A stretch of 38,808 nt of DNA. It comes from a virus. Shown in pieces: positions 1-38,808 of this stretch. A program made the position numbers and the translations under genes. Numbering within the stretch: the stretch's first letter is position 1; the number at the start of each line of letters is the position of its first letter. The notes under the pieces were generated by a model. It made no database searches. It was not told the DNA's origin and saw only the letters and a program-made list of their open reading frames with translations. The DNA lies in IMG/VR virus record IMGVR_UViG_3300023179_000251, positions 1 through 38,808 of that record; one strand, given 5' to 3'.

Positions 1-1030
1 TTTCTTGACTTGTAAAATAACCACCTAAAAAATCACTAATATTACCATTTAATATATCCAATTTTTTAATTATAGCATCTTCCACACTTAAACCATATTT
101 ATAACTTAACCAGTTAGTAGATCTACCAAAACCAACACCAACACCTAAACCCTGAATAATTTGTAAGTCAGTTAAACCCTCTTCATTTTGTTTAATTAAT
201 GTTATATACTCATCAGGTAACATTTTAAGATAGTTTTCAGGATCTTTTTCTTTAATATAATTAACCAAAAAAGTTAAAATATTTGGGTCTTCAGAATTAA
301 AATAACCCCAACCATCAAAAGATATATCCGGAGCGTCCCAAAATGTAATGTGTTTTTCACCATACCTCACATTTATAGCGATTTTATAGAATTTAGGATC
401 ACTTTCTTTTGTTTTAGTTTTACTAATAACATACAATAATTTGTTACTACCAGTTCCGTATGATCTAAAATGATTGTCACTTAACTTATTAGTTGTACAC
501 CATCTGCTCCCTGTACCATAAAAACAAGATGCGTCCCAGGTATCTATTTCATACACTTTATACTTATCGTTTTGGTATATAAGTTTAGCACCTTCTTTAG
601 CCAAAACCCTTCTTTGACTTTCAGTTTTATGTTTTATTAATGTTGGTATTATTTTTCTTAAAATATCAAAATTATAAGTGTTAATATCTTTTAAAGGTTT
701 ATCCTTTAAAAATTTATAAGTGATTTCACCAATTTCTTCTTTATTATACTCTAAAAAATCCTCATTAAGTTTATCAATATTCCTATCAAACTCTATGATG
801 TCCATAACAATTCGAGCAACTTTTTCATTGTTAATAATGTAATTGTTTTTTATAAGTCCCAAACATTCTTTAATCATCCATTCAAAGTATTTCTTTGTTG
901 GTGATGGATCTGACACATATAAATGTTCAATGATAGTTTCAGGGGTTAAGCCTTCAGTAAACGCATCCCTATTAAATTGTGGTATATATTTTTTAGATAA
1001 ATCCTCTAATTTTCCTTCAATAATAATCAT
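1..1030 (-). CDS. Hypothetical phage protein with a WCT motif (C-terminus beyond the window)
   Basis: Minus-strand reading frame open from ATG at 1030 to the window edge, 343 codons, so the C-terminus is missing. The middle contains 'YKVYEIDTWDASC' followed by 'GTGSRWCTT' (roughly residues 155-180), a Trp-Cys-Thr module that I recall from many phage proteins of unknown role. No enzyme motif, signal peptide or membrane segment is visible. It lies downstream of the tRNA array in the same direction with about 55 bases between them, so it may be read from the same transcript. The frame is free of stops over more than 1 kb of AT-rich DNA, which makes it a real gene. Function unknown. Confidence 0.75.
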   Translation of the reverse strand, partial: MIIIEGKLEDLSKKYIPQFNRDAFTEGLTPETIIEHLYVSDPSPTKKYFEWMIKECLGLIKNNYIINNEKVARIVMDIIEFDRNIDKLNEDFLEYNKEEIGEITYKFLKDKPLKDINTYNFDILRKIIPTLIKHKTESQRRVLAKEGAKLIYQNDKYKVYEIDTWDASCFYGTGSRWCTTNKLSDNHFRSYGTGSNKLLYVISKTKTKESDPKFYKIAINVRYGEKHITFWDAPDISFDGWGYFNSEDPNILTFLVNYIKEKDPENYLKMLPDEYITLIKQNEEGLTDLQIIQGLGVGVGFGRSTNWLSYKYGLSVEDAIIKKLDILNGNISDFLGGYFTSQE

Positions 1031-1086
1031 ATGTAATAAATATGTAATGGCATAAAAAAAACCATATAAAAATGGTTTTCTTTTTG

Positions 1087-1159
1087 TAATCCCAACAAGA
1101 TTTGAACTTGTATCTTAATGTCCGTAGCATTATGTTCTAATCCGTTGAACTATGGGACT
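1087..1159 (-). tRNA. tRNA-Arg(ACG)
   Basis: Acceptor stem AGTCCCA/TGGGATT, D-arm GTTC/GAAC, anticodon stem TAATG/CATTA with loop CTACGGA and T-arm ACAAG/CTTGT all form. The anticodon ACG reads CGU after A34 deamination. The 3' CCA is not encoded. It is the last tRNA of the first array. Confidence 0.9.
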
Positions 1160-1168
1160 ATATAATTG

Positions 1169-1239
1169 AGGCTCCGACAGGAATCGAACCTGTGTAAGTA
1201 GTTTTGCAGACTACCACTTAACCATTCAGACACGGAGCC
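1169..1239 (-). tRNA. tRNA-Cys(GCA)
   Basis: Acceptor stem GGCTCCG/CGGAGCC, anticodon stem GTAGT/ACTAC with loop CTGCAAA, T-arm ACAGG/CCTGT with TTCGATT loop. No encoded CCA. Confidence 0.93.
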
Positions 1240-1286
1240 ATAGTGAATTTACATTCCAAATTCTAAGCAGGTTTAGTTGATGTCTT

Positions 1287-1385
1287 TTACTCCTTATGTG
1301 TCCATAAAAATCCTACACGATGATGCTTCTTTTTAATGTAATTTAATACAGGCACGTTATTCATCAATTTAACAATTAGCCACAT
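1287..1385 (-). CDS. Possible 32-residue ORF inside the tRNA array
   Basis: ATG at 1385 opens a 32-codon frame (starts MWLIVKLMNN, ends WTHKE) in the roughly 150-base gap between tRNA-Leu(TAG) and tRNA-Cys. The gap is larger than other spacers in the array, which is the only reason to list it. No domain, ribosome site or promoter supports it. The gap could instead carry a processing leader or a non-coding RNA. Confidence 0.2.
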   Translation of the reverse strand: MWLIVKLMNNVPVLNYIKKKHHRVGFLWTHKE

Positions 1386-1397
1386 TGTTAGTATTCG

Positions 1398-1484
1398 TAC
1401 TCCAAATGGGACTCGAACCCATACACTACTATTATTTCATACTAGTTTCTAAAACTAGGTTGTCTACCATTCCAACATTGGAGT
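1398..1484 (-). tRNA. tRNA-Leu(TAG)
   Basis: Acceptor ACTCCAA/TTGGAGT with A73, anticodon stem CTAGT/ACTAG with loop TTTAGAA, long class II variable arm, T-arm with TTCGAGT loop. No encoded CCA. Confidence 0.92.
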
Positions 1485-1494
1485 ATGTTTTTTG

Positions 1495-1583
1495 TATATC
1501 CGATGGGATTTGAACCCATAATGTTTACCTCTAGGGTGGGGGATTTTAAGTCCCCTGCGTTTCACCAATTTCGCCACGGATAC
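1495..1583 (-). tRNA. tRNA-Leu(TAA)
   Basis: Acceptor GTATCCG/CGGATAT with A73, anticodon stem GGGGA/TCCCC with loop CTTAAAA, long variable arm, T-arm ATGGG/CCCAT. It suits the UUA-rich codon use of this AT-rich genome. Confidence 0.93.
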
Positions 1584-1591
1584 ATTTTTGG

Positions 1592-1676
1592 CGGAGAATG
1601 AGGGATTCGAGCCCCCGCTACTATTACATAGACTTCGGTTTAGCAAACCGATACATTACCACTCTGTCAACTCTCC
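1592..1676 (-). tRNA. tRNA-Ser(GCT)
   Basis: Acceptor GGAGAGT/ATTCTCC with G73, anticodon stem TCGGT/ACCGA with loop TTGCTAA, long variable arm. The T-arm has a TCGAATC-type loop. Confidence 0.92.
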
Positions 1677-1683
1677 CTGCGGA

Positions 1684-1745
1684 CCGAAATTCATAAGGGT
1701 CTAAATTTCAGTTATTATACTCGGAGCCTACGCATAATAACCTAA
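1684..1745 (-). ncRNA. Two-hairpin segment between tRNAs, possible small RNA
   Basis: The spacer between tRNA-Ser(GCT) and tRNA-His holds two consecutive hairpins: GTTATTAT/ATAATAAC (1711-1741) and GAAATT/AATTTC (1686-1709). It has no T-arm consensus and so is not a recognisable tRNA. T4 tRNA arrays also contain extra stable RNAs of unknown role; whether this is one is inference. Confidence 0.3.
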
Positions 1746-1760
1746 TTCCTTACTTTTTTG

Positions 1761-1835
1761 TGTGTATATTTGGATTTGAACCAAAACCTCAAGAACCACA
1801 ATCTTGTATGCTCAACCATTGACAACATATACACC
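1761..1835 (-). tRNA. tRNA-His(GTG)
   Basis: Acceptor GTGTATA/TATACAC with an extra 5' G at 1835 in the G-1 position characteristic of histidine tRNA. Anticodon stem CAAGA/TCTTG, loop TTGTGGT. Confidence 0.92.
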
Positions 1836-1853
1836 ATGTTTACCATTACTATG

Positions 1854-1944
1854 AGGAGAGAGTGGGATTCGAACCCACGGACCCCCACTACTGACGATCT
1901 CTAGTTTTCAAGACTAGTCTAATAACCCTCTCTAGCACCTCTCC
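1854..1944 (-). tRNA. tRNA-Ser(TGA)
   Basis: Acceptor GGAGAG/CTCTCC, anticodon stem CTAGT/ACTAG with loop CTTGAAA, long variable arm, T-arm GTGGG/CCCAC with TTCGAAT loop. Confidence 0.93.
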
Positions 1945-1951
1945 ATATTTG

Positions 1952-2025
1952 CATAAGTGGTAGGGATCGAACCCACATCTTTCGGGTTGGAACCGAACGT
2001 GTTAACCATTGTTCACTACACTTAC
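1952..2025 (-). tRNA. tRNA-Trp(CCA)
   Basis: Acceptor GTAAGTG/CACTTAT with G73 as expected for Trp. Anticodon stem TTCGG/CCGAA with loop TTCCAAC; T-arm with TTCGATC loop. Confidence 0.9.
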
Positions 2026-2039
2026 GTTTATTTTATTTG

Positions 2040-2121
2040 TGGGAATAGATGGACTCGAACCATCGAAGTCGAATGACGAAAGATTTACAGTCTCTTGCAA
2101 TTGCCACTATGCGATACCCCC
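2040..2121 (-). tRNA. tRNA-Tyr(GTA)
   Basis: Acceptor GGGGGTA/TATTCCC (two G-U pairs), anticodon loop CTGTAAA, long class II variable arm typical of bacterial tRNA-Tyr, T-arm GATGG/CCATC. Confidence 0.92.
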
Positions 2122-2172
2122 AAATTCACTTTTTCCTTATCATGTAAGTTTAAAAGTGTAAAACCCAAACCG

Positions 2173-2245
2173 GTTCCCCCTCAAGGATTCGAACCTCAAT
2201 TCAATGGCTCAAAACCATTTGTACTGCCGTTATACGAAAGGGGAA
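2173..2245 (-). tRNA. tRNA-Gln(TTG)
   Basis: Acceptor TTCCCCT/GGGGGAA, anticodon stem AATGG/CCATT with loop TTTTGAG, T-arm with TTCGAAT loop. The base after the acceptor is C rather than the usual G73, which is unusual for Gln. Confidence 0.87.
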
Positions 2246-2251
2246 TATTTG

Positions 2252-2324
2252 TCAGGGTGTCGGAACTCGAATCCAAAACCTCTCCAATCCAAATGGAGTA
2301 ATCTACCAATTGATATACACCCTG
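2252..2324 (-). tRNA. tRNA-Pro(TGG)
   Basis: Acceptor CAGGGTG/CACCCTG with A73, anticodon stem CTCCA/TGGAG with loop TTTGGAT, T-arm with TTCGAGT loop. It is the first tRNA of the array in transcription order. Confidence 0.93.
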
Positions 2325-2354
2325 ATATTTCTAATACAATATGTCAAATAACTA

Positions 2355-2398
2355 AAATAAAAAACCCCCTAAATCTCTTTATATGGATTTAGGGGGTT
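2355..2398 (-). terminator. Intrinsic terminator after the small ORF at 2556
   Basis: A 13-bp perfect stem (AACCCCCTAAATC/GATTTAGGGGGTT) with a 10-base loop, followed on the minus strand by a T-rich tail. It would end transcription from 2556 before the tRNA array. Confidence 0.85.
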
Positions 2399-2418
2399 CA
2401 ATTAGATATATTATTGTT

Positions 2419-2556
2419 TTACCAATTAAACATATCCACCACACTAAATCCTAGTACTAACCAATACTGATGTAACGGTAATACCGAAACACAACTTTGG
2501 CATAGCGACTGTAATAGATACAATGACGATAATGATATGTTTATTAATGTTTTCAT
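2419..2556 (-). CDS. Small hydrophobic protein, 45 residues
   Basis: ATG at 2556 opens 45 codons beginning MKTLINISLSSLYLLQSL and ending in a second hydrophobic stretch (WLVLGFSVVDMFNW). Both halves could be membrane or secretion segments, and there are two Cys close together (CQSC). Three signals support a real gene: a Bacteroidota-type promoter upstream (2636-2666), a CTATTTAATAT motif (2567-2575) 11 bases before the start, and a strong terminator 20 bases after the stop. No family is recognised; a small membrane-active phage peptide is possible but unproven. Confidence 0.5.
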   Translation of the reverse strand: MKTLINISLSSLYLLQSLCQSCVSVLPLHQYWLVLGFSVVDMFNW

Positions 2557-2566
2557 TTTTTTTTAT

Positions 2567-2575
2567 ATTAAATAG
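2567..2575 (-). promoter_or_regulatory. CTATTTA-type motif before the 45-residue ORF
   Basis: On the coding strand the sequence reads ACTATTTAATATAAA 11 bases before ATG 2556. It is a variant (TTAAT instead of TTATA) of the motif found before other genes here. Confidence 0.4.
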
Positions 2576-2635
2576 TCTGTTTTTTTGTTTTTGTCATAGA
2601 AACATAAAAATATTTTTTACATTCCATTTATAATA

Positions 2636-2666
2636 CAAAGATAACATTTTTTTTCTAATTGTCAAA
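2636..2666 (-). promoter_or_regulatory. Bacteroidota-type promoter
   Basis: TTTG (2663-2666) followed after 19 bases by TATCTTTG (2636-2643) on the minus strand, matching the -33 TTG / -7 TAnnTTTG promoter of Bacteroidota. It is nearly identical to the sites at 6245 and 7869. Confidence 0.8.
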
Positions 2667-2683
2667 TCTTTTTTTATTCTTAA

Positions 2684-3349
2684 TTAAACTTTTTTAGTTT
2701 TAACAATATCATCAATAATTCCGTAAGCCAATGCTTCTTCAGAACTTAACCATAAATCACGTGACGCATCTTCTTTTACTTGGTTAGCATCTTTACCACA
2801 ATACCCACCTAATAAATTAAATAACAAATCATTTATTTTTTCCCATTCAATCATAGTTATTCTAGCATCCTGAATATTACCTCTAACACCACCAGAACTT
2901 TGATGTAACATTGTTTGTGAAAATCTTAATGACATTCTCTTACCTTTTGTACCAGCACCTAATAATACCGAACCCATTGAAGCTGCCATTCCTGTATTAA
3001 TTGTTCTAATGTCATTCGGAATATAATCCATTACATCCACAATTGATAATCCAGCCTTAACCGAACCACCGGGTGTGTCTAGGTGCATTGTGATTTCTTT
3101 CTTTGAATCTGAATTTGACAAGTAAATTAATTGAGCTTGAATAACTTGTGACATACCTTCATCAACAGGTCCTGCAACCCAAATAATCCTATCCTGCATC
3201 AATCTATCAAAAACTGACATAAGATTTGCTCTTGTTGGTCTTTCCTCCAAAATGTGAGGTGTCATTGACGATTGGAAATCGTGAAGATACATAGATGAAA
3301 TACCCATGTGTGATGTTGCGAATTTGTTAAAATCTGATTTATTATTCAT
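2684..3349 (-). CDS. clpP: ATP-dependent Clp protease proteolytic subunit (ClpP-like, phage)
   Basis: 221 residues, close to the usual ClpP length. The serine protease triad is visible: Ser124 in GMAASMGSVLL, His149 in QTMLHQSSGG and Asp198 in SRDLWLSSEEALAYGIID. The substrate-strand segment 'LDTPGGSVKAG' (90-100) is also typical. ClpP degrades unfolded proteins fed by a Clp ATPase; no ClpX/ClpA is in this window, so it would rely on a host or distant phage ATPase, or act in virion maturation like other phage ClpP-type proteases. The first 30 residues are extended. The start at 3349 lies 23 bases after a Bacteroidota promoter, the clearest promoter-gene pair here. Isolated, not in a structural operon. 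Confidence 0.92.
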   Translation of the reverse strand: MNNKSDFNKFATSHMGISSMYLHDFQSSMTPHILEERPTRANLMSVFDRLMQDRIIWVAGPVDEGMSQVIQAQLIYLSNSDSKKEITMHLDTPGGSVKAGLSIVDVMDYIPNDIRTINTGMAASMGSVLLGAGTKGKRMSLRFSQTMLHQSSGGVRGNIQDARITMIEWEKINDLLFNLLGGYCGKDANQVKEDASRDLWLSSEEALAYGIIDDIVKTKKV

Positions 3350-3371
3350 ATATTTTATTTTTATAATAATA

Positions 3372-3403
3372 CAAAAGTAATGAATAATTTTTATAAAACC
3401 AAA
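3372..3403 (-). promoter_or_regulatory. Bacteroidota-type promoter of clpP
   Basis: TTTG (3400-3403), 20-base spacer and TACTTTTG (3372-3379) on the minus strand, ending 23 bases before the clpP ATG. Confidence 0.75.
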
Positions 3404-3414
3404 TATTTATTTGT

Positions 3415-3633
3415 ATGAAAAATTTAATTAGAAGAATTCTTAAAGAAACGGTGGATAAAATGGAACAATTTAAAAAGGCATATACTCAACCACATATTAC
3501 ATTTGATAATACGCCATCAACCAAAAAAAGGATAGAATCAAACATATCTAAAAAATATGGATTTACAAACAAAAAAGAATATTATATTATAACAAACGAA
3601 AAAGGTCAATTAGTGGTTAAATTAAAGGCATAA
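3415..3633 (+). CDS. Small basic phage protein with shared N-terminal module
   Basis: 72 residues, starts MKNLIRRILKE, which resembles the short N-terminal module shared by other proteins in this window and ends in an LxE-type site (ILKE). The rest is lysine-rich, with 'KKYGFTNKKEYYII' and a C-terminal beta-like segment. No family recognised. It is one of few plus-strand genes and converges with the VWA gene at 3644; a bidirectional terminator sits between them. The ATG is preceded at 6 bases by a weak version of the CTATTTAT motif (ATATTTATTTG). Confidence 0.7.
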   Translation: MKNLIRRILKETVDKMEQFKKAYTQPHITFDNTPSTKKRIESNISKKYGFTNKKEYYIITNEKGQLVVKLKA

Positions 3634-3662
3634 AAAAAGTAGGTTATTCACCTACTTTTATC
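3632..3662. terminator. Bidirectional terminator between convergent genes
   Basis: Stem AAAAGTAGGT/ACCTACTTTT with loop TATTC, flanked by A and T runs on the respective strands. It overlaps the last codons of the VWA gene on the minus strand. Confidence 0.8.
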
Positions 3663-5482
3663 ATACTATAACGAATGTCGTTATAAATAACCCACAATTC
3701 ATCTTCAGGGTTTATTGAATCTTTGGATATTCCATCTAAGATTTGTGATAAACAACTTTCGTTAAAACCACCTATAAATAAACCATTTGGAGTATATTTT
3801 AACTCTTCCTTGATAAAATGAGTCATTGTGGTAATACCCCAAAAAATTAACTTTGGTCTCCATCCAATTGAATTGGCTAATGTAACCGCTTCTTTTGGTG
3901 ATTTACCTGAATTGTTTTCATTATCTGTTAAATATAATAATGTTTCAGGTAATTCTTCCATAGTACATCTACCTATTTTCACAAGATTTACAAAATATTC
4001 TACCGAAGCAAACATATTTGTTGACGCTATTTGTTTTGGATCAGTTTCCATAAGTAATCTGTAATTTTCAGTAAAAGTCTTTGTATGACTTACATACTTA
4101 TCTACATTGTTAAACATAGATACATAGGTATCACCATACTCAGACCTACCAAAAACTTTAAAGTCGTTTGAGAACCAACCATAAGTATTTCTAAATCTTG
4201 GGTTTGGATTCATCGTAGTAAATGCAATTGCCATTGCGTATGCTACTTGTCTGTTACTAATTCTTACACCATTATGGTCAAAACCAGAATCCATAGAACC
4301 CGAACCGTCAATAATTGGAAATACTGAATGTTTAATGTTCATTCTCTCAATCATTGATTGATAGTTGTTGTTTACTTGTTGAGCATTTAAACCCTTACCA
4401 AGCATTTCAGCCAACAAATCAATTGTTTGATCCCCTGTTGTTTTAACTTTGAAATCTTTCATCAAAGTCGCTTTTTCAGCAGGTGTGGTAGCTCTTCTAA
4501 TTTTTTCAGCTAAGTTAGATTGATCATCTTCCCAAGCTTTATACCATTTAGTAAGCTGACCCCATTTAGGATTACCCAATGATTTTACAACTCTTTTTCT
4601 TTGTCCCGCAGTCAAAGAATCCAAGAAACCATTAAATTGATCTTCTGTCATAGACATTACTGAACCACTTGACATTTTTTGTTCAGCAGTATTCTGCTTA
4701 CCCTTAAATGATTTGTATTCAGCAATTGTCCATCCCATATAATCACAAAAATCCTTAATCCACTTGTTTAAAAAACTTTGTCTATTTAAAGACTCAGATT
4801 TCTTTTCTCTTGGGTATTCAGCAACATCACCACTCTTAACCTTGATTTTATCATCAGTTACAAGATTTCCGTTGATTTTAACCCAAGATTTACCTTTCGG
4901 TAATGTCCAAGTGAATTCGGTTCTTCCTTTTGTACTAACTAAAGTTTTTTTAGTTGTTCTGTTCTTACCTGTAGCATATTTAGGTAAGTGTCTTGCGATT
5001 AAGTTCAAGTTTACACCTGATTCAATCTCAGACTTTAAGAAAGGAAACAAATATTGGTTGTCAATAAATAGTTTTTCAACACCCATAACATTACCCAAAT
5101 ATCTGTTTGTGTTTACTTGGTAATACATTAAAGTTTCGTATGAAGTAAATTCAACTACTAACTTTAAATTTTTATGCAAGAACTCTGGGGTGTTCTTTTG
5201 CATCCATCTTACACAAGATCTAAATATCTTTCTTTCTTGAGCCCCACCCACTTCTGAGTTGATTTCAAAATCTTTAAAGATATTATGTTTTCTTGAAATA
5301 TCTCCAATATGAAACATAATTCTATATAACATATCTTCAGTACCATTATCAATGGTTTCAGCGTAAGCTTTATCTAAAGCTAAATGAATTTGTTCATCTG
5401 AAGCACCTTTAGCGGTTCTCAAAAATTGTAACGTATCTAATGTGTTAGATAACTCCATTTTTTCTTTTACTAATTCTGTCAT
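3644..5482 (-). CDS. TROVE/DUF2828-like protein with C-terminal von Willebrand A domain
   Basis: 612 residues. The C-terminal part (about 385-605) is a VWA domain with the MIDAS motif D392-G-S-G-S-M and a later STN motif that would complete metal binding. The N-terminal 370 residues are mostly helical, with a 'NLIARHLPKY' segment recalling the 'AKWLP' segment of DUF2828/TROVE proteins. TROVE-VWA proteins (Ro60, bacterial Rsr) are RNA-binding rings that hold Y RNAs and misfolded RNAs; phage DUF2828 proteins are little studied. The gene lies 31 bases downstream of an abnormal tRNA-like RNA in the same direction, with no terminator between, and within a tRNA region, which fits an RNA-related role. 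The TROVE assignment is moderate, the VWA domain confident. Confidence 0.8.
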   Translation of the reverse strand: MTELVKEKMELSNTLDTLQFLRTAKGASDEQIHLALDKAYAETIDNGTEDMLYRIMFHIGDISRKHNIFKDFEINSEVGGAQERKIFRSCVRWMQKNTPEFLHKNLKLVVEFTSYETLMYYQVNTNRYLGNVMGVEKLFIDNQYLFPFLKSEIESGVNLNLIARHLPKYATGKNRTTKKTLVSTKGRTEFTWTLPKGKSWVKINGNLVTDDKIKVKSGDVAEYPREKKSESLNRQSFLNKWIKDFCDYMGWTIAEYKSFKGKQNTAEQKMSSGSVMSMTEDQFNGFLDSLTAGQRKRVVKSLGNPKWGQLTKWYKAWEDDQSNLAEKIRRATTPAEKATLMKDFKVKTTGDQTIDLLAEMLGKGLNAQQVNNNYQSMIERMNIKHSVFPIIDGSGSMDSGFDHNGVRISNRQVAYAMAIAFTTMNPNPRFRNTYGWFSNDFKVFGRSEYGDTYVSMFNNVDKYVSHTKTFTENYRLLMETDPKQIASTNMFASVEYFVNLVKIGRCTMEELPETLLYLTDNENNSGKSPKEAVTLANSIGWRPKLIFWGITTMTHFIKEELKYTPNGLFIGGFNESCLSQILDGISKDSINPEDELWVIYNDIRYSMIKVGE

Positions 5483-5512
5483 ATACTTTATGTTTTATAT
5501 TGTTAATAATAG

Positions 5513-5621
5513 CGGGGGGTGAAAGAATCGAACTTTCTATATTTGATGATTAGTCAAATTTTTACCATTGCTTTTAGAGTTATTCTAAGTGGTATTTTCA
5601 AACCACTAAAAATTACCCCCC
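5513..5621 (-). ncRNA. Atypical tRNA-like RNA upstream of the TROVE/VWA gene
   Basis: 109 nt with a perfect 7-bp acceptor GGGGGGT/ACCCCCC, a canonical T-arm GAAAG-TTCGATT-CTTTC, a D-arm-like TTTT-AGTGGTTTG-AAAA and a variable-arm-like hairpin TTTGA-CTAATCA-TCAAA. The place of the anticodon arm is a TACCA/TGGTA stem closing a 22-base loop that itself can form TTAGA/TCTAA, so no normal 7-base anticodon loop exists. It could be a class II tRNA (Leu TAG) with a 15-base insertion, a pseudo-tRNA, or a tRNA-mimicking RNA such as a bacterial Y RNA, whose genes sit beside Ro genes. A promoter lies just upstream at 5697-5728. Confidence 0.65.
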
Positions 5622-5696
5622 ATTTTTTTGTTTTTTAATTATAGTTTTTTAATAATTTAAAGTCAAATTATGATACAACTTTTTTTATTATTTCTA

Positions 5697-5728
5697 CAAA
5701 GGTAATAAAAAAAATCAGTAATACCAAA
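5697..5728 (-). promoter_or_regulatory. Bacteroidota-type promoter before the tRNA-like RNA
   Basis: TTTG (5725-5728), 20 bases and TACCTTTG (5697-5704) on the minus strand. It overlaps the terminator hairpin of the preceding tRNA-Gly, so one stretch both ends one unit and starts the next. Confidence 0.65.
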
Positions 5729-5743
5729 AAATATTACTGATTT
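5705..5743 (-). terminator. Intrinsic terminator after tRNA-Gly(TCC)
   Basis: Stem AAATCAGTAATA/TATTACTGATTT (5712-5743) followed on the minus strand by a run of T. It starts about 8 bases after the tRNA 3' end. Confidence 0.8.
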
Positions 5744-5750
5744 CTAAAAG

Positions 5751-5822
5751 AGCGAGTAGCCAGAATCAAACTGACATCCCCACGTTGGAAGCGTGGTATA
5801 ATAATCATTATACGATACTCGC
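5751..5822 (-). tRNA. tRNA-Gly(TCC)
   Basis: Acceptor GCGAGTA/TACTCGC with U73 as in bacterial Gly tRNAs. Anticodon stem CCACG/CGTGG with loop CTTCCAA; T-arm with TTTGATT loop. Confidence 0.92.
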
Positions 5823-5825
5823 GAA

Positions 5826-6076
5826 TTTTACGTCCTGGTGGGACGGGTTTAATGTTTTCCATCATTTCCCCTCCCTGAGATTATGGGTGAGTAGATATTT
5901 CCGGTTTCCTATTTGTAACCCTGTGGTTCTTACACCTTGAAAACTTCAACCATTACTGGGAGCAAGGATGATTTTCCAGCTTTATTCCCACGAAAGAGGT
6001 GTTAACGATGTCCTCTTTAAAACCGACCATAGATTAAATAAGTCTTTGATTAGACTGCTGAGTATCTCTTACTCAT
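5826..6076 (-). ncRNA. Hairpin-rich gene-free segment between two tRNA-Gly genes, candidate structured RNA
   Basis: About 250 bases without a plausible ORF and with visibly higher GC than the surroundings. At least six short perfect hairpins follow one another: TGAGT/ACTCA (6059-6075), AGTCT/AGACT (6041-6056), AAAGAGG/CCTCTTT (5993-6018), TGGGA/TCCCA (5957-5990), TTGAA/TTCAA (5937-5949) and CGTCC/GGACG (5831-5845). It lies between co-oriented tRNAs and would be in the same transcript. It does not match tmRNA, RNase P or 6S RNA as far as I can see. T4 encodes two stable RNAs of unknown role in its tRNA cluster; this is a possible parallel. Confidence 0.5.
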
Positions 6077-6078
6077 TG

Positions 6079-6150
6079 AGCGGGTGGGTGGGATTGAACC
6101 ACCATCCTTGACTTGGTAAGCCAATGCACTAACCGTTGTGCTACACCCGC
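6079..6150 (-). tRNA. tRNA-Gly(ACC)
   Basis: Acceptor GCGGGTG/CACCCGC with U73, D-arm GCAC/GTGC, anticodon stem TTGGC/GTCAA with loop TTACCAA, T-arm GGTGG/CCACC. The anticodon ACC with A34 is rare for glycine in bacteria, where GCC is usual. Confidence 0.82.
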
Positions 6151-6244
6151 ATTTGCTTCACTTTTAATTGGATTAAACACACCTTTTAATAGAGGGTAAT
6201 TTAATGATACTAATTTTAAGTGAAATATTATTTCATTTATAATA

Positions 6245-6275
6245 CAAAGATAACATTTTTTTTTAAATTGTCAAA
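6245..6275 (-). promoter_or_regulatory. Bacteroidota-type promoter before tRNA-Gly(ACC)
   Basis: TTTG (6272-6275), 19 bases and TATCTTTG (6245-6252) on the minus strand. About 30 bases around it are almost identical to the site at 2636. It is placed to drive the tRNA-Gly/structured RNA unit; about 90 bases of leader lie before the tRNA. Confidence 0.8.
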
Positions 6276-6280
6276 TTTTT

Positions 6281-6613
6281 TTAATCTTTTTTTATTCCTC
6301 CGTGTTTTTCAATTACTTGGATTATCAAACTCACTGGAACGTATGGATAAACAGTTTCAGTATATTCATTAGATTCAGAATAACTACTAATCAATTCCTC
6401 ATACTCAGAAGGAAACCCAATCTCCATTTCAGTAAAATTACTACCAAATTGTCTTGGGTTTGAATATGTAAATTCACCACCCTGAACTGACATAGAAAAC
6501 CCATCATTACATATTATTCTAGGTCTTGGTGTCCATCTACTAGTAGTAGTTTTTTCCATCCATTCTTGAAAATCTTGTTTTACATTTATTTTAAGTTTCG
6601 ATATACTTCTCAT
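6281..6613 (-). CDS. Conserved-looking phage hypothetical protein, 110 residues
   Basis: Contains 'RIICNDGFSMSVQGGEF' (residues 32-48), 'MEIGFPSEYEELI' and a C-terminal 'YPYVPVSLIIQVIEKHGG'. I recall this pattern from small phage proteins of unknown function that occur in many tailed phages. No catalytic motif or membrane segment. Its start overlaps the end of the upstream gene by 23 bases, so the two are translationally coupled in a three-gene operon starting at 7036. It is the last gene of that operon and ends beside the promoter at 6245. Confidence 0.8.
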   Translation of the reverse strand: MRSISKLKINVKQDFQEWMEKTTTSRWTPRPRIICNDGFSMSVQGGEFTYSNPRQFGSNFTEMEIGFPSEYEELISSYSESNEYTETVYPYVPVSLIIQVIEKHGGIKKD

Positions 6614-6938
6614 ATTTCTTTAATAATAATATTAAATCTGTTTTTAATCTATTTTTCAATTCAGTTATATCTTCATAATACCAACCATCCAATTCATTAA
6701 CTAAATCGTCATTTATTGATATAAACACTCTATTTACCCCTGAATTAAATACATATAATTCATCACTATTGTCAGAACATAATCTAATTGTCCAACCACC
6801 TATCCCATTATTCCTTAAAATAACATTCCAATTCAAACCATTATAAGTGAATAAACGATAAGTTATATTTGACATATCAACATTTGATATCCAATCACCA
6901 GTATATTTCACCCTTTTGATTTGTTTTACACCCCTCAT
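6591..6938 (-). CDS. Unknown protein, 115 residues
   Basis: Middle gene of a three-gene operon: its ATG overlaps the stop of the 33-residue ORF (ATGA) and its end overlaps the next gene by 23 bases. The sequence has alternating hydrophobic/polar stretches suggesting beta strands (e.g. 'YRLFTYNGLNWNVILRNN', 'GWTIRLCSD') and a C-terminal amphipathic helix with a LLLKKYEKY segment. No family recognised and no catalytic motif seen. Confidence 0.75.
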   Translation of the reverse strand: MRGVKQIKRVKYTGDWISNVDMSNITYRLFTYNGLNWNVILRNNGIGGWTIRLCSDNSDELYVFNSGVNRVFISINDDLVNELDGWYYEDITELKNRLKTDLILLLKKYEKYIET

Positions 6939-7036
6939 ACTTTGATTTTTTTTATTGAGGTTTTAACTGAACCTAAAGCGGTTTTTAATTCTTCGATATT
7001 TTCAGGATTTACCCTTAATGTTTCTATCTTTGCCAT
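6935..7036 (-). CDS. 33-residue ORF at the head of the 7036-6281 operon
   Basis: Starts MAKIETLRVNPENI and ends SIKKIKV; lysine-rich, one helix likely. Its stop overlaps the next start (ATGA), and a Bacteroidota promoter (7041-7071) ends only 4 bases before its ATG, which would give an almost leaderless mRNA. Those two facts are why I accept it despite its size. Function unknown. Confidence 0.6.
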   Translation of the reverse strand: MAKIETLRVNPENIEELKTALGSVKTSIKKIKV

Positions 7037-7040
7037 ATCA

Positions 7041-7071
7041 CAAATATACTTCTTTTTTTAATATTTACAAA
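7041..7071 (-). promoter_or_regulatory. Bacteroidota-type promoter of the three-gene operon
   Basis: TTTG (7068-7071), 19 bases and TATATTTG (7041-7048) on the minus strand, immediately followed by the ATG at 7036. Confidence 0.75.
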
Positions 7072-7089
7072 TTTTTTTAATTTTTTTTG

Positions 7090-7160
7090 TGGAATATTTG
7101 GAATTTGAATCCAAGCCTTACCCTGTTTAGGGTCTGCACATCCTTATGTGCTTTTATCCC
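7090..7160 (-). tRNA. Degenerate tRNA-like sequence (anticodon unclear)
   Basis: Acceptor GGGATAA/ATATTCC pairs at six of seven positions, D-arm GCAC/GTGC and T-arm TTGGA/TCCAA with TTCAAAT loop are good. The anticodon arm is only ACCC/GGGT around a six-base loop TAAACA, so no normal anticodon can be read. It may be a decaying tRNA. It is the last element of the third tRNA group. Confidence 0.55.
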
Positions 7161-7165
7161 ATTTG

Positions 7166-7239
7166 TACTACCAACCGGATTTGAACCGATAACCTTGATG
7201 GTATAAGCATCCTGCTCTCACCAATTGAGCTATGGTAGT
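7166..7239 (-). tRNA. tRNA-Ile(TAT)
   Basis: Acceptor ACTACCA/TGGTAGT with A73, D-arm GCTC/GAGC, anticodon loop CTTATAC giving TAT (reads AUA), T-arm ATCGG/CCGGT. Useful for an AT-rich genome in which AUA is frequent; most bacteria instead use a lysidine-modified CAT. Confidence 0.88.
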
Positions 7240-7249
7240 ATATTATTTG

Positions 7250-7322
7250 TGGGGATGGGTGGTTACGATCCACCTCCTCCAGTTTTTCAGACTGACGCTT
7301 CTACCAAGTTAGCTTCATCCCC
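7250..7322 (-). tRNA. tRNA-Phe(GAA)
   Basis: Acceptor GGGGATG/CATCCCC with A73, anticodon stem TCAGT/ACTGG with loop CTGAAAA, T-arm GGTGG/CCACC. The T-loop reads ATCGTAA rather than the usual TTCGAAT type. Confidence 0.9.
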
Positions 7323-7329
7323 ATATTTG

Positions 7330-7402
7330 TAGGTTTAATAGGACTTGAACCTATAAAGCTTCCGTATCAGGGAAGTATGATCACCAATTTCATTATAAAC
7401 CC
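7330..7402 (-). tRNA. tRNA-Ile(GAT)
   Basis: Acceptor GGGTTTA/TAAACCT with A73, anticodon stem CTTCC/GGAAG with loop CTGATAC, T-arm ATAGG/CCTAT. Confidence 0.92.
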
Positions 7403-7409
7403 ATATTTG

Positions 7410-7483
7410 TATTCCGTACGGGGTACGATCCCGTAATCTCCATCTTGAAAGGATGGCGACTTATCCAATTTGTCCAACGGAAC
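7410..7483 (-). tRNA. tRNA-Glu(TTC)
   Basis: Acceptor GTTCCGT/ACGGAAT, anticodon stem CCATC/GATGG with loop CTTTCAA, T-arm ACGGG/CCCGT with ATCGTAC loop. Confidence 0.92.
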
Positions 7484-7494
7484 ATTTATTTTGG

Positions 7495-7571
7495 CGGTAC
7501 CAGTGGGATTCGAACCCACCTGTTTTTCTTGAGTGACAGTCAAGTAGCCACACCCAGCAGCCCCTGATACC
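7495..7571 (-). tRNA. tRNA-Asp(GTC)
   Basis: Acceptor GGTATCA/TGGTACC with G73 as expected, anticodon stem CTTGA/TCAAG with loop CTGTCAC, T-arm GTGGG/CCCAC. Confidence 0.93.
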
Positions 7572-7595
7572 ATATTTTTAAATAACAATATAAAA

Positions 7596-7627
7596 CAAAA
7601 AAACCCAAACTTATTAGGTTTGGGTTT
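7596..7627 (-). terminator. Intrinsic terminator upstream of tRNA-Asp
   Basis: Stem AACCCAAAC/GTTTGGGTT with loop TTATTAG-type and a seven-T tail on the minus strand. It ends transcription arriving from the 7732/7824 side, so tRNA-Asp and the tRNAs after it would need readthrough or another promoter; none is evident between 7571 and 7596. Confidence 0.8.
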
Positions 7628-7654
7628 CTTTTAATTCATTCTAACTACATATTA

Positions 7655-7732
7655 TTAGACACAAAGATATCCCAAACCGAGGCTTCTATCCTCAATAACG
7701 TTAAATTCAAATATGTTAATAATTGTTGTCAT
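7655..7732 (-). CDS. Possible 25-residue ORF between tRNA-Met and the terminator
   Basis: ATG at 7732 opens 25 codons (MTTIINIFEFNVIEDRSLG..., ending GYLCV), followed after about 28 bases by the terminator stem at 7617. The same DNA includes a TATCTTTG box (7671-7678) that could instead be a promoter -7 element for the downstream tRNAs, though no well-spaced TTTG is visible. Weak evidence; no family. Confidence 0.25.
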   Translation of the reverse strand: MTTIINIFEFNVIEDRSLGLGYLCV

Positions 7733-7751
7733 AATCTTTTTTTTAATTTGT

Positions 7752-7824
7752 TGCGTCGTCCAGGTATCGATCCTGGTTTATAAGAGCTTATGAGACTCTT
7801 CGCGATCCAACCGCGCCACCCGCC
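7752..7824 (-). tRNA. tRNA-Met(CAT)-like, with poor acceptor pairing
   Basis: D-arm CGCG/CGCG, anticodon stem AGAGT/GCTCT with loop CTCATAA and T-arm CCAGG/CCTGG are good. The acceptor halves GGCGGGT and ACGACGC pair at only three positions. Lack of three G-C pairs in the anticodon stem argues against an initiator. It is elongator Met, a lysidine-type Ile, or a decaying copy. Confidence 0.7.
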
Positions 7825-7837
7825 ATTTTTACTTCAC

Positions 7838-7846
7838 TATAAATAG
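7838..7846 (-). promoter_or_regulatory. CTATTTATA motif before a tRNA
   Basis: Coding strand reads ATACTATTTATAGTGAAG, 14 bases before the tRNA-Met 5' end. Because the downstream gene is not translated, this copy argues that the motif is a promoter element and not a ribosome-binding signal. Confidence 0.55.
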
Positions 7847-7868
7847 TATGTTTTTCTTATTTGTAATA

Positions 7869-7899
7869 CAAAGATACTACTTTTTTTTTAAATGTCAAA
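7869..7899 (-). promoter_or_regulatory. Bacteroidota-type promoter before the third tRNA group
   Basis: TTTG (7896-7899), 19 bases and TATCTTTG (7869-7876) on the minus strand, about 45 bases before tRNA-Met. Same layout as the sites at 2636 and 6245; here it stands in tandem with the CTATTTATA motif. Confidence 0.78.
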
Positions 7900-7918
7900 T
7901 TTTTTTTTATTTTTTTTA

Positions 7919-8356
7919 CTACCCCCATTGTTGAACTGAGAAGAATAAATCTTCTTCATCTTCATCAATTACATCAACAGTAACCCAACCGTGATTATTA
8001 GGTAAATTAGTGTCATCACCAATAACCCTAAAAAAAGTTAATTCGCCTTCTTCTATTATTCCACTATGAAATAATTCCATTAATTCATCATAAGCTGTTT
8101 TTTTAAATCCATAACAACTATCACCATCAAGATCTTTGGTTTTTTTGAAGTGTTCAAACCATATTAATATTGGTTGATCCGGATCATTATAATCTATTGA
8201 AAAATCAAATTCATCTAAATATTTCTTTAATTCTTCACCCCTTTCTTTTATTTTTCTCGGTATAAATAATTTACCTTTTTTTGAATTTTCTTCCTCTTGG
8301 ATTACCTTATTAATAATGTTGGTTAATTCTTGTTCCGTTATTTTAATCTTATTCAT
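7919..8356 (-). CDS. Acidic unknown protein with shared N-terminal module
   Basis: 145 residues from the chosen ATG at 8356. An upstream ATG (8395) would add 13 residues, but the internal start places the module 'MNKIKITEQELTNIINKVI' at the very N-terminus, as in other proteins here, and has the CTATTTAT motif 4 bases before it. The module ends in IQE. The rest has a helical basic part, then 'PILIWFEHFKK', and an acidic C-terminus (VIDEDEEDLFFSVQQ). It may be a small globular protein; no family recognised. Confidence 0.7.
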   Translation of the reverse strand: MNKIKITEQELTNIINKVIQEEENSKKGKLFIPRKIKERGEELKKYLDEFDFSIDYNDPDQPILIWFEHFKKTKDLDGDSCYGFKKTAYDELMELFHSGIIEEGELTFFRVIGDDTNLPNNHGWVTVDVIDEDEEDLFFSVQQWG

Positions 8357-8360
8357 ATCA

Positions 8361-8369
8361 ATAAATAGT
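8361..8369 (-). promoter_or_regulatory. CTATTTAT motif before 8356
   Basis: Coding strand AACTATTTATTGATATG: the motif ends 4 bases before the ATG of the acidic unknown protein, supporting that start. Confidence 0.5.
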
Positions 8370-8405
8370 TTATTTTGTTTTATTGTTTTCCACATTACAA
8401 AAATA

Positions 8406-9173
8406 TTATAATTTTTTTCTTCTTTTTATTTCATCATCAATATCTATTAATTCTAAATATTCTGGACCTATTGGCTCAAATGTCATAATTGACACATAAC
8501 CAATAGGAAAATTAAGATCATACCACCATTTATTTTTTAAATTGGTAGTATCTATTCTAAATAGATATTTACCCCCCCAAATATCCCTTACACCATCACT
8601 ATTAATAGCAAATATTGCTGGTGGATAATCTATCCACTTCCAATTAATATTAGTTTTGGGTATTAATCCAAATTTCAAGATATTATCCCTATTTTCTTCT
8701 GAGTTAGTGAAATGATAAACGTATTTTTGAGGTTTTACTCTTTGAGTTTTTATAGTCTTAAATCTTAAAATATAACAATTTCTTAATTCTCCTGTTATCA
8801 AATCATCTTCTTTCCAATGTTTTGTTGAAACATTATTCTCTAATAATTTTTTTTCCCATTTTTTACTAATTTTTTCAATAATTTTAATATGTTCTTCTTT
8901 CAAGTTACAGATGTATAAAAAAATATTGTCTTTACTATCACCATATTCACGAAATTCGTACTCATATTTAACATTTGAATCTTTAATATTTTTTTTAATT
9001 TCTTTTTCTATCTGTTTAATATAACTTAGGATGAGTTGTCTGCTTTTAACTATTTCATTAATTGAGACTTTATCTTTTTTTAGTGTTTCATTCCCAAGTA
9101 TTTTTTTTTTAACACCTAAAAGTTCTTTTATCCTACTAATTTCTTCATTTAGTGAGTGAAATTCTTTTTTCAT
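8406..9173 (-). CDS. Protein with an ADP-ribosyltransferase/2'-phosphotransferase-like C-terminal region
   Basis: 255 residues. The N-terminus (SLNEEISRIKELLGV, 7-21) is the second shared module, EEIxRxKxLMGi. The middle (about 50-140) is lysine-rich and helical. The C-terminal part has 'YVYHFTNSEENRDNILKFGL' (about 151-170) and later 'YPPAIFAIN' and 'KYLFRIDT', the pattern 'YHfT....iL..GL' seen in ADP-ribosyltransferase-fold proteins such as DarT/KptA-like families. If correct it would modify a host protein or nucleic acid with NAD+. Catalytic Glu is not identified, so the fold call is tentative. A CTATTTAT motif precedes the ATG by 4 bases. Confidence 0.6.
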   Translation of the reverse strand: MKKEFHSLNEEISRIKELLGVKKKILGNETLKKDKVSINEIVKSRQLILSYIKQIEKEIKKNIKDSNVKYEYEFREYGDSKDNIFLYICNLKEEHIKIIEKISKKWEKKLLENNVSTKHWKEDDLITGELRNCYILRFKTIKTQRVKPQKYVYHFTNSEENRDNILKFGLIPKTNINWKWIDYPPAIFAINSDGVRDIWGGKYLFRIDTTNLKNKWWYDLNFPIGYVSIMTFEPIGPEYLELIDIDDEIKRRKKL

Positions 9174-9177
9174 AATA

Positions 9178-9186
9178 ATAAATAGT
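9178..9186 (-). promoter_or_regulatory. CTATTTAT motif before 9173
   Basis: Coding strand TACTATTTATTATTATG directly before the ATG at 9173. Confidence 0.5.
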
Positions 9187-9191
9187 ATGTT

Positions 9192-10139
9192 TTAAAAAAT
9201 TTCAATATCCAATAATTGTCTATAATTTTGAACAGTTCTATTAAACTCTTCTTTATCCTTAAATAAATCACCTAAATCTCTATCATCTGAATATTGTAAT
9301 ACAAATACTCTATTCCTTAATTTACCCGCATTTAACTTTTGATACATCTTATACACTTGTTCTTTAGCGTCAGGATCCAAAGCAATTACAATATCCGATT
9401 TAGCGTTATCATATATTGTTTTCCATTTAAACTCTGACAGGGATTTACCCAATAATAAGAAGTGATTTGGTATTGGTAATCCATCAAATACACCTTCAGT
9501 TATATATATGGGTTTTTCCCAATCAATTCTATTCTCATTGAATATTAAATCATCTTTATCGGTATCAGGGTTTAAATATTTTTGTTTAGCACCTGTATAT
9601 GACCTAGTTGAGAAATAAATTATATTACCTTTTTTATCGTATAAAGGAACAACTACTCTTTGTTTATATTTACCTTCTAAACAAAACCCTATATTATATT
9701 CTTTAAGTAATTCATCTGTATAACCTCTGGAAATGATGTAATTATATGGTTGAAGATGAACATAGTTTCTTTTGTTTATTGTTGAGAAGGGGATGAATTC
9801 TTTTGGGAATTCGGTTATGTTATTATCTTTTTTAGTATATTTCCTTTTATTGATTTGATAATCATATTCGGGAGCAATAACTTTAAATGTCTTATATTCG
9901 GTTTTATTTCCAAACTTTTTAATAAGACCATCAATTGTTCCGGGTGTTCTTTCACAAGACCAACAATGTGATAAACCTTGTTCTAAATTTATTTCAAGGT
10001 TTCCTTTCCCATCGTAATCAACACCTTTATCAGCAGAACATAAAGGACAATCAACGGTAACTTGTGAGTTTCCGTGATAAGTTTTTTTAATGTTTCCAAA
10101 TATTGAAATAACTAAATCTGTAATAAGAGAATAATCCAT
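9192..10139 (-). CDS. DnaG-type DNA primase (CHC2 zinc finger plus Toprim)
   Basis: 315 residues, shorter than bacterial DnaG but usual for phage primases. Zinc-binding site C31-x2-C34 ... C59-x2-C62 (CPLC and CWSC) at the N-terminus recognises template; the Toprim domain follows with E215 in YITEGVFDG, D255-P-D257 in IALDPD and a third acidic motif DLGDLF (288-293). It synthesises RNA primers for lagging-strand replication, probably with a phage replicative helicase outside this window. No helicase domain is fused. It stands alone among small unknown genes, after a terminator at 10163, and has no strong promoter motif visible apart from an AT-rich leader. Confidence 0.9.
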   Translation of the reverse strand: MDYSLITDLVISIFGNIKKTYHGNSQVTVDCPLCSADKGVDYDGKGNLEINLEQGLSHCWSCERTPGTIDGLIKKFGNKTEYKTFKVIAPEYDYQINKRKYTKKDNNITEFPKEFIPFSTINKRNYVHLQPYNYIISRGYTDELLKEYNIGFCLEGKYKQRVVVPLYDKKGNIIYFSTRSYTGAKQKYLNPDTDKDDLIFNENRIDWEKPIYITEGVFDGLPIPNHFLLLGKSLSEFKWKTIYDNAKSDIVIALDPDAKEQVYKMYQKLNAGKLRNRVFVLQYSDDRDLGDLFKDKEEFNRTVQNYRQLLDIEIF

Positions 10140-10162
10140 TATTGTAAGTATAGTAAAAAGGC

Positions 10163-10197
10163 ATAAAAAAATCCCCTTTGTTAGGAGATTTTTTTAT
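10163..10197 (-). terminator. Terminator between the 10782 gene and primase
   Basis: Stem AAAAAAATCTCC/GGGGATTTTTTT with a short loop and T-run on the minus strand; symmetrical enough to act in both directions. Confidence 0.7.
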
Positions 10198-10212
10198 TAA
10201 ATTTTTTTAATT

Positions 10213-10782
10213 TTATGATTCTAAATAATCTTCTAATCTTTCAAACTGACTACGAGGAGATCCACCTTTTTTCACATTTAAAATATGTTCATCTTTCTCA
10301 GAATACGCATCCCCACTAGTACTGTCAAGATATACTCTCTTATCTCCATTAATATATACATATATATCATGACCCTTATCAATATATCTCATTATATCAT
10401 CAGCAGAAATTCTAGTTCCCATAGTATATTTTTTAGCACTCGCATAATCCGTTATTTTCCTACCGGTTATATTACCAATACTTTTTTTCTTGGGGAAATC
10501 ATATTTTCTTTTTAAATCCTCATTCATACCCATACCACCACGATTTTTATTTCTGATACGTCTCATTCTTTCTAATTTCTTATCAGTAGGAACATCCCAA
10601 CTAGGTGAATAATCTCTATATTTAGACATAAAATCATCATCAGATAAATCATCATCATCTTCATCAGAATCTCTATAATTAGATTCGTAATCAGGATCAC
10701 CTAATAATAAAGGACTTTCATTCATAACCCTTTTAACGATTCTTGTAATATCGCTTTCAGTTAATCTTACAATTTTTTTCAT
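10213..10782 (-). CDS. Unknown protein with N-terminal LTESDITRIVKRVMNE module
   Basis: 189 residues. The first 22 residues (MKKIVRLTESDITRIVKRVM..NE) are the clearest copy of the shared N-terminal module, ending in a potential MNE cleavage site. Then an acidic, disordered stretch (DSDEDDDDLSDDD, about 38-51), a basic arginine-rich stretch and a C-terminal folded part with 'DIMRYIDKGHDIYVYINGDK'. No family recognised. An identical module start is known to me from many hypothetical proteins of uncultured phages, role unknown. The gene has a long 35-base leader after a perfect CTATTTATATAG motif and is followed by a terminator. Confidence 0.75.
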   Translation of the reverse strand: MKKIVRLTESDITRIVKRVMNESPLLLGDPDYESNYRDSDEDDDDLSDDDFMSKYRDYSPSWDVPTDKKLERMRRIRNKNRGGMGMNEDLKRKYDFPKKKSIGNITGRKITDYASAKKYTMGTRISADDIMRYIDKGHDIYVYINGDKRVYLDSTSGDAYSEKDEHILNVKKGGSPRSQFERLEDYLES

Positions 10783-10818
10783 TTTTTTATTTACTTTTTT
10801 TAATTTTATTATTTTCTA

Positions 10819-10827
10819 TATAAATAG
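10819..10827 (-). promoter_or_regulatory. CTATTTATA motif before 10782
   Basis: Coding strand GGCTATTTATATAGAAA, 36 bases before the ATG at 10782. The longer distance to the start here is against a role as ribosome-binding signal. Confidence 0.5.
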
Positions 10828-10831
10828 CCAA

Positions 10832-11023
10832 TTATTTTCTTTTTACCTTAAAAGTTTCAGGATTTCTTTTTTGTTTATTTGCTGTCGCATAATAAACTGA
10901 TTTCCCTTTTTTCTTTCCGTATTGTTTTTGGAATGAAGCCATTGCTGGTTTATCATATTCTTTAACCATCTTTTCAATAAGATTGATTAGTTCCGTTTCT
11001 GTTAATTGTATTTTCTTTCCCAT
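10832..11023 (-). CDS. Small basic protein with shared N-terminal module
   Basis: 63 residues from ATG 11023, chosen because it begins with the module 'MGKKIQLTETELINLIEKMV'. The alternative ATG at 11053 adds 10 residues and overlaps the upstream gene by 7 bases. After the module (ending VKE) the protein is a basic tail (KKKGKSVYYATANKQKRN). Such a basic tail would bind DNA or fit inside a DNA-filled head, but that is inference. It follows the 11718-11047 gene closely and is probably in the same transcript. Confidence 0.65.
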   Translation of the reverse strand: MGKKIQLTETELINLIEKMVKEYDKPAMASFQKQYGKKKGKSVYYATANKQKRNPETFKVKRK

Positions 11024-11046
11024 TTTTATATTCTTTAATTTAAATA

Positions 11047-11718
11047 TTACCAATAACCACCTGTCATTCTACTAGGCCCTGTCTTAAAAGCCACTTTTTT
11101 CTCAAACTTATAGTTTTTATCATCTTCATCAGCATCATAATCAGGGATTGAGAAAGAATCTCTCACTTCTTGATCCGAATAATCATCAACTTCATCTTGA
11201 GTTAACACCAATTCCTTTTTCTTAAATGTTTCACCATTAGATTTTTCAATATCATAACCTGGAATATCTTTCTTCCAAAAGTCATCAAGTTTAACATTAT
11301 ATGGATATGAATCTAAACTTCTAAGTTCTAATTTTTGTTCAGGTGTTTTTGGCATTGTTTTTTCAATCTTATTTTCCAAATCATCTATTTTAGATAAGAT
11401 TTGTTCCATATCACCTAATTTACTTTCTAAACTAGAGATAGTGTCCATAATTTTAGTTAAACTATCATCACTATCATCCACCTTTTCCTCAACGTCACCA
11501 ACTTTATTTACAATATCTGTAACATTTATACCTTGAGCATCTTTACCTGATGTTGGTTGTTGTTCTTCAACTGGGTTATCTAAATCAACAACATCATCCA
11601 TAGTTGTATCTTCAGCGGTTTCAAATGGTTTATCACCTTCCGCTTCTTTTAAATAATATTTGTAATTATTTATATTGTTAAATCTTTTTAATTCTTTTTC
11701 TAATAATGTTTCTTTCAT
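11047..11718 (-). CDS. Acidic coiled-coil protein, possible structural protein
   Basis: 223 residues. N-terminus MKETLLEKELKRF resembles the shared module loosely and is followed by 'YYLKEAEG' with an LKE site. A long acidic region leads to a heptad coiled coil from about residue 68 to 120 (VNKVGDVEEKVDD...SSLESKLGDMEQIL...LENKIEK), then an acidic, Tyr/Asp-rich C-terminus ending 'GPSRMTGGYW'. No family recognised; coiled-coil proteins of this size occur as scaffold or tail-associated proteins, but nothing here decides between these. A TATTTAT motif lies 3 bases before the ATG. Confidence 0.7.
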   Translation of the reverse strand: MKETLLEKELKRFNNINNYKYYLKEAEGDKPFETAEDTTMDDVVDLDNPVEEQQPTSGKDAQGINVTDIVNKVGDVEEKVDDSDDSLTKIMDTISSLESKLGDMEQILSKIDDLENKIEKTMPKTPEQKLELRSLDSYPYNVKLDDFWKKDIPGYDIEKSNGETFKKKELVLTQDEVDDYSDQEVRDSFSIPDYDADEDDKNYKFEKKVAFKTGPSRMTGGYW

Positions 11719-11721
11719 ACT

Positions 11722-11730
11722 AATAAATAC
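11722..11730 (-). promoter_or_regulatory. TATTTAT motif before 11718
   Basis: Coding strand TGTATTTATTAGTATG; same position as the CTATTTAT copies but with G in place of C. Confidence 0.4.
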
Positions 11731-11753
11731 ATTAAATTTATTTATTTTAAGGT

Positions 11754-11924
11754 TTAAAGTATTCCGTAAGTAACTTCTCTGATTAATTCCCTACCATCTT
11801 CAACAACTAATTTTTTATCAATTCTTTCCACAAGACCATCTTTAGTTGTGATAACTACTTTTTCGTTATCTTTTTTTTCTTTACCTTCAATTTCAATGAA
11901 GTCATTAATGTTTTGAGTTTCCAT
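11754..11924 (-). CDS. Small acidic protein, 56 residues
   Basis: ATG at 11924 opens 56 codons (METQNINDFIEIEGKEKKD..., ending REVTYGIL). The sequence has two beta-like stretches (KVVITTKDGLVERID, KKLVVEDG) that read like a small beta-hairpin domain. It fills the gap between the coiled-coil gene and the hub gene on the same strand, and has a CTATTTATATAAA motif 15 bases upstream. No family known. The frame bias toward acidic/basic codons and exact fit to the gap support it. Confidence 0.6.
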   Translation of the reverse strand: METQNINDFIEIEGKEKKDNEKVVITTKDGLVERIDKKLVVEDGRELIREVTYGIL

Positions 11925-11939
11925 AATTTTATCTTTTTA

Positions 11940-11948
11940 TATAAATAG
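11940..11948 (-). promoter_or_regulatory. CTATTTATA motif before 11924
   Basis: Coding strand AACTATTTATATAAAAAG, 15 bases before the ATG at 11924 and just after the stop of the hub gene. Confidence 0.5.
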
Positions 11949-11953
11949 TTAAT

Positions 11954-14900
11954 TTATTTAATTTCACCAGCAATTATTGCATTATAAATTGATTGTAATA
12001 TAAAATAACCATCATTATAACCACCTTTTTTTATGTCGTTACTAAGATGAACCTCCATACTCTTACCAGGACCAGCGTTTATTGAAAATAAAGTATTATA
12101 TGCTTTCTTATAATCTGTGGGAACATAATCCTTTAAAGGTGTTCTACTATATACTTGGTAAAATTCGTTCTTTTTATTAGTTGGTTCTTGAACTTTTCCC
12201 GTAGCACCTCTATTCATATAACCCACATAAGCTTTAGCTGCGGTGTCAAGATTATTTAATAAATTAGGGTTTGTAATTACATCAACACCAGTATCTTTTT
12301 TAGCATTTTCATATGCATTTCTACCAGTTATTCCATTATACCCCCTACCTTTATATTTATAGCCATCACCATTTGAATCATCATAAACTGTAATATTATT
12401 ACCATTATTATCTTTAATAGTTATAGGATTTTTATTCTTAGAACTAATAGGGTTGTTACCAATTTCTTTAGCTTTTGGATTTGTACCATAAATAAAATTA
12501 TAAAAAGCGATAGGGTATTTTTTTAATTCATTTACAAATGGTGAAATTTCTCTAGATGGTTTATTACTATCCCCAATAGCTAAGTTTTCTAAATTCTTAA
12601 AAGATTTAAAATAACTATGTTTTTTTGTACCTGTTACCTCATCATCTAATTCATCTTTAGGTTCTACCCTACTTTCTTTAAACGCAATAGCAATCAAAGC
12701 CGCTTGAACTGCGTGATTTGGTATTATATTTTTAATTGCATTATAGAGATTAACAATTCTAGTTTTTAATGCATTATCTTTTGAATTACCCCACCAATTA
12801 GGATCTTCCTTAGTTAAATATGGTGTAACCGCACCAACACCTTTTTCCAATATTTCTTTTGTTATTGTTGAAACGAATTCACTTACAAATGGGAAGTTTA
12901 AACTAGACATTCTAACACCTTCAAAGTTTGTTACAACATTGTTTGGTTGTATTGAATGAGATACCTTTGTTATTAAATACAACCCACTAAATAATGGAAT
13001 ATATCTCAAATAAAAATACATTGTTGGTTGTATCATCATATTACCTAACGATTCAACTTTACAGGTATAACTTCTTCTAGATAAAATAGGGTATATGTTA
13101 TTACCTATTGTTTGTATTGATCTGCTTTCTTTTTGAGATGTTAATTGATCCCAAACCGTAATACTTTCATTTGTTTCTCTAAATTCAGCCTGATCTAAAC
13201 TAATACCTCTAAACATATTTTGATTTTTAATACCCATATCAACAAAAAAAGCGACAGGTTCATTTACTCTGTTAGTAATATCCTTAAAAGGTGAATCAGA
13301 TGGACTTAAAAATTTACCATTCCCTGAAAAATCAATTTTAACTACATCAGGTAAATGGTTTTGGTTTTCATATTGATATGAGGCATTTTTACCTACATAT
13401 TGCATAATGAATACAGGTGATGTGGATTGAAAATCAAGTGCGGTCGTTGGTTTAAATAAATTATCAATCGATGCTTTGTCTGAAGTCGCACCATTAAAAC
13501 TAATATATGATGTTAATGGATGAAAAATCATTTCGTTCATTTTTGCCAATTCACCTATGATACTATATAAACTATTTTTAGTATTTACTTTATCATAGTA
13601 ATTATATAATACTCTAAAATCCAACAATACTTCGTTACCAATATCTCTATTAACTCTATCAACAAAAAAGAAATGATCGAATAAAAATTCTCTTTTAGGG
13701 TTATACTTTAATTCATTATTGTTATTTGGATCAACATCACCTTCTAATCCCCAACTATATTGATTTTTACCACCGTTAGGTTTATCAATAACCCATTTAT
13801 CGTTTATGTTTTTAAATGTTTGGTATAAAGACCTTTTTAAATCACTAGCCGTTTTAACACCTGCCGTATTAGAACCAGATTCAGGATTATTTTTATCATT
13901 ATCAGTTACAGTTTTTACAATTTCAGACATTCTTTCCCTAAAACCTGTCAGATAAGAACTTATTATACTACCACTGTTATAATTATTATAACTTATGTTA
14001 TTGTAAGTAATAATATCTTTTTTTGGGTTTGTTACCCCTTTATTAACCCAATTACTATCATTTGTCCAATATTTATATGGATCTTTATAAATATCTGATA
14101 AACCTTTTGATTTTGATACCATTTGTATATTGCAATCAAAAAACTCTTTAATAATTTGGTAAATCTGAGAATATTGTTTTTGATTTTCATTTTGATTAGA
14201 GTATGTTGATGGATTACCTTCGTTATCAAATTTTATAAGTTTTTGTGGTTCATCACCACCACCAACAATATTATGATATAAATCCGTATCTTGGATATCC
14301 CCATTATTAACTGTTGGAGCACCATTCATTATACTTACAATAGATTCAATTAACTCTTTATATGTGAATAAAAATTTAGTTGTATTTACATTATACCCAT
14401 ACTCATTTTCATTATTTGGGGTTGGGTTAGAATTAGGGTATTCGTTTGTTGTGAATGGAAAATAATATCTATATTTGTTATAAAACGGATTCCTATAATC
14501 AATACTCCCACTAGGATACATATAATCTGTATCGTTAAAAAATAAATAACTTAAAGCATTTACCATTTTTGTTTTATGAATCCCATTAAATAATATAAAA
14601 TCACTAAAATTGAAATTGTCAATATTAATAACACCCGGAATATACCTCATAACATTATATCCCATTCTAGCAAATCCATTTAATACGGAAAATTCTTGTT
14701 CTTCAGTTTCTTGTAGATTATATAGAACAAATTTTAAAGAAGTTAATAAATTATCCGAAGTTAATTTTTCTTTGCTAAAAACAAAATAATTATTACGTTG
14801 ATCCATAAATGGCTTAAACATAGGTTCTAACGATATTTTATTAGGGAATGAAAATTTGTTTTCTTTTTCATAATAAATAAAACCATTATTTCCATCGGTT

Positions 14901-17020
14901 GTAACAGAACCAGTACCATATTCACCAACACCTAATAAATTACCTGTTACTTCAGGTACGAATCTTAAATTTTGTAAACTTACATACTTACTCTTTAAAT
15001 TTGTTATATCTTGAGTTTCTACAATATCTGTTAAATATTCAGAACTATAATCTTTAATATATTGAAATTGTTTCTTTATATCTTCAAAAGGATTATTAGC
15101 CGTACCAACCGCAGATTTATTACCTGTTATAGTTTGTAATATACCTAAATCTTGATTCCCTGTTTTATTATCTTTACTATCATTTATCCAATATAAATTT
15201 TTTGTTAGTACATCTCCACATTTCTCAATACCTTTATTACCTAATTGTGCATATAAATTATTAGCATCTACTTTACCAAAACTATTTAGTTGTCTCGTTA
15301 AATCTTTACCAGACCAAGAATTACTAGATATTAATAAAGCATGTTCTACTATTTGAATTAAAATCTTATTTATATCTATATCAAATATGGGTTTTTTTAA
15401 GGTATTACTATCATATTGTTGTGTGTGTATTGGATTAAATTTAACAGGGTTAGTTATTTCAGTTGAAACGGTATTACTTGTACCCGTAACAGCCAATAAC
15501 TTATTAGTGTATTGGGTCGCACTTAAATACGACTCAACAAATTCTTTTTCTGGATAATCAATAGCTTTTAATGTGGGTATATCATCAAAATAACAAATTT
15601 CATAATTGTCATTGTATAAAGCAGGCCAAGGAAAAACTTGTTCCAATTCTTTATTATCTCTTTTGGGATTACCATCTTTCATTATACCATTGAAAACTTT
15701 TTTCCTGTTATCATTATCAGCGGCTCTTTGCGTTGTTTCCGTTAATAAATCCAAGAATAATTCAAAGTTATTACAAATAATTAACATTATGTTTCTTATT
15801 GAAGGTTTAAAACCTAAAAAACTAGTTAATTGGGATTTGACTTCATCGTTTAAATCTTTTTGTATTTCAGTATTTTTACTAGTTATTACATTTTTTGCGT
15901 TATTATAATAATTGTTATACCCATCTATTGTTTGTTGATTTATTAAATCGATTGGATTTCCAGTGGTTGTAACATTACATTCTAATTGTTGTTTATATTC
16001 AGGGAATTCAACAAATAATGAATCTGCATTTATATTTTTTACTTGGGTATTAAACCATTGATTTAAAATATCTTCTTTTTTAGATATAGAATCGTATAAT
16101 CTTTGTATAACATCAATAAAATTATCTAACGCAGCCTTTTCCCTGAATTTTTTATTGTCTTGTCCTAAACTCTCTACGAATGTACTTAAATCTTTAGCTT
16201 TATTTATTAAATCAACTAAAGTGTAAACACCCTTATTTGGACTAAAGCTATCAGTCCCTCCAATAATTAAAGATATATCCGTACTAAATCCAGGAATATC
16301 TTTATATTTATCATACTGTAACTTAAATTTTTCCCATAACCTCTCTTTAGCCGATTTACCATTTAATGTCATTTGAGCGGCCACTAAACCATATTGAACA
16401 CTTAAATCTGACAATAAAGCGTATGTAAATCCAACAAACTCACAAGTTATTTGAAAGTTTCCGGTTGAATAGTCAAACCTAGATGAATATTTTAATAAGT
16501 GTAATAAATACTTAACAGCTTTACCATAATAACCTTTGACTTCTAAAACAAACATAGGGTATGGGAAATTGAAAAAAGCACCATATGGTGAATCTTTAGG
16601 ATCTTCATTTAATGCTTGTCCTCTAACATCTGTCATTGTTATTGTTACTCTTGGAATATAAGATGTGTCATATGTTATTTGAACTGAGTTAATACCTAAC
16701 ATTTCTTCACCATTTGGCTTTCCTGAAGCGTCTAATTCAGTCCAATCCGTTGTAAATTTATCTTTATCTTTATTTGGTTTAAGGAAATTAATTCTACCTG
16801 AAGCAACTGCTTGTGTTTTAACACCATCAGAGTTTGATGTCATTATGTAAGATCTAGGTCTAGTGAAAGCCCTTAAATTACAATACATAATTAAATCTTC
16901 TTGATTTACCGCATTATTATTATCTGGATTATTACCAAAACCATAAGACGTATATTGATTACCCCCAATATTTTCATTAGGGTCATATAAATTTAACCCA
17001 TCAACTGTTTTTACACTCAT
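11954..17020 (-). CDS. Very large baseplate/tail hub protein with C-terminal GH19-like lysozyme domain
   Basis: 1688 residues. The N-terminal 230 residues (with 'VLEVKGYYGKAVKYLLHLLK' and 'FQITCEFVGFTYALLSDLSV') look like the beta-rich tail-hub fold of myophages. The long middle is Asn/Tyr-rich and unassigned. The last ~250 residues are a muralytic domain: putative catalytic Glu1449 in 'IAFKESRVEP' and 'YKGRGYNGITGRNAYENA' (about 1555-1572), as in chitinase/lysozyme family 19. It would puncture peptidoglycan from the tail tip during infection. Start codon overlaps the stop of the LysM-like wedge gene, indicating coupled translation. Position next to gp53-like, large baseplate and tape measure genes supports the role. 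Confidence 0.8.
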   Translation of the reverse strand: MSVKTVDGLNLYDPNENIGGNQYTSYGFGNNPDNNNAVNQEDLIMYCNLRAFTRPRSYIMTSNSDGVKTQAVASGRINFLKPNKDKDKFTTDWTELDASGKPNGEEMLGINSVQITYDTSYIPRVTITMTDVRGQALNEDPKDSPYGAFFNFPYPMFVLEVKGYYGKAVKYLLHLLKYSSRFDYSTGNFQITCEFVGFTYALLSDLSVQYGLVAAQMTLNGKSAKERLWEKFKLQYDKYKDIPGFSTDISLIIGGTDSFSPNKGVYTLVDLINKAKDLSTFVESLGQDNKKFREKAALDNFIDVIQRLYDSISKKEDILNQWFNTQVKNINADSLFVEFPEYKQQLECNVTTTGNPIDLINQQTIDGYNNYYNNAKNVITSKNTEIQKDLNDEVKSQLTSFLGFKPSIRNIMLIICNNFELFLDLLTETTQRAADNDNRKKVFNGIMKDGNPKRDNKELEQVFPWPALYNDNYEICYFDDIPTLKAIDYPEKEFVESYLSATQYTNKLLAVTGTSNTVSTEITNPVKFNPIHTQQYDSNTLKKPIFDIDINKILIQIVEHALLISSNSWSGKDLTRQLNSFGKVDANNLYAQLGNKGIEKCGDVLTKNLYWINDSKDNKTGNQDLGILQTITGNKSAVGTANNPFEDIKKQFQYIKDYSSEYLTDIVETQDITNLKSKYVSLQNLRFVPEVTGNLLGVGEYGTGSVTTDGNNGFIYYEKENKFSFPNKISLEPMFKPFMDQRNNYFVFSKEKLTSDNLLTSLKFVLYNLQETEEQEFSVLNGFARMGYNVMRYIPGVINIDNFNFSDFILFNGIHKTKMVNALSYLFFNDTDYMYPSGSIDYRNPFYNKYRYYFPFTTNEYPNSNPTPNNENEYGYNVNTTKFLFTYKELIESIVSIMNGAPTVNNGDIQDTDLYHNIVGGGDEPQKLIKFDNEGNPSTYSNQNENQKQYSQIYQIIKEFFDCNIQMVSKSKGLSDIYKDPYKYWTNDSNWVNKGVTNPKKDIITYNNISYNNYNSGSIISSYLTGFRERMSEIVKTVTDNDKNNPESGSNTAGVKTASDLKRSLYQTFKNINDKWVIDKPNGGKNQYSWGLEGDVDPNNNNELKYNPKREFLFDHFFFVDRVNRDIGNEVLLDFRVLYNYYDKVNTKNSLYSIIGELAKMNEMIFHPLTSYISFNGATSDKASIDNLFKPTTALDFQSTSPVFIMQYVGKNASYQYENQNHLPDVVKIDFSGNGKFLSPSDSPFKDITNRVNEPVAFFVDMGIKNQNMFRGISLDQAEFRETNESITVWDQLTSQKESRSIQTIGNNIYPILSRRSYTCKVESLGNMMIQPTMYFYLRYIPLFSGLYLITKVSHSIQPNNVVTNFEGVRMSSLNFPFVSEFVSTITKEILEKGVGAVTPYLTKEDPNWWGNSKDNALKTRIVNLYNAIKNIIPNHAVQAALIAIAFKESRVEPKDELDDEVTGTKKHSYFKSFKNLENLAIGDSNKPSREISPFVNELKKYPIAFYNFIYGTNPKAKEIGNNPISSKNKNPITIKDNNGNNITVYDDSNGDGYKYKGRGYNGITGRNAYENAKKDTGVDVITNPNLLNNLDTAAKAYVGYMNRGATGKVQEPTNKKNEFYQVYSRTPLKDYVPTDYKKAYNTLFSINAGPGKSMEVHLSNDIKKGGYNDGYFILQSIYNAIIAGEIK

Positions 17021-17328
17021 TAATATCCGTATAAATTAAAATAATTATTTATTGCAGAATTATAATCTAATAAGCTTGCTTGTAAAGGATATGGGACATT
17101 TAATATAGTTTGATCCGGTATGTTAATTTCCAAAGCACCGTATTGAGGGTTAGCCATCATTATTAACCAACCATATGTGGGATTACCATAAAAATCATTA
17201 CTTATTTTATCTAACCTAGAACTACCAACACTATAAAAATATTGTTTATCGGTAGATTTCTTCGGTAATTTAACAAATGGTAATGTCCTATGTTTATTGT
17301 TTATAAATGTTTCTTTATATCTATCCAT
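17020..17328 (-). CDS. Baseplate wedge protein, gp53/LysM-like
   Basis: 102 residues. The core 'RLDKISNDFYGNPTYGWLIMMANPQ' (38-62) followed by 'IPDQTILNVPYP' is the LysM-like fold of T4 gp53-type baseplate wedge proteins (and of tail protein X families), with the typical 'D.I....YG....WLI...N' pattern. It would join wedges around the hub. It is placed between two large baseplate genes, 12 bases after the 1493-residue gene, and its stop overlaps the start of the hub gene. A short protein with a complete domain. Confidence 0.75.
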   Translation of the reverse strand: MDRYKETFINNKHRTLPFVKLPKKSTDKQYFYSVGSSRLDKISNDFYGNPTYGWLIMMANPQYGALEINIPDQTILNVPYPLQASLLDYNSAINNYFNLYGY

Positions 17329-17339
17329 ATTTTTTATAT

Positions 17340-20300
17340 TTAAGCCCTATCTTGATTCATCATACTTGGAACTTGTTCGACACCAGTATCATTATTTGTA
17401 TTAGTATCGACAATTACATTTAATTCTGGTGGTATAAAATTAGCCTCTTCAATCATTTCCATTTCCTCTTGTTTTCTTTTAGCTTCAGCCACCTCTTGTT
17501 TATTTAATCTTCCCAATATTTGATTTAGGTAATCTTCCTCATCTTTACTTAACTTAGCCCTATTATCATATAAATTAGTATTAGCGAAATAGTTAAATGA
17601 TAACGCATTTTGTAATTCATTTATAGGTCCCCCTAATGAACTTCCACCAATATAACTGAATCCCATAGTAATATTAGCAATCATTGGTTGCATACCAACA
17701 CCCTCATAATTCATATCCCAAACCAAAGGATCGTAACTAATATTTATTGAGTTAAACACAACCTTAGTATGGTAAAAATCACCAATTCTTAATATACAAA
17801 CAGGTGGAGGTCCAAACACAGTATTTGTCACAACACTTGTATCAATAGAATCTCCAGCCTTAGCACATTGTTGTAAAAATGTTAATCTACTATTAAACCC
17901 TTCAGGTGTTGTTGAGTGAAATGCTGGGTGAAAAAACTTTAATTTTTCAATCAATTTATCATATAAAAATGGTGAGTTTTCTTTTATCTGTTCAAACATA
18001 TCACATTCCTTATTGAATGGTTGTAAAACACCAGCCTTTAATTTTCTAAATAATGAATTATAATAATCTAATTTTAATTGTAATGCAGCGTTATCTTTAT
18101 TAACCTTATCAGCTAAATTAGTAACAGTCCCATCAGTATATTCTATTTTAACACCAGCACCATTAATAACCGCATATCTATACAAATAAGCTTCTTTAGC
18201 ATAAATAGACCTAGGATTATCTTCGTCATTTAATTGAATTTTATTAGTTGTGTTAGTTAAATCCACAGTTGGGGTTTCAACTACACTACCTTGATCTAAC
18301 AAATTGGCATTTTCTTGATATTTTTTAACCGATCCGTTAAATTGAATTTTATTCACATCAAAATCAGATATTTGGTTTTTAATTTGTTCTTTAATATACT
18401 TAACTAAAGCACCTTTTCTTCTTTCTGATAAATTTTTATTATAATTACTAGCGTCTTGGTTTAAGTAAGATGTATTAGTTTCAATAGGTATTGTAAGTTT
18501 TAATACTACAGCGTCTTTATTTTTATTAATAACATCTTTAATCGTATCACATATTTTAGTAATCATATTATTTAATTCAGTCCAACCATTTGGTAAAATA
18601 GTATTAAAAAATTCTTCTGTTTTTGGTATATCAGCCCAACTACTGTTAGTTGATTTTGAATTTTCAAATATATAATCTACCGATCTACCTTGATATTCAT
18701 CAACTAGTTTTTGTAAACTATCTTCAACATAATTCGCATTACACCCATTTTTTATTGTCTTAGCAGTGCAATCACCAGGTAAATCATTATGGTAATAAAC
18801 TTTAGGATTACCACTATAAATTAAATCTAATGTTGTTTTATTTTTATTTATTAAAGTAATTAAATTAACTATTTCATCACTAGTGAATTCTTTATATTTT
18901 TTTAATAAATTTTCAATTGGGTAATTTACACAATCAGCGAAAAAAGCCTCTAATTCACCATCAGCCAAACCATACCCCTGATCGTTAAACATATCACTAT
19001 TAAAATGATTTACAATTGATGGGTGATCCACAACAAGTTTAAATCCTAAACTACCGCTTCTTGATGAATTATTGTACGTATATATTGGTTCAGGTCTACC
19101 CACAAACTCATTTGTAGTCCAATTGACTGTGGTATCATCAGTAAATGATATATTATATGGTGGAAACCACATAATTCTACCACCATTAGGTCCAATTTCA
19201 CCACAAGGTAAAAATACCTTAGCACCTCTCCAAGCTAAATTTTCAATAGATAACATATATCTTTTAGCTATTGTTGGGTCTAAAGACATTTCACCGTTAG
19301 AACCTCCAATCATATTATCTTTAGTTGGTGCTATTATTGGAATACCATTTTTATCTAATGTAGTATATTTTGTATCAGTCATTAACCCTCTACCATAACC
19401 CCTATAACCTTTTCTAACTAAATCACTTATTTGATTATAAGTATTATCTTTTGTCCATACCCTACAAAACTTTTTATTTTCAATCGGCCATTTAACGGCA
19501 TTACCCTTAGACATACCCCTTAAACTTCTAGTTGAGTTTCTTACAACATCACCTATAATATCATCTCTATTAGCTAACGCTTGTGTTCCACATAAAATAC
19601 TATCACCATTAAAACTAAATGTTTGTGATAAGTTTATCGTACCATCCCAATTTTGTCCATCAATTCTAAATTGATCATCACTCGAAATAAATGGATTACC
19701 AAAAACAGTATTAGTACTTCTTAACGGCTGACTTGATTGCCAATAAATATCCTTTGTTTTATCACCCGATTTTATAGCAATTGTACTAAATCTACCACCA
19801 TTACCGGTTCCATCTGCATTACTATCATATTCTACAAAATCATCACTTAATTTACCACTACCTAAACCACTATTATTTGGACTATCGTTTAATCTTACAG
19901 GGTCAGTATTATCAATCACGTAATTAGCGTTCGGTCCTCTAACAGGTAAACCAGTTTCTACACTATTACCTTCTTCATCAATTTTTTTACTATCAATATA
20001 TAAATTAGATTTTGGTTTTGGTATTATTGCCGAAAACAAATCTAACGTATCAGGATCTCTTAACCATTCAGGAGTAAATTTATTATAAGATATGGTATTA
20101 TACATCTTAAATAATTGTCCTGTACTCGTATATCTCAATAATGTTTTATTTCTTGGGATATGTGGAGGAACTAATTCACTATTATTGGTATCACATTCAG
20201 TTATATCACCACCAAATATATTTCTACCAAATAAAGTATTTATACCGTTTTTAATCGTATTAACAACACTTTTACCGATACTTTCTTCAGGTATTGGACT

Positions 20301-21821
20301 TATACCTGGATCAATACCTGATAATCTTCTAACCACATCAAATGCCGTTAAAAATCCTGGTAATGTTGTAATATCATAACTTAAAGTAAATGGTGGTGCT
20401 TGTCCTTTCAATAACGCCACACCAGCACCTAAAGGGTCGTTCATAGCATCAGTTACGTTACCATATCTACCCTCAAGTTCTTTTGTTTGAGCCCTATCAA
20501 TTCTATTTAATATTGTTTGTTTTAAAAATATATAACCACCTTTACCTAATTCAGAATCCCCTTGAACTGATAATGGTAGTCCATCAGAAGCTAAATCAGT
20601 TATTAAATTAAATGTTGCAGGTAATTCTGACATACCATTAGCATTGAAACCATAACTTAAATCGTTTTTAGTAAATTGTGTTTGTCCAATAAAAGGAGTT
20701 AAAGATTCACCAGCAGAATTAGTTGGTTCACCAAGATTTATTAAATAACCATCAAGTGTTCTTTGATTAGGTAATTGAATATCATTCTGAATATCAACTT
20801 GATTTCTTTCTACACTTGAAAACTTATTTATTTGTTCTGAATAGTTAAAATTACCTTGTTCTCCGATAACAAAATACCCATCAACAGGATATTCATCACT
20901 ACCAGTAGTATCAGGGACTTGTCTTATTTTGTCTAAATCAATATCTTTACCAACATCTTTTGTTGTATATTTTAAATACTTTTTAGCGTCCTTACCCTTA
21001 TTTGTTAATTCAATCTGATTGTTTAATATTAAATCAATACCTGGGGTATTATTAACCATTAAATTACCTAAAAATGACGCTCTACCTATTTGAACTTGGG
21101 TCACATAATCAATAAAGAAATCAATACTACCGGTATCGGCATTTGATAATTCTTTTATTAAAATATTTTGGAATAAACCAGCACCATATCTATTAATAAA
21201 CTCAGGTATTTCTAAGTTTTTAGTTAATAAATTAGTTTTGGTTGGTTCAATAAAATCATCCAACTTAGAGTTGATTACGTTTCTTAAAACATTTGCAACT
21301 GCACCATCTGTTTGTAAATCATCAAATAAAGCATTATATTGTCTAGGACCTGAATTAAGGTATTGTAACGCATCGGTTTCAGATAAATTTCTAAGTATTT
21401 GGTTTTTTTGATTTCTTATATCACCTCTAAGTTGAGGATTTGTAATAGCGTTATCATCAATTAAAGTTGTTTTAATTTGATTTACATTATTTCTTGTGGG
21501 TAAATCTTCAACTATATCAAATAAATTATCAATTAGATTTCTTCCGTGATAAGTAACTAAATCATTTGGTTGAATGTTTTTGGTTACTTCATTTTTTTGT
21601 GTTTGTATTTGTGTTTCAATTAAAGGATCACCAACAGGATTTTCCAATCCAGTGGGAACAAGATTTTTAACATTATTTATATTTAATAACGCAGTTTTTC
21701 TTATAGCATCATCAAGTATTTGATGATAATCATCCATTTTATCAGGTGATATATCAAAACCTAATAATTTGGCAATTTGTATTTTTGCTTCGTCTGTTAA
21801 TTTGATATTAGAGTTACTCAT
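17340..21821 (-). CDS. Very large baseplate protein with an OmpA-like segment
   Basis: 1493 residues. Recognisable landmarks: N-terminal helical part with 'TDEAKIQIAKLLGFDI'; 'MWFPPYNISFTDDTTVNW' and 'VGRPEPIYTYNNSSRSGSL' around residues 890-930; an OmpA-like stretch (about 1105-1160) with 'NYNKNLSERRKGALVKYI', the LSxxRAxxV helix that binds peptidoglycan in OmpA domains; and a C-terminal beta-rich part 'VCILRIGDFYHTKVVFNSI' with 'MQPMIANITMGFSYIGGSS'. Such features are typical of phage baseplate proteins but I cannot assign a T4 homologue. It ends with a charged tail (EVAEAKRKQEEMEMIEE). It lies between tape measure and gp53-like genes. Confidence 0.7.
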   Translation of the reverse strand: MSNSNIKLTDEAKIQIAKLLGFDISPDKMDDYHQILDDAIRKTALLNINNVKNLVPTGLENPVGDPLIETQIQTQKNEVTKNIQPNDLVTYHGRNLIDNLFDIVEDLPTRNNVNQIKTTLIDDNAITNPQLRGDIRNQKNQILRNLSETDALQYLNSGPRQYNALFDDLQTDGAVANVLRNVINSKLDDFIEPTKTNLLTKNLEIPEFINRYGAGLFQNILIKELSNADTGSIDFFIDYVTQVQIGRASFLGNLMVNNTPGIDLILNNQIELTNKGKDAKKYLKYTTKDVGKDIDLDKIRQVPDTTGSDEYPVDGYFVIGEQGNFNYSEQINKFSSVERNQVDIQNDIQLPNQRTLDGYLINLGEPTNSAGESLTPFIGQTQFTKNDLSYGFNANGMSELPATFNLITDLASDGLPLSVQGDSELGKGGYIFLKQTILNRIDRAQTKELEGRYGNVTDAMNDPLGAGVALLKGQAPPFTLSYDITTLPGFLTAFDVVRRLSGIDPGISPIPEESIGKSVVNTIKNGINTLFGRNIFGGDITECDTNNSELVPPHIPRNKTLLRYTSTGQLFKMYNTISYNKFTPEWLRDPDTLDLFSAIIPKPKSNLYIDSKKIDEEGNSVETGLPVRGPNANYVIDNTDPVRLNDSPNNSGLGSGKLSDDFVEYDSNADGTGNGGRFSTIAIKSGDKTKDIYWQSSQPLRSTNTVFGNPFISSDDQFRIDGQNWDGTINLSQTFSFNGDSILCGTQALANRDDIIGDVVRNSTRSLRGMSKGNAVKWPIENKKFCRVWTKDNTYNQISDLVRKGYRGYGRGLMTDTKYTTLDKNGIPIIAPTKDNMIGGSNGEMSLDPTIAKRYMLSIENLAWRGAKVFLPCGEIGPNGGRIMWFPPYNISFTDDTTVNWTTNEFVGRPEPIYTYNNSSRSGSLGFKLVVDHPSIVNHFNSDMFNDQGYGLADGELEAFFADCVNYPIENLLKKYKEFTSDEIVNLITLINKNKTTLDLIYSGNPKVYYHNDLPGDCTAKTIKNGCNANYVEDSLQKLVDEYQGRSVDYIFENSKSTNSSWADIPKTEEFFNTILPNGWTELNNMITKICDTIKDVINKNKDAVVLKLTIPIETNTSYLNQDASNYNKNLSERRKGALVKYIKEQIKNQISDFDVNKIQFNGSVKKYQENANLLDQGSVVETPTVDLTNTTNKIQLNDEDNPRSIYAKEAYLYRYAVINGAGVKIEYTDGTVTNLADKVNKDNAALQLKLDYYNSLFRKLKAGVLQPFNKECDMFEQIKENSPFLYDKLIEKLKFFHPAFHSTTPEGFNSRLTFLQQCAKAGDSIDTSVVTNTVFGPPPVCILRIGDFYHTKVVFNSINISYDPLVWDMNYEGVGMQPMIANITMGFSYIGGSSLGGPINELQNALSFNYFANTNLYDNRAKLSKDEEDYLNQILGRLNKQEVAEAKRKQEEMEMIEEANFIPPELNVIVDTNTNNDTGVEQVPSMMNQDRA

Positions 21822-21848
21822 TTACAATAAATAAATGGTTTTTAAATT

Positions 21849-24143
21849 TTATACAGTACCATTCGTTAATTCAGTCATATTATTTGATACTAGTTTTAAA
21901 ATACTATATCTGAATTCAGGATTATTAATTAAATCTCTTCTCATATCTAAACTAACCCCCATACCTAAATCTAATTTTAAAGTTCCATTTATATTAACAT
22001 CTGTTACGCCACCCATACCATTTTTTCTTAAATACGCAGTATCATCTGGAGCTCCTTGAGCTATTGGTTTTAACCCTCTAGATGTTGGTTTTGATATAAC
22101 TAAACCACTTGGACTAATATCACCATCATTAACTTTATCAACATCATCAAAACTCATAATATCTTTACCAGCAGCATTTTCAATTCTTAATAAAGAACCT
22201 AATCTACCAATACTATTATTCCAAGCAATAGTTAAAACAGCCGCCAATGTTCTACCTAAATTATTTAATACATCACCTAATGTTGTATTTTTATTAGGAC
22301 TAAACATATTGGCAACAAAATCACCAGCACTTTTTAGTGCATCTATCAAACTGTTTAGAAAATCATCTAAACCACCACGATCAATTATACCTCCTATTGT
22401 ATTTGAAATGGTTAGCATAGCATCACTTAATTTATCCGCAAAACCGCTTTTATCTAAAGCAGCCATAAATTTCTCAATTACGGGAGCTAATCCAGCTTTA
22501 AATGTTTCAAATATATTTTTAATTTTTTCAAAAAAAGTTAATCTTTGAGCTGCAGCTTGAGCCAATGTATTTTGTTTAGTCATTAAATCGTTTAATCTAT
22601 CAGGATCTAAATTTTCCAATAGTTCAGGTTTCATACCACCAAGATTAATTTCAAATTTACCCGTTCCTTTATTTAATTGAGCCAAATTTTTAATTGCAGC
22701 TAATTGTTTATCACCAAAAGTAAGTCCTTTATTTAATTGAGATAAAGCCATATCTTGTTTAGATAATTCTAAAGCACTTTGAGTCATTTCATCAATAGAT
22801 AAACCTGTCGCCTCAGCAACTTTTCTCAATCTATGTAATTCAGCTGAAGGTATTTTAAATTCACCTGTTGCTTTATCAAACATAGCAACACCTTTAGTCG
22901 CTTCTATTAAGGATTTTTGTAAACCCTCCATATCATTTCTTGCCTGATATATTAATTGCATTGGATCACCTAAAGCGGCAAAACTACCACCTAATACTTG
23001 TAATTGAGCAGATAATTCAACAGCACCTTCTAATTCAAATAGTTTTTCAGATAAACCAAATACGGATTCCATACTCATTTTGACTGATGTGGCGGTTTGA
23101 GCCATTTGGGCTAAGTTTTTAGCCCCATCCTTGAAACTATACTTTTGAGCAGTTTTTAAACTACCTTCAATATTTTTTAATACTTTAGATGAGTTTAAAC
23201 CTAACTTCTGATTAGTGATAAAAGTTTCTTCAACCATATCCCTAACATTTTCCATATTATAACCAAAAGCTTCAAAACCAGCAGCCATTCTAGCCGCACC
23301 ATCAGCACCTAAATCAGTTCCGAGTGCAATTTGAGCCATAGCGATTTGTTGGTTTTTTGTTAAAATAACAGTTTTACCTAATTCATCATTATAAACTTTT
23401 TGTCCTGTTAAAATATCGGCCACACTAACACCCATAGCTTGAATATTAGCCGCAGCTCCTGACGCCTCCCTTCTCAATAAAATCATTTGGTTTTGTGTCA
23501 TACCTACATCAACCGAAATAGACCTAGCAGCCTTATCTATTCTTTCAAAATAATCAAATGGGGCTTTTAATAAACCAACTAATCCACCAATAATATCACC
23601 AATAATACCAAAACTTTTACCAATAACCCCAACAACCGGTGCCATTCGCCCCATAACCTCAGCCATCAATTTACCACCGATAACAGATCTTGCAGCTGAT
23701 TGGGCTTGTAATTGTTGTGTTTTTAACTGATCTTCTAAACCTTTTTTACGTTCTTCTAAAAATTCTAATTCAGCGGTATTATTTTCTCTTCTTGCTTCAC
23801 CAATTTGAGCTTCAATTGTTTCAACACTTTTAAGTAAAGACTGATTTGCTTTTTGTAAATCTCTATATGCTTTTGCAGTTTCAACATTAGCTTTAAATGT
23901 TTTTCCGATATCAATAAAATATTTATTTTCTAAACTTAAAATTTTTCTATTTTGTTCCCTTAAATCAATCTCTTGTTCTAAAATTTCTTGTTCAGCCTTC
24001 TTTAAATCAACTAATTTTTTTATTCTTATAAGTTCTTCATCATCATTCTGAAGTCCTTGAGTCCTTAATTGATTTATTTCTGCGGCTAATTGACGCATTT
24101 CTCTATATATTTCTAAACTTTGTTTAGGATCACCAATACCCAT
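21849..24143 (-). CDS. Tape measure protein
   Basis: 764 residues. Residues 1-160 are a long coiled coil rich in Glu/Gln/Lys heptads. Then follow small-residue hydrophobic segments (VGVIGKSFGIIGDIIGGLVGLL, about 170-195, split here: GIIGDIIGGLVGLL) and a long alternating helical region with repeated 'LAQMAQTA', 'LSKQDMALSQLNKG' and 'KNLAQLNKGTG' segments. A second hydrophobic/glycine part lies near 560-620. This plan is characteristic of tail-length-determining tape measure proteins. If length scaling holds (about 1.5 A per residue) the tail would be near 110 nm. It sits downstream of the gp26/gp51-like pair, as tape measure genes follow assembly chaperones. Confidence 0.82.
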   Translation of the reverse strand: MGIGDPKQSLEIYREMRQLAAEINQLRTQGLQNDDEELIRIKKLVDLKKAEQEILEQEIDLREQNRKILSLENKYFIDIGKTFKANVETAKAYRDLQKANQSLLKSVETIEAQIGEARRENNTAELEFLEERKKGLEDQLKTQQLQAQSAARSVIGGKLMAEVMGRMAPVVGVIGKSFGIIGDIIGGLVGLLKAPFDYFERIDKAARSISVDVGMTQNQMILLRREASGAAANIQAMGVSVADILTGQKVYNDELGKTVILTKNQQIAMAQIALGTDLGADGAARMAAGFEAFGYNMENVRDMVEETFITNQKLGLNSSKVLKNIEGSLKTAQKYSFKDGAKNLAQMAQTATSVKMSMESVFGLSEKLFELEGAVELSAQLQVLGGSFAALGDPMQLIYQARNDMEGLQKSLIEATKGVAMFDKATGEFKIPSAELHRLRKVAEATGLSIDEMTQSALELSKQDMALSQLNKGLTFGDKQLAAIKNLAQLNKGTGKFEINLGGMKPELLENLDPDRLNDLMTKQNTLAQAAAQRLTFFEKIKNIFETFKAGLAPVIEKFMAALDKSGFADKLSDAMLTISNTIGGIIDRGGLDDFLNSLIDALKSAGDFVANMFSPNKNTTLGDVLNNLGRTLAAVLTIAWNNSIGRLGSLLRIENAAGKDIMSFDDVDKVNDGDISPSGLVISKPTSRGLKPIAQGAPDDTAYLRKNGMGGVTDVNINGTLKLDLGMGVSLDMRRDLINNPEFRYSILKLVSNNMTELTNGTV

Positions 24144-24149
24144 ATCTTA

Positions 24150-24770
24150 TTAAGGTTTAACAATTAAAGAAAATTTATAAACTTTGTAATTATTAGGATC
24201 TAAACCTAAGTTAGTTAAAAATACATTATCTTCTTGAGCTAATGCTATTGTCGGTGTATTTGTATATGAACTTGGGACATAAAATTTCCCTGTTGTATTA
24301 TTCATACCAAAATACATTACACCATTCTTTTTTAATTCGTATAATCTATTTACGTTAGTTTTTCCAGCTTTAACTTGGTATAACCCATTTTTTTGTTTAA
24401 GTTCATTACCACTTAATTGACATATTTTTTGTATATTAGTTAATACTTGTGGAGTAACAAGTAAATATTGCATACTATTTGAAGCATTATCAGTTTTAGA
24501 AAATGACAATAAAACTTCATCACTTTTAATCTCATTACCAATTGTTACTTTTTTCATACCTAAATTATTTAAAGCTTTTTCAGCTTGTTTTGATGATTTA
24601 TAAACACCACCAAGACCTTTTGTTGCGGAAACACCACCGAGTTTACTTCTCAAATCAGAAATTTTTGCACCCACTCTACCAGCGGTAAATCCACTACCAC
24701 GAATACCCCCACGATTAAAGTCCCCTATGGCTTCATCTATAATTTCATTTAATAAATTAATAAGTTTCAT
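24150..24770 (-). CDS. Unknown tail-region protein with N-terminal NLLNE-type site
   Basis: 206 residues from ATG 24770. An earlier in-frame ATG (24803) lies inside the upstream terminator and encodes an odd hydrophobic lead, so it is rejected. Begins MKLINLLNEIIDEAIGDF, a shorter version of the shared module with LLNE. Next is a glycine-rich stretch (RGGIRGSGFTAGRVGAK) and a mixed alpha/beta part with 'SMQYLLVTPQVLTNIQKIC'. No family recognised. It lies 7 bases upstream of the tape measure gene and so is likely a tail assembly or tail component. A TATTTAT motif lies 3 bases before the start. Confidence 0.7.
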   Translation of the reverse strand: MKLINLLNEIIDEAIGDFNRGGIRGSGFTAGRVGAKISDLRSKLGGVSATKGLGGVYKSSKQAEKALNNLGMKKVTIGNEIKSDEVLLSFSKTDNASNSMQYLLVTPQVLTNIQKICQLSGNELKQKNGLYQVKAGKTNVNRLYELKKNGVMYFGMNNTTGKFYVPSSYTNTPTIALAQEDNVFLTNLGLDPNNYKVYKFSLIVKP

Positions 24771-24773
24771 ATT

Positions 24774-24782
24774 AATAAATAC
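24774..24782 (-). promoter_or_regulatory. TATTTAT motif before 24770
   Basis: Coding strand TGTATTTATTAATATG, directly after a terminator and before the ATG at 24770, as a promoter for the tape-measure unit would be. Confidence 0.45.
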
Positions 24783-24789
24783 ACATAAA

Positions 24790-24820
24790 TAAAAAAACCA
24801 CAATTAATAATTGTGGTTTT
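24790..24820 (-). terminator. Intrinsic terminator after the gp51-like gene
   Basis: Stem AAAACCACAA/TTGTGGTTTT around TTATTAA with a T-run on the minus strand. It overlaps the stop codon of the gp51-like gene. Confidence 0.85.
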
Positions 24821-24962
24821 ATGCTTCTTCTGATTGTTTTATAATTTTACCAATTAAATATCTTCTTGTTTTAACTGGCATAGACAAGAAATCACTCCAA
24901 CTAATATATCTATGATTTGATAACATATCAAATTCATCATATAAGTTTTCTTCATTATTCAA
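24819..24962 (-). CDS. gp51-like baseplate hub assembly protein (TTG start or +1 frameshift product)
   Basis: The conserved-looking part 'NNEENLYDEFDMLSNHRYIS' then 'WSDFLSMPVKTRRYLIGKI' resembles the short gp51/G-T-type segment (LYeEIF.LxxHg..sWxexyxMPvxxRrfyi) of myophages. There is no ATG before it. A TTG at 24962 overlaps the stop of the gp26-like gene and would give 47 residues. Alternatively ribosomes shift +1 near TTC-TTT-TGG (24970-24978) and make a fusion with the gp26-like protein, as tail assembly chaperones do by frameshifting. The frame is open back to 25049, through the end of the gp26-like gene. In either case it is made in step with gp26-like protein. Confidence 0.6.
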   Translation of the reverse strand: MNNEENLYDEFDMLSNHRYISWSDFLSMPVKTRRYLIGKIIKQSEEA

Positions 24963-25743
24963 GATCAGGCCAAAAGAATGATGGACTGATTGGAATGGAA
25001 GTACGAAAAAATTCTCCACTTGGAGCCTCCACCTCCAAATCCATATCAATGCCTGGCTCGTGTTTAGAGTAAGCTTTTCTTATCACAACAGAATCACCTA
25101 TTTTCATTCTATTAATAAAATGAGCAATTCTACCTTTATCTCTATCACCATCAATCTCCATTATTAATCTTTCTAATCTTTTAGTGATTGTTTCATCTAA
25201 ATAAAACTTCATTATTTTTTTCTTTTTTTCTTCACCTTCCTCAATTTCAGACAAATCTTTAGTACTTAACATTCTAAATTTAACTAAAGATTTAGAGAGT
25301 GGTAACTGAATTGTGTATTCACCATTATCATCAGGTTCAATAATATCTTTATATTTAATATTACTTAAATCAACCGAATAATCAAATTCTTCACCTGTTT
25401 TAGGATCCCTTAATTTAACATCATATATGTGACCATATCCTGTTGTTCTTAAAAACATAAAAATAGCATCCCTATCACCCGGTAATAATTCAGTATGTTT
25501 AATATCCTTATCTAAAATTTTTCTTTCCAATAAAACATCTAAAGCTTTACCAGATTTAAGTAGGTTTGGTGATAATAATATGTTTTCATCCGCAGCTGTT
25601 AAATATGAAACTTTAACTGATGATTTTTTGTTTTCGTAAAATAAACCTTTGCTCGGTAAAGGAATAACATCGTATGGTTCATTACTTTCTTGAGCAGCAC
25701 CAATAGCTTTTAATTGATCTAAATTTTTTATATCTAATTCCAT
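24955..25743 (-). CDS. gp26-like baseplate hub subunit / assembly protein
   Basis: 262 residues. 'YDVIPLPSKGLFYENKK' (24-40), 'VSYLTAADENILLSPNLL' and 'LPGDRDAIFMFLRTTGYG' (about 87-104) follow the pattern of T4 gp26-type proteins: LPSkGlfY, then an LTxxeE..L helix, a gD..llf.lR..sYG helix and a small beta part with 'DPKTGEEFDY'. The family acts in assembly of the central baseplate hub. Ends 'SFFWPDLE', overlapping the gp51-like frame. Preceded by an AT-rich leader containing ATATATATAATG. Upstream neighbour is a module-bearing protein; downstream the tape measure. Confidence 0.75.
   Translation of the reverse strand: MELDIKNLDQLKAIGAAQESNEPYDVIPLPSKGLFYENKKSSVKVSYLTAADENILLSPNLLKSGKALDVLLERKILDKDIKHTELLPGDRDAIFMFLRTTGYGHIYDVKLRDPKTGEEFDYSVDLSNIKYKDIIEPDDNGEYTIQLPLSKSLVKFRMLSTKDLSEIEEGEEKKKKIMKFYLDETITKRLERLIMEIDGDRDKGRIAHFINRMKIGDSVVIRKAYSKHEPGIDMDLEVEAPSGEFFRTSIPISPSFFWPDLE
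24969..24978 (-). promoter_or_regulatory. Possible +1 ribosomal frameshift site
   Basis: Coding strand reads TTC TTT TGG in the gp26-like frame. Skipping one T after TTT enters the gp51-like frame, which stays open to 24819, four codons before the gp26-like stop. A -1 shift instead meets a stop within three codons. No stem-loop was evaluated. Confidence 0.35.
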
Positions 25744-25784
25744 ACATTATATATATGAAACTTTTACTTTTTGTAAATATTTAA

Positions 25785-26561
25785 TTATTTACCATAATAA
25801 GGGTTAGGGTTTAATTTAGATTGCATTTTTTGTCTCAACTCTTCAGTTCTACCAGGATAATTAGTTTGTGTTTTAGTTGGTTGAGTTTGAGTTACTTGTG
25901 TTTTAGTTGGTTGAGTTTGTTGATTTGGTTCGTTTTTTATTTTATCTGTATTATTTTTCGATATTTCTGATTGTTGATTGGATTTATAAAAAATTCTTGT
26001 AGTATAACCAAATCTATCAATTTTTAAATGTCCCTGATTTTTATTTTCATTTAAAAATTCACCTAAAAAATAAATATAATTTTCAGCTTGTCTATCTTTT
26101 TTTGATGAAAATACCCTATTTAAATTATTTACCACACCAACAATATAATCTTTTAATCTTGAAGCCATATATTGTAACTTAGCAATTTCTTTATCGGTAT
26201 AATGTTCATGTTTACCAACATATTTTAATGGAATTATTTTTGATTCTAAATTTAAAAAATTATTATTTTGTATTAAAAAATTCTCTAAAAAATGTAAATA
26301 ATCAATCACCTCTAATTTAGGTGTTGGGAATAATTTATATAAATCTTTAATTACAGATTTAACTTTATTATCCACATCTAAACCATAAGATTTTAATTTT
26401 TCATAGTTTTTTTCTTGGGCTTTATCATTTTTTGATTTTTCAGTACTACTATTTTTTTTAAACATACTAGATACGTCCGCAGATACTTTCGCACCTAATC
26501 TATCGAAATAGCCTTCATTTAATAAAGTATTATATTGTTGTTCGGTTATTTTAATTTTCAT
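25785..26561 (-). CDS. Unknown protein with KITEQQYNTLLNE module and QPTKTQ repeats
   Basis: 258 residues. The first 16 residues (MKIKITEQQYNTLLNE) are the shared N-terminal module ending in LLNE, followed by GYFDRLG. The middle is helical and Asn/Lys-rich ('YLHFLENFLIQNNNFLNL', 'YIYFLGEFLNENKN' look like two related segments). The C-terminus is low-complexity with two QPTKTQ(V/T)-type repeats encoded by a perfect 24-nt DNA repeat. No family recognised. It is separated from the following larger module-bearing gene by only four bases, so they are co-translated, and both may be virion proteins. Confidence 0.7.
   Translation of the reverse strand: MKIKITEQQYNTLLNEGYFDRLGAKVSADVSSMFKKNSSTEKSKNDKAQEKNYEKLKSYGLDVDNKVKSVIKDLYKLFPTPKLEVIDYLHFLENFLIQNNNFLNLESKIIPLKYVGKHEHYTDKEIAKLQYMASRLKDYIVGVVNNLNRVFSSKKDRQAENYIYFLGEFLNENKNQGHLKIDRFGYTTRIFYKSNQQSEISKNNTDKIKNEPNQQTQPTKTQVTQTQPTKTQTNYPGRTEELRQKMQSKLNPNPYYGK
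25866..25919 (-). repeat. Two perfect 24-nt direct repeats inside the 26561 gene
   Basis: Copies at 25866-25889 and 25896-25919 (30-base period), encoding QTQPTKTQ-like units. In-frame, so the repeat number could change without breaking the gene. Confidence 0.85.
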
Positions 26562-26565
26562 ATTT

Positions 26566-29253
26566 TTATCTTTTACCAGTAAAGAATGGTTTTCTTATTG
26601 ATTGATCCAATGGCATTAATTTAGGTTGACTTTTTACTTGTTCTTCACCACCTTCAGGTTGTTCATTATCTTGTTCTGATGATGTTTCATTACCTGATTT
26701 TGTCGTTTCTTGTCCTTGTTTAGATGTCTCTTGACCTTTTGTCGATTGGTTATTATCTTGAGTTGTTTGATTATTTGTTTGGTTATTACCTTGAGTTGTT
26801 TGGTTATTACCTTGAGTTGTTTGGTTATTACCTTGAGTTGTATTTCCACCTGATTTACCACTACCACCTTTAATTACACAATCGTAAGCTTGAATGAATA
26901 AATTCATAGGTGCTTTAGCACTACCATAAGCCCCTGTTAAACCAATATCTTCTTTATAAGCCATAATAATTCTACTTACTAATGATATAGCCTTAGCAAT
27001 TGCTTGAACATTTCTACTTCTTGTTGTTGTATTATCTTCAGCCTCTTTTACCAATTGTTCAAATGGAATTACTTTACCGATAGTTGCTCTATTCTGAATA
27101 ATTAAATTACCTATCTGACTAATATCTTCGTTAGCCGCTTTTAATGTATCTTTACCTTGTGAAATTGAGGTATTAACTAATAACTCCATTGGTTTAACTA
27201 ATACCGATACATTAGCTTGTTTAAATGCTTTAACCACTTTATTCCAAGAATTAACCGCATCTGTCTCACCAGCTTGTAAAGCCCCACCTTTAGGTGCGTT
27301 TATTTGTGTTACGTTAGCAGCATTTGCAGTATTCCAAGCCGCACCCGCTTCTTTTAATTCTATAAACTCTCTAAGTAAATTATGAACAACAGCATCAATA
27401 CTAGATTTTAATTGTGACTGAGTTAAAGGTTTAGAATTAGGAAATCTACTAGGTTTTTGTTGTGTTGGTTGTTGTTTATTACCACCAGTCATAGGTTTTA
27501 ATTTAGAAATATCAACAGCCGTACTGGCGTTCATATCACTATAATCATTTAATTTGTTTTTAAATACCACAGAAACCATATTGTTACCTAAAGTATCTTT
27601 ACCAATAACGTCATCTTTTGTTAACCATTTCTTATCAAAACCTTTACTTACAGGATTTTTTAAATTAACAACTAAAACAGGTTTATTATTATATAAATAT
27701 TCTTGACCTACTTTAATATTACCTTTACTACTAGTATCATTTTTATTAGTTGGATTTTTAACCACACCTTTATTAATCATTTCGTTTAATTGAATAGTAG
27801 CCTTCATTAGATTTTTTACACATTCAATATTTATACCTGTTGTACCACCTTGTTGGTTTTGTTTATCGCCACCTTCACCATCAGTTTCAACAATACCTGA
27901 TGATGGGTTTTCTTGGGTTGGTTTTAAATCAACTAATGATTGGTATAAGTCATTTAAAGTTTTAGCTCTTGATTGTTTTTGACCTTTAACTCTCATAATC
28001 TTTACAACAGCACCAGCACTTACTAAACCAATACCTAAAGCACCTACAATTGGTGCTGCAGCACCAATCAAAAATTTAGTAAATGCGGTTCGTAATATAG
28101 GGACAGTAACTTTTTCAGCTATTGTTTCTACAACTGAACCACCCGGAACCGTTACCAAAGTATCACCAATACTTCTACCAGTTCCAGCCCAAGTCCCTTT
28201 AAACATTTCACCTAAACTCTTATACCCATCAGGATTGTTTTTAATTTGTTCTAATACTTGTTTAGCAACGTCAGGATTTCTAAATATACCACCTTGTTCT
28301 GTCAAAGCCCCAATACCTTTATCTAAATCACCATTACCAACTTTTGTAACAGCATCTAAAAATTGTTGTGGGGTTGAATTTGGATTTAATCCCGTTCCCT
28401 CAAACATATTTAACCATTGAGTTAAACCTTGTCCAGGTTGTATTGTACCAATAGTGTTTTTTAAATACTTAATTTTTTCTTCTTCTGTCGGAACCTCAAT
28501 TAATCTTTCACCCCAATGAGAATTCATTAACCAACTTAAACCACCTAAACTAACACCAGCTCCTGCCAATAATAAAGGTAATCTATTTGATTTAAGAGTT
28601 TTCATTCTACTTGAATCAAAAGTTCCTGTCTTACCAGCCTGTTTTAATTTTTTAGTTGTTTCACCTTTACCTTTAACCGGTGCCTCACCTAATAATTCAT
28701 CTTCAGTAATTAAATCACCTTCAATATTTTGGTGATCCATAACACTAAAAGCCGCAGTTAAATCAGTATCTAAAAACTTTTTAACATATGTTCTTAAATC
28801 ACCAATGATAACATTAGCAGCGTCAATAGGTAAAAACTTAGGATCTGTCGGTGATAATTTAGTTGAAGCCACAATTGAATCGTAAGCTTGTGAAACTAAT
28901 ATTATACACCTTAAAAAAGATACTCTGGACTTATTATTTGGGAATTCAGAATCAATCTCACGAATATCTCTATCTAATTGTTGAATTATTTCATTACCTT
29001 TTTTTGTTAATAAATCTCTGATTTTACCTTCAGCATTAGCAGTTGCTTGAGTTTTACCTAATATTTTACCATCAGCTTTATATCTACCTAATTTAGATAA
29101 TGTGTATTTAGTTGTTTCCCACCAACCTTCATTTAATAAATTATTTTTATTAATATCTTCTAATATTAAATCTATTTCTTGTGATTCATTTAATGGTTTA
29201 ATACCCATCACTTTTCTATTTCTATTGATTTCTTCAATTAATATTTTACTCAT
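26566..29253 (-). CDS. Large virion-associated candidate with membrane segments and NQTTQG repeats
   Basis: 895 residues. N-terminus carries the second module (LIEEINRNRKVMGIKPLNE, 5-23) and then LLNE at 39-42 followed by GWWE, exactly as LLNE-GYF in the neighbouring gene; another potential site LLGE is at 187-190. Two hydrophobic segments follow: 225-243 (LPLLLAGAGVSLGGL) and about 395-420 (IGAAAPIVGALGIGLVSAG), which could cross a membrane. The C-terminal third is helical, then low-complexity with GNNQTTQ repeats and an acidic tail. No family found. Repeats, membrane segments and location beside tail genes would fit an injected or tail-tip protein, but this is inference. A CTATTTATA motif lies 4 bases before the ATG. 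Confidence 0.7.
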   Translation of the reverse strand: MSKILIEEINRNRKVMGIKPLNESQEIDLILEDINKNNLLNEGWWETTKYTLSKLGRYKADGKILGKTQATANAEGKIRDLLTKKGNEIIQQLDRDIREIDSEFPNNKSRVSFLRCIILVSQAYDSIVASTKLSPTDPKFLPIDAANVIIGDLRTYVKKFLDTDLTAAFSVMDHQNIEGDLITEDELLGEAPVKGKGETTKKLKQAGKTGTFDSSRMKTLKSNRLPLLLAGAGVSLGGLSWLMNSHWGERLIEVPTEEEKIKYLKNTIGTIQPGQGLTQWLNMFEGTGLNPNSTPQQFLDAVTKVGNGDLDKGIGALTEQGGIFRNPDVAKQVLEQIKNNPDGYKSLGEMFKGTWAGTGRSIGDTLVTVPGGSVVETIAEKVTVPILRTAFTKFLIGAAAPIVGALGIGLVSAGAVVKIMRVKGQKQSRAKTLNDLYQSLVDLKPTQENPSSGIVETDGEGGDKQNQQGGTTGINIECVKNLMKATIQLNEMINKGVVKNPTNKNDTSSKGNIKVGQEYLYNNKPVLVVNLKNPVSKGFDKKWLTKDDVIGKDTLGNNMVSVVFKNKLNDYSDMNASTAVDISKLKPMTGGNKQQPTQQKPSRFPNSKPLTQSQLKSSIDAVVHNLLREFIELKEAGAAWNTANAANVTQINAPKGGALQAGETDAVNSWNKVVKAFKQANVSVLVKPMELLVNTSISQGKDTLKAANEDISQIGNLIIQNRATIGKVIPFEQLVKEAEDNTTTRSRNVQAIAKAISLVSRIIMAYKEDIGLTGAYGSAKAPMNLFIQAYDCVIKGGSGKSGGNTTQGNNQTTQGNNQTTQGNNQTNNQTTQDNNQSTKGQETSKQGQETTKSGNETSSEQDNEQPEGGEEQVKSQPKLMPLDQSIRKPFFTGKR
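26778..26840 (-). repeat. Three perfect 21-nt tandem repeats (GNNQTTQ coding)
   Basis: Three identical 21-nt units in tandem (26778-26798, 26799-26819, 26820-26840), with degenerate copies on the left. Each encodes seven residues, in frame. Confidence 0.9.
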
Positions 29254-29256
29254 ACA

Positions 29257-29265
29257 TATAAATAG
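29257..29265 (-). promoter_or_regulatory. CTATTTATA motif before 29253
   Basis: Coding strand ACCTATTTATATGTATG, immediately before ATG 29253 and just after the terminator at 29282. Confidence 0.5.
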
Positions 29266-29281
29266 GTAATATTTTAAAAAT

Positions 29282-29319
29282 AAAAAAACCCACTATATCT
29301 TTTTACAGATAAGTGGGTT
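29282..29319 (-). terminator. Intrinsic terminator after the methyltransferase/glutaredoxin operon
   Basis: Stem AACCCACT/AGTGGGTT extended by TATCT/AGATA, with a T-run on the minus strand. It separates the 31729-29402 operon from the 29253 gene. Confidence 0.85.
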
Positions 29320-29375
29320 ATTTATAAAACCAACAAAGAATTATAATATATAAATAACTAAAAATTTAAAAAAGT

Positions 29376-29410
29376 AAAATAATTATCACTTAAATTAGTG
29401 ATTATTTTTC
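29376..29410 (-). terminator. Weaker hairpin at the glutaredoxin stop codon
   Basis: AATAATCAC pairs with GTGAT...TATT with a small bulge, followed by a T-rich stretch on the minus strand. Imperfect; may only assist the terminator at 29282. Confidence 0.35.
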
Positions 29411-29662
29411 CCACTCATCTTTTATTTTTTTAAATAATTCATCCAATGTTTCAGCATTCCAAACCCTTACAATACTTCCATCAGGGTATTCGAATTCGGC
29501 TTGAGGCACCCAATTAACGCCCGTTTCTTCAACAGCAACATCCCATCCTTGATATAATTCACTTTCTAACGCTTCATAAGGGATATTATCATTATCTAAC
29601 ATTCCTTTCATTTCAATACAGTCTGGACATCCAAACTTTGTCCAAATAAACAATTTTTTCAT
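29402..29662 (-). CDS. Glutaredoxin/thioredoxin-like protein
   Basis: 86 residues, the usual length of phage glutaredoxins. Active site C12-P-D-C15 in 'WTKFGCPDCIEMKGML', preceded by beta strand KKLFIW, and later 'VNWVPQAEFEYPDGSIVRVW' with the cis-Pro (VP) typical of the fold. It would reduce disulfides, for example in ribonucleotide reductase, whose genes are not in this window. Its start overlaps the stop of the methyltransferase gene (ATGA), so it is the last gene of a five-gene operon. Confidence 0.85.
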   Translation of the reverse strand: MKKLFIWTKFGCPDCIEMKGMLDNDNIPYEALESELYQGWDVAVEETGVNWVPQAEFEYPDGSIVRVWNAETLDELFKKIKDEWEK

Positions 29663-30510
29663 GTTATTAATTTATTAAATTTATTTAATCTTTCTTTACT
29701 GATTTCAATATATAATTCATTCATATCAAAACCAATATAGTTTCTATTATTATTATAAGTAGCAACTCCTGTTGAAGCCACACCATTAAAAGGATCTAAA
29801 ACTAAATCATTTTCCCTTGTTAACCATTTAACAAAAAATTCAGGTAATTCAGGATTAAATGGTGCGGGATGCCTTCCTGAACTTTCATCTCTTACAGTCG
29901 CAGCTGTATTGAATTGAAATAATGTACCAGGAACTTTACCCAACGGATTTACATTAACCTTTTTCTTTTTTGTGTTATCCGTTAAACCATTTTCGTCAAT
30001 AACATCATTTGCCATTACTTTATAATCAAATCTTTTAACGGATGCTTCCGCATATGGTTCTCTAATAGCGTTTGTATCACAATAAAAATCTTTAGGTGAT
30101 TTTACAAAATGAAAAATATATTCAATCCTGTCATTTAATCTTTTATTACCACCTGTCGGTAAAGCAGCTTTTTTACCCCAAATATATCTATCGTATAATT
30201 TGAAATCTGTTTCCCTTACGATACGACAAACTAAATCCATAACATAGATACTTCTTTCACCGTTAGATACCTTATCATTAATATTCATAATAAATGAACC
30301 ATCATCAGTTAGTTTATCATAAAAATCTTTAATAACTGGTATAAACCAATCAGCAAAAGTATTCTCATTATATAATTTAACTTTCTTACCATAATTTACT
30401 GTATTAGCATAATCAGGTGACGTGACAATAAGATTAATTGACTTATTATCCATTTGTTTGATTAACTCTTCCGTTAATCCTTTATGTATTTTATTTACTT
30501 CCAAACCCAT
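29659..30510 (-). CDS. DNA methyltransferase (N4-cytosine/N6-adenine, beta-type order)
   Basis: 283 residues. Catalytic motif IV is T30-S-P-D-Y34 in 'NLIVTSPDYANTVNYG', and the SAM-binding motif I is 'LVLDPFNGVASTGVA' near residue 245. Catalytic motif before SAM-binding motif is the beta arrangement of amino-methyltransferases. TSPDY differs from the usual TSPPY at the fourth position. No partner restriction enzyme is adjacent, so it is an orphan, most likely protecting phage DNA or marking it for a phage process. It starts inside the end of the 97-residue gene (20-base overlap) and ends in an ATGA overlap with the glutaredoxin gene. Confidence 0.88.
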   Translation of the reverse strand: MGLEVNKIHKGLTEELIKQMDNKSINLIVTSPDYANTVNYGKKVKLYNENTFADWFIPVIKDFYDKLTDDGSFIMNINDKVSNGERSIYVMDLVCRIVRETDFKLYDRYIWGKKAALPTGGNKRLNDRIEYIFHFVKSPKDFYCDTNAIREPYAEASVKRFDYKVMANDVIDENGLTDNTKKKKVNVNPLGKVPGTLFQFNTAATVRDESSGRHPAPFNPELPEFFVKWLTRENDLVLDPFNGVASTGVATYNNNRNYIGFDMNELYIEISKERLNKFNKLIT

Positions 30511-30784
30511 CTTCTAACTCCCAATCCAAAGGGACTCCATTTTTATGTTCAAATCTTTTTTTCAATTCACCTGTTTTTATATATTTTTCATAAAACTCAG
30601 GGTTATATATTTCAATTAATTTTTCATCCCAAGATATTTTATCTATTCTTCTTAACAATTCAATCCATTGTTCTTTAATTAAACCCCTTTTAAACTCCCC
30701 ATTTTTAAGTTGGAAGTTAATGATATTAATTAAATGAGGTATTGTCATATCCTCAGTTTTTTTAATTTTAATCGGTTCTCTCAT
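30491..30784 (-). CDS. Unknown small operon protein, 97 residues
   Basis: Predicted mostly helical, charged: 'MTIPHLINIINFQLKNGEF', 'IKEQWIELLRRIDKI', 'YNPEFYEKYIKTGELKKRFEHK'. Overlaps both neighbours (17 bases with the upstream methyltransferase-type gene, 20 with the downstream one), so it is translated in step with two DNA-modifying enzymes and may be an accessory factor for one of them. No family recognised. Confidence 0.75.
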   Translation of the reverse strand: MREPIKIKKTEDMTIPHLINIINFQLKNGEFKRGLIKEQWIELLRRIDKISWDEKLIEIYNPEFYEKYIKTGELKKRFEHKNGVPLDWELEDGFGSK

Positions 30785-31448
30785 TCCACGTATTATTATA
30801 TTTTACCTTACTTTTTTCTTTAGTAAAAACAACCCAATAACAATGATATTTTCTCGCATGCATTTGAACTTTATGTTTACCTGATAATATTCTATTCTTT
30901 GTTGTTTGAATGAACAAATCTTTACAATAAAATCCGTGTCTTATACCATAGTTGATTACTTCAATATGTGATAAATATTGTTTTGACGAACTAATAGTAT
31001 CTTGACATTTTACAATTAAAACACCATTATCGTTTATTATTCTCGAAAATTCACCTATTGAAGCGTCATAAAATTTCCACAACTCTTCAATGTTTTTAAA
31101 CGAACCAAACCTACTTGATATAATATTTGATCCTAACTTACCTTTTGATGAATTAGGTGTCCCAACAACAAATGGTGGGTCGAACATAATACTATTTACT
31201 GAATTATCAGGTAGTGGTAATTTATCCGCAGATGATTGAATTGTATCTTCAGTTTGTGGGTATAAATCAAACTTATGTTTTGGTTCAGGTATAATTGTTT
31301 TCTTATAGAAATTACCTTTAGAATATGTCGGATCTACATCTATTTGTCTAGATGGAATATATAGTTTTAATATGTTATCGATAATAACTGATTGTTCATC
31401 CGATACAGTTTTAATAACATCTTTATTTGTTCTTGCAAATTCTATCAT
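30768..31448 (-). CDS. Methyltransferase-type protein with DPPF motif
   Basis: 226 residues. 'IDVDPTYSKGNFYKK' (36-50) precedes 'NSIMFDPPFVVG' (D90-P-P-F93), the catalytic motif IV of N6-adenine/N4-cytosine methyltransferases, and 'GVLIVKCQD' follows as a late strand. The N-terminal 'DPTYSKG.FY' replaces a classical glycine-rich SAM motif; this variant occurs in a group of phage methylase-like proteins I recall but cannot name. It would modify DNA bases or be an inactive relative. The gene overlaps the DUF3310 stop by 4 bases (ATGA) and lies two genes from the second methyltransferase. Confidence 0.78.
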   Translation of the reverse strand: MIEFARTNKDVIKTVSDEQSVIIDNILKLYIPSRQIDVDPTYSKGNFYKKTIIPEPKHKFDLYPQTEDTIQSSADKLPLPDNSVNSIMFDPPFVVGTPNSSKGKLGSNIISSRFGSFKNIEELWKFYDASIGEFSRIINDNGVLIVKCQDTISSSKQYLSHIEVINYGIRHGFYCKDLFIQTTKNRILSGKHKVQMHARKYHCYWVVFTKEKSKVKYNNTWNERTD

Positions 31449-31729
31449 TTATATATTACCTCCGTTATTGGTTCTATTACACCATAAGTATCTAACTTAA
31501 TTTTCAATTCTTTTGCTTTATTAAGATACCAAGCAGCTTTTTTAGAGTCTTGTTCCAATGGTTGATTTGGTTTATCACCCATACGCATCTTATACTTAAA
31601 AGCATTCATCTCACAAAAAGCAATTGTTTTTTCAACACCCCAAATATCTACCATCATATCAATAACTTCTTTACTAAAAGTATTGTAATGGTTTGGGTGA
31701 TTTACGTGTTCATATTCCTTGTTTTCCAT
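31445..31729 (-). CDS. DUF3310 family phage protein
   Basis: 94 residues. 'VNHPNHYNTFSKEVIDMM' (9-26), 'FCEMNAFKYKMRMGDKPNQP' and 'DSKKAAWYLNKA' match the DUF3310 pattern (VnhPxHY ... gnaiKYxxRxxxK ... edlxKAxWYL). The family is common in phages, often beside nucleotide metabolism or replication genes, function unsettled (sometimes annotated as nucleotide kinase-like). It is the first gene of the 31729-29402 operon, so whatever it does is co-expressed with two methyltransferase-type proteins and a glutaredoxin. No clear promoter seen in the 40 bases before it. Confidence 0.85.
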   Translation of the reverse strand: MENKEYEHVNHPNHYNTFSKEVIDMMVDIWGVEKTIAFCEMNAFKYKMRMGDKPNQPLEQDSKKAAWYLNKAKELKIKLDTYGVIEPITEVIYK

Positions 31730-31770
31730 ATATACAAGGGTAATAAAAAAAAATTAAAAAGAAAAGTTAT

Positions 31771-33312
31771 TTATAATACACTAGATAGTGATGTTAGTTT
31801 TAATAAGGCATCCAATATTGATCTACAATTACCGAAATCAACATTACTAATAACACCATTTAATTTATCAAATAAGGCTAATAGGGATAATATTATGGCT
31901 AACCTAGCCTTTGTTTTTTCACCCACAATTTGTAGTATTAAACCTTGTATTATCAACCATATATTATCAGCAACTAAATTATATATTTTTTCATAAATTT
32001 GAGTAATAATAGTTTTAATCATATCAAACAAAGATTTTGTGTATTTTTGTAAAAAACTTTCAAATCCTTCACCCCAATCCTGATCATTTAACTGAGTTAA
32101 TATTGCAAACAACATAATTACTTTTGGGGATAATAATAATCTACTCATATTATTAGGTATTTGAGCTATTATACCTAATTTGAAATCTATATTTAATGTG
32201 GGTAAAGAAATTGGGTTTTCAGTTATTGGATCACCACCAGTTGCAATACCGTTACCTGTACCATTTGCATTATTTTGATATGAATTATTTAATACACTAT
32301 CAATGTTATTCAATATACTGTTTAACTGATTTATTTCATCGTTTATTTGACTATAAGCGTCCAACACAGTTTCATTTGTTATTGGTGTTTGTATAGGTTG
32401 ACAAAGTATCTGATTTATTTTATTTGTAAAATCATCAGATAACGTATCATATTCATTGTATTTAGCAATTCTTTCAGCTAATATTTGACTTAAAGGTTTT
32501 CCTTTATTATTTAATAAATCAACCAATATCGCTTCTTTTTCTGTTTTATTTCTACCAATATCATTCAATGTTGGAGCACAAGCATTTCTTACGTCATTAA
32601 TTAATTTATTTAAAAATTGTAATCTTTTTTGTAATTCTTTATTTGGTTTTTGTGATACACTAAATAAAGATTTGAAAAATTCATTATCAATAATAGTTAA
32701 TGAATCCACATAATCATTTACAAAAACACTTACAGGTTGATTTACATATTTAGGATTTATTCTAAAACTTAAAACTTGTGTTGATTGATTAAAACTTACA
32801 TTTGATAATAAATCTTGCCAAGATGCTGAACCAGCAGAACCATTTAATGTATCATATATATACCTATTTAATCCATTACTTATTTCATAAGCACCACTCA
32901 CATCATCCAATGGACTTGTTTTTAATAAGAAAAAATAATCTATACTTGATACTGAGAACTCAATATCATTTGAACCATTTGTATATTCTGGTTTAATAAT
33001 AAAATCATTATTACAAAAGAAAGATTTAAGAATTATTTTTTTTAAACCTTCTTTAAGTTTTGTATTTATTGAATCTATATTGCCTAATACTGAATTTAGA
33101 ACATCTTGAACAGCCTGTTTCTTACCTTTCATTGTTCCAAGTAAATCCATAAGAAAATCAAATGGATCATCTTTAGGTATTCTTAGTGAAGGTAAAGAAT
33201 AATTTGTTAATTGTAATACAAGTTTTTCTTTTTTTAATTGCTCAATTGTAATTAAAAAGTTTTGAACCCTATCAAGTATAAGTTTTTTATTCGCTTGTCC
33301 AGTATTAGCCAT
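31771..33312 (-). CDS. Unknown protein with C-terminal hydrophobic segments
   Basis: 513 residues. N-terminal 90 residues are helical (RVQNFLITIEQLKKEKLVLQ), then a beta-rich part, a helical part with heptads (QINDEINQLNSILNNIDSVL, about 330-350) and a hydrophobic C-terminus 'IWLIIQGLILQIVGEKTKARLAI' split by charged residues, which might insert into a membrane. No family recognised. It belongs to a two-gene unit with the 121-residue gene (TAATG overlap) that has a CTATTTATA motif. Asn-rich composition like the baseplate proteins suggests a tail component, weakly. Confidence 0.65.
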   Translation of the reverse strand: MANTGQANKKLILDRVQNFLITIEQLKKEKLVLQLTNYSLPSLRIPKDDPFDFLMDLLGTMKGKKQAVQDVLNSVLGNIDSINTKLKEGLKKIILKSFFCNNDFIIKPEYTNGSNDIEFSVSSIDYFFLLKTSPLDDVSGAYEISNGLNRYIYDTLNGSAGSASWQDLLSNVSFNQSTQVLSFRINPKYVNQPVSVFVNDYVDSLTIIDNEFFKSLFSVSQKPNKELQKRLQFLNKLINDVRNACAPTLNDIGRNKTEKEAILVDLLNNKGKPLSQILAERIAKYNEYDTLSDDFTNKINQILCQPIQTPITNETVLDAYSQINDEINQLNSILNNIDSVLNNSYQNNANGTGNGIATGGDPITENPISLPTLNIDFKLGIIAQIPNNMSRLLLSPKVIMLFAILTQLNDQDWGEGFESFLQKYTKSLFDMIKTIITQIYEKIYNLVADNIWLIIQGLILQIVGEKTKARLAIILSLLALFDKLNGVISNVDFGNCRSILDALLKLTSLSSVL

Positions 33313-33677
33313 TATTCACCGGTGATATTTATCTTACCTTCTTTTATTTCCTTAACCAATTTACGCATTTCAGCTTTTTGTTCTTTTGATATTTCTTTAA
33401 TTGAAGTATCTTCATTTTTAATACCACCTTTCTTATTCATAATATCAGCCATAAGTTTAGCCAATTCAATTTTTTTACCGATTGAAGAGTCTATTACTTT
33501 TAATAATTCGTTATTGATTTTACCAACCATAGCAACATCGGTATTATCTTCAACATTTTTTAAATATTTGTTGAGTAATCCTAAAGCCTTATTTCTTTGA
33601 TCTACCACCTCATTATATGTTTCTTGAAGTAATGAGGTTAAACTTTCATCATTTATTTCTAATTTTTGCTTTGCCAT
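33312..33677 (-). CDS. Small helical protein, 121 residues
   Basis: Almost entirely helical and charged: 'ESLTSLLQETYNEVVDQRNKA', 'LLNKYLKNVEDNTDVAMVG', 'GKKIELAKLMADIMNKKGG', and a C-terminal 'KEQKAEMRKLVKEIKEGKI'. The length and helical plan recall phage small terminase or assembly proteins, but no specific motif proves it. It heads the last minus-strand unit before the strand switch, 4 bases after a CTATTTATA motif, and its stop overlaps the next ATG. Confidence 0.65.
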   Translation of the reverse strand: MAKQKLEINDESLTSLLQETYNEVVDQRNKALGLLNKYLKNVEDNTDVAMVGKINNELLKVIDSSIGKKIELAKLMADIMNKKGGIKNEDTSIKEISKEQKAEMRKLVKEIKEGKINITGE

Positions 33678-33680
33678 ATA

Positions 33681-33689
33681 TATAAATAG
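33681..33689 (-). promoter_or_regulatory. CTATTTATA motif before 33677
   Basis: Coding strand ATCTATTTATATATATG. It lies in the divergent intergenic region (33678-33836) that separates the minus-strand structural genes from the plus-strand helicase. Confidence 0.5.
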
Positions 33690-33836
33690 ATCTATAATAT
33701 ATTTTATATAAAGCTGATCTAGTTTCTAGTTATTATATATATATTATTAATTATTAAGGTCCTGGTCAATATAAATATATAAAGCATAAAATAAACATTT
33801 ATTTATTTTTTATTGAAAAATATTATATTGTTATAG

Positions 33837-36755
33837 ATGATAGAATTAAATGAAATTTCAAAAGTTAAAGCTCTTGATATATTAAAAAGTTATGTTGGTG
33901 ATAACCCTTATATCTTGGAATTAAAAAGAACAAGAGAAAAGAAATCATTCTTACCTATAACTGAAAATCAAGCAAATTATATTATAAATAATCATACTTT
34001 TCAAGTAAAAGAAGTAAATAAGTTTTTGGATTTAACTAATTTCTTTAGAAACTCTTTAATGAGACAATTTAATATATCTATTCAAATAGAAAAGATTCTA
34101 ATAGAAAAGATTGTTGGGGAACAAGAAAAGGTATATCATGCTCAAGTTAAATTACTTAAAAATAGGGATTCTGAACTTATTTGGCTACCAAAAGCACAAT
34201 TAAATGAAGATTTATTTAGAGTTATACCTGAAGTAAATGTAGAATGGGGTAAATACTCTTCAAGGCTTCCTATGAAACATCAAGAAGAAGCAATAATTAA
34301 ATTACTTCAACACGATAAGTTTTTATTATTAGATACACCAGGTTTAGGAAAAACAGCATCTTCAATAATAGCGGCATTAGAATCGGGTGTTAAAAAAATA
34401 TTGGTTATATGTCCAGCATCACTTAAATTAAATTGGAAGAAAGAAATATCTATATATGATGATTCTGAAAATGTATCAATTATTCAAAGAGAATGGATAC
34501 CTAATAAATGGACAATCATTAATTATGATATATTGGATAAATTTAATACAATTGAAAAACCTAAAAAAGGTAAAAAACCTAAATTTAAGTTTCAAGAATA
34601 TGATGAAGTTGCTATAAATAATCATATAATAGATGAAAAATTTGATTTAATCATTTGTGATGAATGTTTTCAATATAATACTTTAGTTGACACTAATATT
34701 GGTAAATTACCAATAGGTAAAATAGTTGAAAAATGTATGGACGTTGAAATTTTATCATTAAATTTAAATACAAATCAACTTGAATATAAAAAAATTGATA
34801 GATGGATAAAAAAAGAAAATGACATTATTTTAAGAATAAAATATCAAAACGAATTATTTATAGAATGTACACCAAATCATAAAGTGTACGTTAAAAATAA
34901 AGGTTATATTAAAGCTGAAGATATTAAAGTATATGATGAATTGTATATGTTGCAACAAACCACTATCTCAGAGACAGATATGGAAGAAAGGGATGTTTTG
35001 CTCAAGGGATTGTGCCCAAATAGGAAAAGAAAAAAAGGGTTGGGAAAAAGGGAAATTAAAAAAACCTCTTTTAATAATAAATTGTCAAGAATGTCAAAAA
35101 GAAGTGTCAATCAAAAATTATTTAAAAGGGGTGCAAAGATTTTGTGGAAAATCTTGTTCAGCGAAATGGAGGATGAAACAAACGGAAATAAGGGAGAAGG
35201 TGTATTCGGAAGAAGTATTAAAAAAAATAAAAGTAAGTCAAAAATTAAATTATTTAAAAAATCCGGAAAGAGCGAAAAAAAGTTCAGAACGAATGAAAAA
35301 AGAAAATCCGATGTTTATACAGAAAAATATAGACAAAATGAAAAATTCTTTAAAGGGAAGGACTTTCCTATCGAGAGGAGGGAATGGGAAACTGACAAAC
35401 CAACAAGTAAAAATAAAAAGTTATTTATCAGAAGATTGGGTGATGGAGTATCCTATAAAAACAAAAGATGTGATGAACGATTTCAAATCGTTACCAACAT
35501 CATACAAAGTAGATATTGGAAATCCAAAATTAAAAATAGCTATAGAAATCGATGGGAATTCTCACAAAACAAAAAAATGGAAATTTTTGGACAGAAGAAA
35601 AACAGAAGTATTAAATTCGTTAGGGTGGAAAGTATTGAGATTTTGGAATCAGGAAGTAACGAATCAAATAGAAAACTGTTTAACGGTGATAAATCAGTAT
35701 ATAATATAGAAGTTCGTGATAATCATAATTATTTCGCCGATAACATACTAGTTAGTAATTGTCATTATTTAAAATCATTAAGTTCAAACAGAACAAAACA
35801 CGTTAAAAAAATAGTTAAACCAATTAAAAAAAGATGGTTTCTAACAGGAACACCTATCACAAATAAGCCTGTGGATTTGTTTTCATTATTATCTATGGTA
35901 GAACACCCACTTTCAACTAATTATAATTCATTCTTATATAGTTATTGTAACGCTAAAACTATGATAATTAAAGGTAGAAAAATTATTAAAGCTGATGGTG
36001 CTTCAAATCTTGAAGAATTAAATAGAAGGATTAAACCTGTTTCAATTAGAAGAAGAAAAGAAGATGTGTTAGATTTACCCGATAAAATTATTTCACCTGT
36101 TTATATTGAATTAGATGATGATGAAAAAATAGATTATGATTCATCTGTTGAAAGATATATTCAAATGAGAGAGGAACAGGGTAAAAATGTGTCATATGCT
36201 AAAAAACTTGTTGAATTATCCGTTTTAAGAAGATGGGTGGCTGAAAAGAAATTAAAACATACTAAAGAACTTATCAATAATTCTTTAGAGGGTGATAAAA
36301 AAGTAATTGTATTTACTGATTATACTTCAGTTGTTAATACTTTAAAAGAAGAATATAAGGATATTTGTGTTGTTATTAATGGTGAAACAAGTCAAAAAGA
36401 TAGACAAAAGGCTGTTGAGGATTTTCAAAATAACCCAAATGTTAGATTGTTTATTGGTAATACCGTAGCCGCTGGAGTTGGATTAACTTTAACTGCTGCT
36501 GAAGTTGTTATTGTAAATGATTTAAATTATACCCCAGCAAATATTGACCAATCATTAGATAGAGCGTATAGGATAGGACAAACTAAAGATGTAATATGTT
36601 ATTTCCCATTATTTGACGATACTGTTGATACAATAGTATATGAAGTTTTAGATAAAAAAAGATCCATTATTAATATGGCTATTGATGGTGTAATTGATAA
36701 CAAGGGTGTGGTTGAAGAAATCATTGAAAAGATTGACGCTAAATATAATAAATAA
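33837..36755 (+). CDS. SNF2-family DNA helicase/translocase precursor containing an intein
   Basis: 972 residues, of which 365 are intein (277-641), leaving a 607-residue mature enzyme. Helicase motifs in order: Walker A 'TPGLGKT' (167-173); motif Ia 'ILVICPASLKLNW'; Walker B D275-E276 | C642-H643, a DECH box split by the intein; motif III 'FLTGTPI' (668-674); motif VI 'DQSLDRAYRIGQ' (904-915). This is the SNF2/HARP type. It would remodel DNA-protein complexes or forks in phage replication. The mature enzyme needs intein splicing, since the insertion is in the catalytic box. The last 71 codons are duplicated downstream (see 37662-37877). First gene of the plus-strand block. Confidence 0.92.
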   Translation: MIELNEISKVKALDILKSYVGDNPYILELKRTREKKSFLPITENQANYIINNHTFQVKEVNKFLDLTNFFRNSLMRQFNISIQIEKILIEKIVGEQEKVYHAQVKLLKNRDSELIWLPKAQLNEDLFRVIPEVNVEWGKYSSRLPMKHQEEAIIKLLQHDKFLLLDTPGLGKTASSIIAALESGVKKILVICPASLKLNWKKEISIYDDSENVSIIQREWIPNKWTIINYDILDKFNTIEKPKKGKKPKFKFQEYDEVAINNHIIDEKFDLIICDECFQYNTLVDTNIGKLPIGKIVEKCMDVEILSLNLNTNQLEYKKIDRWIKKENDIILRIKYQNELFIECTPNHKVYVKNKGYIKAEDIKVYDELYMLQQTTISETDMEERDVLLKGLCPNRKRKKGLGKREIKKTSFNNKLSRMSKRSVNQKLFKRGAKILWKILFSEMEDETNGNKGEGVFGRSIKKNKSKSKIKLFKKSGKSEKKFRTNEKRKSDVYTEKYRQNEKFFKGKDFPIERREWETDKPTSKNKKLFIRRLGDGVSYKNKRCDERFQIVTNIIQSRYWKSKIKNSYRNRWEFSQNKKMEIFGQKKNRSIKFVRVESIEILESGSNESNRKLFNGDKSVYNIEVRDNHNYFADNILVSNCHYLKSLSSNRTKHVKKIVKPIKKRWFLTGTPITNKPVDLFSLLSMVEHPLSTNYNSFLYSYCNAKTMIIKGRKIIKADGASNLEELNRRIKPVSIRRRKEDVLDLPDKIISPVYIELDDDEKIDYDSSVERYIQMREEQGKNVSYAKKLVELSVLRRWVAEKKLKHTKELINNSLEGDKKVIVFTDYTSVVNTLKEEYKDICVVINGETSQKDRQKAVEDFQNNPNVRLFIGNTVAAGVGLTLTAAEVVIVNDLNYTPANIDQSLDRAYRIGQTKDVICYFPLFDDTVDTIVYEVLDKKRSIINMAIDGVIDNKGVVEEIIEKIDAKYNK
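34665..35759 (+). mobile_element. Intein in the DECH box of the helicase
   Basis: Starts with Cys (CFQYNTLVDTNIGKLPIG, block A); block B is 'FIECTPNHKVYV' with TxxH; ends with 'VYNIEVRDNHNYFADN' (block F) and 'ILVSN' followed by Cys+1 (block G). All splicing residues are present: Cys1, block-B His, terminal Asn and Cys+1. Removing it restores ICDE-CHYLK. The N-terminal 90 and C-terminal about 22 residues are normal; the 250 residues between are Lys/Arg/Asn-rich with no domain, because that DNA encodes an endonuclease in another frame. No LAGLIDADG or HNH motif exists in the intein frame. Confidence 0.92.
34933..35709 (+). CDS. Homing endonuclease encoded in the +1 frame inside the intein
   Basis: 258 residues. 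Two matching zinc fingers C4-x2-C7...C23-x3-C27 and C51-x2-C54...C71-x3-C75, a NUMOD3-like DNA-binding region (about 90-150, with 'SERMKKENPM'), and a Vsr/DUF559-like EDxHD nuclease with E205, D207, H211, D220 ('IAIEIDGNSH', 'FLDRRK', 'WKVLRFWNQEV'). The ATG pair at 34933/34936 lies over the codons for the intein's 'VYDEL', the end of its N-terminal splicing domain, and the stop lies over the first codons of block F. So the gene fills exactly the place where inteins normally hold an in-frame endonuclease. It would cut intein-less helicase alleles. Expression needs internal initiation or a frameshift. Confidence 0.88.
   Translation: MMNCICCNKPLSQRQIWKKGMFCSRDCAQIGKEKKGWEKGKLKKPLLIINCQECQKEVSIKNYLKGVQRFCGKSCSAKWRMKQTEIREKVYSEEVLKKIKVSQKLNYLKNPERAKKSSERMKKENPMFIQKNIDKMKNSLKGRTFLSRGGNGKLTNQQVKIKSYLSEDWVMEYPIKTKDVMNDFKSLPTSYKVDIGNPKLKIAIEIDGNSHKTKKWKFLDRRKTEVLNSLGWKVLRFWNQEVTNQIENCLTVINQYII
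36540..36755 (+). repeat. Helicase 3' end, copy 1 of a diverged direct repeat
   Basis: The last 71 codons plus stop of the helicase. By my count 60 of 71 residues and 176 of 216 bases are shared with copy 2 at 37662-37877; 21 of the 60 identical residues use different codons. The 906 bases between the copies hold the RHH and endonuclease genes. Confidence 0.93.
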
Positions 36756-36794
36756 TATTTTTTACCCAAAAATAATACTTTTTCATTTTTTTAA

Positions 36795-36803
36795 CTATTT
36801 ATA
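36795..36803 (+). promoter_or_regulatory. CTATTTATA motif before the RHH gene
   Basis: Reads AACTATTTATATAGTATG, four bases before the ATG at 36808. The only clear plus-strand copy of the motif. Confidence 0.5.
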
Positions 36804-36807
36804 TAGT

Positions 36808-36981
36808 ATGAGAAATAAACTAGAAGAAGAAAAAAAGAAAGTTAGGATATCACTAACTATTGACCCTGAAATTAGTAAGATTATTGATGAAAATTGTAGA
36901 AATAAATCAAGGTATATTGAAAACCTTATATACCAAGATTTAATTAAAAATAAATTGATTAAAGATAGTAAATTGTTATGA
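36808..36981 (+). CDS. Ribbon-helix-helix (Arc/CopG-type) DNA-binding protein
   Basis: 57 residues from ATG 36808 (an upstream ATG at 36694 lies inside the helicase gene and is rejected). 'KKVRISLTIDPEISKIIDEN' is a beta strand followed by a helix and 'KSRYIENLIYQDLIKNK' a second helix, the standard RHH dimer fold that inserts a beta ribbon in the major groove. Its stop overlaps the start of the endonuclease gene (ATGA), so the pair are one unit; it may repress the endonuclease or the helicase. RHH genes next to phage homing endonucleases are an unusual pairing. It has its own CTATTTATA motif. Confidence 0.8.
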   Translation: MRNKLEEEKKKVRISLTIDPEISKIIDENCRNKSRYIENLIYQDLIKNKLIKDSKLL

Positions 36982-37877
36982 ATAGATTAACGACTGAAGA
37001 TTTTATAGAAAAGGCAAAATCTATTCATGACGATAAATATGATTATTCCAAATCAGTATTTTTAACAACTAGAAGTAAAATTAAAATAACTTGTAAGTAT
37101 CACGGTGATTTTAACCAAAAGGCGAGTAATCACTTAAACGGTAATGGGTGTAAAAAATGTCATTTTGATAATAGAAAACAAAACTTTATTGAAAACGCAA
37201 AATCTGTTCATGGTGATAAATATGATTATAGTTTAGTTAAATATGAACATAATGAAAGTAAAGTTAAAATAATTTGTCCTTCTCATGGTGTATTCGAACA
37301 AACCGCTTATCATCATATAAATAGAAAACAAGGGTGTAAAATCTGTAAATCATCGATAGGTGAAAACATAATAAAAAAATATTTAGATGATAAAAACATA
37401 AAATATATTAAAGAGTGTAGATTTGATGAATGTAAAAATATCCAACCACTACCTTTCGATTTTTATTTACCTGATTATAATATCTGTATAGAATACGATG
37501 GTATCCAACATTATAAACCTCTAATATTCTTTGGTGGTGATAAAGGATTTAACAAATTAAAAATAAATGATACTATTAAAGATAACTATTGTAAAACTAA
37601 TAATATAAAACTAATTAGAATTAAATATACTGATACAAATATAGGAAATACCCTACTTCAAAATGTAGATCAATCATTAGATAGAGCTTATAGAATTGGT
37701 CAAACTAAAGATGTTATTTGTTATTTCCCACTATTTGACGATACAATTGATACTATTGTGTATGAAGTATTAGATAAGAAAAGAGATATTATCAATATGG
37801 CTATTGATGGTGTGATTGATAATAAAGGTGTAATTGAAGAAGTAATTAATAGATTAGATGAGAAGTTTAAAAAATAA
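36978..37877 (+). CDS. Vsr-like homing endonuclease fused to a copy of the helicase C-terminus
   Basis: 299 residues. Two repeats of about 55 residues (8-65 and 69-124; 'AKSIHDDKYDYSK', 'CKYHGDFNQKASNHLNGNGC' and 'AKSVHGDKYDYSL', 'CPSHGVFEQTAYHHI') are the Cys/His module (DUF723-like) of phage endonucleases. The nuclease follows: 'PFDFYLPDYNICIEYDGIQH' with E172, D174, H178, an EDxHD/Vsr-type core. Residues 229-299 are a copy of the last 71 residues of the helicase, in frame. The fused tail lacks most helicase motifs and cannot be an enzyme. The family is unlike the nested endonuclease apart from the nuclease fold. Confidence 0.85.
   Translation: MNRLTTEDFIEKAKSIHDDKYDYSKSVFLTTRSKIKITCKYHGDFNQKASNHLNGNGCKKCHFDNRKQNFIENAKSVHGDKYDYSLVKYEHNESKVKIICPSHGVFEQTAYHHINRKQGCKICKSSIGENIIKKYLDDKNIKYIKECRFDECKNIQPLPFDFYLPDYNICIEYDGIQHYKPLIFFGGDKGFNKLKINDTIKDNYCKTNNIKLIRIKYTDTNIGNTLLQNVDQSLDRAYRIGQTKDVICYFPLFDDTIDTIVYEVLDKKRDIINMAIDGVIDNKGVIEEVINRLDEKFKK
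37662..37877 (+). repeat. Helicase 3' end, copy 2, fused to the endonuclease
   Basis: Codons for residues 229-299 of the endonuclease ORF, aligning without gaps to 36540-36755 up to and including the stop. The alignment begins at N(I/V)DQSLDR and no similarity continues upstream, so this is where the element boundary lies. Confidence 0.93.
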
Positions 37878-38025
37878 ACATCGAAATACTTCACATATTA
37901 TTTTTGCTCGTAATTGTATGCAAGAATTAGTGTCCAAACCAACAAATAATGGTTTAACACAAATAAGTGATGATGATTTAATTAAAATTGAAACTATATT
38001 GAATAGGTATAGAAAAAAAAGATAA
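37858..38025 (+). CDS. Small basic ORF overlapping the end of copy 2, 55 residues
   Basis: ATG at 37858 opens 55 codons (MRSLKNKHRNTSHIIFARN..., ending ETILNRYRKKR) in a different frame from the endonuclease, overlapping its end by 20 bases. A second ATG at 37906-37908 would give 39 fewer-than-full residues starting MQELVSK. The overlap suggests that before the insertion this gene followed the helicase directly, which would make copy 2 the ancestral helicase 3' end. The C-terminal 'SDDDLIKIETILNRYRK' is a likely helix. No family. Confidence 0.45.
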   Translation: MRSLKNKHRNTSHIIFARNCMQELVSKPTNNGLTQISDDDLIKIETILNRYRKKR

Positions 38026-38469
38026 TTACTTTAAAGCATTTATTAAAGCCAATTTAATAGCGTTAGATAAAACTGTTTGTTTAAATGGAACTTCTTCATT
38101 TATTTCAAGCATCATAGCATTTGTGGATGTTTTATAAGTTCCAGTTCCTTCCATTATTCTAATCCCATTTATTACTTTAACTTTAATTTCCGTAATTTTA
38201 TTTTGTAAAGCAAATCCAGCGATTCTAAATGTATTTTCAGGTAATCCTATATAAGTTATTTCAACATATATAGGTGATCCATCTTGACAAATATCAAAAC
38301 CTTTATCTTGTAATAAATCTTCAGTAATTTGTTTTATACCAAATAATACCGATCTATTCTCAATAGATTTCATTTCAGTTTTATTATAAACTGAATCAAC
38401 TTTTACACATTGTCCAAATGAAAACAATGGAAGGAATAATAACCCAAATAATAAACTTTTAATTGTCAT
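38026..38469 (-). CDS. Secreted/periplasmic protein of unknown function
   Basis: 147 residues with a clear Sec signal peptide: MTIKSLLFGLLFLPLFSFGQ, then C20. The lipobox pattern is not met (Gln before Cys), so it is probably cleaved by signal peptidase I rather than lipidated. The mature part has 'VLFGIKQITEDLLQDKGFDI' and 'IYVEITYIGLPENTFRIAGF' and ends helical. Such domestic-looking Bacteroidota envelope proteins in a phage may alter the host surface or come from the host. Its start overlaps the preceding gene by 11 bases, so it is cotranslated with it. Converges with the plus-strand block. Confidence 0.75.
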   Translation of the reverse strand: MTIKSLLFGLLFLPLFSFGQCVKVDSVYNKTEMKSIENRSVLFGIKQITEDLLQDKGFDICQDGSPIYVEITYIGLPENTFRIAGFALQNKITEIKVKVINGIRIMEGTGTYKTSTNAMMLEINEEVPFKQTVLSNAIKLALINALK

Positions 38470-38808
38470 AGCCTGTTCTTATTATATAAAAATTAGTTAT
38501 ACCACCATTTGTTAGTGGTGACGCTGTAGTTGTTTGAACTCCCGGATATGTTAATCTTAAATCCGTGACTGATGACCTAATAGTAGAATGTTCTATTTGT
38601 GTATATATTCTATAATTCGGTACAATCCAAACCAATCCCCTACGTTTTTTTATTTGTAAATAAATATCTGAAACTGAAAAATTATTATCAGTATTTAAAT
38701 CATACCTAAAATAATCAGATCCGTTAATATTTCTTTTATTAAATATAAGATTGTTATTATCTAAAGCATTGGTTCTTTGAGGTGATGGTATAGATAATGT
38801 ATCTAATA
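38459..38808 (-). CDS. Unknown protein, C-terminal 116 residues only
   Basis: Open frame from the window edge to TAA at 38459-38461. Visible part: 'LIFNKRNINGSDYFRYDLN', 'VSDIYLQIKKRRGLVWIVPNY', 'IRSSVTDLRLTYPGVQTTTA', 'TNFYIIRTGYDN'. Beta-rich composition fits a phage structural protein but no family is recognised. It overlaps the start of the secreted protein by 11 bases. Confidence 0.65.
   Translation of the reverse strand, partial: LDTLSIPSPQRTNALDNNNLIFNKRNINGSDYFRYDLNTDNNFSVSDIYLQIKKRRGLVWIVPNYRIYTQIEHSTIRSSVTDLRLTYPGVQTTTASPLTNGGITNFYIIRTGYDN

Follow-up and report, generated by a model that had tools for sequence, protein, structure and literature searches.

Unsplit phage inteins overprinted, at +1, by a putative homing endonuclease gene

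Introduction

The textbook mobile intein is either a single polypeptide with a splicing and a homing domain or a split gene. In 2009, Dassa et al. reportedly described fractured genes that combine split inteins with EDxHD endonucleases. The homing endonuclease I-Bth0305I is associated with a group I intron and is not overprinted (PMC3943268). The closest precedent for the overprinted intein reported here is the ShiLan domain of 2025, which, like the Pacc40 insertion, places an HNH endonuclease out of frame within DNA methylase genes of actinophages (Arsenault, Gosselin and Gogarten 2025, PMC11855218). ShiLan is neither an intein nor an intron; it has no splicing domains, its host-frame reading is unstructured, and the insert is proposed to be tolerated in the host protein without splicing (PMC11855218). 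The same paper cites, for overlapping frames in actinophages, a 2025 preprint by Gosselin whose title speaks of a "non-canonical architecture" (10.1101/2025.01.02.630785); judged by its title and this citation alone, the preprint may contain a partial prior description. The original prediction for our locus knew of no described case. Outside that preprint, full-text searches brought up no account of an intein whose nuclease lies out of frame; the nearest described case, ShiLan, is an out-of-frame nuclease without splicing domains. The SPbeta intein was suspected to be an early out-of-frame precedent, since "Non-canonical inteins" is cited in PMC11855218 next to overlapping frames; it was rejected, as its LAGLIDADG endonuclease was found in frame.

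Results

The DNA studied is IMG/VR record IMGVR_UViG_3300023179_000251, positions 1 to 38,808, one strand (herein the window, meaning this whole stretch of 38,808 nucleotides). Its helicase ORF matches SNF2-rel_dom (E = 2.2e-20), Helicase_C (E = 6.8e-18) and the phrog_62 DNA helicase (E = 6e-106); the features found within it are collected in Table 1. A fractured gene would consist of two ORFs encoding separate N- and C-intein polypeptides, and this definition is not met in the window, where a single ORF runs through. The third reading frame of the region is full of stops. The positions originally assigned to the intein (34665-35759) and to the nuclease start (34933) proved correct, as did the placing of the nuclease gene between the last codons of the N-terminal splicing part and block F, inside which its stop codon, TAG, falls.

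Table 1. Features of the intein-bearing helicase gene (nucleotide positions in the window unless stated otherwise)
Feature	Position	Strand	Remarks
Intein-bearing SF2/SNF2-type helicase ORF	33837-36755	+	972 codons, uninterrupted; 972-aa precursor
N-extein	33837-34664	+	
Intein, 365 aa, between DE and CH of motif II	34665-35759	+	Frame open throughout
N-terminal splicing (HINT) part, intein residues 1-98	34665-34958	+	AlphaFold2 pLDDT mostly >90
5' overlap, nuclease start and end of N-terminal splicing part (intein DELYML)	34933-34958	+	
Nuclease gene, 258 aa, +1 frame, wholly within intein	34933-35709	+	DUF559, E = 1.9e-14
Nuclease zinc fingers, Cys4-Cys27 and Cys51-Cys75	nuclease residues 4-75 region		CxxC...CxxxC pattern, by inspection
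Nuclease helical middle	between fingers and nuclease domain		From model
EDxHD/DUF559 nuclease domain	nuclease residues 150-258		
Intein-frame linker, intein residues 99-313	34959-35603	+	Predicted disordered, pLDDT ~40; other reading of nuclease gene
C-terminal splicing part, intein residues 314-365	35604-35759	+	Shares DNA with nuclease gene up to 35709
Dual-coded 3' segment	35623-35709	+	Nuclease GWKVLRFWNQEV... / intein FVRVESIEILE...VYNIE; wobble conservation
C-extein	35760-36755	+	

The insert carries the residues required of an intein: a nucleophile at position 1 (Cys1, 34665-34667), TxxH in block B, a C-terminal Asn (Asn365, 35757-35759) and a nucleophile at +1 (Cys+1, at 35760). Cys1, T69, H72, N365 and Cys+1 are invariant in the 32-36 relatives compared. 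Pfam Intein_splicing scores 41.1 bits (cut-off 35.8), PF14890 exceeds its gathering threshold, and the NCBIfam intein models TIGR01445 and TIGR01443 are both over their cut-offs. The penultimate residue, in block G, is Ser364 in the clade of the window instead of the usual His, which most other clades have; His is usual at this position but does not define an intein, and some active inteins lack it. AlphaFold modeling, from whose submissions phage-record rows were left out, predicts a complete HINT fold. Strand 316-328 and blocks F and G of the C-terminal part are confidently modeled, and the N- and C-terminal parts together match the Mtu RecA mini-intein (2in0; Z 21.5, rmsd 1.5 Å, 137 residues), satisfying the fold criterion. 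NrdJ-1, the best PDB sequence match of the intein, gives Z 20.4.

The AlphaFold model of the nuclease (pLDDT 90.8) resembles the catalytic domain of I-Bth0305I (3r3p; Z 11.1, rmsd 2.4 Å over 88 residues) and Vsr (1cw0; Z 9.8). E205, D207, H211 and D220 are invariant or nearly so among relatives, and by this fold and these residues the protein is a putative EDxHD homing endonuclease. Two zinc fingers and an EDxHD nuclease had been predicted and were found; for the NUMOD3-like part placed between them, Pfam gave no match at E ≤ 1, and residues 73-140 are helices in the model.

Frame-blind searches with the nuclease yielded 124 loci in 81 clusters (GC range 0.26-0.69), including loci of cultured Vibrio, Pseudomonas and Corynebacterium phages. 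The nuclease lies at +1 in every cluster that has both HINT halves, and the canonical arrangement, an endonuclease in the intein frame, was absent from them. Examining relatives for the overlapping frame had been proposed as a check: the layout is kept among nucleases as little as 30% identical, and the intein frame is stop-free in 73 clusters. All 40 phage-record matches lie within helicase-type genes, and the nuclease is at +1 in each of the eight phage-record loci inspected. Annotation pipelines miss it; the eight inspected cultured-phage loci are annotated as helicase only. Genome contigs gave nothing with the window-type nuclease and seven bacterial MAG loci with the Vibrio-type profile, and plasmids gave nothing beyond partial DUF559 matches. 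One locus found via the intein profile (L045) was rejected, being a different intein without this nuclease. An indel or assembly error, which would have refuted the prediction, is excluded by a second contig with the same layout (IMGVR_UViG_3300032224_001211, ~98% identical) and by overprinted isolate phage genomes. With 73 or more distinct relatives, from many different phages, showing this double-coding layout, it is best seen as an old type of selfish gene arrangement that has been overlooked, not as a sequencing accident.

No stop interrupts the intein frame over the 258 codons of the nuclease. With the nuclease protein of the window held fixed, permutation of its own synonymous codons produced a mean of 11.8 intein-frame stops and randomization with phage codon usage a mean of 30.6, with none of 5000 trials stop-free, which bears out the view that the frame is not open by chance. 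Across the 73 clusters there are 0 intein-frame stops against a median expectation of 10.9. In overprinted nucleases T never stands before a stop-completing codon (0/3452), compared with 3032/8179 (37%) in other contexts; the corresponding counts are 78/175 (about 45%) in free-standing relatives of the nuclease, 40/116 (about 34%) in three fractured relatives and 1747/2900 in control genes of the window. As far as these counts go, the avoidance is specific to stops and vanishes in relatives that are not overprinted.

The two frames differ in how they evolve. In the middle of the overlap, dN/dS of the nuclease frame is mostly 0.1-0.3 among relatives, and in the linker dN of the intein frame equals or exceeds dS. 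The nuclease thus behaves as a protein under purifying selection, and the intein frame in the middle of the overlap is merely kept free of stops. Wobble identity at positions encoding the same amino acid is 0.84-0.97 in the 3' segment versus 0.52-0.79 in the middle (related pairs), and 0.94-0.99 over the first ~15 nuclease codons in relatives; the pairs compared share ancestry. On this evidence, the genuinely dual-coding stretches are the last ~30 nuclease codons and, in relatives, also the first ~15. The claim that both frames are under selection is accordingly upheld at the ends of the overlap, to which full two-frame selection is confined, and not in its middle.

Several relatives depart from the complete form. 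A natural in-frame deletion of the nuclease has left a mini-intein that keeps the HINT parts exactly (L034/L035), and another locus has one stop in the intein frame (L132). Three loci (L081/L104/L111) are split, yet at either end they retain the +1 overlap of the overprinted forms, among which they are nested; free-standing and fractured relatives of the nuclease have their own start codons. These deletion, one-stop and nested fractured forms suggest how the overprinted arrangement decays. The idea of a step toward fractured genes is supported for this one clade, with the one-stop form beside it, but is not shown for the classic gp41-1 genes, and no in-frame ancestor was found among the 81 clusters. 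At gp41-1 loci the halves are separated by 234-1600 nt and occur in every one of the three relative frames, hence are not frame-locked, and the intervening DNA has no match to this nuclease; gp41-1-type fractured genes were rejected as the same element. Intein-less alleles also exist: one helicase (L006), with Ser in place of Cys at +1, is 92-100% identical, but identity is only 87-90% at positions up to 100 nt from the site. Two free-standing relatives (L135, L095) adjoin helicases in which this motif-II site is either empty or broken.

Discussion

We interpret the element as a member of a distinct and widespread group of mobile inteins in which the homing endonuclease is a separate gene overprinted at +1 in the linker, and assign this reading a probability of about 0.88. 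Its anatomy, conservation, selection per frame, both decay forms and presence/absence alleles are documented at the level of sequence; splicing, internal initiation, cleavage and homing are inferred. An unsplit intein with a +1-frame homing-type endonuclease, both readings being maintained, was the core of the original prediction, and it gains support from the 73 clusters, the stop-specific avoidance, purifying selection on the nuclease and the conserved wobble bases at the ends, with expression likewise only inferred. The helicase ORF would be translated straight through, its ~215-residue linker, dictated by nuclease DNA, staying disordered and taking no active part; the HINT halves would fold together, and the intein would excise itself to give active helicase. 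The nuclease would be translated from an internal start (34933 in the window) on the helicase mRNA and end within block F; 34933 lacks a preceding Shine-Dalgarno (SD)-like site (1/17 in the clade of the window), which leaves initiation there unexplained. Its zinc fingers and helical part may bind the intein-less motif-II site, where the EDxHD domain would cut, and repair from an occupied copy would install the intein with some flanking DNA; the inferred cut site and target specificity rest only on the insertion site and the empty alleles. The fusion would be frame-locked, since a β-strand of the HINT fold is also encoded by the 3' end of the nuclease gene. Decay could proceed by in-frame deletion of the nuclease to a mini-intein, or by linker stops to a fractured gene with a split intein.

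Frameshifting is known in phages, and the nuclease could instead arise by programmed +1 frameshifting out of the helicase or the N-terminal part of the intein, as an N-extein-HINT-nuclease fusion. The nuclease frame of the window is open some way 5' of its start (281 codons from stop to stop), which leaves room for a frameshift site within the N-terminal splicing part. We nevertheless consider frameshifting unlikely, given correctly spaced SD-like sites before the start in 35/59 clusters outside the clade of the window versus 69/415 (17%) background windows (p = 1.8e-11), nuclease starts that cluster directly 3' of the N-terminal splicing part, and the start codons of free-standing and fractured relatives. 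That the open intein frame is an accident, from a recent unbroken out-of-frame insertion or odd nuclease codon usage, is already contradicted by the absence of stops in 73 clusters, by avoidance of T only before stop-completing codons and by conservation down to 30% identity, and we give it virtually no weight; GC-rich members are expected to have fewer stops (at the lowest about 2.9 per gene), which would make some individual cases weak if taken alone.

It is very unlikely, too, that the intein no longer splices and is tolerated as a helicase loop in which only the nuclease matters. ShiLan-type insertions without splicing domains do exist (PMC11855218) and the clade of the window has the penultimate Ser, but the splicing residues (Cys1, TxxH, Asn, Cys+1) are invariant, the HINT fold is completely modeled, the wobble bases of the C-terminal strand are conserved and the deletion form preserves the HINT parts exactly; moreover, an unspliced insert of 365 aa in motif II should inactivate the helicase. 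A general-purpose endonuclease (anti-competitor or repair) sheltered in the intein without homing at the site would be compatible with the other roles found among EDxHD/Vsr-like nucleases and with the lack of cleavage data. We regard it as quite unlikely in view of the free-standing relatives beside helicases empty or broken at motif II, the presence/absence alleles with locally lowered flank identity and the match in fold to the homing enzyme I-Bth0305I.

With less confidence, though still as the probable case, we suggest that overprinted inteins form an ancient class, found worldwide at the Walker B/motif II sites of phage ATPases (SF2 helicases and DnaX-type clamp loaders) and undescribed as such. 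Splicing domain and homing endonuclease would occupy two frames of the same DNA, frame-locked by dual coding at the overlap ends, with the nuclease initiating internally; decay would have produced mini-inteins and, in at least one clade, fractured split-intein genes. If so, they add a third layout, two proteins from one DNA, in which an endonuclease resides within an intein yet forms no part of its fold, and offer a concrete route from unsplit intein to fractured gene, with deletion, one-stop and fractured forms all seen. As overlapping phage genes they would amount to a large and old collection, quantitatively clean and with natural controls in the free-standing and fractured relatives. New split-ready inteins and new EDxHD nucleases can also be obtained from them.

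Canonical bifunctional inteins (for example SPbeta BnrdE, with its in-frame LAGLIDADG) share with the window element a HINT domain and an endonuclease between blocks B and F, its customary place; their endonuclease lies in the intein frame, as checked in SPbeta, whereas here it is a separate +1-frame gene. The catalytic fold and modular, elongated layout recall I-Bth0305I and other EDxHD homing endonucleases. Fractured genes likewise involve phage inteins in which an endonuclease gene of the Vsr/EDxHD type separates the N- and C-terminal splicing halves, but they are two genes with stops between, while here one frame runs through. ShiLan resembles the window element in that a phage gene remains uninterrupted while a different frame encodes a homing-type nuclease; both lack a host-frame stop and have a disjunct distribution. 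The ShiLan nuclease is an HNH enzyme in the third frame that starts 18 bp into the insert, in contrast to an EDxHD enzyme at +1, and the window element does not fit the ShiLan type, defined by the absence of splicing domains, since it has a complete and partly dual-coded HINT domain.

An intact intein contains a nuclease gene in its +1 frame

The 38808 bases of the window constitute the complete IMG/VR record. The original prediction had placed an endonuclease gene in the +1 frame of an unsplit intein, and its coordinates and frames proved right (see the table). The intein scores above the cut-offs of Pfam Intein_splicing, TIGR01445, and TIGR01443; the +1-frame protein matches DUF559 (E=1.9e-14), and stops are abundant in the third forward frame. 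In an AlphaFold2 model of the intein frame the HINT splicing parts are confident (residues 1-98 and 314-366) and the linker between them, which lies over the nuclease gene, is unstructured (pLDDT ∼40); the model matches mini-inteins with Z 21.5 and an rmsd of 1.5 Å over 137 residues. The nuclease model has a pLDDT of 90.8, and its residues 150-258 match I-Bth0305I (Z 11.1), NGO0050 (Z 12.2), and Vsr (Z 9.8); the fold search barely probed the finger and middle parts.

Features of the overprinted locus and its downstream neighbor
Feature	Coordinates	Basis or position
SNF2/SF2-type helicase ORF, 972 codons	33837-36755	Domain and family matches
Intein	34665-35759	Inserted after DE of helicase motif II; Cys+1 next
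Nuclease, 258 residues, +1 frame inside intein	34933-35709	Two CxxC...CxxxC fingers and DUF559 nuclease domain
Free-standing homing-type endonuclease ORF, just downstream of helicase	36978-37877	phrog_559, E=2.7e-63

The +1 layout is conserved in distant relatives

A helicase search recovered the layout in a ∼98% identical contig and in two relative loci (L004 and L005) whose helicases are just 39-41% identical to that of the window, together with intein-less helicases of 84-95% identity. Searching 50,697 phage records with the nuclease (tblastn) returned 40 records, the identical set with three different queries, all 40 matches lying inside helicase-type genes of Vibrio, Pseudomonas, or Corynebacterium phages. 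Frames were inspected at eight of these loci only, the rest being near-copies or uninspected; every one of the eight has its nuclease at +1 relative to the annotated CDS. Frame-blind profile searches added 80 viral loci and seven in bacterial MAGs (Akkermansia, Spirochaetaceae, Alphaproteobacteria, Thermodesulfobacteriota, Ruminococcus, and others).

Classification of 124 loci with HMMs for the N-terminal splicing part, the C-terminal part, and the nuclease gave 81 clusters. The overlapping frame is conserved: the nuclease is +1 in every cluster having both intein parts, the intein frame has no stop in 73 of the 81, and no in-frame nuclease was found among the 124 loci. GC content spans 0.26-0.69. 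Among the exteins are SF2 helicases as well as clamp loaders of the DnaX type, with flanks mostly DE/C(H) (slash, insertion point). At L025/L026 (343-4308) a single helicase seemingly holds, besides the overprinted intein at DE/CH, another that is in frame and lies in the P-loop (GLGK...HN/TTST).

Stop avoidance and selection in the two frames

Each intein codon consists of the third base of one nuclease codon and the first two bases of the next, so that a stop is possible only where a T-ending nuclease codon precedes AA, AG, or GA. Across the 73 clusters T occupies 0 of 3452 such positions, versus 3032 of 8179 in other contexts, and synonymous-codon permutation gives a median of 10.9 expected stops per gene. 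Free-standing nuclease relatives have T at 78/175 stop-completing positions versus 142/285 elsewhere, and the three fractured loci at 40/116 versus 78/192 (sums of per-locus counts, omitting the partial locus L066 and the one-stop locus L132); ordinary window genes have it at 1747/2900 stop-completing positions. The constraint therefore exists only under overprinting.

The original prediction held that both frames are under selection, which applies in full only at the ends of the overlap. In its middle, Nei-Gojobori estimates for related pairs, computed for both frames, give dN/dS mostly of 0.1-0.3 in the nuclease frame and dN at or above dS in the intein frame; selection thus acts on the nuclease protein, and the intein frame is just kept open. 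Wobble identity at codons for the same amino acid is 0.94-0.99 over the first ∼15 nuclease codons and 0.84-0.97 over the last ∼30, versus 0.52-0.79 between (pairs 60-90% identical; a separate analysis gave the same trend). As the pairs are related by descent the counts are not independent, and the evidence is how wobble identity differs between the ends and the middle of the gene. The stretch of the last ∼30 codons is truly dual-coding, since in the intein frame it specifies the strand FVRVESIEILE and the beginning of block F.

An SD-like site precedes a nuclease start in 35 of 59 clusters outside the window's clade, versus 69 of 415 background windows (p=1.8e-11). Within that clade the count is 1 of 17, which calls for a different signal for initiation.

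Decay forms and fractured relatives

In loci L034 and L035, 552 nt between CAAAGG repeats have been deleted in frame; the nuclease core is gone, and a mini-intein with both HINT parts is left. Besides the partial L066, the clusters outside the stop-free 73 comprise one with a single stop, three fractured, and three with free-standing nucleases. L132, with a DnaX-type extein, has one linker stop (2608-2610, within 1648-3789) and an intact nuclease; this is either an incipient fracture or a fault of the assembly. L081, L104, and L111 are fully fractured, the nuclease sharing ∼100 nt with the N half and ∼110 nt with the C half in the +1 relation of the overprinted forms. In a tree (81 rows, arbitrary root) they form one clade (support 100/99) within a group of overprinted members (95/97). 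Their split-intein helicase has ResIII/Helicase_C parts and the C flank HNCGAFPKP, and it adjoins a D5-like primase.

Among the free-standing nucleases (L095, L135, and L140), that of L135 lies next to a helicase whose motif II is unoccupied. At L095 (2468-4593) an EDxHD nuclease lies immediately upstream of a helicase that is divided precisely at motif II (IIIDE/...HHAAAPTY) and so occupies two ORFs, possibly a mis-repaired homing cut.

The classic gp41-1 fractured loci differ: their halves lie 234-1600 nt apart in relative frames 0, 1, and 2 (19, 14, and 11 loci), and the overprinted nuclease has no match there. In L144, L146-L148, L187, and L189 the halves are just 234 nt apart, too short for a nuclease gene; these seem to be fractured genes that lost it.

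Mobility and comparison with known elements

Intein-less alleles have Ala or Ser at the position of Cys+1. The helicase of the closest (L006) is 92-100% identical, dropping to 87-90% in the 100 nt that flank the insertion site on each side, as expected if the flanks were co-converted. The downstream endonuclease ORF closes with a further copy of the helicase C terminus (71 aa, 85% identical), and the window helicase itself terminates in its own diverged copy. The duplication recurs at L017 (4627 and 5728); L003 has one copy only within the stretch available. The ORF looks like a nuclease insertion that carried with it a spare 3′ end, by which the target gene was made whole again.

Most likely, the helicase ORF would be translated straight through and the intein would splice across a passive linker, while the nuclease, translated from an internal start, would cut empty sites and so power homing. 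Sequence analysis establishes the anatomy, its conservation, the selection on either frame, and the decay forms, whereas the steps of this mechanism, from splicing and initiation to cutting and homing, rest on inference.

No intein with an out-of-frame nuclease was described in the literature searched, which did not extend to a preprint from 2025 that deals with actinophage inteins of "non-canonical architecture" and might cover part of the overprinted layout. The nearest published case in that literature is ShiLan, an out-of-frame HNH nuclease in a methylase without splicing domains (PMC11855218). The window element is an intein by sequence and fold, and by inference works like a mobile one. 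It differs from a canonical bifunctional intein in its out-of-frame nuclease, from a fractured gene in its unsplit helicase/intein ORF, and from a ShiLan-type insertion in having a splicing domain.

Follow-up and report, generated by a model that had tools for sequence, protein, structure and literature searches.

The viral DNA analyzed here (hereafter, the window: 38,808 nt, positions 1 to 38,808 of the IMG/VR virus record IMGVR_UViG_3300023179_000251) carries an SNF2-type helicase gene whose 3' end has been replaced by an inserted block. This block, which comprises ∼11 nt of replaced sequence, an imported helicase gene end (copy 1), a small open reading frame (ORF) for an RHH-like protein, and an endonuclease gene, is most likely (with a probability of about 0.85) a homing element inserted at the N codon of the helicase sequence N(I/V)DQSLDR. 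The native gene end (copy 2) persists downstream, and comparable arrangements are found next to related endonucleases in other genes.

Duplicated helicase end and the cassette between its copies

The helicase gene extends on the plus strand from position 33837 to the junction at 36539 and matches the Pfam families SNF2-rel_dom, Helicase_C, and Intein_splicing, the latter corresponding to an intein at positions 34665-35759 (plus strand). It is completed, stop codon included, by copy 1 (36540 to 36755, plus strand). Copy 2 (37662 to 37877, plus strand) forms the end of a 299-aa endonuclease ORF (36978-37877), and 906 bases (36756-37661, as calculated from the coordinates) separate the two. By direct count, the copies share 176 of 216 nt in an ungapped alignment and 60 of 71 residues; 21 of these 60 conserved residues are encoded by different codons, and the mismatches fall on codon positions 1, 2, and 3 in the ratio 8/4/28 (213 coding nt). 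The match to the second copy is far above chance (E = 2e-59). An earlier note on this DNA had stated that the last 71 helicase codons recur in frame at the end of the endonuclease ORF; that description is exact, and its counts of shared residues, shared bases, recoded residues, and spacing all hold.

The helicase stop codon is followed by a leader (36756 to 36807, plus strand, read directly) that resembles the leader in the related locus L014, by an ORF for a 57-aa protein (36808 to 36981, the end of its stop codon; plus strand), which also has a homologous stretch in L014, and by the part of the long ORF that encodes the 228-aa homing endonuclease proper (36978 to 37661, plus strand), with two DUF723-like repeats and a Vsr/I-Bth0305I-type nuclease domain. 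The 57-aa protein can be assigned to the RHH family only weakly, by matches to Pfam RHH_9 (E = 0.099) and to a PHROG Arc-like family (E = 0.064). These two are the only ORFs between the copies with any family match, and an integrase-type element was rejected on these grounds. An intron was also considered and is judged unlikely, the only Rfam matches in the window at gathering scores being tRNAs; the helicase reads as complete without splicing.

The endonuclease matches phrog_559 (E = 3e-63). Although neither a sequence search of the PDB (at E = 1) nor Foldseek alone (at E = 0.001) returned anything, residues 126-228 of its AlphaFold model (pLDDT 91) align with PDB entry 1cw0 with a Z score of 10.6 and with I-Bth0305I (3r3p) with a Z score of 10.5 (rmsd 2.4, 85 aligned residues). 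Judging from this model, the nuclease domain has the fold of Vsr and of the homing endonuclease I-Bth0305I. In an alignment of 15 sequences, E129, D161, E172, and H178 are invariant and D198 is nearly so; these residues are candidates for the catalytic E-D-x-H-D set.

Polarity of the insertion and origin of the imported end

The polarity of the insertion is established by L003, a cassette-free relative whose helicase gene is identical to that of the window at 767 of 768 nt in the stretch ending 12 nt upstream of the junction (the gene bodies are 99.5 to 99.9% identical). The single tail of L003 matches copy 2 at 211 of 213 nt and copy 1 at 82%. Because this single end matches copy 2, copy 2 and the 55-residue ORF behind it (37858 to 38025, plus strand) are native, and copy 1 came with the cassette. 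The same ORF lies behind a single tail in L003, L005, L015, and L017 and, judging from the translation, in L182; it is followed in the window by a 147-aa ORF (38026 to 38469, minus strand), which tblastn identifies as a native flank common to most relatives. These comparisons support the earlier proposal of an element entering the helicase gene: relatives without the cassette have a single end, the nearest of them matches copy 2, and it is the flank of copy 2 that continues into the 55-residue ORF, as in L003.

The replaced sequence extends slightly upstream of the duplicated part. The window differs from L003 at positions -11, -10, -4, and -1 relative to the AAT codon, compared to a single difference in the preceding 768 nt, so that the replaced stretch begins at about position 36529, 11 nt upstream of the duplication; throughout this stretch (36529 to 36539, plus strand), it does not differ from L004. 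Copy 1 itself is 94% identical to the tail of L004 and groups with that tail (support values 100/100), whereas the body of the L004 gene groups with L007/L008 (96/99). Approximately unbiased (AU) tests reject vertical descent, that is, the grouping of copy 1 with the tails of its own lineage (P values of 2e-12, 6e-5, and 9e-6). The suggestion that the element brought its "own, recoded 3' end" thus stands as far as the end was brought in, but copy 1 is not merely a recoded self-copy, as it groups with the tail of the L004 lineage. Ends of the imported type also occur without any endonuclease, in L004, L012, L013, and L186, which counts against the homing-element explanation.

Of the 15 close helicase relatives whose tail could be read, only L014 has two tail copies, and it also has the endonuclease. 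There, the two tails flank a small ORF and an endonuclease whose identity to that of the window is 71%, and the in-frame fusion falls at the same codon; the site used by the window element has been reused. The lineage matches in L014 are the reverse of those in the window: copy 1 matches the lineage of the L014 body (L012, 97%), and copy 2 matches another one (L006, 96%). Either L012 and L013 are products of loss or tail conversion, or crossovers at different points moved different copies.

Three alternative explanations were rejected on this evidence. An early tandem duplication of the 3' end of the helicase gene, followed by separation of the copies by an endonuclease, would fit the resemblance of both copies to functional helicase ends and the concentration of their mismatches at third codon positions; it is made very improbable by the single tail of the nearly identical L003, by the clustering of copy 1 with another lineage, and by the 15 close relatives, none of which has the two tails without an endonuclease that the earlier note had named as contrary evidence. 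Assembly of a chimera from two strains is conceivable for a metagenomic contig, given the L004 strain with its similar tail, but is hardly compatible with the 906 nt between the copies, with the identical gene order and in-frame fusion in the independent L014 contig, and with similar loci in unrelated contigs. The reversed polarity, in which copy 1 is native and the endonuclease brought the distal, foreign copy 2, is what L014 suggests at first sight; it is highly unlikely, being contradicted by L003 for the window and by the empty loci L249 and L235 for the occupied loci L031 and L237, respectively.

Recurrence of the arrangement in other genes

Duplicated gene ends abutting both sides were found for 13 of 126 distinct related endonucleases and for 4 of 318 ordinary ORFs, at a threshold of at least 30 bits and with adjacency taken to mean that the copies lie no farther than 300 nt and 120 nt from the gene, a criterion chosen after the first matches had been seen. 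After doubtful rows were set aside by eye, 11 endonuclease loci and 1 ordinary ORF remained. The endonuclease loci set aside were L070 and L033, whose matches look endonuclease derived or compositional; the control ORFs set aside were those in L092 and L051, which match endonuclease segments, and in L070, which is part of an endonuclease array that has an identical short repeat. The remaining control, in L115, represents paralogous membrane genes. The first null and the first control, in which 10 of 244 ordinary ORFs reached at least 30 bits without the adjacency requirement, are weaker than the adjacency test because neighboring paralogs also score. L065 was rejected as a gene-end duplication, its flanking match being that of an intein to an intein. 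About 110 of the 126 endonucleases have no duplication, and none of the 16 related endonuclease genes in 15 sequence stretches taken from named phage records (10 in the first set and 6 in five larger stretches) shows the arrangement, so that no laboratory phage with it was found in these stretches.

Besides the window and L003, two pairs of occupied and empty loci, L031/L249 and L237/L235, could be compared, and both have the same polarity as the window; L014 and L110/L185 give no polarity, and L104, L108, L111, L099, L157, L096, L131, L048, L029, and L067 lie outside the empty-site comparison. The body of the L031 gene is 99.2% identical to that of L249, and its remnant and downstream sequence are identical to L249 until the first mismatch in the next gene. 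The new end of L031 has 4 differences from L249 within 10 nt exactly at the junction and 1 in the next 107 nt, after which the last codons differ. L237 is 92% identical to L235 in the body and 89% in the remnant, and its new end is at most 76% identical to any of 51 cassette-free tails. In all three pairs, the displaced end is closer to the empty relative than the inserted end is. Only in L031 are the changes visibly clustered at the junction (Fisher P = 0.057, compared to 0.30 for the window and 0.86 for L237), which weighs against the homing-element explanation, as do the reversed matches in L014, the negative result for named phages, and the many endonucleases that lack a duplication.

In a GNAT-like gene, a full second tail is present in all 4 loci with the endonuclease and in none of the 60 other loci fetched, 2 of which carry a short remnant. 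The GNAT-gene remnants in L110, L023, and L237 begin at the same HP(K/R) codon, and L023 is a stacked locus with two endonucleases and three gene ends.

Proposed mechanism and known homing systems

The Vsr/EDxHD-type endonuclease would be expected to cleave an uninterrupted gene at the N codon junction or close to it, and repair from an occupied donor allele, flanked by the helicase body and the native tail as regions of homology, would copy the whole block. The helicase gene remains unbroken because the element's own tail completes it, and the occupied allele should escape cutting because the imported tail differs around the junction. The native tail would stay behind as a remnant fused to the endonuclease. 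Cleavage, its position, the repair route, and the immunity that the earlier note called "uncuttable" are predictions of this model.

A possible but rather unlikely account is an accident of a free-standing homing endonuclease gene (HEG): one-sided homologous repair would have copied the donor body, its tail, and the downstream endonuclease gene, the far end being joined illegitimately to the broken tail of the recipient, and the duplication would be a by-product of repair rather than a transmitted part of the element. Such an accident would account for the lack of a stop codon between the endonuclease and the tail and for the unequal C-terminal lengths of the endonucleases of the window and L014, and a donor-like tail without a cassette does exist in L004. 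However, L014 shares this anatomy and its codon position although its endonuclease has diverged by 29%; together with the common starting codon of the GNAT-gene remnants and the stacked locus, this suggests a unit that re-inserts site specifically.

We lean toward the more general view that phage Vsr/EDxHD endonucleases include a class of end-swapping homing elements, each carrying the 3' or 5' end of its target gene, altered against its own cut, so that invading a conserved coding sequence costs the gene nothing. If so, the swapped end acts as an antidote, which may persist alone as a resistant allele after loss of the nuclease (L004, L012/L013, and L186) or be displaced by the next element (the L023 stack), and the element may leave scars (L200/L202).

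The EDxHD homing endonuclease I-Bth0305I is encoded within an intron of a RecA gene. The window endonuclease shares with it (PMC3943268; PDB 3r3p) a phage origin and the fold of the catalytic domain, but has DUF723-like repeats on the presumed DNA-binding side and brings a gene end. A replacement-end strategy has already been described for fungal mitochondria (PMC3630166), where mobile endonuclease ORFs with duplicated C termini occur in atp6 of Allomyces macrogynus and in atp6, atp9, cox2, and nad3 of Glomus. These ORFs, like the window element, place an endonuclease near the 3' end of a gene (an essential one in fungi), with a foreign C terminus in phase, and, as in the phage loci, the native C terminus is displaced downstream and is closer to empty relatives. 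The fungal nucleases are of the LAGLIDADG or GIY-YIG type, whereas those of the phage loci are of the Vsr/EDxHD type, so that the phage element works like the fungal ORFs without being one of them by descent. Among the phage loci there are also 5' ends, scars, a stack, and swapped ends that lack a cassette. The free-standing HEGs of phage T4, which spread by intronless homing (PMC2988022), similarly lie beside a phage gene and have their cleavage site in a neighboring gene, and some of them enter coding sequences. The insertions covered by that review break a gene into two parts and supply no second end, and the word stem "duplicat" is absent from it. No phage description of an endonuclease with a replacement end was found in searches of the open-access literature or in passages of PMC10448857, PMC2988022, PMC12724721, and PMC3943268.

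Through a replacement gene end, a homing endonuclease may occupy conserved coding sequence without an intron or an intein, so that parts of phage genes would become mosaic. Diverged duplicates of a gene end that directly flank a nuclease gene could serve as a signature for guessing target sites without experiments, and such loci may offer natural pairs of target and altered sites for mapping the specificity of a poorly characterized nuclease family.

Integrative elements that restore the end of their target use an integrase and short attachment repeats. The earlier analogy to them is apt in that the window element also supplies the end of its target gene, but it does so with a nuclease and a 216-nt diverged copy, and the fungal mitochondrial ORFs are the closer analogs. 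Fractured genes with split inteins and Vsr-like endonucleases, in which protein splicing rejoins the gene, were reportedly described by Dassa et al. in 2009; they have a related nuclease but no duplicated end. L065 looks like a locus of this fractured-gene, split-intein type.

The duplicated helicase end and its origin

The final 71 codons of the helicase gene in the window, a virus record of 38,808 bases, (36540-36755, copy 1) are found again, in frame, as the last part of the downstream endonuclease ORF (37662-37877, copy 2). A recount reproduced the figures of the earlier note, which had described a second helicase end with 176 of 216 nucleotides and 60 of 71 residues the same and 21 of those 60 residues recoded; the mismatches fall 8, 4, and 28 at the first, second, and third codon positions. 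The cassette between the copies consists of a 57-aa ORF (36808-36981), with weak RHH matches only, and the endonuclease up to its tail (36978-37661; phrog_559).

A viral-contig scan with the helicase C-extein (the part after its intein) yielded 18 relatives (L003-L020), and an alignment query returned 15 loci, with L182 as the sole new one. No tail was found in the distant L018-L020 (30-33%); of the 16 close relatives (L003-L017 and L182), L016 stops 48 nt into the tail and was left out. Among the 15 judged, 11 (L003, L005-L011, L015, L017, and L182) have a single tail, of the copy-2 type, and lack the cassette, 3 (L004, L012, and L013) have one tail of the copy-1-like NIDQ type and no cassette, and 1 (L014) carries both tail copies and the cassette. 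In the nearest relative, L003, the C-extein up to position -12 from the junction (the codon for N in N(I/V)DQSLDR) differs from the window at 1 of 768 nt; 43 positions differ from -11 through the end of copy 1, and the single L003 tail differs from copy 2 at 2 of 213 positions. The 55-residue ORF that follows the L003 tail likewise follows copy 2. Copy 2 is therefore the native end, and copy 1 came in with the cassette, in agreement with the earlier note, which had proposed an element bringing its own helicase 3' end.

The best match of copy 1 is the L004 tail (94%; copy-2-type tails, 79-82%). The L004 C-extein is 98.4% identical to that of L008, yet its tail is only 80% identical, and past the stop the flank is L008-like again; by these identities, the L004 tail has evidently been swapped in without a cassette. 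The tail tree places the NIDQ-type tails (copy 1, L004, L012, and L014 copy 1) on one side (91/99, not starred) and groups copy 1 with L004 (100/100), while in the body tree the window joins L003, and L004 joins L007/L008. Three constraints are rejected by AU tests: the L004 tail placed with L007/L008 (p = 2e-12), copy 1 placed with the tails of its own lineage (p = 6e-5), and a body clade made of NIDQ-type carriers (p = 9e-6).

The second carrier, L014, has the order and codon seen in the window, a related small ORF, and a 71% identical endonuclease, with a shorter C-terminus, that joins NVDQSLDR in frame. Its copy 1 is L012-like (97%) and its copy 2 L006-like (96%), so its polarity is unreadable. 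L012 follows L014 copy 1 to +199 and copy 2 past +194, with one difference in each case, and looks like a recombinant of the two, a pattern that would fit cassette loss via recombination between the repeats or tail conversion.

Recurrence around other endonucleases

A scan with the endonuclease gave 70 loci, and 79 were kept from an alignment scan (at least 566 relatives); with L014 and the window, the sample comprises at least 181 genes, 126 of them distinct among the matches listed. Left and right flanks have a common peptide at ≥30 bits in 13 of these 126 (among the matches listed), the expectation, estimated from 15,750 mismatched flank pairs, being 0.69 of 126. By an adjacency criterion chosen after the first matches, copies abut the gene in 13 of 126 endonucleases; for ordinary ORFs taken from these loci the figure is 4 of 318 (p = 4e-5). 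Without two doubtful endonuclease loci and three controls, sorted by eye, the counts become 11 of 126 and 1 of 318 (p = 6e-6), again among the matches listed.

Duplicated 3' ends occur in the window, L014, L023 (two), L110, L031, L029, and L104, and duplicated 5' ends in L048, L111, and L067; L099, L108, L157, L096, and L131 are weaker cases. By family matches, the affected genes are acetyltransferase-like (L110), head-tail adaptor-like (L104), helicase (L029), 5'-3' exonuclease-like (L048), and Pth2-like (L111); the family search with that of L031 gave no match. Relative to the affected gene, the endonuclease can be in either orientation. Every carrier found is an environmental contig, and the arrangement is absent from all 16 endonuclease genes sampled in named phage records.

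L031 has a 99.2% identical empty relative, L249. The displaced native end (remnant) of L031 and the sequence beyond match the L249 empty site, with the first mismatch only in the next gene. The inserted end differs from L249 at junction positions -1, +3, +5, and +8, then at +95, then in the last codons. Nothing else points as clearly to an altered target site as this pattern, although the counted test gives only p = 0.057.

Of 64 loci fetched for the GNAT-like (acetyltransferase-like) gene, 4 carry the endonuclease, and each of these also has a second tail; the tail is fully duplicated in none of the remaining 60, a few of which are cut short or match only in the body. Two of these 60, L200 and L202, have a 27-aa remnant (~3429-3509) immediately after the intact gene, which looks like a deletion scar. 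L237 matches the empty L235 in body (92%) and remnant (89%), and its new end reaches 76% at best with any of 51 cassette-free tails. The polarity of L110/L185 is unreadable because cassette-free L186 has their new end (97%) on a body of only 84%.

Imported-type ends without any endonuclease are seen in L004 (4781-4996), L012/L013 (4781-4996), and L186 (2049-2198); apparently swapped in or remaining after loss, they are candidate resistant alleles. In L023, the order gene, end, endonuclease, end, endonuclease, end points to two insertions, one after the other. In this stack (3584-6065; = L212), one gene end is present three times in diverged form, and the middle copy begins at a more upstream point of the gene than the last one does.

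The endonuclease and a possible mechanism

In an AlphaFold model (15-row alignment; pLDDT 91), endonuclease residues 126-228 align with Vsr (1cw0; Z 10.6, rmsd 2.3, 96 aligned) and the I-Bth0305I catalytic domain (3r3p; Z 10.5, rmsd 2.4, 85 aligned); with Foldseek alone, nothing matched at E 0.001. E129, D161, E172, and H178 are unchanged across 15 homologues, and the Pfam DUF723 match (E 0.0008) is slightly below the family cut-off. The model supports a predicted EDxHD/Vsr-type homing nuclease with a DUF723-like half that may bind DNA.

Insertion, its polarity, the foreign origin of the new end, and recurrence are observed. We infer that the empty gene would be cut near the junction and that an occupied donor would serve as the repair template; the end carried by the element would complete the gene, and the native end would stay behind as a remnant. 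The completed gene would presumably be immune. The main rival is a one-sided repair accident as the source of each gene's initial event; against it, insertions have used the same codons repeatedly, which favors a unit that re-inserts.

In Glomus mitochondria, genes with this anatomy (atp6, atp9, cox2, and nad3) are described in passages of Beaudet et al. (2013; PMC3630166), where Allomyces atp6 is cited as the earliest case; the Glomus enzymes are LAGLIDADG or GIY-YIG, whereas that of the window is predicted to be EDxHD/Vsr-type. Portions of a T4 review (PMC2988022) and of a phage HEG survey (PMC10448857) contain no duplicated gene end of this sort.

Other features

The helicase intein (34665-35759), at the DE|CH motif, contains an endonuclease ORF (34933-35709; DUF559, Pfam E 2e-14, MTES_1575-like) in another frame, and the helicase frame is open through all its 258 codons. 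When the nested ORF was recoded at random with synonymous codons, 0 of 2000 versions left the helicase frame open (minimum, 18 stops); in a viral-contig scan, the only other carrier found is L003. In another contig, L065 (1924-7214), reading by eye suggests a DNA polymerase-like gene interrupted by a split intein; a related free-standing endonuclease lies between the two parts, and after them comes a helicase-like gene that has an intein-like insert of its own. The minus strand of the window also carries 18 tRNA genes (1087-7571).
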